Source of the DNA: Moraxellaceae bacterium REDSEA-S32_B1
Lineage (GTDB): Bacteria > Pseudomonadota > Gammaproteobacteria > Pseudomonadales > Moraxellaceae
Direction: 5' to 3'
DNA length: 64,000 bases
Assembly (NCBI GenBank): GCA_001626925.1
Contig: LUOR01000005.1
Location: 1 to 64,000 of the forward strand
Below are positions 1-64,000 of the stretch, in pieces. The stretch's first letter is position 1. Each line of letters starts with the position of its first letter. Position numbers and translations under genes: made by a program. Under the pieces are notes generated by a model. That model worked only from the letters and a program-made list of their open reading frames with translations. It was not told the DNA's origin and searched no databases.

Positions 1-1
1 G

Positions 2-67
2 AATTGGAAAGCTGCCATGAATCGCTTTAGTATCATGTTTGAAGAGCGTGTAACCAAGTATTTTTAA
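2..67 (+). pseudogene. C-terminal fragment of an IS256/mutator-type transposase (cut by window edge)
   Basis: Frame 2 is open from the window edge and encodes about 21 residues (NWKAAMNRFSIMF... to KYF) before a TAA stop. The pattern W-x-x-A-x-N-x-F-x-I-x-F-x-x-R resembles the extreme C-terminus of IS256 (mutator) family transposases. The rest of the gene is outside the window, so whether it is intact cannot be judged. The family call rests on a short stretch recognised by memory. Confidence 0.45.
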
Positions 68-68
68 A

Positions 69-100
69 TCTGCATTTACACAGAATTATTTACACACTCC
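69..100. repeat. Probable right terminal region of the IS256-like element
   Basis: Directly after the transposase stop lies an AT-rich stretch with the repeated word TTTACACA...TTTACACA, reminiscent of IS256-family terminal inverted repeats. It ends where the degenerate GNAT-like sequence begins near 103, which supports an element boundary there. The matching left inverted repeat and the target duplication are outside the window. Confidence 0.35.
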
Positions 101-102
101 AA

Positions 103-327
103 ATATGTTGTCCTCGTGTTTCGAGTGACACATATCGGTCATCTAAATAGCAGTAATTTGTTTCAGCCCATGTTGAGCGATGAATGACATAATGTACACA
201 GCCAAGATCCTCAATACTTTGTTAAGCCAGCCAACCCCCATATGCCCCACCAATCTCAAACGAGCTAATATTGGCAGTAGTAGCAACAAAACTAGTTAAA
301 GGGCTTCCTGACTATTAACGTCATTCG
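103..327 (-). pseudogene. Decayed duplicate of cargo: GNAT fragment fused to benE fragment
   Basis: Bases 103-~225 closely match 1582-~1708, inside the intact GNAT gene, with scattered substitutions. Bases ~226-327 match 2131-2235, near the 3' end of the BenE-like gene, with more substitutions. Orientation and order are the same as in the intact copies, but about 425 bp between them are missing, so this is a deletion-joined remnant of a second copy of the cargo. No open frame survives. The left edge abuts the IS256-like end, which probably inserted into it. Confidence 0.8.
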
Positions 328-358
328 ATTTTTCTCACTTTACCTGTTGAGCATTTAA

Positions 359-616
359 TTACGATTCATTGTCTAATAGATCTAAAGGGCAAGGAGTATA
401 AATATTATTAGTTCCTAATAATTGAATAGTGTCGCCTTTGTGCATGAGGAACCTGGTATCTTCTATGACCTTTTGAAGTTCAAAGGCAAGTTCATCGTGG
501 GGCTGCAAATAGTTTAGAAAGATTTTCAGATCACGAAGTGGTTGTGTTGAATTTGCCTGAAAATGTCCCAGTAGTTTTCCATGTCGGTGTATAGTTAATT
601 GGTAACCTTGGCTCAT
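359..616 (-). CDS. Hypothetical protein, 85 aa, in the transposon cargo
   Basis: I do not recognise this small protein. It starts three bases after the yggS stop on the same strand, so the two are probably cotranscribed and perhaps translationally coupled. The sequence (MSQGYQLTIHRHGKLLGHF...) shows no signal peptide, membrane segment, cysteine cluster or obvious helix-turn-helix. It is mildly acidic toward the C-terminus and looks like a small soluble domain. It ends about 30 bp from the decayed cargo remnant, so a 3' truncation of a longer ancestral gene is possible. Confidence 0.55.
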   Translation of the reverse strand: MSQGYQLTIHRHGKLLGHFQANSTQPLRDLKIFLNYLQPHDELAFELQKVIEDTRFLMHKGDTIQLLGTNNIYTPCPLDLLDNES

Positions 617-619
617 ATT

Positions 620-1345
620 TTATTTCTCCGACCAGTAGTGGTTATCTGGTAATGCTCTTGCCCCAAAAATAGCCTGTCCAATTCGAATGTCTGTTGCCCC
701 TTCCTCAATAGCAGTTTCAAAGTCCCCAGACATGCCCATTGATAGGCGTTGTACTTCTGGATAAACTTTTTGAATGCTGTCTCGTAAGTTTCGTAAGGTG
801 CGAAAGCAACGTCTAACCTCGACTAAATCTTGGCTATGTATGGCGAGAGTCATTAGACCAACGATGTTGATTTGTGAAAATTGCTGACACTGCTCAATGA
901 GGGACAAAGCTTGTTCAGGTTTAACTCCGAATTTGCTTTGTTCATTAGATGTATTTACTTGAACAAAAACAGGGATTTTTCTTTGTTCTAAAGTTAAGTA
1001 ATGATTCAATTTTTCAGCAAGTTTTAAGCTATCCAGAGCATGGAATTCGTCAATAAACTTTGCCACGAATTTTACCTTATTGCTTTGAAGGTGCCCAATT
1101 AACATCCAACGAATAGGTAAGTGTTTCAGTAACATATATTTATCATGCGCTTCTAACACTTTGTTCTCACCAAAGCATTGAAAACCAAGCTGGTACGCTT
1201 GTTCGACACGTTCTGCTGTCAAAGTTTTCGTCACAGGAAGTAGGCGAATCTCATTGGGGCTTCGACCTATCCTTTGACATGTAGCACTTATTTGTTGCTG
1301 AACATTTTGAAAACTCTGATGTAATTCTATCAATTTAATAGTCAT
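620..1345 (-). CDS. yggS: YggS/PROSC-family PLP-binding protein
   Basis: This is a member of the YggS/YBL036C family, single-domain alanine-racemase-fold proteins that bind pyridoxal 5'-phosphate and buffer the cellular PLP pool; no enzymatic reaction is known for the family. The PLP lysine is expected in the motif LLPVTKT near residue 39, and the family signature LMTLAI and the C-terminal SMGMSGDFETAIEEGATDIRIG-type phosphate-binding segment are present. The ORF track starts at a GTG nine codons upstream; I prefer the ATG giving MTIKLIEL, which matches family N-termini. It lies 76 bp downstream of the GNAT gene on the same strand, and its position in a transposon suggests an extra copy besides a chromosomal one, which cannot be checked here. 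Confidence 0.9.
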   Translation of the reverse strand: MTIKLIELHQSFQNVQQQISATCQRIGRSPNEIRLLPVTKTLTAERVEQAYQLGFQCFGENKVLEAHDKYMLLKHLPIRWMLIGHLQSNKVKFVAKFIDEFHALDSLKLAEKLNHYLTLEQRKIPVFVQVNTSNEQSKFGVKPEQALSLIEQCQQFSQINIVGLMTLAIHSQDLVEVRRCFRTLRNLRDSIQKVYPEVQRLSMGMSGDFETAIEEGATDIRIGQAIFGARALPDNHYWSEK

Positions 1346-1421
1346 ATCATTATAGATCCAAAGTAAACTCACTCAGGATCTGTAATCTGCAGCGAGAATG
1401 GAGTGCGGTTCAAAAGTAATT

Positions 1422-1877
1422 TTAGTTTAGAGGCATGCGGTACTCAATAATCCCTGGTTTATCAGCAATCCAGTTATAAAGTTTCTGGGCTGTGTGGTTC
1501 GTTTCTTGTGTATGCCAATACAAGCGGTCGCAACGTTGGGCAATCGCTTGTTTTTGTACATATTCAATTAGGCGTTTACCGATATGTTGTCCTCGTGTTT
1601 CGGGTGACACATATAGGTCTTCTAAATAGCAGTAATTCGTTTCAGCCCATGTTGAGCGATGAATGACATAATGTACAAAGCCAAGAACCTCTATACCTTG
1701 TTTGGCAACCGCACAGTAAACAGGTTCAGCTTCTTCAAAAAAACGTTGCCATGTTGATTCAGTCACTTTATTGGATAAACTTACTTGGTAAAAATCCTGA
1801 TAGGCCAACCAGTAAGGTAACCATTGTTGATAATCCTGTTGTTGTACAGGAATGACCTGAATGTCTTGGTTCTGCAA
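1422..1877 (-). CDS. GNAT-family N-acetyltransferase (cargo)
   Basis: A 151-residue single-domain GNAT enzyme that would transfer an acetyl group from acetyl-CoA to an amine; the substrate is unknown. The acetyl-CoA pyrophosphate-binding motif A is visible as RGQHIGKRLIEY near residue 95, preceded by the strand YLEDLYVSPETR and followed by the typical LYWHTQETNHTAQKLYNW motif B. The start is a TTG, supported by a GGGAG Shine-Dalgarno 7 nt upstream; the nearby ATG is out of frame. A bipartite operator identical in spacing to the one beside the MocR gene lies 74 bp upstream of the start, which suggests control by that regulator. yggS follows on the same strand. A degenerate copy of part of this gene lies at 103-225. 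Confidence 0.85.
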   Translation of the reverse strand: MQNQDIQVIPVQQQDYQQWLPYWLAYQDFYQVSLSNKVTESTWQRFFEEAEPVYCAVAKQGIEVLGFVHYVIHRSTWAETNYCYLEDLYVSPETRGQHIGKRLIEYVQKQAIAQRCDRLYWHTQETNHTAQKLYNWIADKPGIIEYRMPLN

Positions 1878-1950
1878 GGTGATACTCCCATTATTTTTAA
1901 TATTTAAAAAAAGATGGGAGAATCATAATATTGATAGAGAGTAGCTCTAA

Positions 1951-1983
1951 GGTACAGTTTTAATTTTTTTTATAGTACCAGTT
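1951..1983 (+). promoter_or_regulatory. Candidate MocR operator upstream of the GNAT gene
   Basis: The arrangement GGTACAGTTT-N13-AGTACCAGTT is found here, and GATACAGTTT-N13-AGTACCAGTT at 3344-3376 beside the MocR gene. Half-sites, orientation and 23-bp period are identical, and both spacers are A/T-rich. The two halves are themselves imperfect direct repeats, as is usual for MocR-type (PdxR/GabR-like) regulators. Its left edge lies 74 bp from the GNAT start, against 68 bp for the benE-like gene, so both minus-strand genes have it at a similar upstream distance. Confidence 0.7.
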
Positions 1984-2073
1984 TACTCGAACTATTTTAT
2001 TTCTGATCTTAAAGGAAAACAGTATATCTAATATACTGTTTATCGGATGCCCTTTATAAAAAATTAATGAATG

Positions 2074-3276
2074 TCAGCGAATAGTATAAGTTTTGAAGTT
2101 ACCATTTAAAATGAGATAAGTCAGCAAGCCCAATACCAACCCCCAGAATGCTCCACCAATCCCAAACAAGCTAATATTGGCAGCAGTGGCAACAAAGGTA
2201 ACTAAAGCGGCTTCCCTACTATCAACTTCACTCATGGCATTCGCAAGGCTCCCTGCAATCGTGCCTAATAAGGCAAGCCCTGCCAGTGTGCTAATAAATG
2301 CAGTTGGAAACGCTGTAAACACTGCTGCCAGTGTGACTCCAAAAATCCCGACTAAAATATAAAATATTCCTGCGGCTATCCCTGCGACCCAGCGTTTTGA
2401 TGGATCTTCATGAGACTCCTTGCCTGTACAGATTGCAGCAGTAATTGCAGCTAAATTAAATGCATGTGAACCAAAAGGTGCCATTAACAGAGAACCCAAA
2501 CCTGTTACAGTAAGAATTGGCTTGGCATTGGTTTTAAAGCCATCATTTTTTAAGATCAATAAACCTGGCATATATTGCCCTGTTAAGGTAATAAGGAATA
2601 AAGGTAAGGCAATACTTAATATTGAGTTAATTGAAAACTCAGGAGCAGTGAAAATCGGTGATGCTAACTTCAGCTCTAACCCAGCAAAGTCAATTCGTGA
2701 TTGCAAAACCAAGAAAACAAAGCCGAATACTAATACACTGACAATCGCATAACGTGCTGAAAACCGCTTGGTGATGAGATAAACAAAAAATAATGAAATC
2801 GCCAGAAATGGGTCAACGGTCATATTGGTAAAAGTAGCAATCCCAAACTGTAGTAGGATTCCTGCTAATAAACCTGAAGCAATTCCAATCGGAATCAGGC
2901 GAATTATTTTTTCAAAATAACCTGTAATCCCTAAAATGACAAAGGCTAAGGCAGAAAGTAAATATGCTCCAATCGCTTCGGCATAAGGTACGGTCACCAG
3001 AGCAGTAATGAGAAAAGCTGCTGCAGGAGTAGACCATGCAGTAATAATTGGTTCCTTTGTATACCAGCTTAATAATATCCCAGTAATACCGACACCAATC
3101 GAAATCGACCATACCCATGAGGCGGTCAGCTCAGGACTAAGTCTTGCCATCTGTGCAGCTTGAAAAATTAAAATAAATGTACCGCCATAATTAACAATGA
3201 CTGAGATTAAACCTGCCATAATTGGGGGTAGCAAATCATTGGAATAGCGCTGAAAAGATGAGTATCGACCTGACAT
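2074..3276 (-). CDS. BenE/YdcO-family membrane transporter
   Basis: A 400-residue polytopic inner-membrane protein with about 12 hydrophobic segments, recognisable as the BenE (benzoate/H+ symporter-like) family, which is related to the NCS2/SulP fold. Typical features are the N-terminal SNDLLPPIMAGLIS segment and the mid-protein GSHAFNLAAITAAICTG motif. The real substrate need not be benzoate; no benzoate catabolic genes are nearby. The ATG has a strong AGGGG ribosome site 7 nt upstream. It is divergent from the MocR-type regulator across a 105-bp spacer holding one operator copy, so it is the likely prime target of that regulator. A decayed duplicate of its 3' part lies at ~226-327. Confidence 0.88.
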   Translation of the reverse strand: MSGRYSSFQRYSNDLLPPIMAGLISVIVNYGGTFILIFQAAQMARLSPELTASWVWSISIGVGITGILLSWYTKEPIITAWSTPAAAFLITALVTVPYAEAIGAYLLSALAFVILGITGYFEKIIRLIPIGIASGLLAGILLQFGIATFTNMTVDPFLAISLFFVYLITKRFSARYAIVSVLVFGFVFLVLQSRIDFAGLELKLASPIFTAPEFSINSILSIALPLFLITLTGQYMPGLLILKNDGFKTNAKPILTVTGLGSLLMAPFGSHAFNLAAITAAICTGKESHEDPSKRWVAGIAAGIFYILVGIFGVTLAAVFTAFPTAFISTLAGLALLGTIAGSLANAMSEVDSREAALVTFVATAANISLFGIGGAFWGLVLGLLTYLILNGNFKTYTIR

Positions 3277-3343
3277 AACCCAACCCCTAAAAATTTAAAA
3301 AATTAAGTAGCAGAGTGTATTTTTAATGATGGTATTGTCATAA

Positions 3344-3376
3344 GATACAGTTTGGTTATTTTTTAAAGTACCAGTT
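3344..3376 (+). promoter_or_regulatory. Candidate MocR operator in the mocR-like/benE-like divergent spacer
   Basis: GATACAGTTT-N13-AGTACCAGTT, the twin of the site at 1951-1983. It ends 5 bp before the regulator's ATG, so binding here would also block the regulator's own start region (autorepression), while it sits 68 bp upstream of the benE-like start, compatible with activation. No Shine-Dalgarno is visible before the regulator ATG, so its mRNA may be leaderless or poorly translated. Confidence 0.7.
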
Positions 3377-3381
3377 AAATT

Positions 3382-4869
3382 ATGGCTACATCACCTTCGG
3401 CTTATTTTCCACACTTGATTTTGCCCAAAGGAAAGCAAATTAAAGACGGTTTGTATTGTATTTTGCGTGATGCGATTTTAGAGGGGCACCTATCTGCAGG
3501 TACAAAATTACCCTCAAGCCGTGCTTTGGCAGAGATGATGTCAATTTCTCGTAATTCAGTTTTGGCAGCGTTAGAGCGTTTGCTTGAGGAGGGTTATTTA
3601 GTCACAAAACCAAGCTCAGGCACGTATGTTGCCGATATTGTTCCAGACCAACTAGTTCAAATTCAAAATGATAGCCAACAAACTGTATATCAGTCCACGC
3701 AAACACTCAACATTAATCCCCATATAGCCAATTTACTACCACATTGGCATGAACAGAGTTTTTCTAACCAAGAAAAGAAAATGTTCCATATTGGTGTGGG
3801 CTGTGTGGATTTATTCCCTCATCAACTTTGGGGAAAGTTATTAGGTCGAGCGTGGCGACAATCCTACTATCAACTCGGACAATTCCATGACCCGCGAGGA
3901 TATTTGCCCTTACGTCAGGCAATTTGCCAGTACGTCCAATCGACACGAGGCTTAAACTGTAATGATGAACAAATTCTGATTGTGAATGGTACACAACAAG
4001 CTATTCATCTAGCTGCTTATGCCTTGCTACAGCCACACGATCAAGCATGTTTGGATGAACCAGGTTACGACTCGGCTCTTCATATATTTCGTAGCTTTGG
4101 CGTAACTGTACAGCCGATTGAAAGTGATGATGAGGGCATGAAAGTCCCAGAGATTATTCAGCACCATGCAGACAGTAAGCTAGTATACACAGCACCCTCG
4201 CATCAGTTTCCACTTGGTGGCACATTAAGTCTTGCGCGACGTTTTGTCTTATTGGATTGGGCGGCCCAACAGCAAAAATGGATTTTTGAAGATGATTACA
4301 ATAGCGAGTTTCGTTATGGCACACACCCCATTCAGGCATTGCAGGGTTTAGACCAACAGCAACGGGTGATTTATGCAGGCACATTTTCCAAAATGATGTT
4401 TCCTGAATTTCGCTTGGGTTTTATGGTCGTCCCTAAAGCCTTAATTGATACATTCAGTTTGGCAAAATACTATACTGATACGCGCAGTTCTTATCTGGAA
4501 CAAGTAGCACTGGCTGAATTTATAAAAGATGGTCATTATGCTCGGCATGTGAGAAAGGTACGTAAAGCCTGTTATGAACGACAGCAGGCTTTAATTGCTG
4601 CAATTCAACATTACCTGTCGGATGTATTGGATGTACAATCTACTGATTCGGGGATACATTTAGTGTGCTGGCTAAAAGGGCATTGGACGGAGCAGGGTTT
4701 TATTGCCCAATGTTTAAAAGTTGGTTTATCAGTCCAGCCATTATCTCGATATTGTCAGACTTCACCACAGGAAAAGGCAGTACTGTTTGGTTATGCGGCA
4801 CATACACCAAATGACATCAAAGAGCATATAGGGAAACTGGCAAAACAAATTCAAAAAGAGAAGATCTAA
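3382..4869 (+). CDS. MocR/PdxR-type transcriptional regulator (GntR wHTH + aminotransferase-like domain)
   Basis: A 495-residue regulator. Residues ~12-85 form a GntR winged helix-turn-helix (KLPSSRALAEMMSISRNSVLAALERLLEEGYL), followed by a linker and a class-I aminotransferase-fold domain. The PLP Schiff-base lysine is expected in AGTFSKMMFPEFRLGF, and DEPGYD and EDDYNSEFRY are the expected cofactor-site motifs. MocR proteins sense PLP adducts of amines or amino acids and usually control a divergent transporter or enzyme gene, which fits the benE-like neighbour. The stop codon overlaps that of the convergent tnsD, so the gene is fused tightly to the transposition module. The effector is unknown. 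Confidence 0.9.
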   Translation: MATSPSAYFPHLILPKGKQIKDGLYCILRDAILEGHLSAGTKLPSSRALAEMMSISRNSVLAALERLLEEGYLVTKPSSGTYVADIVPDQLVQIQNDSQQTVYQSTQTLNINPHIANLLPHWHEQSFSNQEKKMFHIGVGCVDLFPHQLWGKLLGRAWRQSYYQLGQFHDPRGYLPLRQAICQYVQSTRGLNCNDEQILIVNGTQQAIHLAAYALLQPHDQACLDEPGYDSALHIFRSFGVTVQPIESDDEGMKVPEIIQHHADSKLVYTAPSHQFPLGGTLSLARRFVLLDWAAQQQKWIFEDDYNSEFRYGTHPIQALQGLDQQQRVIYAGTFSKMMFPEFRLGFMVVPKALIDTFSLAKYYTDTRSSYLEQVALAEFIKDGHYARHVRKVRKACYERQQALIAAIQHYLSDVLDVQSTDSGIHLVCWLKGHWTEQGFIAQCLKVGLSVQPLSRYCQTSPQEKAVLFGYAAHTPNDIKEHIGKLAKQIQKEKI

Positions 4870-6368
4870 GGAATTAGAAAATTTAAAAAAGAATTGGCTT
4901 CGTAGGTAAGTCGTTCCTCACTTAGACCCGATAATCTTAATACACGCCATCGATGGCTATTTTGATGCTCAAGACTCAGTTTAATCAGTGTTCTACTGAT
5001 ACGCCGAATCTGATAGAAGCTTATGCTTTCACTATATTTTTGTAGAAATAATTGTGTAATGGGTAAAAGAGAAAGGTTCTTCTCAATGGTTGAATTGTTT
5101 GAGGTTTGTTTCATCCACCATTTTGCTGAACGTCTAGGACTATCCAAATCCCAGAGTAAATCATTGTTGAGTTTAATCAACTGTTTTACAAAGGACAAAT
5201 CACGGTTATGCCAATCCATTTTAGTACCTTGAGGGATATATTTCTGGTGAACCCCCCGATTGGTCTCTAATAACCAATGTTTATCGTTCCGGTATAACCA
5301 AGCATATAAAGCAGCATTTAAATCCCGAGCAGGCTTTATACCATTTTGTTTGATCAATCTCAGCCATTTTTCTCGCTGTTCTATTGTGAGATCAGTAATA
5401 CAGCTACTATTGACATCTATGTGATTATGTTTATTTATTTTACGGAAAGAGCGGACTTGGTTGAGAGTATCCACAAATGACCACTCTCTATTGATTAAAG
5501 CCTCAATCGCAATAATATGCTCCAAATAACTAAAGCTTTTGCGATGTTTTCTGAAAATATTATGTAACCAAGAGGTCTCGGAAGTTAAATCGGCTAAACA
5601 ATACTGCTCTAAAAATTTCTTTGACCAACGTGCTGTCATTTTTTCAAAAATTGATTCATGAGAAATCTGCTGTTGCCCCCGACTACAATCATTCTGCCGA
5701 GCCAATTCATAATAAAACATGGTCCATTGTTCATAGCTGGGTGATTCAGATGGCTGTAAGGACAATAACTCTAATAACTTGGACGTAATAAAAATGTGGT
5801 CAGGATTAGCGATGTTTTGTTTTGTTTTAGGACATGATTGATGAGATGGAACTAAAAAATTATGCCGATGCAATGATCTTAAATCCAAATCTGAGTCAAT
5901 GAGTTGACCGTGCTGGGGACAGCAAGCTCCCTGTATTTGCCATAACCGAAACCAATAATATTCACCATATTTCTTTAATTGTTCTGCTAAACATTGTGGG
6001 CAATAACGTAATTTATGAATGGGTGGAATACGTGAGGCATTAATTCCCAAAGCCAGATGAATCGAGCCTCGAGAAAGATCAGTCATCCACATTAAGCATT
6101 GTTGTCGTCTGTTTTCGGGAACAAAAGGGGCATAGATTGGAAACAGCGTATGCTGATAGGCAATATCCTGAACGGTAAATTGATGGTTCGGAAATTGGTA
6201 AATAATCGCGTTTAAGTGACAAGGCAAATCTACAGTTGCAATCACCTTACGGTTTTCAAAGACTTCATCCAGTAATTGTTTGGGACTGTCCAAAGCCAAA
6301 CGAGTCCCTGCCCGAGCCACAGTACTGTAAATCAGCTCGTGTTGGTAAGGCATGGGAAAGTTTAGCAT
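4866..6368 (-). CDS. tnsD: Tn7-like target selector TnsD/TniQ
   Basis: A 500-residue TniQ-family protein. The N-terminal ~160 residues form the TniQ domain with a zinc-binding set CPQC (C123, C126) and CCPQH (C149/C150, H153). The remaining ~340 residues are the kind of C-terminal extension that in Tn7 TnsD recognises the 3' end of glmS. The element sits exactly at that site, so the specificity is consistent. It begins 2 bp after the tnsC stop codon, implying translational coupling. Only one TniQ-type gene is present and no tnsE is visible, so a second targeting route is not encoded in this part of the element. M1 or M6 could be the start; neither has a strong ribosome site. Confidence 0.92.
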   Translation of the reverse strand: MLNFPMPYQHELIYSTVARAGTRLALDSPKQLLDEVFENRKVIATVDLPCHLNAIIYQFPNHQFTVQDIAYQHTLFPIYAPFVPENRRQQCLMWMTDLSRGSIHLALGINASRIPPIHKLRYCPQCLAEQLKKYGEYYWFRLWQIQGACCPQHGQLIDSDLDLRSLHRHNFLVPSHQSCPKTKQNIANPDHIFITSKLLELLSLQPSESPSYEQWTMFYYELARQNDCSRGQQQISHESIFEKMTARWSKKFLEQYCLADLTSETSWLHNIFRKHRKSFSYLEHIIAIEALINREWSFVDTLNQVRSFRKINKHNHIDVNSSCITDLTIEQREKWLRLIKQNGIKPARDLNAALYAWLYRNDKHWLLETNRGVHQKYIPQGTKMDWHNRDLSFVKQLIKLNNDLLWDLDSPRRSAKWWMKQTSNNSTIEKNLSLLPITQLFLQKYSESISFYQIRRISRTLIKLSLEHQNSHRWRVLRLSGLSEERLTYEANSFLNFLIP

Positions 6369-6370
6369 GG

Positions 6371-8059
6371 CTAACTGACCTGTTTGAGCCAGTGGTTAAT
6401 ATCAAAAACTACATTAGTTTGAGCTTTTAAATGTTCATAAAAGCTATGTTCACTTTCTTTTTGTGAGAACTGAAAACGTAAGTCCGCTGTATCTAATGTT
6501 TGCCATTGATCAGTTTTGGTACTTTTACCTTTACTTTGTGATGATTTTGGTTTTAATGATTGTGAACTAGGCTTTTGTGGGATATCTTGATTTAGCCAAT
6601 GCATAATAATAGGGAATAGCTCATTTAATTTTCGATCTGAATGTTCTTTAAATGCCCTTTTAACAAGGGGAATTAAAAGCTGGGAATCATAACCAAGTTC
6701 AAGCAATAGATTATGCAAGCGTATGGATTCAGCATGACCCCGATATTCCGCCAATTGGTCATTTTGATCTAGACTACTTTCTTCAATTCGGGAGATCAGT
6801 TTTAATAACTGCCGATCTATTTCAGGTGTAATCAAGTCGGAATATTCTGCAATTCGTCTTGCATCACCAGAACGTAAAACATCTATAATTTTATGAATCG
6901 GTTTAAAATCTTCCTGAAATGTGGTTTTAAGCAGCTTAACGGTAATACGTTCCAAACCCGATTCAATTGCTCGTATCTGTGCCAGAACGAACAGTTTGAC
7001 TACAATGTCTAGAATACCCTGACTCAGATCAAACCAGCATTGGCGTAATTCTTCAGACAATACAGGATCCGATTTTCTCAACCATTGATACTTCCAGAGT
7101 GAATCAGTAAATGTCATCCATTCGGATTTTCTGACTTTTCCATCTGGAGTGGTGATTGCAGGCTCATTTTTCATCGGTTCCCAATGAATTGAACCCAAAC
7201 CTACCGCTCGACGTGATGAACGGAGATCCTGCTCAAAGATTTGAATTGCTTTAGGTGTCCCGACCATGACGATGGGGAGACTATAAACATTGACTAAAGT
7301 GACAAAGAAATTAAGCATTTCATCCGAATTTTTGGAGCGATTTGCCAGTAAATGTTGAATTTCATCAATGACTAATAAGCCAATGGCATGAAGATGGGCA
7401 ATATGCCCCATAAGCTGTAACAGCTTTTGTTCATTATGGCGTTTCTGCGTATATTGTTTTTCGTAAGTTGTTCCCAATGCACGATCTACGGCACTAAAGA
7501 AATTTAAATATAAAGACTTAAGTGAACCATTATAAGGACAGTCGATTTTTAAATAGACAAGTTGGGTGAAGTTATGCTCAGGGTGGTAAATCTTTTGTTT
7601 GTAATTTCTTAAAATTCGGTTCAGTGTTGTGGTTTTCCCACTGCCAGAAAAACCAATAAAGGTAAGGCTCTGTGCTGTAGAACGTACATCATTAGAGGGT
7701 GTTGGTTCAAAATTGTTGGATAAAGCAACTTGATGGCTACGGTTTAGAATTCGATTAAAGTCGCCAGTCACAATATTCCTCCCCACATAGCCTTTCCTCA
7801 GCATGATGGAGATTTTCTGCTCTAATTCTAAGTGTCTGCGGATAGGATGAAAAAAGTTATTAAATAACTGTGAAATAATATGGGCACGAGTATTATTCGG
7901 TAACTGTCGATCAGATTGTTTAAATTCGATTGAACCTTTTATGGCTTGAATCGTGTCCTGGGCCTCAAAAATAGGTGGCAAAGCCTCAATAAAAGGATTT
8001 CCCTGATAATCCGAAACTGGGCTAGGTGTATATACTGCATAATCATTTTGATTTGTCAT
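6371..8059 (-). CDS. tnsC: Tn7-like transposition AAA+ regulator TnsC
   Basis: An AAA+ ATPase that in Tn7 assembles on target DNA, links TnsD to the TnsAB transposase and confers target immunity. Walker A is GFSGSGKTTTL at about residues 136-146 and Walker B is LLVIDEIQHL at about 229-238, followed by a sensor-1-like VGTP. The ORF track starts at an ATG two codons upstream; the second ATG (MTNQND) has AGGA at 7 nt and is preferred. The length of about 562 residues is typical. The C-terminal ~60 residues are rich in K, S and Q and probably disordered, ending in a segment that may contact TnsA/TnsB. It lies 29 bp after tnsB. Confidence 0.92.
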   Translation of the reverse strand: MTNQNDYAVYTPSPVSDYQGNPFIEALPPIFEAQDTIQAIKGSIEFKQSDRQLPNNTRAHIISQLFNNFFHPIRRHLELEQKISIMLRKGYVGRNIVTGDFNRILNRSHQVALSNNFEPTPSNDVRSTAQSLTFIGFSGSGKTTTLNRILRNYKQKIYHPEHNFTQLVYLKIDCPYNGSLKSLYLNFFSAVDRALGTTYEKQYTQKRHNEQKLLQLMGHIAHLHAIGLLVIDEIQHLLANRSKNSDEMLNFFVTLVNVYSLPIVMVGTPKAIQIFEQDLRSSRRAVGLGSIHWEPMKNEPAITTPDGKVRKSEWMTFTDSLWKYQWLRKSDPVLSEELRQCWFDLSQGILDIVVKLFVLAQIRAIESGLERITVKLLKTTFQEDFKPIHKIIDVLRSGDARRIAEYSDLITPEIDRQLLKLISRIEESSLDQNDQLAEYRGHAESIRLHNLLLELGYDSQLLIPLVKRAFKEHSDRKLNELFPIIMHWLNQDIPQKPSSQSLKPKSSQSKGKSTKTDQWQTLDTADLRFQFSQKESEHSFYEHLKAQTNVVFDINHWLKQVS

Positions 8060-8088
8060 AAACATATCCTAGAGTAGAGTTGGATGTA

Positions 8089-10233
8089 TTAATCCTCATC
8101 ATCTGAGTGATCAATATCTTCCAGCAAGTCCTGATAAATACCAAAAGTAAGTTGGTAATCCTCATCATGTTCCAGCTTCTGTTTGGACTTAGGCATCTGA
8201 ATAATGTTATTTATTGATTCAGATACAGTTTCAGTTGATCGTTCAGGAGGTGAATTTTTCAGGTAATCTACTTTCCTCGCCAAACGTTCATGATTCTTTT
8301 CCCGTTGACGGTTTTCCCTAATGCCTGTAACACGTTGTTTTTTGCTTGATGTTGTCTTTGGTTTTTGAGCATTGGCCTGAGCAATAATAAACTCTATATG
8401 CTCTTCAAGAGCAGCTTTAGATTTATTGGTTTCTAGTTCTTGAATTGCTTGGGTTTGCTTCTGTTCCTGTTGAACGTGCCAAACCTCCCAGAAACTACAA
8501 CCTACAAATTCTCTTGATCTTGGTGCAAGTACAGCTTCCCAATAGTGCAGGCTATCTTCCTGATAAAACACATAAATCATCTCAGCATTACTTGGGTCAT
8601 AAGCGACTTGTAAAGTATCTGGTCTTGAGATTGATTTTTTACGGTGCATCCAGCCTTGTTGATGAATTTCCGCACAATAATAGAATACGCCAAAAACTTT
8701 GAGCCCAAGATCAGATAAAGTTGCTTTCGTTTTAGGAAGCAGTGCAACACGTAATGCCTTTTCGGAAACCTGTTTTAATCTCCCAACTCGGTTTTGTATA
8801 CCCCAGTTCCAAAGATGAATCGGAACTAACGGTAAATCCGTTGGCATATCAATATCTCGGTCATACTTTTTTAATTGGTGTGTCAGGTTGTAGGTGAGGA
8901 TTGAACCAATAATAATTTGCTTGAAATCATGAATTGTTAACGTAGCATCTAGACGATAATCTGAGCCACCTCGTTTTTTTTCTTTAAACGGCTGAACTAC
9001 CCCCTGAGCAAAAGGCTTAAATTCTGCCTGAGCAGTTCTGAAATAACGTTCTACAATAGGTTTTAAATCCCCGCGATATGGCGCAGTATTTTCAATCCGA
9101 ATTGAAAAACTAAGTTCAAGTGCCTCAATTTGATGACCTAATAATTCTCCACGATCCGCTAAAATAGCATCAGGTAATCCAATACAAGGCCACTCACCAC
9201 TAGTAATTTCATAATCATATTGTTTGCATAACTCAACTTTATCAGTCATGGCGACTTGTAGAGCTTGCATTGCGGTTACATATGAAGCATTCTCAAAACC
9301 AATATAAAAACCGACCACCATTCGGCTAAATACATCAGCAATGAAATAAATAGTTGGTCTTCCTACAATACAGGCACGATCAGAATCTGAAACAAGATAA
9401 ATATCGGCAATAGTTGCATCAATCTCATAACGTGATCCTGGTCCTAAGACTTGGGTATTCACTGTCGAGTGAAGTGCCCGAATGTCCTTGTTATAGAGAA
9501 TGGGATTACTACGGGCAGTAAGTTGGGCAATTTTAGGAAATTCACGTTCATAAAAATGTTTAAACTGCCATATAGAGGGAATCTCAGTATCCTGAACATC
9601 AGGAAATAATGAATGATACATTGTATAGAACTTACGATAGGCATAACCTAAGGAATGTTTATCCTTGGTTAACATGTACTTATTGATGTTAACTCTAAAT
9701 AATCGCTCTATGTTTACATCAATAAGTGCCCCTGCGCCTGGCGTAAACTTTCTCGGTCGTCCCAGCTTTTTATCTTTGGCAATTCGTTTACTGCCTTTAG
9801 CACCAGAGTTTTGGTAACTTGGAATAAGTGCATTAGGCATTTGACCTCGTTGCCAATACCTGCGGGCAAGCCTGTAAATCGTCTGGTGAGTAGATTTCTG
9901 TTGCTCTAATATGCGTTTAACTAAATCAAAACGGATAGACGGAACATAGAACTGATCATGTGTAATGAGCGGTTTGATTAACTCCATTCCAGCATCACGC
10001 TTTTGCTGCTGGATACTTCCCTCAATGACTTTCAACAATGCGATATCTGCGAAAGGGTCTTCAATCAATTCTGCTTCATTTGATTCTATAGATTGAATCA
10101 ACTCATTCTTTTCGATCAGAAAGGGGTTGGCACTTGGACTATCAATATCAATCCATGCGATGTGAAAAGGTGTTATTTTAAGGATACGAAAAGATTTATC
10201 TTGCTGTTTATAAACATCATTGATTCGAAACAT
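8089..10233 (-). CDS. tnsB: Tn7-like DDE transposase TnsB
   Basis: The retroviral-integrase-fold transposase that binds the transposon ends and joins 3' ends to target DNA. The catalytic triad is visible as D in YEIDATIADIY, D in ILADRGELLGH and E in IVERYFRTAQAEF, at about D272, D360 and E395 in this numbering. An N-terminal helical DNA-binding region precedes it (GRPRKF linker near 160), and a basic C-terminal tail with KKQRVTGIRENRQREKN may contact TnsC. I start it at MFRINDVYKQ because GGAGG lies 9 nt upstream; the ORF track begins ten codons earlier. With this start it overlaps the tnsA 3' end by 17 bp, as expected for coupled translation of partner subunits. Confidence 0.94.
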   Translation of the reverse strand: MFRINDVYKQQDKSFRILKITPFHIAWIDIDSPSANPFLIEKNELIQSIESNEAELIEDPFADIALLKVIEGSIQQQKRDAGMELIKPLITHDQFYVPSIRFDLVKRILEQQKSTHQTIYRLARRYWQRGQMPNALIPSYQNSGAKGSKRIAKDKKLGRPRKFTPGAGALIDVNIERLFRVNINKYMLTKDKHSLGYAYRKFYTMYHSLFPDVQDTEIPSIWQFKHFYEREFPKIAQLTARSNPILYNKDIRALHSTVNTQVLGPGSRYEIDATIADIYLVSDSDRACIVGRPTIYFIADVFSRMVVGFYIGFENASYVTAMQALQVAMTDKVELCKQYDYEITSGEWPCIGLPDAILADRGELLGHQIEALELSFSIRIENTAPYRGDLKPIVERYFRTAQAEFKPFAQGVVQPFKEKKRGGSDYRLDATLTIHDFKQIIIGSILTYNLTHQLKKYDRDIDMPTDLPLVPIHLWNWGIQNRVGRLKQVSEKALRVALLPKTKATLSDLGLKVFGVFYYCAEIHQQGWMHRKKSISRPDTLQVAYDPSNAEMIYVFYQEDSLHYWEAVLAPRSREFVGCSFWEVWHVQQEQKQTQAIQELETNKSKAALEEHIEFIIAQANAQKPKTTSSKKQRVTGIRENRQREKNHERLARKVDYLKNSPPERSTETVSESINNIIQMPKSKQKLEHDEDYQLTFGIYQDLLEDIDHSDDED

Positions 10234-11020
10234 GGCGAATGTCCTCCCACACTTCAATATCACCTAATGTAATTTCAGATAATTTGAGCTTTTTATAGTC
10301 CTTGGTGATATCAAAAATAAAATAACGTTGAGCAAGAAGCTCTCGAATTTCTGATAGCGATGAACCCAGTTCTAAATCATAGGCCTGATCTACTTTTTTA
10401 CTTAATTCGATTAATGTGAGATGAGGGTATTGAGCAAATTTTTGCATATAGTCATCAAGCTTTTCATAAACAGGAAGAGAAGATTCCCTCATAGCAGGAT
10501 AGAGCCATTTGATATTGTGAAGTACAGTCGCAGGAATATCTTTTTCTGTAAGAATGTACCAAGGTATCTTTGTGCTTTCCCAATATCTTCGTTCTAGCTC
10601 AAGCTTTTCAATGGTTCTGATATCCTCCAAATCTGTTACGTACTTGGTTTGGAGAACAAAATTGGGTTGCATGGAATCTTTACGATCTACATAAAAATCT
10701 GAACTCATAATTTGTAAGGTATTGCGCACTCTGGGATGAGTAATTTGAGCTTGTTCTGCAATTTGAGTTGTGGCTTGAAGTGGTAAAGGAAATTGTTCTC
10801 GAATATCAGTAACTGATGGATTCCAGTCTAAAAGTAGAAAGGTTGCAAGTTCTAAATCAGACAATAAGTGATGTGTACGTTTAGTTGTGTGCCCATATAC
10901 CCGATGTGAGCGACCTTTTGAACCAAAATCACGAACAGTCACCCAAGGCTTATAACTCTTTAAGTAGCCCTGACCACGACCTTCTTTAATCCAATTGCCT
11001 TGTTGTTTTTCAGTCGCCAT
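10217..11020 (-). CDS. tnsA: Tn7-like endonuclease TnsA
   Basis: The endonuclease subunit that cleaves the 5' strands at transposon ends, making excision cut-and-paste. At 267 residues it is close to Tn7 TnsA. The three catalytic residues known for Tn7 (E63, D114, K132) appear to correspond to E57 (SDLELA), D108 (SSDFYVD) and K126 (VLQTK), all shifted by the same six residues, so the enzyme looks intact. The N-terminus (GNWIKEGRGQGYLKSYKPW) is the typical TnsA opening. It is the first gene of the tns operon; its start codon lies 4 nt after a 12-bp hairpin that contains the ribosome site. Confidence 0.94.
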   Translation of the reverse strand: MATEKQQGNWIKEGRGQGYLKSYKPWVTVRDFGSKGRSHRVYGHTTKRTHHLLSDLELATFLLLDWNPSVTDIREQFPLPLQATTQIAEQAQITHPRVRNTLQIMSSDFYVDRKDSMQPNFVLQTKYVTDLEDIRTIEKLELERRYWESTKIPWYILTEKDIPATVLHNIKWLYPAMRESSLPVYEKLDDYMQKFAQYPHLTLIELSKKVDQAYDLELGSSLSEIRELLAQRYFIFDITKDYKKLKLSEITLGDIEVWEDIRHVSNQ

Positions 11021-11024
11021 AGCA

Positions 11025-11066
11025 AATCGCCTGCTACTCTCATTAATTTAAGAATAGCAGGCGATT
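11025..11066 (-). promoter_or_regulatory. tnsA leader hairpin sequestering the ribosome site, overlapping a candidate promoter
   Basis: A perfect 12-bp inverted repeat (AATCGCCTGCTA ... TAGCAGGCGATT) with an 18-nt loop ends 4 nt before the tnsA ATG. Its 3' arm contains the only AGG-type Shine-Dalgarno. A possible promoter (TTGCTC, 17 bp, TATTCT) spans the 5' arm, so a transcript starting from it would begin in the loop and lack the 5' arm. Read-through RNA from glmS would carry both arms and could hide the ribosome site. The hairpin is seen in the sequence; the promoter and the regulatory effect are inference. Confidence 0.6.
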
Positions 11067-11081
11067 GTTGTTTGAGCAATA

Positions 11082-11149
11082 TAAGATGATACTTTATTAC
11101 CTAAGATGATACTTTATTACTTAGGGTGATACTTTATTACCATAATACA
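11082..11149. repeat. Tn7-like right end: three tandem 20-bp TnsB-site repeats and terminal TGT/ACA
   Basis: Three copies of a unit ending in GATACTTTATTAC occur at 11082-11100, 11102-11120 and 11122-11140, exactly 20 bp apart; the third has two substitutions. Nine bases further the sequence reads ACA at 11147-11149, the expected terminus (TGT on the minus strand). Tn7's right end similarly has closely packed TnsB sites, although Tn7 has four. The innermost repeat is ~60 bp from the tnsA start, so TnsB binding may also repress tnsA transcription. Confidence 0.85.
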
Positions 11150-11210
11150 GCTCGGCTTTATGGGTTGAGAAAATTACTCCACGGTTACGCTTTTGGCGAG
11201 ATTTCGAGGT
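11150..11210 (-). other. attTn7: glmS 3' end and insertion point
   Basis: The glmS stop codon occupies 11174-11176, and 24 nt separate it from the transposon terminus at 11149, the spacing used by Tn7. The five bases adjoining the element (11150-11154, GCTCG on the plus strand) are the expected target-site duplication, but the second copy is outside the window. The last ~35 bp of glmS, coding for the C-terminal DQPRNLAKSVTVE, correspond to the TnsD recognition region. Confidence 0.75.
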
Positions 11211-13012
11211 TGATCGACATCGGTTCCACGCAGTACCGCAACATGATATGACAGCAGTTGTACAGGTATACTATAGATGATCGGTGCAAGCCATTGGGAA
11301 ATTTGAGGGATGTGCACCACATGCTGGCGGTCCTTTTTGTGGATACCGCTATTTTCATCCGCAAAGACGAACAACTCGCCACCACGGGCTTGTACTTCTT
11401 CCATATTCGATTTCAGCTTATCAAGCATGTCATCTTGTGGCGCCAAGATCACTACAGGCATATCATTATCGACCAGTGCCAAAGGTCCATGTTTAAGCTC
11501 ACCAGCCGCATAGCCCTCGGCATGGATATAGGAAATTTCCTTGAGCTTCAATGCGCCTTCCAATGCAATTGGATAATGCGTGCCACGACCTAAGAATAAG
11601 CAGTGTGCCTTTTCAACAAATAGCTCAGACAGGCTGAGAATCTTGGCATCATGTTTAAGCGTTTCATTCAGCACTTTTGGACAATGCCAGAGTGCTTGGA
11701 TCAATTCTAATTTTAATTCAGTGGCAATCGATTGCTTCACTTCACCGATTTTTAAGATCAAAAGCATCAGCGCAGCTAGCTGAGTGGTAAAGGCTTTGGT
11801 CGATGCCACGCCAATCTCAGGTCCTGCAAGGGTAAGCAAATGAAAATTGGTTTCACGAATCATTGATGAAGTCGATACATTACAAATCGCCATAGTGTAA
11901 ATCGGCGTATTGCTTGCTTTGGCACGTTTTTGAATATCGCGTAACGCTGCCAAAGTATCTGCGGTTTCACCTGATTGCGAGATACATAGATACAAGGTAT
12001 TGGCAATAATTACAGGATGACGATAGCGGAATTCACTGGCGATTTCGATCTGACATGGCAAGCCGATGATTTGCTCAAACCAATATTTCGCCACCAGTCC
12101 TGCATGATAACTGGTACCACAGGCAATGATCTGCACATGCTGGACTTGCGTCAATGCAGGATTGGCATGTTCTAAGAAGTTTTCTTTTAAGGCATTACCA
12201 TCAAGCGCTTGGGCAATGGTTTGTTGCACAGCGTTGGGTTGTTCAAAAACTTCCTTGAGCATAAAGTGACGATATTCACCTTTGCTACTGCTCATGACGG
12301 TGGCATCTAGCTCAGTTACTGGGCGCTCGATGGCTTGACCGTGGGCAAAGATCGCCACGCTATCCCGCTTCAAACGTACCGTATCGCCTTCTTCGAGATA
12401 GATAAAACGATTGGTCACAGGTAGCAATGCCAACTGATCGGAGCTGATAAAATATTCACCAATACCCACTCCGATGACCAATGGCGAACCTTCACGTACC
12501 GCAATCAGTTCATCAGGTTGATTGGCATCGATAATGCCGAGCGCATACGCACCTTTGAGTTTCGGAATGATGGATTGCACAGCAAGCAATAAATCGGCTT
12601 GATTTTTCAGCGCATGATGTACCAGATGCGCCACCACTTCAGTATCTGTTTCAGACGTAAACTGATAGCCAAGCGCTTGTAACTCGGTTTTTAATTCTTG
12701 GTAATTTTCAATAATGCCGTTATGTACCACAGCAATATTGTGTGAGGTATGCGGATGGGCATTATGCTGTGACGGCTTGCCATGCGTCGCCCAGCGAGTG
12801 TGTGCGATACCGACATTGCCATGAATACCACTTTGTTCTGCGGCGTGCAAAAGATTGTCAACCTTGCCGACTTCACGCTCACGGCTAAGCTGACCCGATG
12901 CGATCAGTGCCAAACCTGCGGAGTCATAACCACGATATTCCAGACGTTTCAGTCCTTCGAGCAAGACCCCTGAAATATTACGCTCAGCGATACCACCAAC
13001 AATTCCGCACAT
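11174..13012 (-). CDS. glmS: Glutamine--fructose-6-phosphate aminotransferase (isomerizing)
   Basis: The first step of UDP-GlcNAc synthesis: fructose-6-phosphate plus glutamine to glucosamine-6-phosphate plus glutamate. At 612 residues it has the usual length. The N-terminal glutaminase domain starts with MCGIVGGI, leaving Cys1 as nucleophile after Met removal, and two SIS sugar-isomerase domains follow (SQSGETADTL; AYAAGELKHGPLAL). The C-terminus DQPRNLAKSVTVE is the conserved end that serves as the Tn7 target. It lies 58 bp downstream of glmU, so a glmU-glmS operon is likely, and its transcripts point directly into the transposon. Confidence 0.98.
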   Translation of the reverse strand: MCGIVGGIAERNISGVLLEGLKRLEYRGYDSAGLALIASGQLSREREVGKVDNLLHAAEQSGIHGNVGIAHTRWATHGKPSQHNAHPHTSHNIAVVHNGIIENYQELKTELQALGYQFTSETDTEVVAHLVHHALKNQADLLLAVQSIIPKLKGAYALGIIDANQPDELIAVREGSPLVIGVGIGEYFISSDQLALLPVTNRFIYLEEGDTVRLKRDSVAIFAHGQAIERPVTELDATVMSSSKGEYRHFMLKEVFEQPNAVQQTIAQALDGNALKENFLEHANPALTQVQHVQIIACGTSYHAGLVAKYWFEQIIGLPCQIEIASEFRYRHPVIIANTLYLCISQSGETADTLAALRDIQKRAKASNTPIYTMAICNVSTSSMIRETNFHLLTLAGPEIGVASTKAFTTQLAALMLLILKIGEVKQSIATELKLELIQALWHCPKVLNETLKHDAKILSLSELFVEKAHCLFLGRGTHYPIALEGALKLKEISYIHAEGYAAGELKHGPLALVDNDMPVVILAPQDDMLDKLKSNMEEVQARGGELFVFADENSGIHKKDRQHVVHIPQISQWLAPIIYSIPVQLLSYHVAVLRGTDVDQPRNLAKSVTVE

Positions 13013-13070
13013 ACTGATTTACCTCAAAAAAACGTTTACGACTGTGTATTTTCGTTCAATGATTTCGCAT

Positions 13071-14429
13071 TTACTTTTGCTTTTGTGGACGTTGATAATT
13101 GCTCTTCTGCAATTGTTTGCCGCGTTCAACAGCCAAAGCATTGTCGTCGATATCTCGGGTAATCACAGAACCTGCTCCGACTGTTGCACCATTGCCAATT
13201 GTTACTGGCGCAACCAGTGAACTATTTGAACCAATAAAAGCGCGATCGCCAATCGTAGTTTTAAACTTATTAGCACCATCATAGTTACAGGTAATGGTGC
13301 CTGCGCCAATATTGCTATCTTGTCCCACTGAAGCATCACCAAGATAAGTGAAATGATTCGCCTTACTGCGTAGACCGACCGTGGTATTTTTCACTTCGAC
13401 AAAATTACCGATATGTACCTCATCAGCGAGCCTAGCATTCGGACGTAATCGGGCAAAAGGACCGATTTGATTATTTTCGCCAACGATGGCTTGATCAAAA
13501 ACACTATACGGCTGAATCACGGTGCCTGAAGCAATCGTACTGTCTTTGATGACACAGCCTGCGCCAATTTTGACATTATCACCAATGGTACAATCACCTT
13601 CGATGATGACATTAATATCAATCTCGACATCTTGACCAACAGTGAGTGTACCACGTAAGTCAAAACGTGACGGATCAATCAAATGCACGCCTTGGCACAT
13701 CAATTGTTCTGCCTGATAACGTTGCCATTCACGTTCGAGATTTGCCAATTGTAAACGGTCATTCGCGCCTTCGACTTCAAACGCATATTCAGGTGCGATC
13801 GAAGCAATTTCCAAGCCATCTTGTACCGCCATTGCAACAATATCGGTCAGGTAATATTCGCCTTGCGCATTGTTATTGGAGAGTTTTGGCAACCATTGAT
13901 GCAATTTTTCATTGCTGACACAGTAGATTCCCGTATTGATTTCGGTGATTTGTTTTTGTGCATCGCTGGCATCTTTATGCTCTACAATGGCTTGAATCAA
14001 CCCATTTTCACGAACGATACGCCCATAGCCTGTTGGGTCAGCCACCTCAAGCGTAATCATGCCAATGCCTGAGGTTTTTGATGAATCCAATAAACGTTGT
14101 AATGTAGCTTTAGACACTAATGGTACATCGCCATACAGAATCAAGGCAAAACCAAATTTGCCAAGCACAGGCAAGGTCATTTGTACCGCATGCCCTGTCC
14201 CCAATTGCTCGGCTTGTTCCACCCATTCGATCTGCTCACTAGCAAAGCGCTGTTTGACCGCATCGCCACCATGCCCATAAATGGTAATAATGCGTTCAGC
14301 GTGCAGTTGTTTTGCGGTATGGATGACGTGGGCGAGTAAAGGTTGTTTTGCCAAAGGTTGTAGCACCTTTGGTAAAGCCGACTTCATTCGTGTGCCTTTT
14401 CCTGCCGCTAAAATCACCACATCAATCAT
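13071..14429 (-). CDS. glmU: Bifunctional GlcNAc-1-P uridyltransferase / GlcN-1-P acetyltransferase
   Basis: Catalyses the last two steps to UDP-N-acetylglucosamine, acetylating glucosamine-1-phosphate and then adding UMP. The N-terminal nucleotidyltransferase motif [11 protein letters not shown] is at residues 7-17. From about residue 250 a left-handed beta-helix of hexapeptide repeats forms the acetyltransferase domain, with NFVEVKN and NYDGANK conserved. At 452 residues it has standard length. It shares the minus strand with glmS; together with glmM at 31120 the window encodes the whole path from fructose-6-phosphate to UDP-GlcNAc. Confidence 0.98.
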
Positions 14430-14441
14430 TGATAACGCCTT

Positions 14442-14948
14442 TTAAGTCAATACGATATACAGAATTACTGCCAAGCTAAACATCGCCATCAAGCCTGCCA
14501 GTAGATCATCAAGCATAATGCCAAAACCACCATGCACTTTGCGATCCGCAAACCCGATTGGAAATGGCTTCCACACGTCAAATAAACGGAATAATGCAAA
14601 AGCAATCACGACCCACCAATGTGGCAGATTTGCCAAATAAATCAAGGGGATTAATGTGATTGATTGTCCTGCAAACTCATCCCAAACAATACGGGGATCA
14701 TCATGCGTGTGCATGATTTCTGCGCTACGTCCACAAATATAAATTCCAACCAATGACATCATGACGATGGCAATGATCGTGGCAATCCAACCGATCGAGA
14801 GCCATACAGGATAAAGCACCAAGATCAATAGTGAACCGACCGTACCTGGTGCAACAGGAGATAATCCTGTACCCAAGCCTACACCTAAAAACCATGTCAA
14901 ACGGTCGTGAAATGGAATATTGTCGAGATTGATCGGCGTCTTAGGCAA
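14442..14948 (-). CDS. pgpA: Phosphatidylglycerophosphatase A
   Basis: A 168-residue inner-membrane phosphatase that converts phosphatidylglycerophosphate to phosphatidylglycerol. Recognisable PgpA features are the N-terminal GLGTGLSPVAPGTVGSL segment, IVWDEFAGQSITL and the C-terminal FPIGFADRKVHGGFGIMLDDLLAG motif with its acidic residues. Four hydrophobic segments are present. Its start overlaps the 3' end of thiL by 8 bp on the same strand, so it is the last gene of the ribB-ribH-nusB-thiL-pgpA unit, a widely conserved gammaproteobacterial order. Confidence 0.95.
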   Translation of the reverse strand: MPKTPINLDNIPFHDRLTWFLGVGLGTGLSPVAPGTVGSLLILVLYPVWLSIGWIATIIAIVMMSLVGIYICGRSAEIMHTHDDPRIVWDEFAGQSITLIPLIYLANLPHWWVVIAFALFRLFDVWKPFPIGFADRKVHGGFGIMLDDLLAGLMAMFSLAVILYIVLT

Positions 14949-15900
14949 AGTGTTGGTATCCTGATTTTTCTGGTGTAAATTTTTGATTTTGATAAAAGTA
15001 ATGGCTAGCCATATCTTGATGTATCTGCCCGATAACGGTTATAGGTGTAACGTAATTTTCAGCATGCTGTGCTTGCCAACGCTGAAAATGATCAGGGCTG
15101 ATGGTAAAGCATAGTTGATAATCATCACCGCCTGCAAGCACATCGTTAAAACGTTGCTCAATGGATAATTGTGCAAGTTCATCGGCAATCGGAATCTGCT
15201 CTAGCTGAATCTCAGCACCAACTTGACTGGCGTGTAGAATATGCCCTAAATCTTGTGTTAAACCATCCGAAATATCGATCATACTTGATGCAAAACCGAC
15301 TAAAGATTGTCCTAGTTCTAGTTGTGGTTTTGGATAATCTAAAATCGCTTGTAAGGTGCTGTTCGGGTGACGCAACGCATACGCTGCACTACCGATTTCA
15401 CCACTGACCACAATCAAATCATCAACCTGTGCGCCACTGCGTAAAATTGCCTGTCCTGTTTTAATCCATCCTAATGCGGTGATGGAAATGGCTAATGTCG
15501 GGCTTTGCGTGGTATCACCGCCGATGAGTTGCACATTGTAGGTTTTACAGCATTCAGCAACACCACGACTAAATTCAGCCAGCCAAGCGTCTTCAATTTT
15601 CGGCAAACTTAAAGCCAGTAAAATGCTGTGCGCCGTTGCACCCATCGCTGCCAAATCCGATAAATTCACCGCCACACTTTTCCAACCAATGGCATGCGCA
15701 GATGTATCTAGGGGGAAATGTCGTCCAGCGACCAAAGTATCAACGCAACTGACCAGTTGCATATCATGTGGTGGTGTAGTGACGGCACAATCATCGCCAA
15801 TCCCGACATCTTTCGCATGTTGTGATGTCAAGGATTGCGATGCTAAGGATTGCGATGTCAGCGACTGAAAATATTGACGGATGATTGAGAATTCAGCCAT
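14941..15900 (-). CDS. thiL: Thiamine-monophosphate kinase
   Basis: Phosphorylates thiamine monophosphate to the coenzyme thiamine pyrophosphate using ATP. Motifs include GIGDDCAVTTP near residue 32, the metal-binding VSCVDTLVAGRHFP, GWKSVAVNLSDLAAMGA, IGGDTTQSP and DISDGLTQDLGHI, all characteristic of the ThiL/PurM-like fold. Near the N-terminus is a short imperfect repeat, QSLTSQSLASQSLTSQ, encoded by tandem ~15-bp units; it lies before the conserved core and may vary in length between strains. Confidence 0.96.
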   Translation of the reverse strand: MAEFSIIRQYFQSLTSQSLASQSLTSQHAKDVGIGDDCAVTTPPHDMQLVSCVDTLVAGRHFPLDTSAHAIGWKSVAVNLSDLAAMGATAHSILLALSLPKIEDAWLAEFSRGVAECCKTYNVQLIGGDTTQSPTLAISITALGWIKTGQAILRSGAQVDDLIVVSGEIGSAAYALRHPNSTLQAILDYPKPQLELGQSLVGFASSMIDISDGLTQDLGHILHASQVGAEIQLEQIPIADELAQLSIEQRFNDVLAGGDDYQLCFTISPDHFQRWQAQHAENYVTPITVIGQIHQDMASHYFYQNQKFTPEKSGYQHFA

Positions 15901-15926
15901 GGGCGAATGCCAGTAGATGGAATTGG

Positions 15927-16370
15927 TTAAAGTTGTTTTTCATCTGGGCGCAGTTGTGTTGCAACACGATCCAGTACGCCATTGATATATTTATGGCTAT
16001 CTGCTCCGCCAAAGTGCTTTGCCAGCTCAATCGACTCATCTAAAACCACTTTGTATGGAATTTCCATATGGTTTAATAGCTCATAGACACCTAGACGCAA
16101 GGTTGCCAATTCCACGCCATCAAGTGCTGATACTGGGCGATCTAATGCAGGCAATAGGTATTCATCCAGTGTTTCATGGCTTGCGACCACTTGGCTGAGC
16201 AACTCGTGATAGTAGCTAATATCGACTTTGTGCATGGCATTGTCGGCACGGGTACGTGCTTCGATCTCGTGCACGGCATTGCCACTCATTTGCCATTCAT
16301 AAACGCCTTGTACTGCAAAACGACGTGCTTTGCGTTTTGCCGCATAGGTTGTTGGATAACTTTGATTCAT
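15927..16370 (-). CDS. nusB: Transcription antitermination factor NusB
   Basis: An all-helical RNA-binding protein that with NusE binds boxA and supports rRNA antitermination. At 147 residues it has the usual length. Motifs are [17 protein letters not shown] at the N-terminus and the C-terminal [30 protein letters not shown]. It sits between ribH and thiL, as in E. coli and many relatives. Confidence 0.97.
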
Positions 16371-16389
16371 GCTTTTAATTGCCTTTCGC

Positions 16390-16860
16390 TTAAATCGCTT
16401 TTAACAGATTAACCATTTCGATCGCAGTTACCGCAGCTTCAGCGCCTTTGTTACCTGCTTTGGTGCCTGAACGCTCAATCGCTTGTTCAATGCTGTCAGT
16501 AGTCAATACGCCATTGATCACAGGCAAAGTACTGTCTAGACCAACCACGCCAAGACCTTTTGCGCATTCGCCTGCAACAAAATCAAAGTGTGGCGTGCTA
16601 CCACGAATCACCGCACCAAGAGCAATGATCGCATCATATTTTCCTGTAGATGCAAACTTCTTGGCAACAACTGGTAGCTCCCATGCACCAGGTGCATACG
16701 CCACGGTAATTTGTTCTTCTGCTACACCATGACGTTTTAGTGCATCAATCGCACCTTCGAGCAAGTGTTCAACGACAAAGCTGTTAAAGCGACCAACGAC
16801 AATGGCATATTGCCCTTCACTTGCTAGATGTAAAACACCTTCAATTTTACGAATTGCCAT
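16390..16860 (-). CDS. ribH: 6,7-dimethyl-8-ribityllumazine synthase
   Basis: Condenses 5-amino-6-ribitylaminouracil with 3,4-dihydroxy-2-butanone 4-phosphate to make 6,7-dimethyl-8-ribityllumazine, the penultimate riboflavin step. At 156 residues it has standard length. The substrate-site motifs [40 protein letters not shown] and the C-terminal [13 protein letters not shown] are clear. It lies just downstream of ribB, which supplies one substrate. Confidence 0.97.
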
Positions 16861-16945
16861 GACTTTATTCCTCTAATTTCTCTTTAGCTCAATAGAGCGA
16901 TCAATACGATACAAAATGGTTTATTTCAAAACTGACTGAATGGGC

Positions 16946-18064
16946 TTACTGTCCACACTGCGCAGGACTCACATACTCTTCCACTTCGAGATCAAAACCT
17001 GATAACGCATTAAAGCGCAGCGGTGAACTGAGTAGACGCATCTTTTTCACACCCACATCACGTAAGATTTGCGCACCGACACCAATGGTTTGATATTGCT
17101 GTGACAGTGCCGCATTGGATTTGCCTTGACGAGGCTCAGCTTGTTGTACCAGTGCAGGCCCGAGATCTGGCAATTGGTTTTGACCAATCCAAACCAATAC
17201 GCCACGCTCATTTTTAGCGATTTCTTGCAGTGCTGAATCAATATTCCACGCACTTGTGCCATCGGCTTTTTTCTGCTTGAGTAAGTCACGTATAGGGTTA
17301 AAGCCGTGTACACGTACTGTCGTCACACCGTCGCTTGGATCACCTTTGACCAATGCAAGATGTACCGCAGGATTGCCTGCTTCTTGATAGCGGAACAGTT
17401 GAAATTCACCATATTCTGTTTGAATGGTGCTCGACTCAATACGCTCAACGGTTTGCTCATTGGTCATGCGGTAATGAATCAAATCCGCAATGGTGCCCAT
17501 CTTAATGCCATGCTTTTCCGCAAATACTTCAAGGTCAGGGCGACGTGCCATTTCACCATCTTCATTGATGATTTCACAAATCACCGATGCAGGCTCTAGC
17601 CCTGCAAGACGTGCCAAGTCACAACCTGCTTCGGTATGTCCTGCACGATGTAATACGCCACCTGGTTGTGCCATTAATGGGAAAATGTGTCCCGGTTGAA
17701 CAATATCACTTGGCTTAGCATGTGCAGCCACCGCAGTGCGTACAGTATGTGCACGCTCTTTGGCAGAAATCCCTGTGGAGATACCTTCGGCTGCTTCAAT
17801 TGATAAGGTAAAATTGGTGCCGTGTTGCGCACCATTGAGATTGACCATCAGTGGTAGATTGAGCTGTTCGCAACGTGCTTTGCTCAGCGTCAAGCAGACG
17901 AGACCACGTGCATGGGTGATCATAAAGTTGATATCTTCAGGCCGCACATGCGTCGCTGCGATGATCAAATCACCTTCATTTTCACGATCTTCGTCATCCA
18001 TCAGAATGACCATTTTGCCTTCACGAATATCGGCAACCAGTTCTTCAATGCGACTTAATTGCAT
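16946..18064 (-). CDS. ribB: 3,4-dihydroxy-2-butanone-4-phosphate synthase with degenerate GTP cyclohydrolase II-like domain
   Basis: The N-terminal ~200 residues are a full DHBP synthase (MDDEDRENEGDLI, THARGLVCLT, GHTEAGCDLARLAG), making the four-carbon riboflavin precursor from ribulose-5-phosphate. The C-terminal ~165 residues align in position with GTP cyclohydrolase II of RibBA proteins but lack the zinc cysteines and the arginine-rich catalytic motif; instead one sees VRVHGFNPIRDLL and LRDVGVKKMRLLSSP. The domain is therefore probably structural or regulatory, and a separate RibA is expected elsewhere. The 5' leader holds a 9-bp hairpin, but I see no FMN riboswitch. Confidence 0.95.
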   Translation of the reverse strand: MQLSRIEELVADIREGKMVILMDDEDRENEGDLIIAATHVRPEDINFMITHARGLVCLTLSKARCEQLNLPLMVNLNGAQHGTNFTLSIEAAEGISTGISAKERAHTVRTAVAAHAKPSDIVQPGHIFPLMAQPGGVLHRAGHTEAGCDLARLAGLEPASVICEIINEDGEMARRPDLEVFAEKHGIKMGTIADLIHYRMTNEQTVERIESSTIQTEYGEFQLFRYQEAGNPAVHLALVKGDPSDGVTTVRVHGFNPIRDLLKQKKADGTSAWNIDSALQEIAKNERGVLVWIGQNQLPDLGPALVQQAEPRQGKSNAALSQQYQTIGVGAQILRDVGVKKMRLLSSPLRFNALSGFDLEVEEYVSPAQCGQ

Positions 18065-18105
18065 TACAGCTACACCTGTCTAGCGATGGGGATGTTTAAA
18101 AACAT

Positions 18106-18132
18106 TTGAATTTCAGCACAAGCGAAATTCAA
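18106..18132 (-). other. Hairpin in the ribB 5' leader
   Basis: TTGAATTTC and GAAATTCAA form a perfect 9-bp stem with a 9-nt loop, about 42 bp upstream of the ribB start. It lacks a U-run and does not resemble the multi-helix FMN riboswitch. It may be an operator or an mRNA-stabilising stem. The remainder of the 223-bp gap to the next gene shows nothing else I can name. Confidence 0.4.
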
Positions 18133-18287
18133 TGAAACAAACAAAATAGAATAAATGCGCCATATTCTAACGGTTTTTGCAATAAATTGCTGTACTTTCG
18201 ATGACTGCGGAAAACTCTGTGATTCAGCGATTTTGAATCACAGTCAATCTTGGAGTTTAATTTTTGAGCATTGTCACTCAACTCAAA

Positions 18288-19583
18288 CTAGGCTTGATCA
18301 GCACGAGGCACGATTGATTCATCATGCGCATTGGCTTTTGGACCAAGCAAAATCTCTGCACGCATCTTCTGTGCAGTTTGCGCACAGTCATTATTCATAC
18401 CTTGCAAAAGTACCGCATCACGAGTCAGTGCATTAGACGGATTCGGAAGATTTAAAAACTCGTAGCAATGACGGACATCTTTAAAACTTGGACGGGTTAA
18501 ATAAATCGCTGTTTCTTTGGCATGAAGATATTGTGCCAAACGAATCGCAGACTTATCTGCGGACAATTGCATACTCGGTAAAGCTTCTGCAATCGCACAG
18601 CGGGTTTGTAAGATAAAGCGTTTTTCATCTCGCATACGCTTATACACTGCTTCAAATATCAGCTGAAAAACAACCGAAACCTGAATAATGGCAGGAATCG
18701 CATTCATCGCTTTTTTATTAACACGCACCAATGCGCCATCGTCATAAAACGGCTGAATAATTTCTAAATCCGTTTCACTCAATTGATAATGCTTTTGACA
18801 TAGCGCAACGGTTTTATTTAAAAACACTTGTGACAAATTAAAATAAGATTGCGCTGTATGTTGATTGACCGTGCCTAAAAGTTGTTTTGGATCATAATGT
18901 TGCACGCTCAGATAAATATGTTCTGAATCTTGCGTGGTCTGTAAAGGATCTTTGACGTTTAACTCGGCATGGGGACGTTGATACAGTTGCTGTGCTTTGG
19001 CAATGGCAAGACTGGCTTGATGTTTTTCATGCTCAACTGCTTCTGCAAGACGTTGAATCTCATGCTTTAATAAAGCTTCACGTTTCATCTTATTTAGAAA
19101 TTCTGAACGTGTTGGGCGGGCAATGGTGCGGTAACCAACCCATAAGCTAAAATGTAAAATCAGTGAAATCAGTAGCGGTAACCATTGATTGCGAAGCAAC
19201 TCACCAATACTTGGCTTAATTAAAGTCACTTCGATACGACCAACTTTTTGCTCATTGACCATCGCATCACGAACAAAGACATCACCTTGACGGGTTTTAT
19301 TTGCACCTGCGGTCGCCAAGACACGATCATCATGATCCAGCACACGTAATGAGGCAATACTCGGATTGGTCGCATATCGAGAGGCCAGCAGTGCCAATGC
19401 CACAGTATTTGGCGGTGCAAGCTCACTCATGCTGTCGGCAACCAACTGACGAGTCAATAGCTCGCCTTGAATTGCACGATTATCCTTTAAAAAATAATTG
19501 GTTGCGACCACGATAAGAATACCGTGCAAAACAAAACTCAGGATCAGTAGGCTTGCAAAAAGCCCTTGTCGAGGTGCATTCAA
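18288..19583 (-). CDS. Membrane protein next to serB, SMP_2/YtjB-like
   Basis: A 431-residue protein with an N-terminal membrane helix (residues ~8-30), a periplasmic region of ~110 residues, a second helix (~133-150) and a long cytoplasmic, partly coiled-coil and charged C-terminus. This layout and its divergent position beside serB match the SMP_2 family (E. coli YtjB/Smp, also seen beside serB in Pseudomonas), whose role is poorly defined. No kinase, GGDEF or HAMP signature is seen. The start is TTG with GGAAG 7 nt upstream. The family call rests more on synteny and topology than on sequence motifs. Confidence 0.65.
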   Translation of the reverse strand: MNAPRQGLFASLLILSFVLHGILIVVATNYFLKDNRAIQGELLTRQLVADSMSELAPPNTVALALLASRYATNPSIASLRVLDHDDRVLATAGANKTRQGDVFVRDAMVNEQKVGRIEVTLIKPSIGELLRNQWLPLLISLILHFSLWVGYRTIARPTRSEFLNKMKREALLKHEIQRLAEAVEHEKHQASLAIAKAQQLYQRPHAELNVKDPLQTTQDSEHIYLSVQHYDPKQLLGTVNQHTAQSYFNLSQVFLNKTVALCQKHYQLSETDLEIIQPFYDDGALVRVNKKAMNAIPAIIQVSVVFQLIFEAVYKRMRDEKRFILQTRCAIAEALPSMQLSADKSAIRLAQYLHAKETAIYLTRPSFKDVRHCYEFLNLPNPSNALTRDAVLLQGMNNDCAQTAQKMRAEILLGPKANAHDESIVPRADQA

Positions 19584-19668
19584 GTTAAAACTTCCAAAGC
19601 AATTCGTTGCAATTTAGATTATCATTCTAGCCAGTGAATCGAATATTAGCCCAATTTAGCAAAAGCAC

Positions 19669-20901
19669 ATGCAAGAAATCATTCTTATATCCTTTTTAGG
19701 ATCTGACCAACCTAATCAGTTTACCCGACTTATGCAAGTGTTGTCTGTACATCGTTTGCAGATTCTTGATGTAGGGCAAGCAGTTATTCATAACCAATTG
19801 ACCTTAGGCATCGTGGTCAGCTCAGATGATCAGACCGCAACTGCTTTGGCGATGCGTGAAATTTTAATTCTCGCGCAAGATATAGGCTTAACTGTTCGTT
19901 TTAAACCAATCCCTGCCAATGAATATCAACAGTGGGTTGCCGACGGTGGTCGCACCAAATATATCGTGACCGCACTGGCGCCAGAGTTGACTGCTTCACA
20001 TCTGCAATCGGTGACTAAAATTGTATCAGATCAAGGCTTTAATATCGAAACGGTAACACGCCTGTCAGGTCGATTAGAACTTGAAGCGAATAATGTAGAA
20101 CAGCAATCGCATGAAAATGTCGCCTGTATTCAATTTGGTTTAAGCGGTCAAATGCTTGATGCACAAGCGATGCGTTCGGCATGTATGCTGATGAGTGCAC
20201 AGCACAATATGGACATTGCGGTACAAGAGGACAATGTTTACCGCCGTAATCGTCGCCTTGTTTGCTTTGATATGGACTCGACTCTGATCACCCAAGAAGT
20301 GATTGATGAATTGGCACTAGAAGCAGGTGTCGGTGAGCAAGTTGCAGAGATTACTGAACGTGCTATGCAAGGTGAACTCGATTTTCAGCAAAGCTTCCGT
20401 GCTCGTGTGGCATTACTGAAAGGTCTAGATGCCAGTGTATTACCTCAAATCGCTGAGCGCCTGACCATTACTGATGGTGCAGAACGCCTAATTTCTACTT
20501 TAAAATCACTGGGCTACAAAACGGCAATTTTGTCTGGTGGTTTTCAATATTTTGCAGAATATTTACAACAAAAACTCGGCATTGATGAAGTCCACGCCAA
20601 TATTCTTGATGTGGAAAATGGTGTCGTGACAGGTGTCGTCAAAGGCGATATCGTTGATGGCGCTCGCAAAGCATTGTTACTGCAACAGCTCTCTGAAAAG
20701 TTCGGCATTTCAACGGAACAAGTGATCGCTGTAGGTGATGGCGCAAATGACTTGCCGATGCTTTCACTTGCAGGTTTGGGCGTGGCATTTCGTGCAAAAC
20801 CATTGGTGCGTGAAAATGCAAATCAAGCGATTTCTAGCGTTGGATTGGACGGAATTCTCTATCTTTTGGGCTTACATGACAAAGATTTGTACCGTGCCTA
20901 A
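19669..20901 (+). CDS. serB: Phosphoserine phosphatase
   Basis: The last step of serine synthesis, hydrolysing O-phosphoserine. At 410 residues it is the long form with two N-terminal ACT-like domains (about 1-180) followed by a HAD phosphatase. HAD motif I is FDMDSTLI near residue 201 (nucleophile Asp), motif II is ILSGGFQYF and motif III/IV is VGDGANDLPML. It is divergent from the SMP_2-like gene across an 85-bp spacer that must hold both promoters. Confidence 0.97.
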   Translation: MQEIILISFLGSDQPNQFTRLMQVLSVHRLQILDVGQAVIHNQLTLGIVVSSDDQTATALAMREILILAQDIGLTVRFKPIPANEYQQWVADGGRTKYIVTALAPELTASHLQSVTKIVSDQGFNIETVTRLSGRLELEANNVEQQSHENVACIQFGLSGQMLDAQAMRSACMLMSAQHNMDIAVQEDNVYRRNRRLVCFDMDSTLITQEVIDELALEAGVGEQVAEITERAMQGELDFQQSFRARVALLKGLDASVLPQIAERLTITDGAERLISTLKSLGYKTAILSGGFQYFAEYLQQKLGIDEVHANILDVENGVVTGVVKGDIVDGARKALLLQQLSEKFGISTEQVIAVGDGANDLPMLSLAGLGVAFRAKPLVRENANQAISSVGLDGILYLLGLHDKDLYRA

Positions 20902-20915
20902 AAATCATATAACCT

Positions 20916-21116
20916 ACTATATGTTGTGTGTGGAGTTTATAAAATAAGCTCTGCATATCTGATGTATTACTTTTGTAATTACAACGTGATTTAAATAAAA
21001 TATTCATAAAAAACAATAATTTAAATATGACAATCTTGTCATGAAAAAAAACTTGAATAGGCGATAAGTGGCGATAAAGCACACGACTTATATGAAAAAC
21101 CCACACAACATATAGT
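20916..21116. repeat. 201-bp segment bounded by a perfect 15-bp inverted repeat
   Basis: ACTATATGTTGTGTG at 20916-20930 recurs in reverse complement at 21102-21116. The 171 bp between are very AT-rich, contain a small ATGACA/TGTCAT hairpin and a GGCGATAA direct repeat, and have no ORF. The structure suggests a MITE or a non-coding element in the 445-bp gap after serB. No clear target duplication flanks it. Confidence 0.5.
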
Positions 21117-21163
21117 GTTTGCTAGGGTTAGCTAAAAACGATAAATTGCTGAGAAAACATACG

Positions 21164-21207
21164 GCGACACTCTGTGTCGCAAAGCATAATTTTAGGGCTT
21201 TTTTTCA
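21164..21207 (+). terminator. Possible terminator hairpin between serB and the next gene
   Basis: GCGACAC-TCT-GTGTCGC forms a perfect 7-bp stem, followed 20 nt later by GGGCTTTTTTT, which can pair weakly with the AAAGC preceding it. It might end transcription of serB or of an RNA arising in the preceding inverted-repeat segment. The U-run is not adjacent to the strong stem, so the call is tentative. Confidence 0.4.
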
Positions 21208-21346
21208 GAGAAAAAACTTGCATAATCAATCTAAGCACAAAAAGGTTTGTGCATAAAAAATGATCTGTGTGTCAGTAGCAAGATTGCCAAGATAAAACAA
21301 AGGCAAGGCTTGCATAGCGTAGGATCTATTTTGTAGGAGAGTTTTA

Positions 21347-21658
21347 ATGTTTACATTAAATTTAGCCACAATCATCGGGGGATCATTGGTTGGCTTGGCT
21401 GTATTACTCATCGCATTTTCACAATACCGTCATTGGTTAGTGTTTATGTGTGCAGGGATGGTGTTTTGGGGTGGACTTGAACTATTACGTGCTGGTATTC
21501 AAAGCGTAGTAGATATGCCACTACTTTACGGTTATGTAAGCGCAATGATGGTGTGTTTATTTGCTTTCACCGTAGCCATTGCATTGAATGACCGTCGCTT
21601 GGCACGACAAGACACCAAAGTCAAATATATTGAGCATACGCCAGTATACGATGACTAA
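21347..21658 (+). CDS. Small inner-membrane protein, 103 aa, unknown function
   Basis: I do not recognise a named family. Three hydrophobic segments (about residues 5-24, 30-45 and 62-80) are followed by a short charged cytoplasmic tail, RRLARQDTKVKYIEHTP. A clear ribosome site (TAGGAGAG) precedes the ATG. It stands alone between serB and the SCP2-domain gene and has its own leader, with a 7-bp hairpin at 21235-21252 that may be regulatory. Confidence 0.7.
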   Translation: MFTLNLATIIGGSLVGLAVLLIAFSQYRHWLVFMCAGMVFWGGLELLRAGIQSVVDMPLLYGYVSAMMVCLFAFTVAIALNDRRLARQDTKVKYIEHTPVYDD

Positions 21659-21868
21659 GTCCGCAATATTTTCTACGCCAATGTGAGTTCATTTGCGTAC
21701 GAGGGCAGTGTTGAGTTTAATTTTACAGTCATTTTCTCTGACCCTATATTTATTCATATTGACTAAATCGCAACAACGATAATCTCGAAAAGTCATCTAT
21801 TTTTTGCATTGAATATGCTAGCATCGACACAACTACAATATGTCGTAAAAAAGATTAGGAACATGTCG

Positions 21869-22348
21869 ATGAAATTGTCATCTTTACCTGTAATTAAACT
21901 CCCTGTAGTTGATGTCACTACAGATCCACTTGATTTGCTGATCACGGGTCTTGTACTTCGTATGAAACAATTGGCGCGTACTAGCCCTCAGTTTATTGAA
22001 CTGATTTATGATCGTAGCTTCCGTATTGAGATCGGTACTGTGCAAGGTGTCGCTCGTCAGATCATCATTGATCAAGGCAAAGTATCAACTGCTGCGAGTG
22101 TGACGCAATCAGCAGATTTTAAAATCCAATTTGTTGACAGTGAATATGCGGTAAAAACCTTAATGAAAGGTGATCCAACCGCATTCATGACAGGTATGCA
22201 GTCTGGCAATATCAAAATGGAAGGTGATTTTTCATTATTGGTGTGGTTTAACCAAGTGGCAAAATTGGTTGTGCCGAAGATTCCGAAGCCTATAAAGCAG
22301 CGCATCAAACAAGCACGTCAATTCTTAAAAGACAAAACTGGACGTTAA
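21869..22348 (+). CDS. SCP2 sterol-binding-fold protein
   Basis: A ~160-residue protein with an SCP2-type lipid-binding fold. The segment RSFRIEIGTVQGVARQIIIDQGKVS, then DFKIQFVDSEYAVKTLMKGDPTAFMTGMQSGNIKMEGDFSLLVWF, is the typical SCP2 core ending in the GxxKxxGD motif. Related bacterial proteins include UbiJ-like accessory factors, but that role cannot be assigned here. The ORF track begins at an upstream TTG; the ATG at 21869 (MKLSSLPV) has AGGA 8 nt before it. A Rho-independent terminator follows immediately. Confidence 0.8.
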   Translation: MKLSSLPVIKLPVVDVTTDPLDLLITGLVLRMKQLARTSPQFIELIYDRSFRIEIGTVQGVARQIIIDQGKVSTAASVTQSADFKIQFVDSEYAVKTLMKGDPTAFMTGMQSGNIKMEGDFSLLVWFNQVAKLVVPKIPKPIKQRIKQARQFLKDKTGR

Positions 22349-22355
22349 ATCCTTC

Positions 22356-22386
22356 AAAATCCTCCTTTATTCAGGGGGATTTTTTT
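22356..22386 (+). terminator. Rho-independent terminator after the SCP2-domain gene
   Basis: The stem AAATCCTCC / GGGGGATTT (one G-U pair) is followed by a run of T residues, starting 8 bp after the stop codon. It separates this gene from the convergent dtd gene. Confidence 0.85.
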
Positions 22387-22407
22387 ACCCTGCAATTTGT
22401 CGAGATT

Positions 22408-22848
22408 TTATTCCACTTCAAGCATAAAGCTGACAGGGCCATCATTAATCAGATGCACCTGCATATCTGCGCCAAAAACGCCTGAAGCAACATGTTCATA
22501 TTGACTACGCAGATAGTCTAATAAGTCATCATATAACGCTTTCGCTTCCACTGGTGGCATCGAAGGTGCAAAGTCTGGGCGCAGTCCTTTTTGGGTATTG
22601 GCGTATAGTGTAAATTGTGAAATCAATAAAACGCCACCATTCGCTTGGGCGACATTCCAACCCATTTTGCCATTTTCATCATCGAAGACACGATATTTCA
22701 AGACTTTATCAATGAGCTTTTTGCCTTTGTCTAATGTATCTTCACTTCCAATACCAAGTAGCACGACTAAGCCTTGATCAATTTGCCCAACAATTTTGTT
22801 ATCGACGCTGACATGTGCAGACTTGGAACGCTGAATAAATGCACGCAA
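22408..22848 (-). CDS. dtd: D-aminoacyl-tRNA deacylase
   Basis: Hydrolyses D-amino acids mischarged on tRNA, preventing their incorporation. The conserved GGVLLISQFTLYANTQKGLRPDF segment carries the SQFTL active-site motif, and the C-terminal GxMQVxLxNDGPVSFMLE motif is present as ADMQVHLINDGPVSFML. The ORF track starts 21 codons upstream at a TTG. I choose the downstream TTG giving (M)RAFIQRSKSAHVSV, because GAGG lies 9 nt before it and the resulting 146 residues match the family length and N-terminus. Confidence 0.95.
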   Translation of the reverse strand: MRAFIQRSKSAHVSVDNKIVGQIDQGLVVLLGIGSEDTLDKGKKLIDKVLKYRVFDDENGKMGWNVAQANGGVLLISQFTLYANTQKGLRPDFAPSMPPVEAKALYDDLLDYLRSQYEHVASGVFGADMQVHLINDGPVSFMLEVE

Positions 22849-22929
22849 AATAAAACGCCTCAATGAATGATTGAAGCGAATTGTAAGATGCTCGGTATTG
22901 ATCTGCAACAAGACAGATCCATTCAGACC

Positions 22930-23487
22930 TTAAGAAGCCAATTTAGACTCGACTTCTGTACGCAGATGATTATAACGATTGATATAGTTCTGCTGCATAC
23001 TCTTATAGCGATCTAGTCGGCTATTCACAGCATTTGGATTATCCACCAAAGCTACGATTTGCATGGTGCTATAGTTCAGTTGCATCACTGCATTACGTAG
23101 TCTAGCCACTTCTGGCGTGTGCACATGCAATTGTTTAAATTGCTGATTTTGACTATCTAAAGTGCCTGCAAGATCACGTAGTTCTTGACGGACTTTGCTG
23201 TTGGTGGTTTGCTTGCTTGATGCAAGATCAAGCTGATCATCGAACTGCATAAATAAAGAGTTTTGCTGTGTACGAATCTGATCAAAGGCTTTTAAGTCTT
23301 TAATCAATTTCGCTTGGTAAGCTTCATCAGGACGTTCTTCTTGCGTCATGCCTGTCAGTTGCTCAAGCGTGTCTTTACAACCCACTTGCGTCAGTGCAAT
23401 GGCAAAAATACATGCTGTCATGACAGCTTTTGACGCCTTACCCCTAAGAGCGTCATTCAACGTATTCAACGCGGGAAATATTTGCAT
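22930..23487 (-). CDS. Putative lipoprotein, 185 aa, helical
   Basis: The N-terminus has a positively charged segment, a hydrophobic stretch (KAVMTACIFAIALTQVGC) and a cysteine that could be the lipidation site, although the -3 residue is not a classical Leu. The mature part is almost entirely amphipathic helix rich in Q, N, R and D, suggestive of a coiled-coil periplasmic protein. No named family is recognised. The preferred start is the ATG giving MQIFPAL, with AAGGGA upstream, rather than the TTG used in the track. It follows a MATE pump gene and precedes dtd on the same strand. Confidence 0.7.
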   Translation of the reverse strand: MQIFPALNTLNDALRGKASKAVMTACIFAIALTQVGCKDTLEQLTGMTQEERPDEAYQAKLIKDLKAFDQIRTQQNSLFMQFDDQLDLASSKQTTNSKVRQELRDLAGTLDSQNQQFKQLHVHTPEVARLRNAVMQLNYSTMQIVALVDNPNAVNSRLDRYKSMQQNYINRYNHLRTEVESKLAS

Positions 23488-23589
23488 TGTTGTTCCCTTT
23501 TTCAAAGTTTTGTTAGTTTATCATCAAAATTACCGAAGCTTTTATACACAATGCTTAAATATTAATCAAGTATTATATACAAATGTACA

Positions 23590-24948
23590 TCAAATTAGGC
23601 GATGGATGGTTTTTCGCTTCCAAACAAATTGATAGTACAAGCCCTGAAAAATAAATAAAAAGACAAATGCCGTGGCATAGCCATACCAAATGCCTTCAAG
23701 CCCCCACCAACGACTAAATAAATAGGCGAGAGGCACTTCGATCAACAAAATACAAGCGACATTAATCAGCATCGGTTGGATGACATGACCACTGGCTCGC
23801 ATGATCGCTACGAAGACTCCACTTGCACCAAAAAATAGAATCGACCACAGCACGATAAAGAGCAATTGCTGACCGAGTTCAATGACATGCGGTTCAGTGA
23901 TAAATAGCGCCATTAAATATTTCGATGCCAAATAGCCGATAAGAATCAATGAGCCTGTGAGTGCAATATTCATTGCTAGTGCTGTACGAGTCACCCGAGT
24001 GACGGCATCAGCGTGATTTGAGCCGATGGCTTGGGCGGCAAAGATCGAGGCTGCGATAGAAATCGAAATTGCAGGGAATTGTATATAGTTTAAAACTTGG
24101 TTGACTGCACCATAAGCGGCGGTGGCTTCTGAGCCAAAGCGGTTGACTAAGCCGACGATGACTAACCCTGCGATCGAAGTTGTAACCATTTGAATGCCAG
24201 TTGGCACGCTGAGCCGAAGTATGAGTTTGCTCATCTTTGGCTGATGGCGAATCTGTTTCAAAATTTCCATATCAACTTTGAGCGGATGATTTTTCACCTT
24301 CATATAGAAAAATAGGAAAATTAAAACCAGTAAATAGCCAAGAATCGTGGCAATCGCAGGAGCGATGATTCCTAATTGTGGAAAACCAAAATAACCTTTG
24401 ATCAGCGTTGGTGTGACGATCAACCCGACGATGCTTGTGAGTCCCAAGGCGATCATTGGTGTAACACTATCACCGACACCACGAATGATTGAGGTGTAGA
24501 TAATATATAGAAAAATCAGTGGACTACCTGCAAGCATCCATTGTACGAAAGGTAAAGACAAGTGCATGATCTCATCATCTGTACCTAATAATCGGAGCAA
24601 CTCTTCGGCAAAATAGACACCAAAAATGGCAATTAGCGTGCCACCGATCAAGGTCATAAACAGCGTTGAACCGATGATGCGTTGTAATTTGTCATGATCT
24701 CGTGCACCCCAAGCTTGCCCGATTAATACGGTACAACCCGCGGACAAACCGATAATAAATGCAAGTAAGGTAAACAAAATCGGGAAGAAAACCGCAACTG
24801 CAGCGATTGCATCGACGCCCATCATCTGCCCGACGAAAACAGTATTAATCGTGCCTGATAAGCTTTGTAAAATATTGGTGGCGATCAGAGGAAGAAGAAA
24901 AAATAAAAATCGTTTCCAAAACGCTGACGAGGGTTGAGCAACTTCCAT
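23590..24948 (-). CDS. MATE-family efflux transporter
   Basis: A 452-residue protein with 12 predicted membrane helices in two homologous halves, typical of MATE cation/drug antiporters that export toxic compounds using Na+ or H+. Recognisable stretches include GTINTVFVGQMMGVDAIAA, SAGCTVLIGQAWGARD and, in the second half, FPAISISIAASIFAAQAIGSN. It does not look like AbeM, the best-known Acinetobacter MATE pump, as recalled from memory. The substrate cannot be predicted. Its promoter should lie in the 131 bp before the AraC-type gene. Confidence 0.9.
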   Translation of the reverse strand: MEVAQPSSAFWKRFLFFLLPLIATNILQSLSGTINTVFVGQMMGVDAIAAVAVFFPILFTLLAFIIGLSAGCTVLIGQAWGARDHDKLQRIIGSTLFMTLIGGTLIAIFGVYFAEELLRLLGTDDEIMHLSLPFVQWMLAGSPLIFLYIIYTSIIRGVGDSVTPMIALGLTSIVGLIVTPTLIKGYFGFPQLGIIAPAIATILGYLLVLIFLFFYMKVKNHPLKVDMEILKQIRHQPKMSKLILRLSVPTGIQMVTTSIAGLVIVGLVNRFGSEATAAYGAVNQVLNYIQFPAISISIAASIFAAQAIGSNHADAVTRVTRTALAMNIALTGSLILIGYLASKYLMALFITEPHVIELGQQLLFIVLWSILFFGASGVFVAIMRASGHVIQPMLINVACILLIEVPLAYLFSRWWGLEGIWYGYATAFVFLFIFQGLYYQFVWKRKTIHRLI

Positions 24949-25079
24949 GTGAAAATCTTATTTTGATAGTGCAATTTAAGCACTCATTCTACGCTGATTC
25001 GACGTGAAAACTAGCACGGATTTGTAGCGAGCCGTTTTCGCAACCTAGATGTTTTTAGTGAATTGATTGTCGGTGAAAA

Positions 25080-26090
25080 CTATTTAGGCGCAATGGGTAA
25101 ATGTTGTTTTCGCCATTGCTGTGGTGTGTGCTTCGTCCACAGTTTAAAAGCACGTTGAAAAGCACTTTGTTCGGAATAACCGAGTAACAGCGCAATCTCG
25201 TGCAAACTCAAATGTGGATCTTGCAAATATTTAAAAGCAAGCATTTGGCGAATGGCCTGTACACGCTCTTGAAAAGTGGTGTTTTGACTTTGCAAATGGC
25301 GCTGAAGCTGTCTGACTGAGGTGTGCAGTTGTACTGCAATATATTCAATATTGAGTTGTTGCTTTTGCAGTTGTTTTAAAATCGCCTGTTGCAATCGCTC
25401 ATCAAGTTGCGTGGTATGTGGCAATTCTTTGAGCAATGTCTGCGCTTGCGCAGTGAGTAAATCTTGCAAGGTTTGATCGGCATGACGAATCGGCTTACTT
25501 AAGATATGACTTGGTAAAACGATCTGCGCAGTAGGCTGTGAAAATAGCACAGGACAACCGAAATAGCGTTGATAAATCATCGTATCTTTTGGTGCAGCGT
25601 GCATGAAATCCACTTGGATCAGCTCGACATCATCAATGTGCAAAAAATGCCGAAAAAACTGATACATAATCGCAATGGCAATCTCATTGGTGATCTGTGT
25701 GGTAAATACTTTGGGGACATCCCAACCGATGATGAGATGATCTTGATCTTGCTGAAAGATCAATGGACTGCCGTCATAAATCAGCCGATAAAAATCATGG
25801 TAACGTAATAATGCCTCGCCAAGATGTTCGCAACTTTGAGCCAAATAACCAAGTACGCCAAGATGTTTGAGCTCGACATATTTGGCAATTTCTAAGCCGA
25901 GTGCAGGTTGATCTAGCTGTTGACCCAGTTCATTGAGCAATAGATACCAGACTTGATAATCAAATCGCTCTAGGTTCTGTACCTGTAGTAGTTGTGCAGG
26001 CATCGTGATTTGATTGGCTTGGCAATATTTAAATAATAAATCGCCCAAACCACCGTATACCGAGCCTTGATAGCTTGTGATCTGTTGCAT
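25080..26090 (-). CDS. AraC-family transcriptional regulator (Arabinose_bd-type sensor domain)
   Basis: A 336-residue regulator. The N-terminal ~190 residues resemble the sensor domain shared by OruR/ArgR-like AraC proteins (LQVQNLERFDYQVW..., LGLEIAKYVELKHLGVLGYLAQSC). The C-terminal ~100 residues carry the double helix-turn-helix with LSLHEIALLLGYSEQSAFQRAFKLWTKHTPQQWR. Its target could be the downstream MATE gene, on the same strand 131 bp away, but no operator is visible. The MITE-like element at 26206 lies in its upstream region and may supply or disturb its promoter. Confidence 0.88.
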   Translation of the reverse strand: MQQITSYQGSVYGGLGDLLFKYCQANQITMPAQLLQVQNLERFDYQVWYLLLNELGQQLDQPALGLEIAKYVELKHLGVLGYLAQSCEHLGEALLRYHDFYRLIYDGSPLIFQQDQDHLIIGWDVPKVFTTQITNEIAIAIMYQFFRHFLHIDDVELIQVDFMHAAPKDTMIYQRYFGCPVLFSQPTAQIVLPSHILSKPIRHADQTLQDLLTAQAQTLLKELPHTTQLDERLQQAILKQLQKQQLNIEYIAVQLHTSVRQLQRHLQSQNTTFQERVQAIRQMLAFKYLQDPHLSLHEIALLLGYSEQSAFQRAFKLWTKHTPQQWRKQHLPIAPK

Positions 26091-26205
26091 CCTTGCACCA
26101 TTTTTTAAATAAAGTGAGCAATAAAATGGTTATAAATCTTCTGTCGTAATTTGTCAATCAAACGCCGATGAAGTGTCAATACGCTACCTTTTCCTCGCTC
26201 TACAC

Positions 26206-26475
26206 TAGGGTCTGTTGACGTTTCAGACATGCATTGTGTTATCAGCTAAAACTACAGAAACGAGGCATGAAACGAAGGGAATGGTCACTCCCTTGCCAAG
26301 TTTCATAACGAAGTTTATGGCAGTTTTAGCGATAACCCTTCGGGACTAGGATGTTTTTTGCCGCTACGTCGTTAGGAAAGAGTCATTTAGAATGACTAAA
26401 TTTCCTCATTCCTGCCTAGTATCGTCTAAAAAACATCCATAGTCGCAAGCATCTGTGAAATGTCAACAGACCCTA
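26206..26475. mobile_element. MITE-like element with 27-bp terminal inverted repeats and TA flanks
   Basis: The ends TAGGGTCTGTTGAC... (26206-26232) and ...GTCAACAGACCCTA (26449-26475) match at 24 of 27 positions as inverted repeats. The element begins and ends with TA, consistent with a TA target duplication. The ~215 bp interior has no ORF but is strongly self-complementary in two lobes, for example AGCTAAAACT/AGTTTTAGC and GGATGTTTTTT/AAAAAACATCC. This fits a non-autonomous element mobilised by an IS5- or IS630-type transposase, a family assignment that is inference. Confidence 0.75.
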
Positions 26476-26502
26476 AATATAGAAAATAAATAGGTAGTTT
26501 TT

Positions 26503-27159
26503 ATGATTAAGGGATTTGTTGCAGGATTGATCGTTGCTAATGCCTTTGAATGGGTAGCACATAAATATATTTTGCATGGTACACACCGAGCAGGTAAGCC
26601 GAGATTTAGTCCTGTGCCACGCAGTATGAAGTCGCATTGGGAGCATCATCGTGAAGTGCGTAAGCAAGAATTTGAAGATGATGGCTATGTACAAGGTCTG
26701 AGCAACTGGCGTACCAAAAATGAAGTGGTGTCACTAGGAATCGTTGCGGTAACGACAAGTGCTATGTTTTATCCATTCTCAAAAGGCATGGCAGCTGCGG
26801 CATGGTATAGCGCATTCAACTATTATTATATCCATCGCCGTGCGCACCTTGAACCTGATTGGGCGAAAGCAAAAATTCCGTGGCACTATGACCATCACAT
26901 GAATGCCAATCAAGATGCCAATTGGTGTGTGACCAAGCCGTGGTTTGACTATGTGATGGGCACACGTGTGGTGTCGTCAGCAGATTTGCAAGAGCGCAAT
27001 CCACTGGGCGTCAATTTGCCAAAATTTATTGAAACGCCATTGAAACAACTGGTGAAACAATATTTCCCTGCCAAATATGTGCAAAAATCGGTGTCAAAGA
27101 AAAGCTCAGAAAATCAATCGAAAGATGCTGAAGCGCAAGACGTACTTTCAATTGCATAA
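26503..27159 (+). CDS. Fatty-acid hydroxylase-superfamily membrane protein
   Basis: A 218-residue protein with the histidine boxes of the diiron membrane oxygenase (FA_hydroxylase) superfamily: HKYILHGTH near residue 21, HWEHHRE near 46, HRRAHLE near 109 and HYDHHMN near 127. Such enzymes hydroxylate or desaturate lipid or carotenoid-type substrates at the inner membrane; the substrate here is unknown. Hydrophobic stretches lie at residues ~3-20 and 70-100, and the C-terminal 25 residues are charged and Ser/Lys-rich, probably disordered. The gene starts 28 bp after the MITE-like element, so its promoter may lie inside that element. Confidence 0.82.
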   Translation: MIKGFVAGLIVANAFEWVAHKYILHGTHRAGKPRFSPVPRSMKSHWEHHREVRKQEFEDDGYVQGLSNWRTKNEVVSLGIVAVTTSAMFYPFSKGMAAAAWYSAFNYYYIHRRAHLEPDWAKAKIPWHYDHHMNANQDANWCVTKPWFDYVMGTRVVSSADLQERNPLGVNLPKFIETPLKQLVKQYFPAKYVQKSVSKKSSENQSKDAEAQDVLSIA

Positions 27160-27215
27160 ATCTGTGTCTAAAACTTAAAACAAAACACTCAGCTTTATCA
27201 AAGCAGTTTTCATCA

Positions 27216-27249
27216 AAGCAATCCATAGTTTAGGATTGCTTATTTTTTT
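27216..27249 (+). terminator. Rho-independent terminator after the hydroxylase gene
   Basis: AAGCAATCC and GGATTGCTT pair perfectly (9 bp, 8-nt loop) and are followed by TATTTTTTT. It isolates the hydroxylase gene from the modABC operon. Confidence 0.85.
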
Positions 27250-27315
27250 CGACCGCTATATTCTTAAAAACATAATGAAACTTAACACATCAATTTCCCT
27301 TTTGAGAAAACTCCC

Positions 27316-28116
27316 ATGACTCATTCCAACAGCTATCGTGCGATTAAAAAATTATTTAAAACGATGAGCATCATTGCTTTGACTGGATTTTCCATGATGA
27401 GTTATGCCGAAGGATCAACCACCGTCTTTGCGGCCGCAAGTCTGACCAATGCCATGCAAGACATCGAAAAGCTCTATGAGCAAACTTATAAAACCGATGT
27501 GAAAACCTCATTTGCAGGCTCATCGACTTTGGCAAAGCAGATCAAAGCAGGCGCACCAGTGGATATTTACATGTCTGCGGATTTGCAATGGATGGATTAT
27601 TTGCAAAAACAAGGACAGGTGAATCCAAAAAATCGAGTGAATTTACTCGGTAATTCGCTCGTTTGGATTGCGCCGAAACAGCAAAAAACAAAACTCGATG
27701 TGAAACAAGGCGCAGTACCAGACCTTGTAAAAAATAGCCGAATCTGTACAGGCGATACCAGTAGCGTGCCTGTGGGTAAATATGCCAAAGCGGCACTCAC
27801 TTCACTGGATTGGTGGACGGCGGTACAACCAAAACTTGTAGAAACTGAAGACGTGCGTGGTGCACTGACTTTTGTGGAACGTGGTGAATGTCAGCTCGGG
27901 ATTGTCTATGCTACCGATGCTGCGATTAGCGATAAAGTCAAAGTCGTTGGCACATTCCCTGTAGGAAGCTATCCTGCGGTGGTGTATCCTGTGGCGAAAC
28001 TTGATCAATCCACAGAAACACAACGTATGTATCAGTTTATCCAAAGTAAAAAAGCAGAACCGATCTTTAAAAAATATGGCTTCATTCCGCTTCATCCAAC
28101 TGCAAAACGTAAATAA
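27316..28116 (+). CDS. modA: Molybdate ABC transporter, periplasmic binding protein
   Basis: Binds molybdate or tungstate in the periplasm and delivers it to ModBC. A Sec signal peptide covers residues ~1-32 (LTGFSMMSYAEG), then comes the family motif VFAAASLTNAMQDIEKLYEQ, with SFAGSSTLAKQI and the domain-crossing ICTGDTSSVPVGKYAK. At 266 residues it has the usual length. Its stop codon touches the start of modB. Confidence 0.95.
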   Translation: MTHSNSYRAIKKLFKTMSIIALTGFSMMSYAEGSTTVFAAASLTNAMQDIEKLYEQTYKTDVKTSFAGSSTLAKQIKAGAPVDIYMSADLQWMDYLQKQGQVNPKNRVNLLGNSLVWIAPKQQKTKLDVKQGAVPDLVKNSRICTGDTSSVPVGKYAKAALTSLDWWTAVQPKLVETEDVRGALTFVERGECQLGIVYATDAAISDKVKVVGTFPVGSYPAVVYPVAKLDQSTETQRMYQFIQSKKAEPIFKKYGFIPLHPTAKRK

Positions 28117-28808
28117 TGCTTGTGTTAAGTCCTGAAGAAATCAATCTACTGCAACTGTCCTGTAAGGTCGCATTAGGCTGTCTTTTGCTGAATATTATTC
28201 CTGCATTATTCTTTGGTTGGCTATTGGCACGTAAAGAATTTTGGGGTAAATCCTTACTCGAAACCTTAATATTTCTTCCATTGGTGCTTCCGCCCGTTGT
28301 GCCAGGTTATTTGTTGCTACAGCTATTTGGCAATAACGGTGTGATCGGTAAATATTTTCACTATTTTGGGTTTGAGCTCGCTTTTAATTGGAAAGGAGCA
28401 GTGCTCGCTTCGGCGGTGATGGGCTTTCCGCTGTTGGTACAGTCAATTCGCCTCGCCATTGAATTGGTCGATCGTCGTTTAGAAATCGCTGCAATGACTT
28501 TGGGTGCATCACGACTTGCTGTCTTTCGGCAGATCACCTTGCCATTGGCGAGTAGTGGCATTCTGGTCGGGTTAATATTGTGTTTTTGTCGCAGCTTAGG
28601 CGAGTTCGGTGCAACTATTAGCTTTGTCGGCAATATCGCCGAAGAAACGCGTACCTTACCGCTTGCCATGTATAGCTTGATGCAACAGCCGAATAGCGAA
28701 GATGCATTAAATCGTTTAATTATCATTTCCTTAGCGATCGCATTTTTGGCTTTGTGGTTTGCACAATGGTTCCAACGCCGGCAAAAACGCCTTCGAGGTG
28801 TGTTATGA
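28116..28808 (+). CDS. modB: Molybdate ABC transporter, permease
   Basis: The inner-membrane channel subunit, 230 residues with five to six helices. The coupling-helix (EAA) motif is AAMTLGASRLAVFRQITLP near residue 128, followed by the conserved CRSLGEFGATISFVGN. It is in a contiguous operon; its stop codon overlaps the modC start as ATGA. Confidence 0.95.
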   Translation: MLVLSPEEINLLQLSCKVALGCLLLNIIPALFFGWLLARKEFWGKSLLETLIFLPLVLPPVVPGYLLLQLFGNNGVIGKYFHYFGFELAFNWKGAVLASAVMGFPLLVQSIRLAIELVDRRLEIAAMTLGASRLAVFRQITLPLASSGILVGLILCFCRSLGEFGATISFVGNIAEETRTLPLAMYSLMQQPNSEDALNRLIIISLAIAFLALWFAQWFQRRQKRLRGVL

Positions 28809-29455
28809 CTGACACGATGAATCAGGAAAAGTCGTCCGTGATAGACATTGATATTGCATTATCTTTGGGACAATTTCAGCTTGAAGCAAAATACCAGACC
28901 GATCAACAAGTGTTGGGCTTGTTTGGCGCATCAGGTACAGGGAAAACCTCAATTTTGCATAGTGTTGCGGGTATCGTAATCCCACAAAAAGGTAAAATTT
29001 ATATTCAAAAGCAGTGTTTTTTTGATGCGAGTAAAAAGATTAATCAGTTGGTGCAACAACGCCGTGTCGGTTTGGTTTTTCAAGATGCACAGCTCTTTCC
29101 GCATTTTTCAGTAAAGAAGAATTTATTGTTTGGTTTTCAGTGTATTTCCGCTTCACAAAGACATTTTCAATTGGATCAAGTGGTCGATTTACTTAAATTA
29201 GAGCATCTGCTAGAGCGTATGCCGATAAAGCTCTCAGGCGGTGAAAAGCAACGAGTTGCACTGGGTCGTGCGTTATTGTATTCGCCGAATATTTTGCTAC
29301 TCGATGAGCCATTGTCTGCATTAGATACAGCGCATAAGCAGGAGATTATTCCTTTTTTTCAGCAGATACGAGATCAGACCAATATTCCGATGCTCTATGT
29401 CAGTCATGATATTGATGAAATCAAGCAACTGACTGATGAGGTGTGGAGTTTATAA
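28805..29455 (+). CDS. modC: Molybdate ABC transporter, ATPase (short form without TOBE domain)
   Basis: The ATPase that drives molybdate import. Walker A is GASGTGKTSIL, the signature LSGGEKQRVALGRAL, Walker B ILLLDEPLSALD and the H-loop SHDIDEI. The protein ends about ten residues after the H-loop at ~216 residues; classical ModC is ~350 residues with a C-terminal molybdate-binding TOBE/MOP domain. The frame is clean, so this is a short form rather than an obvious truncation. The ORF track starts 17 codons early; the ATG overlapping the modB stop is the better start. Confidence 0.93.
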   Translation: MTDTMNQEKSSVIDIDIALSLGQFQLEAKYQTDQQVLGLFGASGTGKTSILHSVAGIVIPQKGKIYIQKQCFFDASKKINQLVQQRRVGLVFQDAQLFPHFSVKKNLLFGFQCISASQRHFQLDQVVDLLKLEHLLERMPIKLSGGEKQRVALGRALLYSPNILLLDEPLSALDTAHKQEIIPFFQQIRDQTNIPMLYVSHDIDEIKQLTDEVWSL

Positions 29456-29522
29456 ATTCAAGGTAAAAATAATGAAAAACGCATATAACAGTGCAATTTT
29501 AATTGAAATTTGTTTATAATAG

Positions 29523-31016
<1,494 letters not shown>

Positions 31017-31042
31017 TTTGAATATTCTTTACGATAAAACTA

Positions 31043-31073
31043 AACAGCCATCTCTCCGATGGCTGTTTTTTTA
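31043..31073 (+). terminator. Rho-independent terminator after guaB
   Basis: AACAGCCATC-TCTCC-GATGGCTGTT forms a perfect 10-bp stem with a 5-nt loop followed by seven T residues, 26 bp after the guaB stop codon. Confidence 0.95.
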
Positions 31074-31119
31074 ATGTAAAATAAATATTTATATAAATAA
31101 TGATACATATGAGGCTTAA

Positions 31120-32463
31120 ATGAGCTATTTTGGTACAGATGGTATTCGTGGTCAATTTGGGATATCACCAATTACACCTGAGTTTGCATTAAGATTAGGC
31201 TTTGCCACTGGAGCAGTTTTAAAAAGAGCTTTTCCGAAGAAAAAGCCGATTGTAGTCATGGGGAAAGATACACGACTTTCGGGTTATATTTTAGAGTCAG
31301 CACTGCAAGCAGGATTAAATTCGGCGGGCGTATACGTGCATTTGCTTGGTCCATTACCAACACCTGCGATTGCCCACCTTACTCGTGCGTTACATGCCAA
31401 TGCAGGAATTGTGATTTCAGCATCGCACAATCCGTATTTTGATAATGGTATTAAATTTTTTTCAAGCGATGGCAAAAAGCTCGCAGACGACCTACAAGAA
31501 CAAATCAATCAAGAGCTTGAAAAAGACATCATCATTCAAGAGCTGAATCAACTCGGGAAAAGCTTTCGTGTCGATGATGCACAAGGGCGTTATATCGAGT
31601 TCTGTAAATCAACCTTCCCATATCATCTGAATTTGCAAGACTTTACCATTGTCATGGATTGCGCCAATGGTGCGGCTTATAGTGTGGGGCCTGCTGTGTT
31701 TCGTGAGCTTGGTGCAAAAGTCATTAGCATTTTCGATCAACCGAATGGCACCAATATTAATGAGCAGTGTGGTTCGACCCACCCTGATAATTTACAACAG
31801 GCTGTGATTAAGCATCGTGCTGATTTGGGCATTGCTTTCGATGGTGATGCAGATCGAGTGATGTTAGTCGATCGCAATGGTCAGCTTATAGATGGTGATC
31901 ATATTTTATATATTCTTGCCACGAAAGGTAAAAAAACACCACGAGGTATCGTCGGCACAGTGATGAGTAACATGGCACTTGAGCTTGCCTTAAACAAAGC
32001 GGAGATACCATTTATTCGTGCCAAAGTTGGTGATCGTTATGTGCTTCAATCTTTGGAAGAAAATGACTGGTTTATTGGTGGAGAGCCATCAGGACATATT
32101 TTGACTTTAGATCGAAGCACCACTGGCGATGCGATTATTGCTGCATTACAAGTGATGCGTGTTTTGGTTGAGCAAGAAACGAGCTTAGATGAATTGGTTA
32201 AAGATTTTAAACTCTTTCCTCAAGTCTTAGAAAATGTGCGTCTTGCACAAATGATCGACCTATTTGCTGATCCAGTACTAGAGGCTGAGTTTGAAAAAGC
32301 AGAGCAACAGCTCAAAGGGCGAGGGCGTCTGCTGATTCGTAAATCAGGTACAGAACCTGTGATTCGAGTGATGGTCGAAGGTGATAATTTAGATGAAGTC
32401 AGTCAATTGGCGAAGCATCTTGCGGATCAAATACGTAAACAAGCCAATATTCATGAAGAATAA
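31120..32463 (+). CDS. glmM: Phosphoglucosamine mutase
   Basis: Interconverts glucosamine-6-phosphate and glucosamine-1-phosphate, linking GlmS to GlmU. At 447 residues it is standard. The phosphoserine loop is [15 protein letters not shown] near residue 100, the metal loop is FDGDADRVM near residue 240, the sugar-binding loop is GGEPSGH and the phosphate-binding loop [12 protein letters not shown] is near the C-terminus. The gene starts 46 bp after the guaB terminator. Confidence 0.97.
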
Positions 32464-32533
32464 AACACGGTATTAATAGACTTCATTCGAAAAATTGGCG
32501 TTTTCATAGGTTGAAAAAAGGATAGACCAAGCA

Positions 32534-33208
32534 ATGACGACTGATCATCAAAGTGCAAGTCATATCAAAGACTTGAGCGAGTTGCGTTTAAATTACCAGC
32601 GTGGCGAGTTGCATGAAGAACACGTGGCTCAAACGCCACACGAACAATTTTTACTATGGTTCAATGCGGCGTTGACTGGCAATCTACATGAACCCTATGC
32701 CATGTACTTGGCCACAGCCAATGCGCAAGCTGTACCGCATGTGCGTACGGTGTTATTGCGTGGCGCAACCAATCGAGGCTATGATTTTTATAGTAATTAC
32801 GACAGTAAAAAAGGACTCGACTTAGCAGAAAACCCACAAGCACAGATTCTTTTTTATTGGGCAGAGCTTGAGCAACAGGTGCGGATTTCAGGTCAAATTG
32901 AGCGTATTTCCGAAATTGAATCGACTGATTATTATCACAAACGCCCTCGTGATAGCCAAATTGCAGCACATGTCAGTACACCACAAAGTGGTGTGATTGA
33001 AAGCCGAGAAGCACTGCAACACCGCTTTGATGCTGCGGTACAGCAGTTTGAAAATATGGAACAACTCGATAAACCGAATTTTTGGGGAGGTTACCGCCTC
33101 GTGCCTGATTATTATGAATTTTGGCAGGGCAGACCAAATCGTTTGCATGATCGAATTTGTTATCAAAAGCAGGATGAAGATTGGTTGATTCAACGCTTAA
33201 TGCCCTAA
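32534..33208 (+). CDS. pdxH: Pyridoxamine/pyridoxine 5'-phosphate oxidase
   Basis: An FMN enzyme that oxidises PNP or PMP to pyridoxal 5'-phosphate. At 224 residues it carries the expected RTVLLRGATNRGYDFYSNYDSKKG substrate/FMN segment, the WAELEQQVRISG motif and the C-terminal EFWQGRPNRLHDR signature. It is 70 bp downstream of glmM and 48 bp upstream of recJ on the same strand, with no terminator visible between them, so cotranscription is possible. Confidence 0.97.
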   Translation: MTTDHQSASHIKDLSELRLNYQRGELHEEHVAQTPHEQFLLWFNAALTGNLHEPYAMYLATANAQAVPHVRTVLLRGATNRGYDFYSNYDSKKGLDLAENPQAQILFYWAELEQQVRISGQIERISEIESTDYYHKRPRDSQIAAHVSTPQSGVIESREALQHRFDAAVQQFENMEQLDKPNFWGGYRLVPDYYEFWQGRPNRLHDRICYQKQDEDWLIQRLMP

Positions 33209-33256
33209 CGGTTATCGTTATTATCTCATATTCAAAAATTACAATTTTTAGAACCT

Positions 33257-34966
33257 ATGCAGTCAATCCAACTCGATCAACGCCCCTTACAACAACCTTT
33301 ACAGCAATATGAATATCTTGGCTCAGACACGTTGGCACGAATTTTATCAGCACGTGACACGACAGCTGATCAGCTTGATTTACAATTAAAACATCTATTA
33401 CAACCCGACTTAATGGGTCTAGACAAAGCAGTACAAATTTTAGATCAAGCGATTGATGAACAACAAAAAATACTCATCGTCGGTGATTATGATGCTGACG
33501 GTGCAACCAGTACCGCACTTGCTATTTTAGCCTTACAGGCGATGGGTGCGACGGTGAATTATATCGTGCCTGACCGTTTTAAATATGGTTACGGCTTAAC
33601 ACCTGCGATTGCTGAACTTGCTTATGAATGCTTCCAACCCGATGTGTTGATGACGGTGGATAATGGTATTTCTAGTCATGCAGGTGTAGAGCGTTGTCAT
33701 GCGCTCGGGATGCAAGTCATTATTACCGATCACCATCTCACGACGAAAGCGACGCCAAAAGCCGAAGCTGTGGTGAATCCCAATCAATTGGGTTGTACTT
33801 TTGCCAGTAAGTCTTTGGCAGGCGTTGGCGTGGCGTTTTATCTTTTGGCTCGATTTGCTACGCATCGACAAAAGCTCGGTAAATCGAGCGTGCGCATGAC
33901 GCAGTTTCTCGATTTAGTCGCATTGGGTACGGTTGCCGATGTGGCAAAGCTTGATTTTAATAATCGCATTTTGGTACAGGCAGGGCTAGAGCGCATCAGA
34001 CAAGGACAGTGTCGTGCAGGAATTTTGGCATTGATCGAAATTGCAGGTAAAAATGCAGCACAACTACAAGCCAGTGATTTTGGTTTTGTACTTGGTCCTC
34101 GGATCAATGCGGCAGGGCGTATGGACAGTATGCAGATCGGTATTGAATGTTTACTTGCGCCCGATCTGAACAGTGCTTATCCATACGCTTATCAGCTTGA
34201 TCGCTTGAATATTGAGCGTCGCCAAGTCGAGCAGGGGATGCGTGAACAAGCCTTTGATTATCTGCAACAAATCCATATCGAACAAGATCAGCTTCCTGAG
34301 GCGTTGGTACTCTTTGAGCCTGAATGGCATCAAGGCGTGATCGGTATTGTCGCTGGGCGTTTAAAAGAGCATTTCCACCGTCCAAGTATTGTATTTGCAC
34401 TTGATGAAGATGGAGAACATCTGAAAGGTTCTGCACGTTCAATCGCCGGGATTCATATCCGTGATGCCATCGAAGCGGTAGCAGAACAGCATCCGCGGTT
34501 GGTGAAATTCTTTGGTGGGCATGCTATGGCAGCAGGTTTAACCATCCAAAAAGAAAATTTTGATGCATTTCGACAGGCGCTTATAGAGGTAGTTGCCGAA
34601 GTTAATCCTGAAGTATTTCAAGCAAAAATTTATACAGATGGTACACTCAAAAAAGATGAGCTGAATGTTAATTTTTTACAACGCTTAGAGCAACTTGGGC
34701 CGTGGGGACAGGGCTTTGAATCGCCAATATTTGAAGGGATATTTAAGGTTGCCGATTATCAATGGCTTAAGGAAAAGCACTTAAAACTAAAATTACAAAT
34801 TGATGTAAATCATCGTGTTGATGCGATTGGTTTTAACTTTATTGAAAAAATTGACAATGCTGAAATCGCAAAAAAAGTCAGAATTGCTTATAGCTTGGAA
34901 AGAAATGAATTTCGTGGGCAAATAAGTTTGCAACTGCGATTGATACATTGTGAAAATGTCCTTTAG
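33257..34966 (+). CDS. recJ: Single-stranded-DNA-specific exonuclease RecJ
   Basis: A 5'-3' exonuclease on single-stranded DNA used in recombination and mismatch repair. At 569 residues it has the typical length. The DHH catalytic motifs are VGDYDADGATSTA near residue 75, MTVDNGIS, IITDHH and, in the DHHA1 region, GGHAMAAGL near residue 420. The C-terminal OB-fold region (LEQLGPWGQGFESPIFEG) is present. It converges with a porin-like gene across a palindromic terminator. Confidence 0.97.
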   Translation: MQSIQLDQRPLQQPLQQYEYLGSDTLARILSARDTTADQLDLQLKHLLQPDLMGLDKAVQILDQAIDEQQKILIVGDYDADGATSTALAILALQAMGATVNYIVPDRFKYGYGLTPAIAELAYECFQPDVLMTVDNGISSHAGVERCHALGMQVIITDHHLTTKATPKAEAVVNPNQLGCTFASKSLAGVGVAFYLLARFATHRQKLGKSSVRMTQFLDLVALGTVADVAKLDFNNRILVQAGLERIRQGQCRAGILALIEIAGKNAAQLQASDFGFVLGPRINAAGRMDSMQIGIECLLAPDLNSAYPYAYQLDRLNIERRQVEQGMREQAFDYLQQIHIEQDQLPEALVLFEPEWHQGVIGIVAGRLKEHFHRPSIVFALDEDGEHLKGSARSIAGIHIRDAIEAVAEQHPRLVKFFGGHAMAAGLTIQKENFDAFRQALIEVVAEVNPEVFQAKIYTDGTLKKDELNVNFLQRLEQLGPWGQGFESPIFEGIFKVADYQWLKEKHLKLKLQIDVNHRVDAIGFNFIEKIDNAEIAKKVRIAYSLERNEFRGQISLQLRLIHCENVL

Positions 34967-34992
34967 AAAAATTCACAGCGATGTAAGCCACA

Positions 34993-35020
34993 AAAAAATC
35001 GCCCAATTGGGCGATTTTTT
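34993..35020. terminator. Bidirectional palindromic terminator between recJ and the barrel-protein gene
   Basis: The 28-bp sequence with arms AAAAAATCGCCCAA / TTGGGCGATTTTTT is a perfect palindrome, with a GC-rich stem and a U-run on both strands. It lies between two convergent stop codons, so it can serve both. Confidence 0.92.
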
Positions 35021-35041
35021 AATTTCATCAGCGATGTGGAA

Positions 35042-35845
35042 TTAGAAGCGGAAAGTTCCGTTAATACCAACAGAATCAACGTCATCCGCTGTGGTGTATG
35101 CCACACCAACACCGATTTGTGGTGTAAAGAATTTTTTCGCATTGATGCCGAAGATAGTTTCTGATTCATCTACCGTAGAATCGGCAAAAGACGCACCAAC
35201 ACTTAATGTTGGATCAAGATACAGGTCACCACCAAGTTTATAAGCTGTTTCGTCACCAAAATAGACGACACCTTCAAAGTTGGTGTAAAAGCCACCGATC
35301 TGAGTCACGTACTTGCCACGAGTGCTGACAGTTGTATCTTCACCTACAGCATCTACATAACCTAAAGATGTAACGAAACCATTCTCTGCAACAAGTACAG
35401 GATCTAAACTTTCTTTAGATACGCCTAATGCAAGTAGTAAGCCGTTTACTGGTAAGTAACCTGCTTCAACGGTATAACCTGTATTGTCTTCGCCACCAAG
35501 ATCAACTTGATTTAAAGATCCACTGAAATAAAATTGTGAGTTTGGAATAAAGAATTCACCCGAAACTCCATAGACATCAATATCTTCGTCACCATCGCCA
35601 CTCGCATTAACATAGCCCAAGCCAATGTTACTTCCACGATTTAGAAATGCTGCTTCAGCAAGTGGTGAAGATTTGGTTTGAACTGCATTCAAATAATACT
35701 TACCTGAAGCAGACCAAGTATCAAGATCACCCAAATCTTCGATATCAGTATTTTCATAACCGACATTGACTTCATACTGATAAGCATTTGCACCCATGGC
35801 AAATAGTGAAGTGATTAGTGCTGTAGCAAGACTCAATTTTTTCAT
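35042..35845 (-). CDS. Putative small outer-membrane beta-barrel protein (porin-like)
   Basis: A 267-residue protein with a clear signal peptide (MKKLSLATALITSLFAMGANA|YQYEV) and a mature part made of alternating polar/hydrophobic beta strands rich in Gly, Tyr and Asp. It ends in Phe (GINGTFRF), the usual signature for Bam-dependent insertion. It resembles small 'putative porin' proteins annotated in Acinetobacter, but I cannot name a substrate. It is monocistronic, with its own upstream region and the shared terminator. Confidence 0.82.
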   Translation of the reverse strand: MKKLSLATALITSLFAMGANAYQYEVNVGYENTDIEDLGDLDTWSASGKYYLNAVQTKSSPLAEAAFLNRGSNIGLGYVNASGDGDEDIDVYGVSGEFFIPNSQFYFSGSLNQVDLGGEDNTGYTVEAGYLPVNGLLLALGVSKESLDPVLVAENGFVTSLGYVDAVGEDTTVSTRGKYVTQIGGFYTNFEGVVYFGDETAYKLGGDLYLDPTLSVGASFADSTVDESETIFGINAKKFFTPQIGVGVAYTTADDVDSVGINGTFRF

Positions 35846-35994
35846 GGTTATTCCCCATTAACGTTGTAAAAATTGTTAAAATATTATGTTACATATTACA
35901 GTTTAGTGAAATTTGTTGTTTCGTCAATAGCACTTTATCACTTTTTCTTGACCAGTTATCCTATGTGCAAATACAACATATTTGGAAATTGATG

Positions 35995-36342
35995 ATGAAA
36001 ATTTATGGCATTAAAAATTGCAATACCATGAAAAAAGCATTTATTGCACTTGATGAGCAAGGTATTGATTATACGTTTCACGACTATAAAAAGCAGGGTA
36101 TTGATCAAGCGACGTTACAGCAGTGGCTTAAGCAGAAAGATCAAGACGTGATCTTAAATAAAAAAGGCACCACGTGGAGAAAACTTTCACCACAACAACA
36201 AGACTATGCGCTTGAAAATAAAGAACAGTTCATCGAAACATTGATCACCAATCCAAGCATGATTAAACGACCTGTGTTGGATATCGGTTCAACGATTGTC
36301 GTGGGTTTTGATGAAGCAGAATATGCCAATTTGGCGAAATGA
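35995..36342 (+). CDS. ArsC/Spx-family thioredoxin-like protein (YffB type)
   Basis: A ~115-residue thioredoxin-fold protein. The N-terminus KIYGIKNCNTMKKAF has the single active-site Cys with CNTMKKA, characteristic of the YffB/ArsC-like subgroup, which lacks the CXXC pair. WRKLSPQQQDYALENKEQ and NPSMIKRPVLDIG follow the family pattern (RP in the glutathione/substrate site). The molecular function is unknown; true arsenate reduction is not implied. Two adjacent ATGs at 35992 and 35995 are both possible starts. Confidence 0.85.
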   Translation: MKIYGIKNCNTMKKAFIALDEQGIDYTFHDYKKQGIDQATLQQWLKQKDQDVILNKKGTTWRKLSPQQQDYALENKEQFIETLITNPSMIKRPVLDIGSTIVVGFDEAEYANLAK

Positions 36343-36349
36343 TAGACAT

Positions 36350-36379
36350 AAAAAAGCTTGCGAAGTCGCAAGCTTTTTT
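36350..36379. terminator. Bidirectional terminator between the ArsC-like and DUF2147 genes
   Basis: AAAAAAGCTTGCG-AAGT-CGCAAGCTTTTTT forms a 13-bp stem with a 4-nt loop and U-runs on both strands, placed between convergent genes. Confidence 0.93.
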
Positions 36380-36417
36380 GATTGAGTAAATTTTGCTTAG
36401 CAATGATTTTACAAATG

Positions 36418-36852
36418 TTATTTCACACGGTACCACGTTTGGTTGCGACCAAGTGCAGCGATGCCGATGTAGCCACGCACTTTAAGGGTTTTACCATTTG
36501 AAGCCATTTCAGCGTTCATTTTGTAAGTTTTACCTGACTTTGGATCAAGGATTGTTCCGCCGTCATACTTATTACCTTTGTCTAGTTTCAGGTTTTGAAC
36601 AATATCTAAACCTTCCATCGGTTTGTTTTTTTGACTTCCAGAGCATTCGGTGCAAACTGTTTTAGCTTTTGGATCAAGTAGTTTCTTGATTGTAGCAGTA
36701 TAAGTACCATTTGAACTTTTAGAGAATTCGACCAAAGCTTTCGCTTTGCCTGTTTCATCATCAACGGTTCTCCACTGCGTATTGTTTAAGTCTGCAGCAA
36801 ACGCTGAAGTTGCCAGTACACTGCTAAGCGCAACAAATGCGAATTTTTTCAT
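36418..36852 (-). CDS. DUF2147-family secreted protein
   Basis: A 144-residue protein with a cleavable signal peptide (MKKFAFVALSSVLATSAFAA|DLNN). The mature domain has the DUF2147 pattern: W-R-T-V-D-D-E-T-G at the start, EFSKSSNGTYTATIKKLL, a CTECSG pair of cysteines, GGTILDPKSGKTYKM and the ending RGYIGIAALGRNQTWYRV. The family is periplasmic with a beta-barrel-like fold and no established function. AGGA precedes the ATG. Confidence 0.88.
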   Translation of the reverse strand: MKKFAFVALSSVLATSAFAADLNNTQWRTVDDETGKAKALVEFSKSSNGTYTATIKKLLDPKAKTVCTECSGSQKNKPMEGLDIVQNLKLDKGNKYDGGTILDPKSGKTYKMNAEMASNGKTLKVRGYIGIAALGRNQTWYRVK

Positions 36853-36990
36853 TTTTGGTTTCCTTGCGAAGGTTTTCCTGAGTTCATCAACGATAAGTCA
36901 TAAACGAATTTCTATTATGATTTTTTCGTTTATACTTGTAATTTTATAAGCTTATTTTGTGAATAGCTAGTCAAATTATGGAAAAATTAT

Positions 36991-37902
36991 ATGCCTGCAT
37001 CTAATCCATTGAAAACATTTGCACTCGAAAAATTTTTAAGAATGTGTGTGCATTTTCCAAGTCGTCAAGGGCTTTCGCCATTCGTATTACGTCGCATGAT
37101 GGATAAAGCAGGTTTCTTTTTTCCAGTCGATAAGCGACTCGCATTTAGACAGTTAGAGCTTGCAGGTATGCAATGTGAGGAAATCCGACATAAACGAGAC
37201 CCTGCGACACAGCTGATTTTTCATATTCATGGTGGTGCTTTTTTCTTGGGCGGATTGGAGAGTCATCGTGGATTGATGTGTGACTTAGTCCGTGCCACAG
37301 GTGCGCAAGTGATTCATTTAAACTATCCACTTGCACCAGAACAGGTCTTTCCTTCGGCATTAAATACTTTGCAAGCGGCATATCTCGAAGCACTGGAGCA
37401 GGGCATTGCACCAAAAAATATTACGCTATCAGGTGATTCATGTGGTGGTAATCTCGCTTTGGCATTGTGTTTAAAGTTGCGAGATGAAAATTTACCATTG
37501 CCGAACGGTTTGATATTACTGTCGCCTTGGCTTGACTTATCTCTCAGTGGCGCGTCAATTCGACGCAATGCAAAGCATGATGCCTTGTTGTCTGAACAGT
37601 TACTGCGAGATGGTGTGAAGTATTACTTGAATGACAATGCCAGTGTTGATGAGCCTTATGTTTCGCCATTATTTGCCAACCTCAAAGGATTGCCTGAGAT
37701 ATTGATTCATGTCGGCAGTAAAGAAATTTTACTTGATGATGCGAAAAGATTTAAAGAAGCCGCTGACCGTGCCGATGTCGATTGCACATTGACGATTTAT
37801 TCAGGCATGTGGCACAACTTCCACATGTTCAATCACTGGATTGCACCAGCCAAAAAGGCACTGAGAGACATCACCAAGTTTGTTGATCGTATGGATCGCT
37901 AA
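36991..37902 (+). CDS. Alpha/beta hydrolase, hormone-sensitive-lipase type
   Basis: A 303-residue esterase/lipase of the HSL family. The oxyanion-hole motif is HIHGGAFFLGG near residue 76, the nucleophile elbow is GDSCGG near 148, the acidic residue is expected in HVGSKEILLDD and the catalytic His in GMWHNFHMF near residue 270. Such enzymes hydrolyse short- to medium-chain carboxylic esters; the physiological substrate is not predictable. No signal peptide is seen, so it is probably cytoplasmic. A parS-like palindrome lies 26 bp after its stop. Confidence 0.93.
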   Translation: MPASNPLKTFALEKFLRMCVHFPSRQGLSPFVLRRMMDKAGFFFPVDKRLAFRQLELAGMQCEEIRHKRDPATQLIFHIHGGAFFLGGLESHRGLMCDLVRATGAQVIHLNYPLAPEQVFPSALNTLQAAYLEALEQGIAPKNITLSGDSCGGNLALALCLKLRDENLPLPNGLILLSPWLDLSLSGASIRRNAKHDALLSEQLLRDGVKYYLNDNASVDEPYVSPLFANLKGLPEILIHVGSKEILLDDAKRFKEAADRADVDCTLTIYSGMWHNFHMFNHWIAPAKKALRDITKFVDRMDR

Positions 37903-37928
37903 TTTGAATTTCGATTGGATAGAATTAA

Positions 37929-37944
37929 TGTTCCACGTGGAACG
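37929..37944. other. parS-like ParB-binding palindrome
   Basis: TGTTCCACGTGGAACG contains a perfect 14-bp palindrome and matches 15 of 16 bases of the parS sequence known from Pseudomonas and relatives (TGTTCCACGTGGAACA/C type). It sits in the short space between two convergent genes. I found no second copy by eye in the window. If functional, it would place this region within the ParB-organised origin-proximal domain. Confidence 0.7.
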
Positions 37945-38438
37945 CTAATTAAGCCATTTATACATGACTAAGGCATCAACAAGACCTTGTTTGGGGTGGC
38001 TGAAGGCTTTTGGCAAGCGACCAACGATATCAAAACCTAGTATTTGCCAAAGTCGAATTGCACCATCATTAGTTTCCACGACAAAGTTAAATTGCATCGC
38101 AAGATAACCGAGTTCACGTGCGACCTGTTGAGAGTTCTCACACATTTTGGCAGCGACGCCTTGAGCTCGTGCGGATTCGGAGACCATATAGCCACAGTTG
38201 CTGACATGCGATCCGCCACCACTTTGATTGGTTTTGAGATAGTATGAACCTATAATTTCTCCGTCTTTTCATAAACATAAGTTCGGTTGGGCAAAGTCAT
38301 CCAAATGTCAAAAGCCTTGTCTTTCGTCACCTCACGATCAAAAGCATAGGTTTCGCCTGCCTCAGCGATAGGTTTAAAGAAGCGCCAAATTTGCTCAAAG
38401 TCGCCAGTTGTCGCTATGCGAATCATCATCATGCTCAT
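37945..38438 (-). pseudogene. GNAT-family acetyltransferase broken by a single-base frameshift
   Basis: Two ORF-track entries (38250-38438 and 37945-38187) are the N- and C-terminal parts of one ~165-residue GNAT protein. The first part reads MIRIATTGDFEQIWRFF... to YVYEK, and the second resumes as DGEIIGSYYLKTNQSGGGSHVSNCGYMVSESARAQGVAAKMCE when one A is restored in the A-run opposite 38266-38269. The acetyl-CoA motif is ARAQGVAAKM. The break is in a homopolymer, so it may be a real phase change, a decay event or a sequencing error. Confidence 0.85.
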
Positions 38439-38519
38439 TGAAAAAACAAGTCAGATTATAGGTGAATACACCCTTGAAAAGCTGTAATACAAAAGTGTGA
38501 ACTATAAAAAAAAACATAA

Positions 38520-38545
38520 AAAAACTGCCCTGAGAGGCAGTTTTT
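38520..38545 (-). terminator. Terminator after the first solute-binding-protein gene
   Basis: AAAAACTGCC-CTGAGA-GGCAGTTTTT, a 10-bp stem with a 6-nt loop; on the minus strand it is followed by a U-rich stretch. It lies 26 bp beyond the stop codon of the gene at 38571-39569. Confidence 0.9.
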
Positions 38546-38570
38546 GAAAAGATAAAATCTTCTGTGTGAA

Positions 38571-39569
38571 TTATTCACCAGCGAGTGAACATTCAAAGTT
38601 TGACTTATCAACGCTACAACGTGCTTTTTTCAACACTGACATCATTGATTTGTCATAAACGCCTTGCTTGGTCAAAGCAATACGTGATTCACGCATCATT
38701 TTTTGATAACCAATCTTGTCGTCAGCTGGAATATTCATTTTGTATTTCGCAGGAATACCCGCTTCAAGCTTAGAAATCGTGCTAAATGCTTTAGGCAATT
38801 GCTTCACGAACCAATCACGTGACTTTTGACCAAAGCCAGCAGGGAATTTGCTTGGATTGATCACAACATTCGCTGTGACGTGAAGAATTGGGAAGTTAAC
38901 CATCGCACCTTTTGAACCCAAGCCTTTGTGAAGCTCAAGTGGTTTGAATGCATATGCAGGCGCACCAATGATATCAACCTGACCGTTGTTAAACTTCGAT
39001 GCGAAATTGGTTACGTCAGATGAAACAGGTTGTGCACCGATTTGTTGAACCATTTTCTTTTGTGCAGAATCATAGTCTAGAACGGCAATTTTCTTACCTG
39101 CCGCTTTTGCAACAGAGTTGATGTTGCGATCGTTGACGAATAAGTAAGCAGAACCCAATGGGGCGATACCGACGACTTCATATTTTTTGTTCGAGCTAAC
39201 CATTTTGCCAGCATTACGAGAGTTCAAAGTGAAGCTGATTGCACTTTGCGCAACTTTATTGTTTGGTACTGCACCAATAGAATCAATAGAACCTACGAAT
39301 TTATTGAATTCACGAGCACGCATTGCGGTGAGGCTAACGCCATCACATTTGCCTGCTTTGAAATCTTCATTGGCAACACGCTCATCGGTGTAAGCCTTTA
39401 ACTGAACATCTGCACCCCAAGATTTCGCTTGTAACGCCCAGCCTTTCATTTGCTGATAAGCTTCACCTGAAGCACCAAGTAAGTCAAATACACACATTGT
39501 TGCTGCTTGAGTGTTAGACATTGCACCCATAGCGGAAGTTGCCACGATGGCTAGCGCAAGTTTTTTCAT
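38571..39569 (-). CDS. Putative periplasmic solute-binding protein (paralogue A)
   Basis: A 332-residue secreted protein with signal peptide MKKLALAIVATSAMGAMSNTQA and a mature domain starting TMCVFDLLGASGEAYQQMKGW. The two-lobe pattern, with LKAYTDERVANEDFKAGKCDGVSLTAMRARE, AGKKIAVLDYDSAQKKMVQQIGAQ and GQVDIIGAPAYAF, suggests a TRAP/TAXI-type solute-binding fold as seen in 'putative solute-binding proteins' of Acinetobacter. It is a close paralogue of the protein at 42779-43798. No membrane transporter subunits are nearby, so its partner and ligand are unknown. Two conserved Cys near the C-terminus (ARCSV...FECSL) may form a disulfide. Confidence 0.75.
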   Translation of the reverse strand: MKKLALAIVATSAMGAMSNTQAATMCVFDLLGASGEAYQQMKGWALQAKSWGADVQLKAYTDERVANEDFKAGKCDGVSLTAMRAREFNKFVGSIDSIGAVPNNKVAQSAISFTLNSRNAGKMVSSNKKYEVVGIAPLGSAYLFVNDRNINSVAKAAGKKIAVLDYDSAQKKMVQQIGAQPVSSDVTNFASKFNNGQVDIIGAPAYAFKPLELHKGLGSKGAMVNFPILHVTANVVINPSKFPAGFGQKSRDWFVKQLPKAFSTISKLEAGIPAKYKMNIPADDKIGYQKMMRESRIALTKQGVYDKSMMSVLKKARCSVDKSNFECSLAGE

Positions 39570-39847
39570 CTTTGCCTCATCCTTTCAATTGTTGTTTTTG
39601 GCGGGACTCATTCCCAATCCAACTTGAGCAGAATAATATCGTGCTTACACTTAAATTAATAGAGTAATTGCTCCAAATTCCAGGGTATTTTGTGTGAATT
39701 TGTTCACAATAAGTAAAAATGTGCATAAAAAATGAACGTCAAATCAGTCTAAATAAACCCCACATTAGGGTGTCTAAACTAGACTATGGACGACTTCTAA
39801 AATTGTTTACAATAGCGATCCTCAACACAGTGAAACGATGATGACAG

Positions 39848-41830
39848 ATGATCCAACTTGAAAATTTTAGCATCCGACGAGGCGTTCGAGCGTTATTCCA
39901 AAATGCTACGATGCAAATCCATCCAGGTTGGAAAGTGGGTTTAACTGGTGTCAATGGTGCAGGGAAGTCATCTTTATTTGCTGCGCTATTAGGAGAGCTC
40001 GGTGCAGATGAAGGACAACTGACGCGTCCTCAGAGCTGGGTCGTGGCACATATGGCGCAAGAGATCGAAGCGCTGGATGTGCCTGCGCTGGATTTTGTGT
40101 TGTCGGGGGATGCAGAGTATTGGCAAATCCAAAATAAACTCGAAAATAGCGATCAACTCAGTGATACAGAACTTGGGGAGCTTCATGCTCGCTTTGATGA
40201 AATTCATGGTTATGTTGCACCTGCTAAAGCAGCGCAATTGCTGGCAGGTTTAGGCTTTTTTGAATTTCAGATTCGTCAGCCTGTACAAAGTTTTTCCGGT
40301 GGTTGGCGTATGCGTCTGAATTTGGCTCGCACATTGATGAGCCGTTCAGACTTATTATTACTCGATGAGCCGACCAACCATTTGGATTTAGATGCGATTT
40401 TGTGGTTAGAAGATTGGCTAAAAAGCTATGCGGGCACGCTGGTCTTGATTTCGCATGATCGGGACTTTTTGGATGCGGTAACCGATCATATTCTACATAT
40501 TGAAAATGCAGAATTAACGCTCTATTCAGGCAATTATTCGAGCTTTGAAACCATTCGTAGTGAACGCTTGTCACAACAACAGCAAGCTTATGAGAAACAG
40601 CAAGAAACACGAGCACATCTGCAAAAGTTTATTGATCGTTTCAAAGCCAAAGCCACCAAAGCCCGCCAAGCGCAGAGCCGTATCAAACAACTTGAACGTA
40701 TGCAGAATCTTGCGCCTGCGCATGTGGATACGCCGTTCACCTTTAGCTTCCGTGAACCGACTAAGATGAGTTCGCCATTACTGAGCCTAGACGATGCAAC
40801 GATTGGTTATAGTGCAGACAAAATCATCGCTTCAAAAGTAAAATTGCAGATCACGCCGACGACTCGCTTAGGGTTACTCGGCATGAACGGTGCAGGGAAA
40901 TCGACACTGATTAAATCATTGGTCGGTCAGTTACCTTTACTTTCGGGTGAGCGGCAGGCTTCAGAATTACTGAATATCGGGTACTTTGCACAGCATCAGA
41001 TGGATGCACTAGATGATCAAGCCAGTCCGATGTTACAGCTTGCTCGGATCGCAGATAAATCCATCAGTGAAGCGAGTTTGCGTTCATTTTTAGGCAGTTT
41101 TGGCTTTAGTGGCGAGCGCATGGATACACCTTGTCAGCGCTTCTCTGGCGGTGAGCGTGCTCGCTTGGCATTGGCATTGATCGTGTGGCAACGTCCGAAT
41201 GTATTGATTTTGGATGAACCGACCAACCATTTGGATTTGGATATGCGTCATGCGCTGACGATGGCACTACAAGACTTCGAAGGAGCGGTGGTGTTGGTAT
41301 CGCATGAGCGTCAATTGATTGCTACCGTGTGCGATGAGTTATTGCTCGTTCATGATGGGCGAGTGACGGACTTTGACGGTGATTTGCAAGAATACAGTCA
41401 ATGGTTGCGTCAAGCACGTCAGCAGATGTTGCAAAAGCAACAAGATGAGATGTCTACGACAGTCGGTACAAAAACGACAACCGAAAAAGCAGTAGACAGT
41501 ACGACAAGTCATACAACATCTACATCTGCGAGCGTTAAAGTTGATAAAGAAGCACAGCGTAAAGAAAATGCACGGCGCCGTGAGCAAACTCGTCCACTTC
41601 GTAAGAAAATGGAACAATTAGAAGAGTCGATCGAAAAGGCGCAAAGACTGTTGACAACCATTGAAAATCAATTGGCGGATAGCGCAATCTATGAAGCTGA
41701 TCGTAAAACCGAGTTATTGCAATTAATGGATCAGCAGACCGCACAGAAAGCGACATTGGCGCAAGATGAAGAGCAACTGCTTGAATTGATGATGTCGCTT
41801 GAAGAGCTTGAAGCAAGTTTTGAAAGTTAA
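39848..41830 (+). CDS. ABC-F family ATPase (YheS-like)
   Basis: A 660-residue cytoplasmic protein with two ABC ATPase domains and no membrane segments, as in ABC-F ribosome-associated translation factors. Walker A motifs are GVNGAGKSSL near residue 35 and GMNGAGKSTL near 343; signatures are FSGGWRMRLNLA and FSGGERARLALA; both Walker B segments read LLDEPTNHLDLD-like. The interdomain linker (QQQQAYEKQQETRAHLQKFIDRFKAKATKARQAQSRIKQLERM) fits the P-site tRNA-interaction motif. The C-terminal ~130 residues are Thr/Ser-rich and then coiled coil. Length and order fit YheS better than EttA or Uup. Confidence 0.88.
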   Translation: MIQLENFSIRRGVRALFQNATMQIHPGWKVGLTGVNGAGKSSLFAALLGELGADEGQLTRPQSWVVAHMAQEIEALDVPALDFVLSGDAEYWQIQNKLENSDQLSDTELGELHARFDEIHGYVAPAKAAQLLAGLGFFEFQIRQPVQSFSGGWRMRLNLARTLMSRSDLLLLDEPTNHLDLDAILWLEDWLKSYAGTLVLISHDRDFLDAVTDHILHIENAELTLYSGNYSSFETIRSERLSQQQQAYEKQQETRAHLQKFIDRFKAKATKARQAQSRIKQLERMQNLAPAHVDTPFTFSFREPTKMSSPLLSLDDATIGYSADKIIASKVKLQITPTTRLGLLGMNGAGKSTLIKSLVGQLPLLSGERQASELLNIGYFAQHQMDALDDQASPMLQLARIADKSISEASLRSFLGSFGFSGERMDTPCQRFSGGERARLALALIVWQRPNVLILDEPTNHLDLDMRHALTMALQDFEGAVVLVSHERQLIATVCDELLLVHDGRVTDFDGDLQEYSQWLRQARQQMLQKQQDEMSTTVGTKTTTEKAVDSTTSHTTSTSASVKVDKEAQRKENARRREQTRPLRKKMEQLEESIEKAQRLLTTIENQLADSAIYEADRKTELLQLMDQQTAQKATLAQDEEQLLELMMSLEELEASFES

Positions 41831-41989
41831 ACTAAAAAGCGCTTTGTTAACTTATGTGACAAAAATAATGGGTGAGTTCATGTAAACATTCGCCAAAATA
41901 TCGTCTTGGTAGGATTTTAACGACTAAAAATGAGTGGCTTAGCGAGATATTGAGACTTTTTAACTGAATCGGGCTAGGTACATATTGCG

Positions 41990-42170
41990 TGTATTCTTTA
42001 CATACTGCTTAACATTGGCAACTTTCGCTAAACAGTGTTAATGATTGCAGATCGGCATAATGCAGTTATTGAATCGATCGCATGAGACACGATCAACCCT
42101 CAAGGATGCGTAAAAACATCCTTCTTCTCAAAGCCTAGGCTCTCCCCAGACCTAGGCTTCTTTTTTTGCC
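41990..42170 (+). ncRNA. Candidate small RNA ending in a strong terminator
   Basis: The 524-bp gap between the ABC-F gene and erpA has no ORF worth calling but shows successive stems on the plus strand: GATCG/CGATC (~42076-42094), AAGGATG/CATCCTT (42102-42123) and the terminator at 42131-42168. Tandem hairpins ending in a canonical terminator are typical of bacterial sRNAs. The 5' end is unknown; TTGGCA and CATAAT words exist but are not well spaced as a promoter. It could instead be a long 3' UTR of the ABC-F mRNA. Confidence 0.4.
42131..42168 (+). terminator. Strong Rho-independent terminator in the ABC-F/erpA gap
   Basis: AAGCCTAGG and CCTAGGCTT pair perfectly (9 bp, 11-nt loop CTCTCCCCAGA), followed by CTTTTTTT. 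It lies 300 bp beyond the ABC-F stop codon and so either ends a separate RNA or a long 3' UTR. Confidence 0.92.
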
Positions 42171-42308
42171 TATAATCAGCGAACTTAAATCCTGCTACAG
42201 CATTACCCTCGCTCGCAGTACTACGTGTACACCTTCGCTCAGTTGCCTTGTATCAGAAATTAACTTCTTCGACTATATAAATACATTTCTTAAAAAATAG
42301 GCAAAATA

Positions 42309-42332
42309 AAACCGAACATCAATGTTCGGTTT
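42309..42332 (-). terminator. Terminator after erpA
   Basis: AAACCGAACAT and ATGTTCGGTTT form an 11-bp stem with a 2-nt spacer; on the minus strand a U-rich stretch follows (TTTATTTTGCC). It lies 23 bp beyond the erpA stop. Confidence 0.88.
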
Positions 42333-42354
42333 ATATACTTCAAGAATAATAAAC

Positions 42355-42690
42355 TTAGATCGAAAATGATGATCCACAACCACAAGTTGTTGTTGCATTT
42401 GGATTTTTCACGATAAATCGTGAGCCTTCTAGGCCTTGTACATAATCAACTTCTGAGCCTAAAAGATATTGATAGCTAAGTGAATCCACGACCATTTTGA
42501 CATCGCCATTTTCAAACTCGGCATCGTCATCATTGACACTTTCTGCAAAGTTAAAGCCATAGGAAAAGCCAGAACATCCGCCACCTGTCACATAGACACG
42601 AAGCATCAAATCCGCATTGCCTTCACTATCACGCAGTTGGCGTACTTTGTCGGCAGCATTATTTGTTAAAACTAAGGCTTGGGCAGTCAT
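42355..42690 (-). CDS. erpA: Iron-sulfur cluster insertion protein ErpA
   Basis: An A-type carrier that passes Fe-S clusters to target enzymes, including those of isoprenoid synthesis. At 111 residues it has the three ligand cysteines in the expected places: [11 protein letters not shown] near residue 39 and [11 protein letters not shown] at the C-terminus. The start at ATG (MTAQALVLT) is preferred to the upstream GTG. It is encoded alone, between two solute-binding-protein paralogues. Confidence 0.93.
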
Positions 42691-42778
42691 GATGATTTCC
42701 ACCAATAAATCAGAACACAGTTATTTTACCATATCTGTGCGAATTTGTGATTTACAAGTGGAAATCAAATCAGTGGGC

Positions 42779-43798
42779 TTATTTTTTTGAATATTGCTCA
42801 TCTTTGAGTGAACATTCAAAGTTTTGACGATCTTGGGCACAGCGAGCACGCCACAGCAGCTCCATCATTTTCTTATCATAAATGCCTTCTTTGGTGAGCT
42901 GAATGCGGGCTTCACGCATCATTTTTTGATAACCCAATTTGTCACCCTCAGGGATTTGCATCCAATATTTGGCAGGAATGTCATCTTTCATTTTACCAAG
43001 AATAGTGAAGGCACGAGGCAATTGTCCTTTGATCCACGTTCTTGATTTTTGACCAAATCCCGCAGGGAATTTTGCACTGTGAATGATCAGGTTGCCTGAT
43101 ACTTGCAGTAGTGGATAGTTGGCAATCGCACCTTTTGAACCAAGTCCTTTATAAAGCTCTAAAGGACGAAACACTGCAGCAGGTGCGCCAATGATATCGA
43201 CTTCACCATTGTTAAATTTTGAACCAAAATTGGTAACATCGGCGGAAACGGCTTGTGCGCCAACTTGTTGCACCATTTTTTTCTGCGCTTGATCGTAGTC
43301 TAACACCGCAATTTTCTTTCCTGCTGCCTTGGCGATGGTATTGATATTTCGATCATTTAAAAATAAATACGCATCACCGACTGGAACAATGCCGACGATT
43401 TCATATTTTCCTTGTTTCATGTCTTTGGCAAAGCGAGGATCAGCCAAGGTTTGCATAACTTTCACCGCCAGTTTTAAGCTTGGAATTGAACCAATCGAGT
43501 CGATCGAACCAGTGAAACTATTGAACTGACGACCACGCATCCCTGTGATACTTGCACCGTCACACTTACCAGCTTTAAAGTCTTCGGTTAGCACGCGCTC
43601 ATCGGTGTAGGCTTTCAGTTCGATATTTGCACCCCATTTTTTTGAAGCAAGTTGATAGTCTTTCATCAAGGCATAGACATCGCCTTGCGTACCAACAAGA
43701 TCAAATACACAGAAAGTTTGCTTAGCTTGCGCAGTATTCATGGCGAATGCGCTCATAGCGATCGTAGTCAGACCGAAAAGTTGAGTGATTTTTTTCAT
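42779..43798 (-). CDS. Putative periplasmic solute-binding protein (paralogue B)
   Basis: About 339 residues, with signal peptide MKKITQLFGLTTIAMSAFAMNTAQA and mature start KQTFCVFDLVGTQGDVYALMKDY. It shares long stretches with paralogue A at 38571 (LKAYTDERV, DFKAGKCDG, AGKKIAVLDYD, KMVQQVGAQ, DIIGAPAAVF, KFPAGFGQKSR) including both C-terminal Cys. The pair clearly arose by duplication. The ATG has AAGGAA 6 nt upstream; the track start 12 codons earlier is not needed. There is no transporter membrane gene beside it. Confidence 0.75.
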   Translation of the reverse strand: MKKITQLFGLTTIAMSAFAMNTAQAKQTFCVFDLVGTQGDVYALMKDYQLASKKWGANIELKAYTDERVLTEDFKAGKCDGASITGMRGRQFNSFTGSIDSIGSIPSLKLAVKVMQTLADPRFAKDMKQGKYEIVGIVPVGDAYLFLNDRNINTIAKAAGKKIAVLDYDQAQKKMVQQVGAQAVSADVTNFGSKFNNGEVDIIGAPAAVFRPLELYKGLGSKGAIANYPLLQVSGNLIIHSAKFPAGFGQKSRTWIKGQLPRAFTILGKMKDDIPAKYWMQIPEGDKLGYQKMMREARIQLTKEGIYDKKMMELLWRARCAQDRQNFECSLKDEQYSKK

Positions 43799-43964
43799 TG
43801 ATATTTCCTTATTGAGTTGCATTCGTGGAGTCATTCCGTGACTGCATTTTTGTTTTTCAAAGCGATTGGATCAAGTATATGCGCTGAAATGCTGACCTAC
43901 ATTGGTCAAAATGACATGCGCTTACATGTCATTCGCAATGCTTGTCTTCAATATTAGTCGATTT

Positions 43965-44510
43965 TTATTGGCTCAGTTTTTGGTTTAATGCGATCAGTTG
44001 GTTTGCCAAATCATTGAGGACATTGTGTTCAGTTTCATTTCCTTCAAACGGGTTTGATTTTGTGCGTGCGAAAATATCACGAATGAGCAAGCTGATGTTG
44101 CTATCAATCATACCTAATGCGGTGGTGACCTGACGGATTTGTGCAATTGAACGTGCGCCATTGACTGAACCATAGCTGACAAAACCGACAGGTTTGCCAC
44201 TCCACTCCGCACCAAGATAATCTAAGGCATTTTTGAGTGCAGGAGAATAACCATTGTTGTATTCAGGGGAAATGAGGAAATAGGCATCACCTTCAGTGAT
44301 TTTTTCAGACCATTTTTTCTGTAATGGATCACTATAATTGCCTTTTAATGACATCGGCGGCGCACCACTATACATGGGTAAATTCCACGTTTTTAGGTCA
44401 ACAATTTCCACCTCGGCATCGATGTTATGCAAGGCATTTTGCATCCATTCGGCGACATGAATTGCCACACGATTTTCACGAACACTGCCGACGATAATTT
44501 GAATCTTCAT
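43965..44510 (-). CDS. NADPH-dependent FMN reductase-family flavoprotein
   Basis: A 181-residue flavodoxin-like enzyme of the NADPH-dependent FMN reductase family. The N-terminal IIVGSVRENRVAIHVAEWM binds the FMN phosphate, MYSGAPPM and LISPEYNNGYSPALKNALDYLGAEWSGKPVGFVSYGSVNGARS are diagnostic, the latter forming the flavin isoalloxazine site. Members reduce flavins, quinones or azo compounds; the substrate is not predictable. It is divergent from the DUF202 gene. Confidence 0.92.
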   Translation of the reverse strand: MKIQIIVGSVRENRVAIHVAEWMQNALHNIDAEVEIVDLKTWNLPMYSGAPPMSLKGNYSDPLQKKWSEKITEGDAYFLISPEYNNGYSPALKNALDYLGAEWSGKPVGFVSYGSVNGARSIAQIRQVTTALGMIDSNISLLIRDIFARTKSNPFEGNETEHNVLNDLANQLIALNQKLSQ

Positions 44511-44575
44511 TGTATTTGTCCTGTGCTTGTTTTATGTTTAGCTTAGCAAGAAATTGGTCATGGAAAAGTTACCGT

Positions 44576-44935
44576 ATGTCAAATTTGCAAGACCCACGTG
44601 TTTTACTGGCTTTGGAGCGCACTGTTTTGGCGTGGAATCGCAGTAGTTTGGCGCTGATTGCATTTGGATTTATCATTGAAAAATCAGCATTTATTGCGCA
44701 GTTAGTTGATCCTGTGAAGTACGCCGACAAGATTGCATTTAGCAAATGGGTTGGTATCGGTGTAATTGTTTTGGGAATGATCGTTTGCTTGATCTCAATG
44801 CAACAGTATCGAATTGCGCTACGCTCAATCACAGACGCAGAAATGATGGAGGGCTATAAAACCAATCAGCCGATGCTTTTGGCAGGATTTAGTATCTTGG
44901 TTGGGATGTTATTGATTATTTCGTTTTGGGTTTAG
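44576..44935 (+). CDS. DUF202 (YidH-like) inner-membrane protein
   Basis: A ~119-residue protein whose N-terminus, DPRVLLALERTVLAWNRSSLALIAFGFII, is the DUF202 signature (LAxERTxLAWxRT-like). Three membrane helices are evident (about residues 22-40, 57-75 and 97-115). The family is widespread with no established function. I start at the ATG for MSNLQDPRV because homologues begin close to that point; the track's start 22 codons earlier overlaps the divergent gene. Confidence 0.85.
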   Translation: MSNLQDPRVLLALERTVLAWNRSSLALIAFGFIIEKSAFIAQLVDPVKYADKIAFSKWVGIGVIVLGMIVCLISMQQYRIALRSITDAEMMEGYKTNQPMLLAGFSILVGMLLIISFWV

Positions 44936-44963
44936 TCAGCAGTATAGTAGTAATTCCAGCTCT

Positions 44964-44998
44964 AAAAAATGACCACACAATGCGGGTGGTCATTTTTT
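44964..44998. terminator. Bidirectional terminator between the DUF202 gene and fkpB
   Basis: AAAAAATGACCAC and GTGGTCATTTTTT form a 13-bp stem with a 9-nt loop and U-runs on both strands, between convergent genes. Confidence 0.93.
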
Positions 44999-45021
44999 AT
45001 TTAATCAACTACATTTGCACA

Positions 45022-45504
45022 TTACATTAACCGAATACCTTGCTGACCTTGTGGTGTGACTTTAAAAATCTCCACCGCAAAAGTAATGTTTTTCCCTGCA
45101 AGTGGATGATTAAAGTCAATCTCAGTAATGTCATCCGCCACAGTCATCACCACGCCAAATAGACTGGCTTTGGCTTTATCTTCAAACTCGATCATATGAC
45201 CGACTTCAGGACGTTGTTCAAACTTCACTGTGTCAAAGCGTTGCACATTCTCAGGATTCCACTCACCGAAGGCATCTTCAGGCGGTAGGCTCACAGTACG
45301 GCGATCGCCTGCACGTAAACCAAACAAGGCTTTCTCAAAACCTGGCAAGAGATTACCATCGCCGATGACTAAAGATACTGGCTCATCTCGGCTACGGGTA
45401 TTGTCGATTTCCACGCCATTTTCGATCGCCACAGAAAAGTGCAATTGCACTTTTGAACCATCTTCGATGCGGGTTTCGTCATTTGGATTGATAATTTCAG
45501 ACAT
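45022..45504 (-). CDS. fkpB: FKBP-type peptidyl-prolyl cis-trans isomerase (SlpA/FkpB)
   Basis: A 160-residue SlyD-like FKBP. KVQLHFSVAIENGVEIDNTRSRDEPVSLVIGDGNLLPGFEKALFGLRAGDRRTVSLPPEDAFGEWNPENVQRF shows the FKBP fold with an inserted IF domain, and the DFNHPLAGK motif (IDFNHPLAGKNITFAVEI) is highly characteristic. It is the usual third gene of the ileS-lspA-fkpB unit. It lacks the metal-binding tail of SlyD. Confidence 0.94.
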   Translation of the reverse strand: MSEIINPNDETRIEDGSKVQLHFSVAIENGVEIDNTRSRDEPVSLVIGDGNLLPGFEKALFGLRAGDRRTVSLPPEDAFGEWNPENVQRFDTVKFEQRPEVGHMIEFEDKAKASLFGVVMTVADDITEIDFNHPLAGKNITFAVEIFKVTPQGQQGIRLM

Positions 45505-45556
45505 AATTTTAACTGTGATTCACAATAATTTTTAGGCGTTTTCGCCACGGAAATGA

Positions 45557-46114
45557 TTAAGCAGACGACGCATGATGACGTTTTTTCTCAAGGAAAAAAG
45601 TGTCGATTAATAACAAAATCGTCCCTAAAGTAATCGCACAATCGGCAAGATTAAATACAGGGAAGTTCCACGTTTGATAATGCACATGCAAAAAGTCGAT
45701 CACCACGCCATGTACCTGTTCACCACGATAATTGACCAGTTGCGTGGTCAAGCGGTCAATCAAGTTGCCGACTGCACCACCCAAAATCAACGCAATCGAA
45801 GCAGGCAAAACTTTTAAAGTTTTTGGCATGCGCAGTAACCACACCACAAAAAACACCGACATCACACTCGCCAACCCTGTAAAGAAGTAACGTTGCCAAC
45901 CGCCTGCATCGGAGAGAAAGCTAAAAGCCGCACCAGGATTGTATGCCAAAGTCCAACTGAAGACTGGCAGGACATTGACACTATTGCCTTCAAAGACCAA
46001 TTTATCGAGGGCGATTTGTTTGGTGATTTGATCCAAAATGATGGTCAAGATACTGAGTCCTAACCACCAAAAATTCACTGCGTTAAAGCGCAACCAATCT
46101 GCTTGCTTAGGCAT
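45557..46114 (-). CDS. lspA: Lipoprotein signal peptidase (signal peptidase II)
   Basis: An inner-membrane aspartyl protease that cleaves signal peptides of diacylglyceryl-modified prolipoproteins. Four membrane helices and the two catalytic Asp motifs are visible: GGAVGNLIDRL and VFNLADCAITLG. I use the ATG for MPKQADWLRF, which overlaps the ileS stop by 8 bp; the track's longer form would run far into ileS. The length of 185 residues is near the family norm. Confidence 0.95.
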   Translation of the reverse strand: MPKQADWLRFNAVNFWWLGLSILTIILDQITKQIALDKLVFEGNSVNVLPVFSWTLAYNPGAAFSFLSDAGGWQRYFFTGLASVMSVFFVVWLLRMPKTLKVLPASIALILGGAVGNLIDRLTTQLVNYRGEQVHGVVIDFLHVHYQTWNFPVFNLADCAITLGTILLLIDTFFLEKKRHHASSA

Positions 46115-48953
46115 ATTTTCTCTCTTCACCAGTGCCAGATGGCAAGTTGATGATACAACGTGAACATAATCCCTCATGACCTGCATGGGTGTTCACATCA
46201 GGGAGCACATGCCAACAACGCACACATTTCTCACCTTCTGCGCTGGATACCGCAACACGTAAGCCGCCGATGTCCGTTGCTTCACCTTTTGATTCATCAA
46301 AGGTGTGTACAGCAACTTGCGAAGTGATGAGTACAAAGCGTAATTCATTTTCCAAGCGGTCAAGAATGGCTTTTAATGTCTCATCCGCCCAAATATCAAC
46401 TTTGGCAGAGAGATTTGAACCGACCAATTTGGCATTACGTGCCGCTTCGATTTGCCTATTCACCGCAGATTTGACTTGGATCAGACTTTGCCAATCGGAC
46501 TCGCTGATTAAGTTTTGTTGATTTGATTTTGGTAAATCATACCACTCGGCAGTAAATACATATTTTTCTGTTTGCTCAGGAATCAGTTCCCACGCCTCTT
46601 GTGCGGTAAAGCTCAAGATCGGACTCATCCAACGCACAAAGGCTTGCACCAAATGATACAACGCCGTTTGTGCCGAGTGACGTGCTTGTGAGTCGGCTTT
46701 GCTGGTGTACTGACGATCTTTGATGATGTCGAGATAGAAACCGCCCAAGTCATTAATACAGAAATTCGTGAGCGCATTGGTCACAACATGGAAATTCATT
46801 TCGTCGTAGGCTTTGCGAATTGTTGCTTGCACTTCGCTAGAACGTTGAATGATGTATTGATCTAATGCAATCAACTCATCCATCGGTAGTGCATCACGAC
46901 TTGGCACAAAACCGTTCAAATTTGCCAGCATAAAACGCAAAGTATTACGAATACGGCGGTAGCTGTCCGATACCCGATTGAAAATTTCTTTCGATGCGGC
47001 GATTTCATAGCGATAATCGCTCGAAGCCACGTACAGGCGTAGACCGTCTGCACCGAGTTGCTTGATAATTTCTTCTAATGGAATGTAATTGCCCAAAGAT
47101 TTTGACAATTTTCGACCATTTTCATCGACGGTAAAACCGTGCGTCAGCAATGACTTATACGGCGCATGACCACGCACACCGATACTGGCAAGCAAAGAGG
47201 TTTGGAACCAGCCACGATGTTGATCCGACCCTTCGAGATACAAATCAGCAGGGCTTTGTAAGTCGGTACGTTGATCAAGCACGGCAAAATGCGTTGTACC
47301 CGAATCAAACCATACGTCTAAAGTGTCACGCACACAGTTGTATTGTTCCGCATCTTCTTCAGACAAGAAGTCTTTGCCGTCACGGTTAAACCATGCGTCA
47401 ACACCTTCTTGTTCGATGAGTTTGGCGACTTCTTCGATCAGCTCAGGCGTGCGTGGATGCAGTTCATTGCTGTCTTTATGCACGAAAAATGGAATCGGAA
47501 CGCCCCACGTGCGTTGACGAGAGATACACCAATCTGGACGACCATCGACCATGGATTGCATCCGATTTTTACCCCAGTCAGGAATAAATTCGATGTTGTT
47601 TTCAATCTCATTTAAAGCCGTTTCACGCATTCCACATTGTTCCATGTTGATAAACCATTGTGGTGTTGCACGGAAGATGATTGGTGTTTTATGGCGCCAG
47701 CAGTGTGGATAGCTGTGCGTGATTTTTTTATGCGCCCATAAACGACCCGTTGCACCGAGTTTTTCAATGATTTGCGGATTGGCTTTATAAATGTGCTCAC
47801 CTGCGAAGATCGGTGCAGTCGGGAGATAGACACCATTTGCGCCAACAGGATTGTCCACGGCAAGGCGATATTGTAAACCGACTTTATAATCGTCCACACC
47901 ATGACCTGGTGCAGTATGTACCGCACCTGTACCACTATCTGCGGTGACGTGTTCACCTAAAATCACAGGCACTTGGCGTTCAGCGATCAAGGGATGTTGT
48001 AATAATAAACCTTCGAGTTTGTCCCCTGTAAAATTCGCCAAAATTTTTGGATTTTCCAGTTGATAACGCTCACATGCCGAAGCGACCAATTCTTTCGCTA
48101 AAATTAAATTATGTGTTCCACGATCTGATTGCAATTCAACCAATTGATATTCAATTTCAGCATGTAAAGCGATTGCTTGGTTGGCAGGCAAGGTCCATGG
48201 TGTGGTCGTCCAGATCACAATATCGGTTGCTGTGCTGACAGATACACCGAGCTTCGCTGACAAATCCGCAAGATCAACGACACCAAATCCAACATCAATG
48301 GCATCAGACTTTTTATCTTCATATTCTACTTCGGCTTCAGCCAGCGCAGAACCACAGTCCAAGCACCAATTGACTGGTTTTAGACCCGATTGGATGTGAC
48401 CATTTTTCTGAATTGCTGCAAGTGAACGAACAATATCCGCTTCTTGCTTAAAGTTCATGGTCAGATATGGATTGTCCCAATCGCCAAAGACGCCTAGACG
48501 TTTAAAATCTTTTTTCTGCAACTCTACTTGGCTTAGTGCATATTCACGGCAGGCTTGACGGAACGTCGTTGCGTCGACTTTGACGCCAACTTTACCGATT
48601 TTTTCTTCGACTTTCAGCTCGATCGGCAGACCATGACAGTCCCAACCCGGTACATACGGCGCATCCATGCCGTCCATGACACGGCTTTTTACGATAATAT
48701 CTTTTAACACTTTATTCACCGCATGACCAAGGTGAATACTGCCGTTGGCGTATGGAGGACCATCATGCAGAATGTATTTTTTCTTGCCCATTCGAGATGC
48801 ACGAATCTGCTGATAAATGTCGTCGGCGTACCAGTCGTCTAACCATTTTGCTTCACGTACCGCCAAGTTGGCTTTCATGGCAAAATCAGTCTGTGGCAAG
48901 TTGAGTGTGGCTTTATAATCCACGACATTTTCAGAAGGTTGCTTATCGCTCAT
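46107..48953 (-). CDS. ileS: Isoleucyl-tRNA synthetase
   Basis: A class-I synthetase charging tRNA-Ile, 948 residues. The HIGH motif is PPYANGSIHLGHA near residue 65, the CP1 editing domain includes TTTPWTLPANQAI and GHGVDDYKVG, the KMSKS motif is KLSKSLGN near 610, and the C-terminal zinc finger is CVRCWH...LCSRCI. I start at MSDKQPSENVV; the track start lies nine codons upstream. The gene lies 70 bp downstream of ribF and overlaps lspA. Confidence 0.98.
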   Translation of the reverse strand: MSDKQPSENVVDYKATLNLPQTDFAMKANLAVREAKWLDDWYADDIYQQIRASRMGKKKYILHDGPPYANGSIHLGHAVNKVLKDIIVKSRVMDGMDAPYVPGWDCHGLPIELKVEEKIGKVGVKVDATTFRQACREYALSQVELQKKDFKRLGVFGDWDNPYLTMNFKQEADIVRSLAAIQKNGHIQSGLKPVNWCLDCGSALAEAEVEYEDKKSDAIDVGFGVVDLADLSAKLGVSVSTATDIVIWTTTPWTLPANQAIALHAEIEYQLVELQSDRGTHNLILAKELVASACERYQLENPKILANFTGDKLEGLLLQHPLIAERQVPVILGEHVTADSGTGAVHTAPGHGVDDYKVGLQYRLAVDNPVGANGVYLPTAPIFAGEHIYKANPQIIEKLGATGRLWAHKKITHSYPHCWRHKTPIIFRATPQWFINMEQCGMRETALNEIENNIEFIPDWGKNRMQSMVDGRPDWCISRQRTWGVPIPFFVHKDSNELHPRTPELIEEVAKLIEQEGVDAWFNRDGKDFLSEEDAEQYNCVRDTLDVWFDSGTTHFAVLDQRTDLQSPADLYLEGSDQHRGWFQTSLLASIGVRGHAPYKSLLTHGFTVDENGRKLSKSLGNYIPLEEIIKQLGADGLRLYVASSDYRYEIAASKEIFNRVSDSYRRIRNTLRFMLANLNGFVPSRDALPMDELIALDQYIIQRSSEVQATIRKAYDEMNFHVVTNALTNFCINDLGGFYLDIIKDRQYTSKADSQARHSAQTALYHLVQAFVRWMSPILSFTAQEAWELIPEQTEKYVFTAEWYDLPKSNQQNLISESDWQSLIQVKSAVNRQIEAARNAKLVGSNLSAKVDIWADETLKAILDRLENELRFVLITSQVAVHTFDESKGEATDIGGLRVAVSSAEGEKCVRCWHVLPDVNTHAGHEGLCSRCIINLPSGTGEERKYA

Positions 48954-49023
48954 GCATCTGTCTTCCAGTTGGGTTGTCAAATCAGTATCACTGATCGTTA
49001 AAGATAAAATAAGATCAATGGTG

Positions 49024-50034
49024 TCAGCGGTTTAAAAAATCAATCGAGTCGTTGTCGTCTCGAAATTTTTTCAATTGCATCACATCATCATCAATACCAT
49101 CTTGCAAGGCCTGCAACGATGAATAATTTTTTTCGCCGTGTAAATAGTGCAGAAAGGTCACTCGCACCAGCAAACCGTACAGATTAGCAGAAAGTTCAGG
49201 GAAATGAACCTCCAATCGCCACTCAGGCGTATCTTGCTCGATCGCAGGACGTGTACCGACATGACCTGCACCATACAGGCTTTCATGTAAATAACCTTTA
49301 ATACCAATTTGATCTGTATTTTGCGTTGCTAAAACTTGTGAAAACGGTTTTTCCAAGCTCTGTACATCGACTGCATAAATGCCACTTAGACATGGTTTAT
49401 GACGATGCAAAGCGACATTAATGGTGGGGAAATTGATGGTGCGACCAATCTGATCGCCATACACCACACGCCCAGTAATGCTGTACGGACGACCCAGAAG
49501 CTGTGCAGCAAGGGCAAAATCACCTTGTTGCAATACTTCACGAATGCGAGTTGAGCTGACACGATCAGCGTCGTGGTTGACGGTATGTAAATTGGTCACG
49601 TCAAAGCCTTGCTGACGGAGAAAATCACTGTCGCCACTACGATTTTTACCAAAATGGAAATCATCGCCGAGCACGAGGCTTTTGGCATTGAGTTGAAGTT
49701 TTAATAATTTTGCAAACTCAAGTGCACTCATACCACGAAAGGCATCATCAAATTTGGCAACGGCAACATAGTCCACCCCAAGCTCAGCCAGTAATTCGAC
49801 TTTCTCACGTAATGATGAAATACGAGGTGGTGCATCGCTACCTTGAAAAAATTCTAAAGGTTGCGGTTCAAAGATCATCACCAAGCTGTGTAATTGTTGT
49901 GCTTCGGCGACTTTTTTTAGCTCAGCAATCATCGCCTGATGCCCAAGGTGGACACCGTCAAAGTTGCCAATGGTGACAACGGTCGGAGGTAACTGATGAT
50001 GAGGAGTCAGCGCATGCAAACGAAGCAGCTTCAT
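49024..50034 (-). CDS. ribF: Bifunctional riboflavin kinase / FAD synthetase
   Basis: Phosphorylates riboflavin to FMN and adenylates FMN to FAD. The N-terminal nucleotidyltransferase motif VVTIGNFDGVHLGHQAMI is near residue 20, with VLGDDFHFGKNRSG near 120; the C-terminal kinase domain has GRVVYGDQIGRTINFPTINV. At ~336 residues it is standard. It leads the ribF-ileS-lspA-fkpB cluster and completes the riboflavin theme begun by ribB/ribH. The start is ATG (MKLLRLHA); no strong ribosome site is seen. Confidence 0.97.
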   Translation of the reverse strand: MKLLRLHALTPHHQLPPTVVTIGNFDGVHLGHQAMIAELKKVAEAQQLHSLVMIFEPQPLEFFQGSDAPPRISSLREKVELLAELGVDYVAVAKFDDAFRGMSALEFAKLLKLQLNAKSLVLGDDFHFGKNRSGDSDFLRQQGFDVTNLHTVNHDADRVSSTRIREVLQQGDFALAAQLLGRPYSITGRVVYGDQIGRTINFPTINVALHRHKPCLSGIYAVDVQSLEKPFSQVLATQNTDQIGIKGYLHESLYGAGHVGTRPAIEQDTPEWRLEVHFPELSANLYGLLVRVTFLHYLHGEKNYSSLQALQDGIDDDVMQLKKFRDDNDSIDFLNR

Positions 50035-50124
50035 AGCCAAAGTGAAATCTGAACAATTTAAAGGCGACTATTGTGCCATAAATTGATTGAAAATGTTATG
50101 TATCAAAACACACAACAAAATAGA

Positions 50125-50613
50125 TTATTTTTCGAGGCGATAATAAGAGTATTCAACGTTTTTATCTCGATATACATCGTAGCTACGTTGTTTAAAGTCG
50201 GACACCCAACTGTTGCCACTATAACCTGCGATATGACCGTATTTATGTTTTTGCGTACGGTGGATAATATAGATATCACCATCTTGTGGATTGTCAAAAG
50301 ACGGTTTGATTTGACGATAGCCGATCGTCTTCAATGTATCGCCCCAGTCTGCGGCTGCTACAGGATGCGACTGAAATTTTGCGCCAGCAGATTGAAATGC
50401 AAGACGAATGCTACGTGCGCATCGACTGGTACTGGTCTGACGCGTGATGCTTTTTAATTTATTGGTAAAAGAATCTAAATTGAAAAATTTCGCACTCAAA
50501 CCACGCGCACCATCAAAAGGTCCCAAATGCTTCTGTGAAGACTCGGCGATCACTTGGACTTGAGGTTGGGTATTGAAATTTGCAGGATCCGTTGCAACAT
50601 TATCGTAAATCAT
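50125..50613 (-). CDS. CHAP/NlpC-P60-like putative peptidoglycan amidase
   Basis: A ~163-residue protein with a papain-like pattern: STSRCARSIRLAFQSAGA (candidate catalytic Cys), HPVAAADWGDTLKTIGY, GDIYIIHRTQKHKYGHIAGYSGNSWVSDF (candidate His) and a terminal Tyr-rich strand. This resembles CHAP-fold amidases, including small Tae-type effector amidases of type VI secretion, but no immunity gene is visible beside it. No signal peptide is evident. The start is uncertain: ATG at 50613 or a GTG 13 codons earlier, neither with a good ribosome site. The family assignment is from motif memory only. Confidence 0.55.
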   Translation of the reverse strand: MIYDNVATDPANFNTQPQVQVIAESSQKHLGPFDGARGLSAKFFNLDSFTNKLKSITRQTSTSRCARSIRLAFQSAGAKFQSHPVAAADWGDTLKTIGYRQIKPSFDNPQDGDIYIIHRTQKHKYGHIAGYSGNSWVSDFKQRSYDVYRDKNVEYSYYRLEK

Positions 50614-50671
50614 ACTGACATCATAAAACAGAAGGCGGCGTATAAATAACACACATTTTTAAGAAATGGGA

Positions 50672-50704
50672 GTAATGTAATAATTTGAAATATTATTACA
50701 TTAC
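50672..50704. repeat. Perfect 13-bp AT-rich inverted repeat downstream of anmK
   Basis: GTAATGTAATAAT and ATTATTACATTAC flank a 7-nt loop. It lies 59 bp upstream of the CHAP-like start and ~100 bp after the anmK stop. It has no GC-rich stem or U-run, so an operator fits better than a terminator. The rest of this 193-bp gap is AT-rich without other visible features. Confidence 0.5.
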
Positions 50705-50806
50705 GCACTTGGCATAAAAATTTGCAAAGTGTGATTTTCTTCAAAATATTTCTTCAAATATTCATCGCTATATAGCGGTTTTGTTTATATCTAATGAATA
50801 TATGTT

Positions 50807-51940
50807 TTAAATATGTGTGATTGAACCTAATACACGAAAGCCATTTGCGCCTGTGACCGCAGGCAGATTTCCAGCCTGACCTTCACAAAAGCGCATTGCA
50901 AGCCAAGCAAAAGCGGTTGCTTCCACCCAAGTCGGTGCTAGTCCCAGTGCTTCGGTGGTTTGCACAGACCAATTGTGCTTGCGCAATCGCCAGCGCAGCT
51001 GTTCGAGCAATGTACCGTTGAACGCACCGCCACCACAGACATAGATTTCACCTGTCGGCATACTGTCTTTACTACGATAAATCGCTTTTTTAATCGCTCG
51101 GGTGGTGAGTTTCATTAAGGTAGCTTGCACATTTTCAGGCTGATCTTCGAGTTCGTCATAGTCAAGATCGTTGCGCCAATCGGCGAGTTGATCATCGAGC
51201 CAGTCGATATTGAAATCTTCTCGCCCTGTGCTTTTTGGCGGTTCTTTGGAAAAATAATCGTGCGCTTGCAGACGGTCGAGCAGGGAGCGAATCGGATGAC
51301 CGTATGCCGCCCAATTACCATTTTCATCATAAGGCTGACCTGTGTAGCGGTCGCACCACGCATCCATGAGAATATTGGCAGGCCCAGTATCGAAACCGAA
51401 AATTTGCTCGGGCTGACCCGCAGGCAACATGGTGACATTGGCAATACCGCCCAAGTTTAAAATCACCCGATGGATACTGTCGTGCTGAAATAACACTTGA
51501 TGAAACGCAGGAACCAGTGGCGCACCTTGACCATTTGCTGCCAAATCACGACTGCGAAAATCGTAAACCACAGGAAGATTGGTGAGTTCGGTAATGATGT
51601 GCGCATCACCAATTTGTAAGCTAAAACCACTTTCTGGACGATGGCGAATGGTCTGACCATGTGAGCCGATGGCTCGGATTTGACTACGATCCAGTTGGTT
51701 GTCTTCGATCAGCTGATTGACACCGTTGCCAATCATTTTACCCAGTGACACGTGCGCAACCGCCATGCGGTCAATTTCATTATCATCAGGTAGTGACAAT
51801 GCCATGAGCTGATCACGCAAATCTTCTTCGAATTTTAAAGTCAAAGTGGCGTGGATTTTCAACGGATCAAAAGATGCAGCAACGAGGTCTAAGCCGTCCA
51901 TGCTCGTCCCTGTCATCACACCAATATATATTGCACTCAT
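50807..51940 (-). CDS. anmK: Anhydro-N-acetylmuramic acid kinase
   Basis: Recycles cell-wall sugars by converting anhydro-MurNAc to MurNAc-6-phosphate. The N-terminal phosphate motif is YIGVMTGTSMDGLDLVAASF, followed by AIGSHGQTIRHRP, LNLGGIANVT, FDTGPANILMD and the C-terminal VCGGGAFN and GLAPTWVEATAFAWLA motifs. At ~377 residues it is standard. ATGs at 51940 and 51958 are both possible; homologues favour MSAIYIGVM. It is divergent from tyrS. Confidence 0.96.
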   Translation of the reverse strand: MSAIYIGVMTGTSMDGLDLVAASFDPLKIHATLTLKFEEDLRDQLMALSLPDDNEIDRMAVAHVSLGKMIGNGVNQLIEDNQLDRSQIRAIGSHGQTIRHRPESGFSLQIGDAHIITELTNLPVVYDFRSRDLAANGQGAPLVPAFHQVLFQHDSIHRVILNLGGIANVTMLPAGQPEQIFGFDTGPANILMDAWCDRYTGQPYDENGNWAAYGHPIRSLLDRLQAHDYFSKEPPKSTGREDFNIDWLDDQLADWRNDLDYDELEDQPENVQATLMKLTTRAIKKAIYRSKDSMPTGEIYVCGGGAFNGTLLEQLRWRLRKHNWSVQTTEALGLAPTWVEATAFAWLAMRFCEGQAGNLPAVTGANGFRVLGSITHI

Positions 51941-52019
51941 GCCGATCTTTGCCTGCATTTTTCTGAAAAAATGTTAGTATATCGCACAATTTGAAAGTTA
52001 GAACGATTAGGTTTTGCTG

Positions 52020-53234
52020 ATGAGCACTTTTCTACCTGCTGAAGAGCAGTTGGCGTTAATCCAACGTGGCACACATGAGATCATTTCCCAAGATGATTTA
52101 TTGAAAAAATTGAAACAAAATCGACCGCTACGCATCAAAGCAGGTTTTGATCCAACTGCGCCTGATTTGCATCTCGGTCATACCGTGCTCATTAATAAAC
52201 TGAAAGTATTCCAAGATCTTGGGCATGAAGTGCTATTTTTGATCGGCGACTATACCGCCATGATCGGCGATCCAACTGGGAAAAGTGCGACACGTCCGCC
52301 ATTGACTCGTGAGCAAGTCGAAGCCAATGCCAAAACTTATCAAGAACAAGTGTTTAAAATCCTTGATCCTGCCAAAACCAAAGTGGTATTTAACTCAGAA
52401 TGGTTTTCAAAACGCTCTGCTGCGGATTTGATTCAATTGGCAAGTCAGCAAACTGTTGCTCGTATGCTAGAGCGTGATGACTTTTCAAAACGCTATCAAA
52501 GCGAGCAACCGATTGCCATTCATGAATTTTTGTATCCATTGGTACAAGGCTATGATTCGATCGCAATGGAAGCGGATGTCGAACTTGGCGGGACAGATCA
52601 AACCTTTAACTTGTTGATGGGACGTACCTTACAAGGGCGTTATGGACAAGAATCGCAAGTCTGCATTACCGTGCCGATCTTAGAAGGTTTGGACGGTGTC
52701 AAGAAAATGTCCAAATCGCTTGGCAACTATATTGGTGTATTTGATGCACCGGGTGCGATGTATCAAAAAATCTTGTCGATGCCTGACAGCTTGATTGAGC
52801 GTTATTTTGAATTACTCAGCTTTAAATCAATGGATGAAATCGAAACCTTGCTCAAAGAGATGGCAGACGGACGTAATCCACAAGAGATCAAACGCATTTT
52901 GGCATTAGAAATTGTGGAACGTTTCCATGACCAAGAAGCGGCTGAAAATGCGCATAAAAGCGCAGGGAACCGTATTGTCGATGGTGAAGTACCTGAAGAT
53001 ACCCCTGAAGTGGATATTTCACTGTCTGAAAATGGTGGAGAAATCTTTATTGGCTCGATCGTGCGTCTTGCAGGATTGACGAAGAATGCAGCTCAAGCCA
53101 AAGATGCAGTCGCTCGTGGCGCAGTCAAAGTAGACAATGAAGTGGTTAATGCTTCGTTTTCAATCAATGCTCCAAAAACTGTGGTGATCCAAGCAGGGAA
53201 AAAAGCCATCGCTCGAGTTAAGTTTATCGACTAA
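52020..53234 (+). CDS. tyrS: Tyrosyl-tRNA synthetase
   Basis: A class-I synthetase charging tRNA-Tyr, about 404 residues. The HIGH motif appears as LHLGHTVLI near residue 46 and the KMSKS motif as [10 protein letters not shown] near 233, followed by a C-terminal S4 RNA-binding domain ([27 protein letters not shown]). Its length and KMSKS form fit the TyrRS type common in Pseudomonas-like bacteria rather than the E. coli type. A terminator follows. Confidence 0.97.
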
Positions 53235-53265
53235 ATCAAAGTCAATATTTAATTAGACTAAATAA

Positions 53266-53292
53266 GCGTCACCATCACGGTGGCGTTTTTTA
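53266..53292 (+). terminator. Rho-independent terminator after tyrS
   Basis: CGTCACC-ATCAC-GGTGGCG (one G-U pair) is followed by TTTTTTAT, 32 bp after the tyrS stop. Confidence 0.88.
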
Positions 53293-53487
53293 TGCTTAGT
53301 GAATATATAAAGAAAAACATAAAAAATCATAAACTGTTGAAAGCCTGATCAAAAGTGAATTCCAACTAAAAAAGGTTTAGTTTATATATAGGATAACTGT
53401 AACTAAATTAAAAATTTGTTGTAAAAACAAGTAGTACTATTATCATAAAAAAATAAATGCATCACATATTGTGTGGAGATTGTGAAA

Positions 53488-56400
53488 ATGAATAAAATAT
53501 ATCGTGTAATTTGGAATGCTTCACAGGGCGTGTGGGTCGCAGTCTCTGAAATTGCAAAAGCCAAAGGCAAAACAAAATCGATCAAAAAAGCGACCGCTAT
53601 CGGTGTATTAACAATAGTCACTTCGACGGGTGCAATAGCAGCTCAAACGATTGATGATGATTTGATTGTTAATGGAGACATTACTGTTTCTGGCACGGTG
53701 GATGGTGTCGATGTTTCTGATTTGGCGACCACTGTTGCAGATAAAGCAGATCAAACCGCTTTAGACGGTTTAGCTACGACTGTGAACTCGAAAGCAGATC
53801 AAACCGCTTTAGACAGTCTAACCACGACTGTAAATACCAAAGCAGATCAGACCGATTTAGATACATTATCAAACCAAGTGAATGACGCAACCACTGGTTT
53901 AGATACTAAAGCTTCGCAAACAGACTTGGATGACTTATCTGATGTGGTTGATACCAAAGCAGATCAAACAGATTTAGATAGTTTAACAACAACAGTAAAC
54001 AGCAAAGCGAATCAAACTGATCTAGACACATTATCCAGTCAAGTCAATGACGCAACCACTGGTTTAGATACCAAAGCCTCGCAAACAGACTTGGACGACT
54101 TGTCTGATGTGGTTGATACCAAAGCAGATCAAACCGATTTAGACAGTCTAACCACGACTGTAAATACCAAAGCAGATCAGACGGACTTAGACACATTATC
54201 AAACCAAGTGAATGACACAACCACTGGTTTAGATACTAAAGCTTCACAAACAGACTTGGATGACTTATCTGATGTTGTTGATACCAAAGCAGATCAAACC
54301 GATTTAGATAGTCTAACAACAACAGTAAACAGCAAAGCGGATCAAACTGATCTAGACACATTATCCAATCAAGTCAATGATCCCACTACTGGCTTAGCGA
54401 CCAAGGCGAGCCTCGCTCAAGTCGCAGCAGCCAAAACCGAAGTGGTAGCAGGCGATAATATTGCAGTAACCACGAGCACAGGCTCCGATGGACAGACGGT
54501 TTATAACGTCGCAACAACGGATGATGTCAACTTTAACCAAGTGACAATTGGTGATACAGCTGGGGACAATACCGTATTGACCAGCACATCAGCTGGTTTA
54601 GATGTAGGTACTGACAAAATCACCAATCTTAGCAATGGGGATGTATCAGACGGCTCATCTGATGCGATCACTGGTGATCAGCTATACGACCTGAGAACAG
54701 AGTTGTTTGGTGATAGTGCCACGCCTGCGAGTGGCATTAAATATTTTAGAGCGAATTCGACATTAGATGATGCTGCGGCGATAGGTACCGATTCGGTAGC
54801 GATAGGTCCTGAGGCACAGGCACAAGGCACATCCAGTATTGCGATGGGGCAAGCGGCAACCGCATTGGATAGTAGCGGTATTGCGATCGGTGCCGAAAGT
54901 CAAGCATTAGGCGGTAATAGCACAGCGATTGGTTCGGCAGCGACGAGTCGAACCATTAGTGTTGAGTATGAGTCTGCAACTTCGACCACTGTAATCGCAA
55001 TCAATGGCATTCCAGTGGAGGCAACCAGTAGTACAGCAGGTAGTCAGGATATTAACAATCTGACGATTACATCGATCAATGGTGTCGATGTAAGTACCAA
55101 TGCACCACTTTACACTCAATTTCTAAGTGCACTGCAAAGTGGTGCAAGTGTCGCACTTGGTGAGAATAGCTTTGCAGCAGGCACGTCTACGCTTGCAGTG
55201 GGTGACTCAAGTGTTGCGCTAGGTGATAGTGCGGTTGCAGGTGCGAATAACTCCACGGCAATCGGTCATGCTGCCAGCTCGTCAGGTAGTGCATCTGCTG
55301 CACTCGGTAACAGTGCCAGTGCCACAGGCAGTGCCTCGACATCGTTGGGGAGTAGCTCTACAGCCAGTGGCTCTGACAGTGTCGCAGTGGGTAGTGGTGC
55401 ACAAGCCTTAACACAAAGCTCTGTATCTATTGGTGATGGCGCTGGTGTTGGCACTGTGGGTACAAAAATTGGTTCTGGCGCAACCACAGATCGTATTGAG
55501 CATATCGCTATCGGTGCTAACTCAGGTCAAAATGTGGTGGGTAACCAAAATATTGCCTTAGGTAGCGGGGCGGGTTCAAACTTATCTGTTGGTGATACCA
55601 CCAGTTCAGATCAAAACATTGCCATTGGTGTCAATGCAGGGAGTGGGCATAATGGTGATAGCAATATCTCTATTGGTGAAAATGCCAACAGAAATGTGAG
55701 CAATAAAAACTTAAGTAAATCTGTAGCGATTGGCTCACAGGCACAATCGGGTAATCAGGCTGTCGTCCTTGGTGCGGATGCTGAAGCGAAGCGTAATAAT
55801 GCACTAGCAGCAGGCTATAGTGCAGAAGTCACAGGTGCTTCTGGTACAGCACTAGGTGCCAATACCACAGCTGGGGCAAGTAATGTTGCGCTTGGTGCAA
55901 ATAGCATTGCATCAACCAATTCAACAACAGCATCATATTTGGTGACAGACACTGTACCGACAGCTGGCTTTAATGTAGTGTCTGTTGGTGGTGGATCAGG
56001 GAGTAATGTGGTCACTCGTCGCATCACCAATGTAGCAGCAGGTGGTGATGCGACCGATGCGGTCAATGTATCGCAACTAAGACAGTTAAACGAAGATGTC
56101 GCTGAGAAACTATTTGGCACATCCGTGACCAATGTGTCCAGCGGGGTGATCACTGATGGTTCAGGCAATAACTATACCAGCTTCTTGGATGCGATTCAAA
56201 ATTTAACTGCAGGTACAGGCACGCCTGCTTCTAGCGATGCGGTTTTGTATAATGTTGGGGATACTACAAAAGTACAACTCACAGGTGCGGGTGGTACAAC
56301 GATTAGCAATGTCAAAACTGATGAAACAGATGGTACTTCAGCTGCCAATGTGGATTATGTCAATAATGCAGTAAAAGATGCTTCAGTCAAGTATGTATCG

Positions 56401-59400
56401 ATTAACAGCACTGAAAGCGAAAACGAAAACAGTCAAGAAGCACATGCTATTGACTCAATGGCGATTGGTTCTGATGTTGCAACAACAAGCGCTGCGACTG
56501 ATAGTGTGGCAATCGGATTTGCGGGTGTAACTGCAGAAAATACCAATACTGTTGCGATTGGTAGCAACACAACTAGTGCCAAAGGTGCATCTTCGATAGC
56601 GATAGGTGATGATGCAGAAGCTTCAAATATCAATAATATTGCAATGGGTACAGATGCAATCGCTGCAGGTATTGATAGTATTGCGATCGGACATAACACT
56701 CAGGTTGATAAAACAGGTGGGCAGTCTGATTATGCAGTGGTGATCGGAAGTAGTGCAGAATCACAAAATGCTGACAATGCTACAGCGATCGGTCATACAG
56801 CCGTTGTGCAAGGTGACCAAGGCATCGCTATTGGTAATATCTCTAAAGCAGTCGGTCGAAACAGTATTGCGATGGGGGATAATGCACTTGCGACAGGTGA
56901 AGATGCTGTGGCAATTGGTGAAAAAAGTAATGCCGTTGGGCGAGAGTCTGTGGCAGTGGGTGATAGTAATAATACCTATGCTACAGAGAGTATTGCGGTC
57001 GGTAAGGGTAACAATGTCGGATTATCCACTGTATTGTCCGGCCAATCACAAACATCGCTCTCCGGTGTTCTCGGTAATGGAAACAATGTCAGAGCGAGTA
57101 ATAGCTTTGCAATTGGTAATGCGAATGACGTAGTCAACGCATCATCCGACACTTTTATTTTAGGCAGTAATGTCACCAATACCACCAATGATTCCGTGTT
57201 CTTAGGCAATGAATCAGGTTTTGTAGCGAGCAATACGACGACTCGAGGCAAAGCAACCTATAACACCGAAACAGTGGATGGTATCGCCTATAACTATGCA
57301 GGTGGTACGGCGACAGGAGTCGTGTCTGTTGGCAATGCGTCAGAGAAACGTCGTATCCAAAATGTCGCTGCGGGTCTCGTCAGTGCGAGCAGTACCGATG
57401 CCATCAATGGTAGTCAGCTCTATAGCACTAATGTTGCCTTAAGTAATTTACAAAAGTCTACGGCGACAAATTTGGGTGGAGGTGCTACAGTCAATAGTGA
57501 TGGTTCAGTGAATGCACCAACGTATACTGTCATTACCAATCCAAGTAGCAATACAAGCACTACCTATAATAATGTTGGTGATGCGCTAACAGGATTGAGT
57601 ACCGCAGTAAATCGACCAATTACATTTACTGGCGATAGCGGTTCTACGCAAAGAAAATTGGGTAGTACCTTAATCATTAAAGGTGGTAAAACTACTGGAC
57701 TCACTGAAAATAATATTGGTGTGATTACTACTGACTCTACCATGACGGTGAAGTTAGCAGAAGATATTGATTTGGGTGCCAATGGTAGCGTCAAAATGGG
57801 TGATACATCCATTGATACGGACGGATTGGTGATCGCAAATACAGACCCAACAAAAGTGGTCAGTATTAAAGATACAGGGATTAGTGCGGGTAGTAATAAA
57901 ATCACCAATGTAGCAGCTGGAGATGTAACAAGCACATCGACTGATGCGGTGAATGGCAGTCAGCTTTATGCGACCAATCAGAATGTCACCAATGCTCAAA
58001 ATACAGCAAATACTGCATTAAGCACTGCCAATAAAGGCTTGAATTTTGCCCTGAACAATGTCAATCCTGACAATCTTGCGCTGGGTGATACGGTTAGCTT
58101 TAATAATGGCACCAACACTACAGCAACTTATGATGGTACCACCAATACTTATCAATATAATCTAAATGACAGGATTACACTCACCAATGCTGGTGGTATT
58201 AGCATTCTTAATACTGCTGGGACAGGAAGCGCCGTTGCGATAGATCAAAGTGGTGTTCAAGCAGGTAATGTTAAACTCAATACCTCTACAGGTAAGATTA
58301 CGGGTCTGACCGCAGGTACAGTGAGTGGCACAAGTACAGAAGGCATTAACGGAACTCAGCTCTTCAACAATGCCAGCTCTGTATCGACTGCACTAGGTGG
58401 TGGTTCAAATGTGAGTTCAACTGGAACAGTTATTGCACCAAGCTACACAGTGACCACGAATCCATCGACTGGTGCAAGCACGACAGCAAACAATGTGGGT
58501 GATGCGTTGAGTGGATTGAACACTGCAGTGAATCAACCATTGACCTTTGCAGGCGATACAGGTGCAGACGTTACACGTCAACTGGGTAGTATATTGAATG
58601 TCGAAGGTGGCGCATCAGGTACATTGACTGATAATAACATTGGTGTAGTTGCGAATGGCACAGACACCTTGACGGTGAAATTGGCAGAAGACATTGATCT
58701 AGGTGCAACAGGTAGCGTGACTACAGGTAATACTGTGGTGAACACTAACGGATTGACCATCACGAATCCGACAGATAGCACGAAGACAGTCAGTGTGACC
58801 TCAGGCGGTATCAATGCGGGTGGCAACGTCATTAGCAATGTTGCAGCAGGCAGTGCAGCGACAGATGCAGTGAATGTATCACAATTGGAAGATGCACAAG
58901 CTGCAGCGACAACCGAAGTTGTTGAAGGCAAAAATATCTCTGTGAGTAGCTCGATTGGTACAGATGGACAAACGATCTATACGGTAGCGACGGATGAAGA
59001 TGTTAACTTTAACCAAGTGACCATTGGCAGTACGACGGGTAATAACACTATATTGACCAGTACAGCAGATGGCTTAAGTGTTGGAGGAGACAAGATCACC
59101 AATGTAGCGGCTGGCACGATCAGTGACACCAGTACCGATGCAGTGAATGGTAGTCAGTTGTATGACACTAACCAACAAGTTTCAAGCAACACCACCAACA
59201 TCGCAAATAATACTGCGGATATTGCAGACAATACTGCAGAGATTGCCAAAGGGCTTAACTTTGGTGATGGCGCAACTAGCAATAATTACGCCTTAGGTGA
59301 CACCATTAATGTGACCGAAGCGGACAGTAACATCGAAACCACGACTACCTCGACGGGTGTATCAGTTGGTTTGGCGGATGATATCAGTGTAGAAAGTGTG

Positions 59401-61536
59401 ACTGTGGGTGATAGTACTAATAGTACCGTTTTAACCAGCACAGCGAATGGTTTAAGTGTCAATAATGACAAGATTACCAATGTAGCGGCTGGCACGATCA
59501 GTGACACCAGTACCGATGCTGTAAATGGTAGTCAGTTGTATGACACTAACCAACAAGTAGCAGGGAATACCAGTGCTTTGGGTGGTGGTGCAAACTATGA
59601 TCCAGCAACGAATACCTATACTGCACCAACGTATAACATCAATGGCACCGACTACAGCGATGTTGGCAGTGCTCTCGCAGCGAGCAAAACAGAAGTAAAA
59701 GATGGCAAAAACATTACTGTGACCAGTACAACAGGCACAGATGGACAAATGGTCTATACGGTCGCAACTGATGACGAAGTTGAATTTGACAAAGTGACTG
59801 TGGGTAATGTTGTGGTTGATGCTACAACGAATGACATTACAGGCTTATCGAACACCGCATTGGGTGGCACTGATTTTGCGCAAAGTGGACGTGCAGCGAC
59901 AGAAGAGCAATTGAATGAAACACAAGATAACCTTGTGACCTTGATTGGCGGTAATGCAAGCAATCAAGGCGGAACGGTCACGACTACGGACATTGGTGGC
60001 ACAGGTGCAGACAATGTTAATGATGCAATCGAAACCGTAAATAACACAGCGAAAGCATCGAAAACTGAAGTTAAAAAAGGTCAGAACATCTCTGTAACCA
60101 GTACGACTGGGTCTGATGGACAAACGATCTATACGGTCGCAACTGATGATGACGTGAACTTTAACAGTGTAACCATTGGTGATACAGCTGGCGATAACAC
60201 CGTATTGACTAGCACAACAGATGGCTTAGATGTTGGTGGAGACAAGATCACCAATGTAGCGGCTGGAACGATCAGTGATGGTAGTACCGATGCTGTAAAT
60301 GGTAGTCAACTCTATGGCTTGGGTAATAATGTTACCAATCTCTTTGGTGGTAATGCGACCTATGATGGTGATGTGATTAATTGGACTGATATTGGTGGTA
60401 CAGGTGAAAACACCATTGATGATGCGATTGCTTCGATCAAAGACTCTGCGGATAATGCCAATCAAGGCTGGAATATCTCGACGAATGGTGGCACTGCAAC
60501 CAATGTGAAACCTGCAGATACTGTTGATTTCCAAGGTGATGGCAATGTTGTCGTCAGCAATACAGGTACGGAAGTGACCGTTGGCTTGGCTGATCAAGTC
60601 ACCATTGGTACAGGTGATACTGCCGTATCGATTGATGGTGATACAGGTACGATTACCACTGGTGATGTCACTATTGATGGTTCAACAGGTATTATTACTG
60701 CTGGACAAGTCACTGTTGATGGTGATCAAGGTACAGTGAATGGACTCAGCAATACGACTTGGGATGCAGACAATATTACGTCTGGTCAAGCAGCAACTGA
60801 GGATCAGTTGAAACAAGTTGCAGCCGATGCAGCAAGTAATACGGCTAAGTCGAAATCGACAGTCACTGCTGGTGATAACATTGAAGTCACCACATCAGAA
60901 AATACCGATGGGTCTACCAATTATGAAGTTGCGACAGCGAAAGATGTCACATTTGAAACAGTGACCTCAGACACTGTAACCGCTGGAACGGTGACAGCCG
61001 ATACAGTCAATGTCGGTGATGTGTCGATTACGTCATCAGGGATCCATGCTGGCAACCAAAAAGTCACAAATTTGGCGGCGGGTACAGTGAGTTCAGACTC
61101 AACTGATGCAGTCAATGGTAGTCAGCTCTATGGTCATGCTCAAGCAGTGCAAAACATTATCGGTGGATCAACCACTTATAATGCAGATACTGGCACTTAT
61201 ACCAATAATAATATTGGTGGTACAGGTCAAAGCACCATTGATGCAGCGATTGGTGCAGTCAACAATAATGTGACTTATCTCAATCAACGTGTGAATGATT
61301 TGGAAGATGATCTATCTTCTGGTATTGCTGCGACAGCAGCACTTGAGAACGCACCATTTATTCCTGGTAAATGGACTTATGCGGCAGGTGCATCTTATTA
61401 CAACGATCAAAGTGCAATTGGTGCGACATTAAGACGTACCGCGGATAACGGTCGTTGGTCATTCACTGGTGGTGTTGCTGGAGGTACGAATGGTTCACCA
61501 ATCGTTCGCTTCGGTGTCAGTGGTGTGATTGACTAA
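53488..61536 (+). CDS. Trimeric autotransporter adhesin (YadA/Ata-like), 2682 aa
   Basis: A giant type Vc adhesin. The N-terminus [21 protein letters not shown] is an extended signal peptide region (ESPR), followed by a hydrophobic core ending near AIAAQT. Next come coiled-coil-like repeats of 16-23 residues (DQTDLDSL...), then long YadA-head arrays of AIG-x-x-A type ([20 protein letters not shown]), several neck motifs (ITNVAAG...TDAVNGSQL) alternating with FGG/LGG- and KTEV-type connectors, and a C-terminal four-strand membrane anchor ([17 protein letters not shown]... to FGVSGVID). The start ATG has GGAG 8 nt upstream; the track start five codons earlier is a GTG-region artefact. The partner gene tpgA follows. 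The frame is intact over 8 kb. Confidence 0.95.
   Translation: [2682 protein letters not shown]
53800..54410 (+). repeat. 165-bp in-frame tandem repeats in the adhesin N-terminal stalk
   Basis: A 55-residue unit (16+23+16 residues, each subunit ending in ...TKA or ...SKA) recurs with landmark AATGACGCAACCACTGG-like words at about 53881, 54046, 54211 and 54376, exactly 165 bp apart. Copies are nearly identical at the DNA level, differing at a few synonymous or N/D-type sites. Such units can expand or contract by slippage or recombination and change the stalk length in frame. Confidence 0.88.
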
Positions 61537-61606
61537 ATTGCTAAATCGTAGATTGAAGATGTTGCGGCATCTTCAATCTCTCAGAAGCCCCAATTGAGAG
61601 AATGAT

Positions 61607-62407
61607 ATGAATACATTAAAAAATTTATTGGTTTTGAGTATATTTAGCAGTTTGCCGATTGCCATGGCTGTACATGCTGAGGAGCTGAATACTCAATCAA
61701 GTTCAGAAGAAGTGGTTCAATTTCCTGAAGTGAAAGACAGCTATTTGAAGCAAATCAAGCGTTATGAATATGACGATGTTGCTCGAATAGAAACTGGACT
61801 GAATAAAGACCAGTTTCGTCACTTACTCGGCAACCCTCAGTTCAATGAAGGTGTGTTTGTCAATCGTACGTGGAATTATGTTTTAGATATCCGAATTCCA
61901 AATACACAAGAATACAAACGCTGTCAGTTAAGAATTGATTTTGATCGCAAAAATATTTCGCAAGAATTGTATTGGAAAGGAGAGCAATGTCAGGAAATTG
62001 GTGTTGCATCTTCAAACCAAGTGGCAGTCATTCCTGCGCCGATTGTTCAAGCACAACCACATGAAGCGATTTACAACTTTGAATTTGATAAATTCCAAGT
62101 GAGTGAAATCACCGAAAGTACCGCACCATTACCAGAAGTGGCGGCGCAAATCAAAGCGGATAAGCCACAAGCGGTAAATATTTCAGGTTATACCGATCGC
62201 TTTGGTAGTTTTGAATATAATCAAAGACTATCTTCACAACGTGTTGCGAGTATTTCCAATGCGTTGATTCAATATGGTGTCGATCCAAGTATTATTCGTA
62301 CCGAAGCCAATGGTGCGACATCAACTTTTCAGCACTGTAATGGATCAAAAACAGAACAAACCATTGATTGTCTAACGCCAAACCGCCGTGTCAATGTGCA
62401 ATGGTAG
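61607..62407 (+). CDS. tpgA: TpgA-like peptidoglycan-binding partner of the autotransporter
   Basis: A 266-residue envelope protein with signal peptide [24 protein letters not shown]. The N-terminal half resembles the SmpA/BamE fold ([37 protein letters not shown]), and the C-terminal ~100 residues are an OmpA-type peptidoglycan-binding domain ([46 protein letters not shown]). This architecture and its place directly after a trimeric autotransporter match TpgA of Acinetobacter sp. Tol 5, which anchors AtaA to peptidoglycan and helps its surface display. It lies 70 bp after the adhesin stop with no terminator between, so it is probably cotranscribed. Confidence 0.9.
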
Positions 62408-62435
62408 GTGCATTAGTTCCGACTTAAACCTGTTC

Positions 62436-62462
62436 AAAAAGCACTCATGATGAGTGCTTTTT
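62436..62462 (+). terminator. Rho-independent terminator after tpgA
   Basis: AAAAAGCACTCAT and ATGAGTGCTTTTT form a near-perfect hairpin centred on one G, with a following T-run; it lies 28 bp after the tpgA stop. The remaining ~210 bp up to the next gene show no other structure I can name. Confidence 0.9.
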
Positions 62463-62673
62463 GCGTTTGAAGAAGAATGTCTATCTGAACAAGCGATGCA
62501 TAATGACTTGATCGATGCGCATCGAATTGCTATAAACAAATGAAAAAATGGATAGAACATACTGCGCATTTTCACGCATAATGCGAACAGATTTCGTTTA
62601 ATTGGTATCAACTTTTAAAAAATTGTTGAGCCACATCTTTTTTTAACATTGATTGCATTCGAGGTAAAAAGCA

Positions 62674-64000
62674 ATGTCCCTGATCCGACGGTGGTTTGAT
62701 CCGATCCGATCGAAATGGTATTTCGATCGTCCGCATCGTCAAGCCGAATTGCCGATTGATCAAGGGATTAGTGCCTATCTGCGCTTGGATGATGTTTATA
62801 GCTATCTTGCGGTTCAACAACTAATACAGCTCGAAGAAATTCTCATCGAAGAGATTCGACCATTAAAAATTGTCATTTCTACGCAAACTGCTCCACCACC
62901 GCAAGGTATGTCGGTCGAAGCATGGCAACACTATACTTTGAATGATGCCAAAATCTTGGCAATGCAACATCGTTTCGCCTTTGATGATGTGCCAGAGATG
63001 CCGACACAGCAGGCTTTGGATCAGGCGCACACCATTCTTGAGCGCACACCGCTGACAGGTCGGGACTTTTTATATTTGCTTGAAGATATTTTCCATATGT
63101 TGTGGAATAAGCAATATGGCAAGTTAAAAATGCTGTATATGATGGCGAAAAATTACCGTCAGCCGAGCGAAGATGCGCAGTTTCGTTTTGATGATACGCC
63201 CATTCTGACGGCATTTTTTAGCTTTGGCGGACGAGAATACCAAGCGGTAGACGATTTACTGCGTTTGACACGTCGTTTACAACAACAGAAATTACTCACT
63301 TCATCGCCAATTTTCCTGATTAATCATATCGAATGGCGTGAGCATCTGATTCAAGATGCCGAAGAGCTGACTGATATACAAGCCATGCAACCTGAGCTTG
63401 ATTTGTATTTCACCTTAGAAAATCCAATTTCATGGTTATTGCTTGCCTATATCAAAGAAGAATTGGCGAATCTCTACAACATCCACATCAATATTTATCC
63501 GCTACCGTATCAAGGGCGTGATTTTTTTGATTGGAGTTTGGCGATGCGACTGTCGAAACGCACCGATGTGGCATTTACGCCATTTTGTCGTCCTGATCAA
63601 AATACCGTTATGGCGATGGCGAAGCTATTTTATCAAGTTGAACCTGAGCAACGTGTTGATGCGGTCTTGGAAATGTTGCGACTGACATGGACAAAGGGCA
63701 AAGATTTAAGCTTGGCGAGCCATCAGCGCAGTGTGTTGATGAGTCATCAGTTTGTCCAAGAAAAAGTGTCTAATGACGAAGTTCATCAAGCTTTACAGCG
63801 TAACCAACAACACTGTGATGCACTACAACAGCCGAATCAACCTGTGATGGTATTGCGCATTGCCGAACAAGAATTTGTCTTCAATAGCTTGTATCGAGTG
63901 TGGATGATTGAAAGTATTTTTTCTAATATTTTGCAAAAGAAATATGAAGCAGAATCTGTATCGAATGAGTCAGACTTAGTTGAAAAAGACTTGGAAATTG
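62674..64000 (+). CDS. DsbA/HCCA-isomerase-like thioredoxin-fold protein (3' end beyond window)
   Basis: Absent from the ORF track because no stop lies in the window. From ATG 62674 (GAGG at 9 nt) the frame is open for 442 codons. The sequence starts MSLIRRWFDPIRSKWYFDRP. Segments such as PILTAFFSFGGREYQAVDDLLRLTRRL and INIYPLPYQGRDFFDWSLAMRL, followed by VAFTPFCRPD, resemble the helical and strand pattern of 2-hydroxychromene-2-carboxylate isomerase/DsbA-like proteins, probably two tandem modules. There is no CXXC motif, so disulfide chemistry is unlikely. The call is by pattern and should be treated as provisional. Confidence 0.6.
   Translation, partial: MSLIRRWFDPIRSKWYFDRPHRQAELPIDQGISAYLRLDDVYSYLAVQQLIQLEEILIEEIRPLKIVISTQTAPPPQGMSVEAWQHYTLNDAKILAMQHRFAFDDVPEMPTQQALDQAHTILERTPLTGRDFLYLLEDIFHMLWNKQYGKLKMLYMMAKNYRQPSEDAQFRFDDTPILTAFFSFGGREYQAVDDLLRLTRRLQQQKLLTSSPIFLINHIEWREHLIQDAEELTDIQAMQPELDLYFTLENPISWLLLAYIKEELANLYNIHINIYPLPYQGRDFFDWSLAMRLSKRTDVAFTPFCRPDQNTVMAMAKLFYQVEPEQRVDAVLEMLRLTWTKGKDLSLASHQRSVLMSHQFVQEKVSNDEVHQALQRNQQHCDALQQPNQPVMVLRIAEQEFVFNSLYRVWMIESIFSNILQKKYEAESVSNESDLVEKDLEI

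Follow-up and report, generated by a model that had tools for sequence, protein, structure and literature searches.

A decayed second copy of part of the cargo of a Tn7-like element at glmS, interrupted by an IS256-family insertion sequence

The left edge of the DNA analyzed here, a window of 64,000 nucleotides, raises the question of why pieces of two genes, one for a GNAT acetyltransferase and one for a BenE-family transporter, appear there a second time, and by which route the second copy came into being. An earlier note on this DNA had described these pieces as an eroded duplicate of the cargo, with both genes in their original order and strand and some 425 bp lost between them. The pieces, their neighbors, and the intact genes are the following.

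1–99, plus strand: terminus of an IS256-family insertion sequence (3′ end of the transposase gene and inverted repeat) at the contig start, 97% identical to the A. radioresistens pARA3 element
100–107, no strand: CAAATATG, which would be the right-hand target-site duplication of the IS, identical to the GNAT parent (1579–1586) at 6 of 8 bases
100–223, minus strand: GNAT pseudogene fragment, parent 1579–1702, 93% over 121 bp
224–230, no strand: deletion joint where the parent has about 433 bp (alignment and direct reading of the sequence)
231–326, minus strand: pseudogene fragment of benE (C-terminal part), parent 2136–2233, with a 1-bp deletion
327–358, no strand: second junction, at which the benE fragment meets DNA lying downstream of the 85-aa gene (aligned to A. 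stercoris and A. haemolyticus)
359–616, minus strand: small cargo protein of 85 aa, no Pfam or NCBIfam match; relatives have homologues in the same position (62%)
620–1372, minus strand: YggS-family PLP-binding cargo protein (TIGR00044, 202 bits, cut-off 106)
1422–1877, minus strand: intact GNAT acetyltransferase (PF00583), parent of the first fragment
2074–3276, minus strand: intact BenE-family transporter (PF03594, TIGR00843), parent of the second fragment
3382–4869, plus strand: PdxR-type MocR regulator (NF052282, 419 bits, cut-off 320)

A repeat search of the first 8 kb aligned 103–223 with 1582–1702 in the GNAT gene (93% identity over 121 bp) and detected a direct repeat between 235–301 and 2141–2207 (67 bp, 82%). 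When window 1–345 was used as query against the whole genome, the GNAT block 103–223 was recovered at 93% (E = 6.7e-47), together with a match of 231–326 to 2136–2233, in the 3′ part of benE (E = 3.6e-20, 83%). With such E-values the similarity is therefore not one of short chance words, and order and strand are those of the parent, as had been claimed. The gap between the two blocks measures 433 bp in the parent and 7 bp in the copy, a loss of about 426 bp and close to the original estimate. The parent DNA lost at the joint comprises the 5′ part of GNAT, the intergenic region with an operator-like site, and the last ~60 bp of benE, and a CAACC microhomology is possible there. Only 32 bp separate the benE fragment from the 85-aa gene, at a site where A. 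stercoris and A. haemolyticus, when aligned, have an ArgD-like aminotransferase gene overlapping the 85-aa gene. The decayed start of such an ArgD-like gene was suspected at 327–366 and rejected, 11–15% of shuffled sequences reaching the same score, which is not significant.

The left limit of the GNAT fragment had been attributed to erosion, a reading that has to be given up. In a plasmid search, bases 1–99 match the ends of IS256-family elements on Acinetobacter plasmids with identities of up to 97%, and the transposase of the 97%-identical copy scores 425 bits to NF033543 in a profile search. The tips of the pARA3 element are defined by its flanking 8-bp target repeat GAGGTTCA. Weak GNAT homology persists through 100–107 up to the IS tip at 99; with the tip at 99 and GNAT-like bases from 100 onward, the copy was therefore cut by insertion of the IS. 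The left copy of the presumed target-site duplication CAAATATG is absent from the assembly. Window base 1 is also the first base of its contig (C45), which breaks inside the repeated IS, and nothing further left can therefore be read. The opposite end of such an IS lies at the end of another contig (C3), with the flank TCATAGAC, beside a Bcr/CflA-like MFS gene. This contig was considered as the true left neighbor and rejected, since TCATAGAC differs from CAAATATG and adjacency is unsupported; because of this different flank the genome probably contains at least two copies of the IS. The position of the fragment at the very start of a contig could also suggest an assembly artefact or a chance similarity, which we regard as extremely improbable given the E-values (7e-47 and 4e-20 in round figures), a divergence from the own genes that exceeds read error, and a contig break that is explained by the repeated IS, with its other end on contig C3 next to a different flank.

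Further to the right, the cargo adjoins the transposition genes, and these the 3′ end of glmS (11174–13012).

4866–6368, minus strand: tnsD (Pfam TnsD, TniQ)
6371–8065, minus strand: tnsC (Pfam TniB, Tn7_TnsC_Int)
8089–10263, minus strand: tnsB (Pfam Mu-transpos_C)
10217–11020, minus strand: tnsA (Pfam TnsA N and C)
11082–11151, minus strand: transposon end on the glmS side, with three 20-bp repeats resembling TnsB sites (11082–11141)

With tnsABC and a TnsD/TniQ gene beside glmS at its 3′ end, the element around the copy is by gene content a Tn7-like transposon (tnsABCD). Much further along, the window encodes a 2687-aa protein with many YadA/Hia-type repeats (53473–61536), resembling a trimeric autotransporter adhesin and followed by an OmpA-like protein. 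As for the cargo, we take COG325 to be the YggS family. In a comparative study of MocR-family regulons (PMC5320631), those of the PdxR type, concerned with PLP metabolism, are predicted to include ArgD-family aminotransferases, RimI-family acetyltransferases, PLP-binding proteins of COG325, and a putative pyridoxine transporter of the BenE family. Judged by protein family, the cargo found here (PdxR-type regulator, BenE, GNAT, and YggS) matches this published vitamin-B6 regulon, itself a prediction. A 36-bp direct repeat, TACAGTTT...AGTACCAGTT, located before GNAT (1948–1983) and between benE and pdxR (3341–3376), would be a candidate PdxR operator; it recurs at matching places in three related elements, and the relic has no counterpart of it, the site having been removed by the internal deletion.

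Several Acinetobacter species carry the set pdxR-benE-GNAT-yggS-85aa (window 620–4869) on a Tn7-like element at glmS, and A. bouvetii and A. tandoii have similar pdxR-benE-GNAT sets with no tns genes detected nearby. The three related elements, with tns genes and the same kind of cargo at glmS, are those of A. stercoris, A. haemolyticus, and Acinetobacter sp. ANC 4558. Each has a single GNAT and a single benE gene with an extra gap between them, occupied in ANC 4558 by an MFS gene. In the latter strain the tns genes are partly deleted: tnsC is gone, and an in-frame fusion joins the 5′ part of tnsB to the 3′ part of tnsD (L036:12598-13896), probably an immobile remnant. The A. haemolyticus element contains (L048:5336-7992) a nucleotide-cyclase-like gene beside one for a cyclic-nucleotide-binding-like protein, a pair which by eye resembles anti-phage pairs of the Pycsar/CBASS type. 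Synonymous divergence from the A. stercoris element amounts to 0.25–0.29 in tnsB/C, 0.56 in benE/pdxR, and 1.49 in GNAT, and because it is so unequal along the element, cargo left of benE may have been exchanged in the past, as far as the intact genes are concerned.

Is the second copy still under selection? Compared with the own genes, its GNAT part shows six nonsynonymous and three synonymous differences and its benE part 14 and seven; in the same stretches, the functional genes of the element relatives differ from one another by nonsilent and silent changes in the proportions 5–6:21–23 (GNAT) and 3:7–8 (benE). There is a stop codon between the GNAT and benE reading frames of the copy, and its disabling lesions comprise the IS truncation, the ~430-bp deletion, this stop codon, and the 1-bp deletion, besides the nonsilent excess. 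Given this excess of nonsilent over silent differences, the stop codon, and the indel, the fragment is on sequence grounds a pseudogene with relaxed constraint, and a present function is most likely lacking.

The ancestry of the copy can be read from the sites at which it agrees with the own lineage. Its GNAT fragment is 92–93% identical to the window's own GNAT and at most 84% identical, over shorter stretches, to that of any other species; in a common alignment of this stretch the values are 92% to the own gene and at most 75% to the others. Of the 22 sites that distinguish the own GNAT from the three related elements, 19 show the own state in the copy; the copy is without three later changes of the own gene and has seven private ones. 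In benE the copy shares three own-lineage states and is without four later changes of the own gene. Of 16 changes private to it in this part, five lie no more than 14 bp from the joint. Because of these shared own states in GNAT and benE, the copy is placed as a branch of the own cargo lineage that split off after the latter had parted from the related elements. It is not certain that both parts are of a single age, their identities being 93 and 83%. The two fragments joined together were found in none of 175 other Acinetobacter genomes, only in the own one, and the plasmid search did not find the joined fragment, only the IS part being matched. The earlier note's view of a cargo duplication with decay of one copy is thus upheld, for part of the cargo, by the sister position of the GNAT copy (19 sites), the relaxed constraint, and the absence from other species.

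Import of the fragment from the related cargo of another strain, by illegitimate recombination or an IS-mediated rearrangement, is a very improbable source. The fragment does abut an IS, and over the whole 100-bp stretch its benE part is equally near the own gene (78%) and that of A. stercoris (78%), but the GNAT part is clearly of the own lineage (92 vs. 75%), and the 16 copy-private changes account for the low benE identity.

We consider it probable, instead, that the pseudogene relic originated by duplication of cargo inside the element, followed by decay, internal deletion, and IS interruption. At least the portion from GNAT through the 3′ part of benE would have been doubled in direct orientation by one tandem duplication, with the joint presumably at 327–358, where benE (parent 2233) would have met sequence just downstream of the 85-aa gene. 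The glmS-distal copy, released from constraint, would then have suffered the ~430-bp internal deletion that fused GNAT to benE, gathered substitutions and the indel, and been interrupted by the IS256-family element, although this order of the later events is itself inferred. Homology, order, strand, deletion, decay, and the IS terminus are directly supported. The assembly lacks the left portion of the duplicated stretch, and the extent given for the duplication is thus a minimum.

The joint at 327–358 could equally represent a deletion between two adjacent elements. Two related Tn7-like elements would then have stood in tandem at the glmS attachment site, and a deletion from the distal benE to just downstream of the proximal 85-aa gene, removing the distal tns genes and the intervening ends, would have left the distal cargo as a relic. 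The map, a GNAT-benE fragment followed by 85aa-yggS-GNAT-benE-pdxR-tns, fits a single deletion of this kind equally well; elements with the same cargo are known in three other species, and the variation of synonymous divergence along the element suggests past exchange. Nevertheless, we rate this history as rather unlikely, since the DNA left of tnsD, the interval between the copies included, shows no remnant of TnsB sites or tns genes, no examined relative has two cargo copies at glmS, and the closeness of the GNAT fragment to the own gene is what simple duplication would produce. No tns remnants, the mark of a tandem Tn7-like insertion, lie between the two cargo copies, and apart from the glmS-proximal end the whole assembly, this interval and the DNA left of tnsD included, yielded no TnsB-site array or transposon end. 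The earlier note's deduction of older tandem insertions, or else of an exchange among related elements, is accordingly not borne out. A search of the own assembly with the TnsB-site pattern and with the A. haemolyticus and A. stercoris element DNA found no distal transposon end, and the latter two queries found no further cargo fragments in the genome; TnsB-site arrays are present at both ends of the elements of A. haemolyticus and ANC 4558. The missing terminal repeats mildly favor simple duplication and are compatible with their complete loss. If, as we doubt, two Tn7-like elements with shared cargo had been stacked at a single glmS site and a deletion had fused them to leave this fragment, stacking and collapse could be a route for swapping and reshaping cargo.

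The fragment is a real but ordinary scar of duplication, deletion, decay, and IS insertion. Relics of genes beside insertion sequences are common, and on its own this one is of small consequence; it does document that the Tn7-like element of this Acinetobacter formerly carried some of its cargo twice, and it helps to define a transposon that moves a putative set for vitamin-B6 uptake and regulation between species. With known duplicated-gene pseudogene relics in mobile-element cargo it shares the direct second copy, the internal deletion, the relaxed constraint, and the IS interruption, with no notable difference, the left part being here hidden by the contig end. The surrounding element has in common with Tn7-like transposons at attTn7 the genes tnsA, tnsB, and tnsC, a TnsD-type selector by the 3′ end of glmS, and clustered terminal repeats, and differs in that its distal end is missing from the assembly and its cargo is a PdxR-type vitamin-B6 gene set. 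Compared with the predicted PdxR regulons (PMC5320631), a paper whose main text does not name Acinetobacter, the set described here rides on a Tn7-like element.
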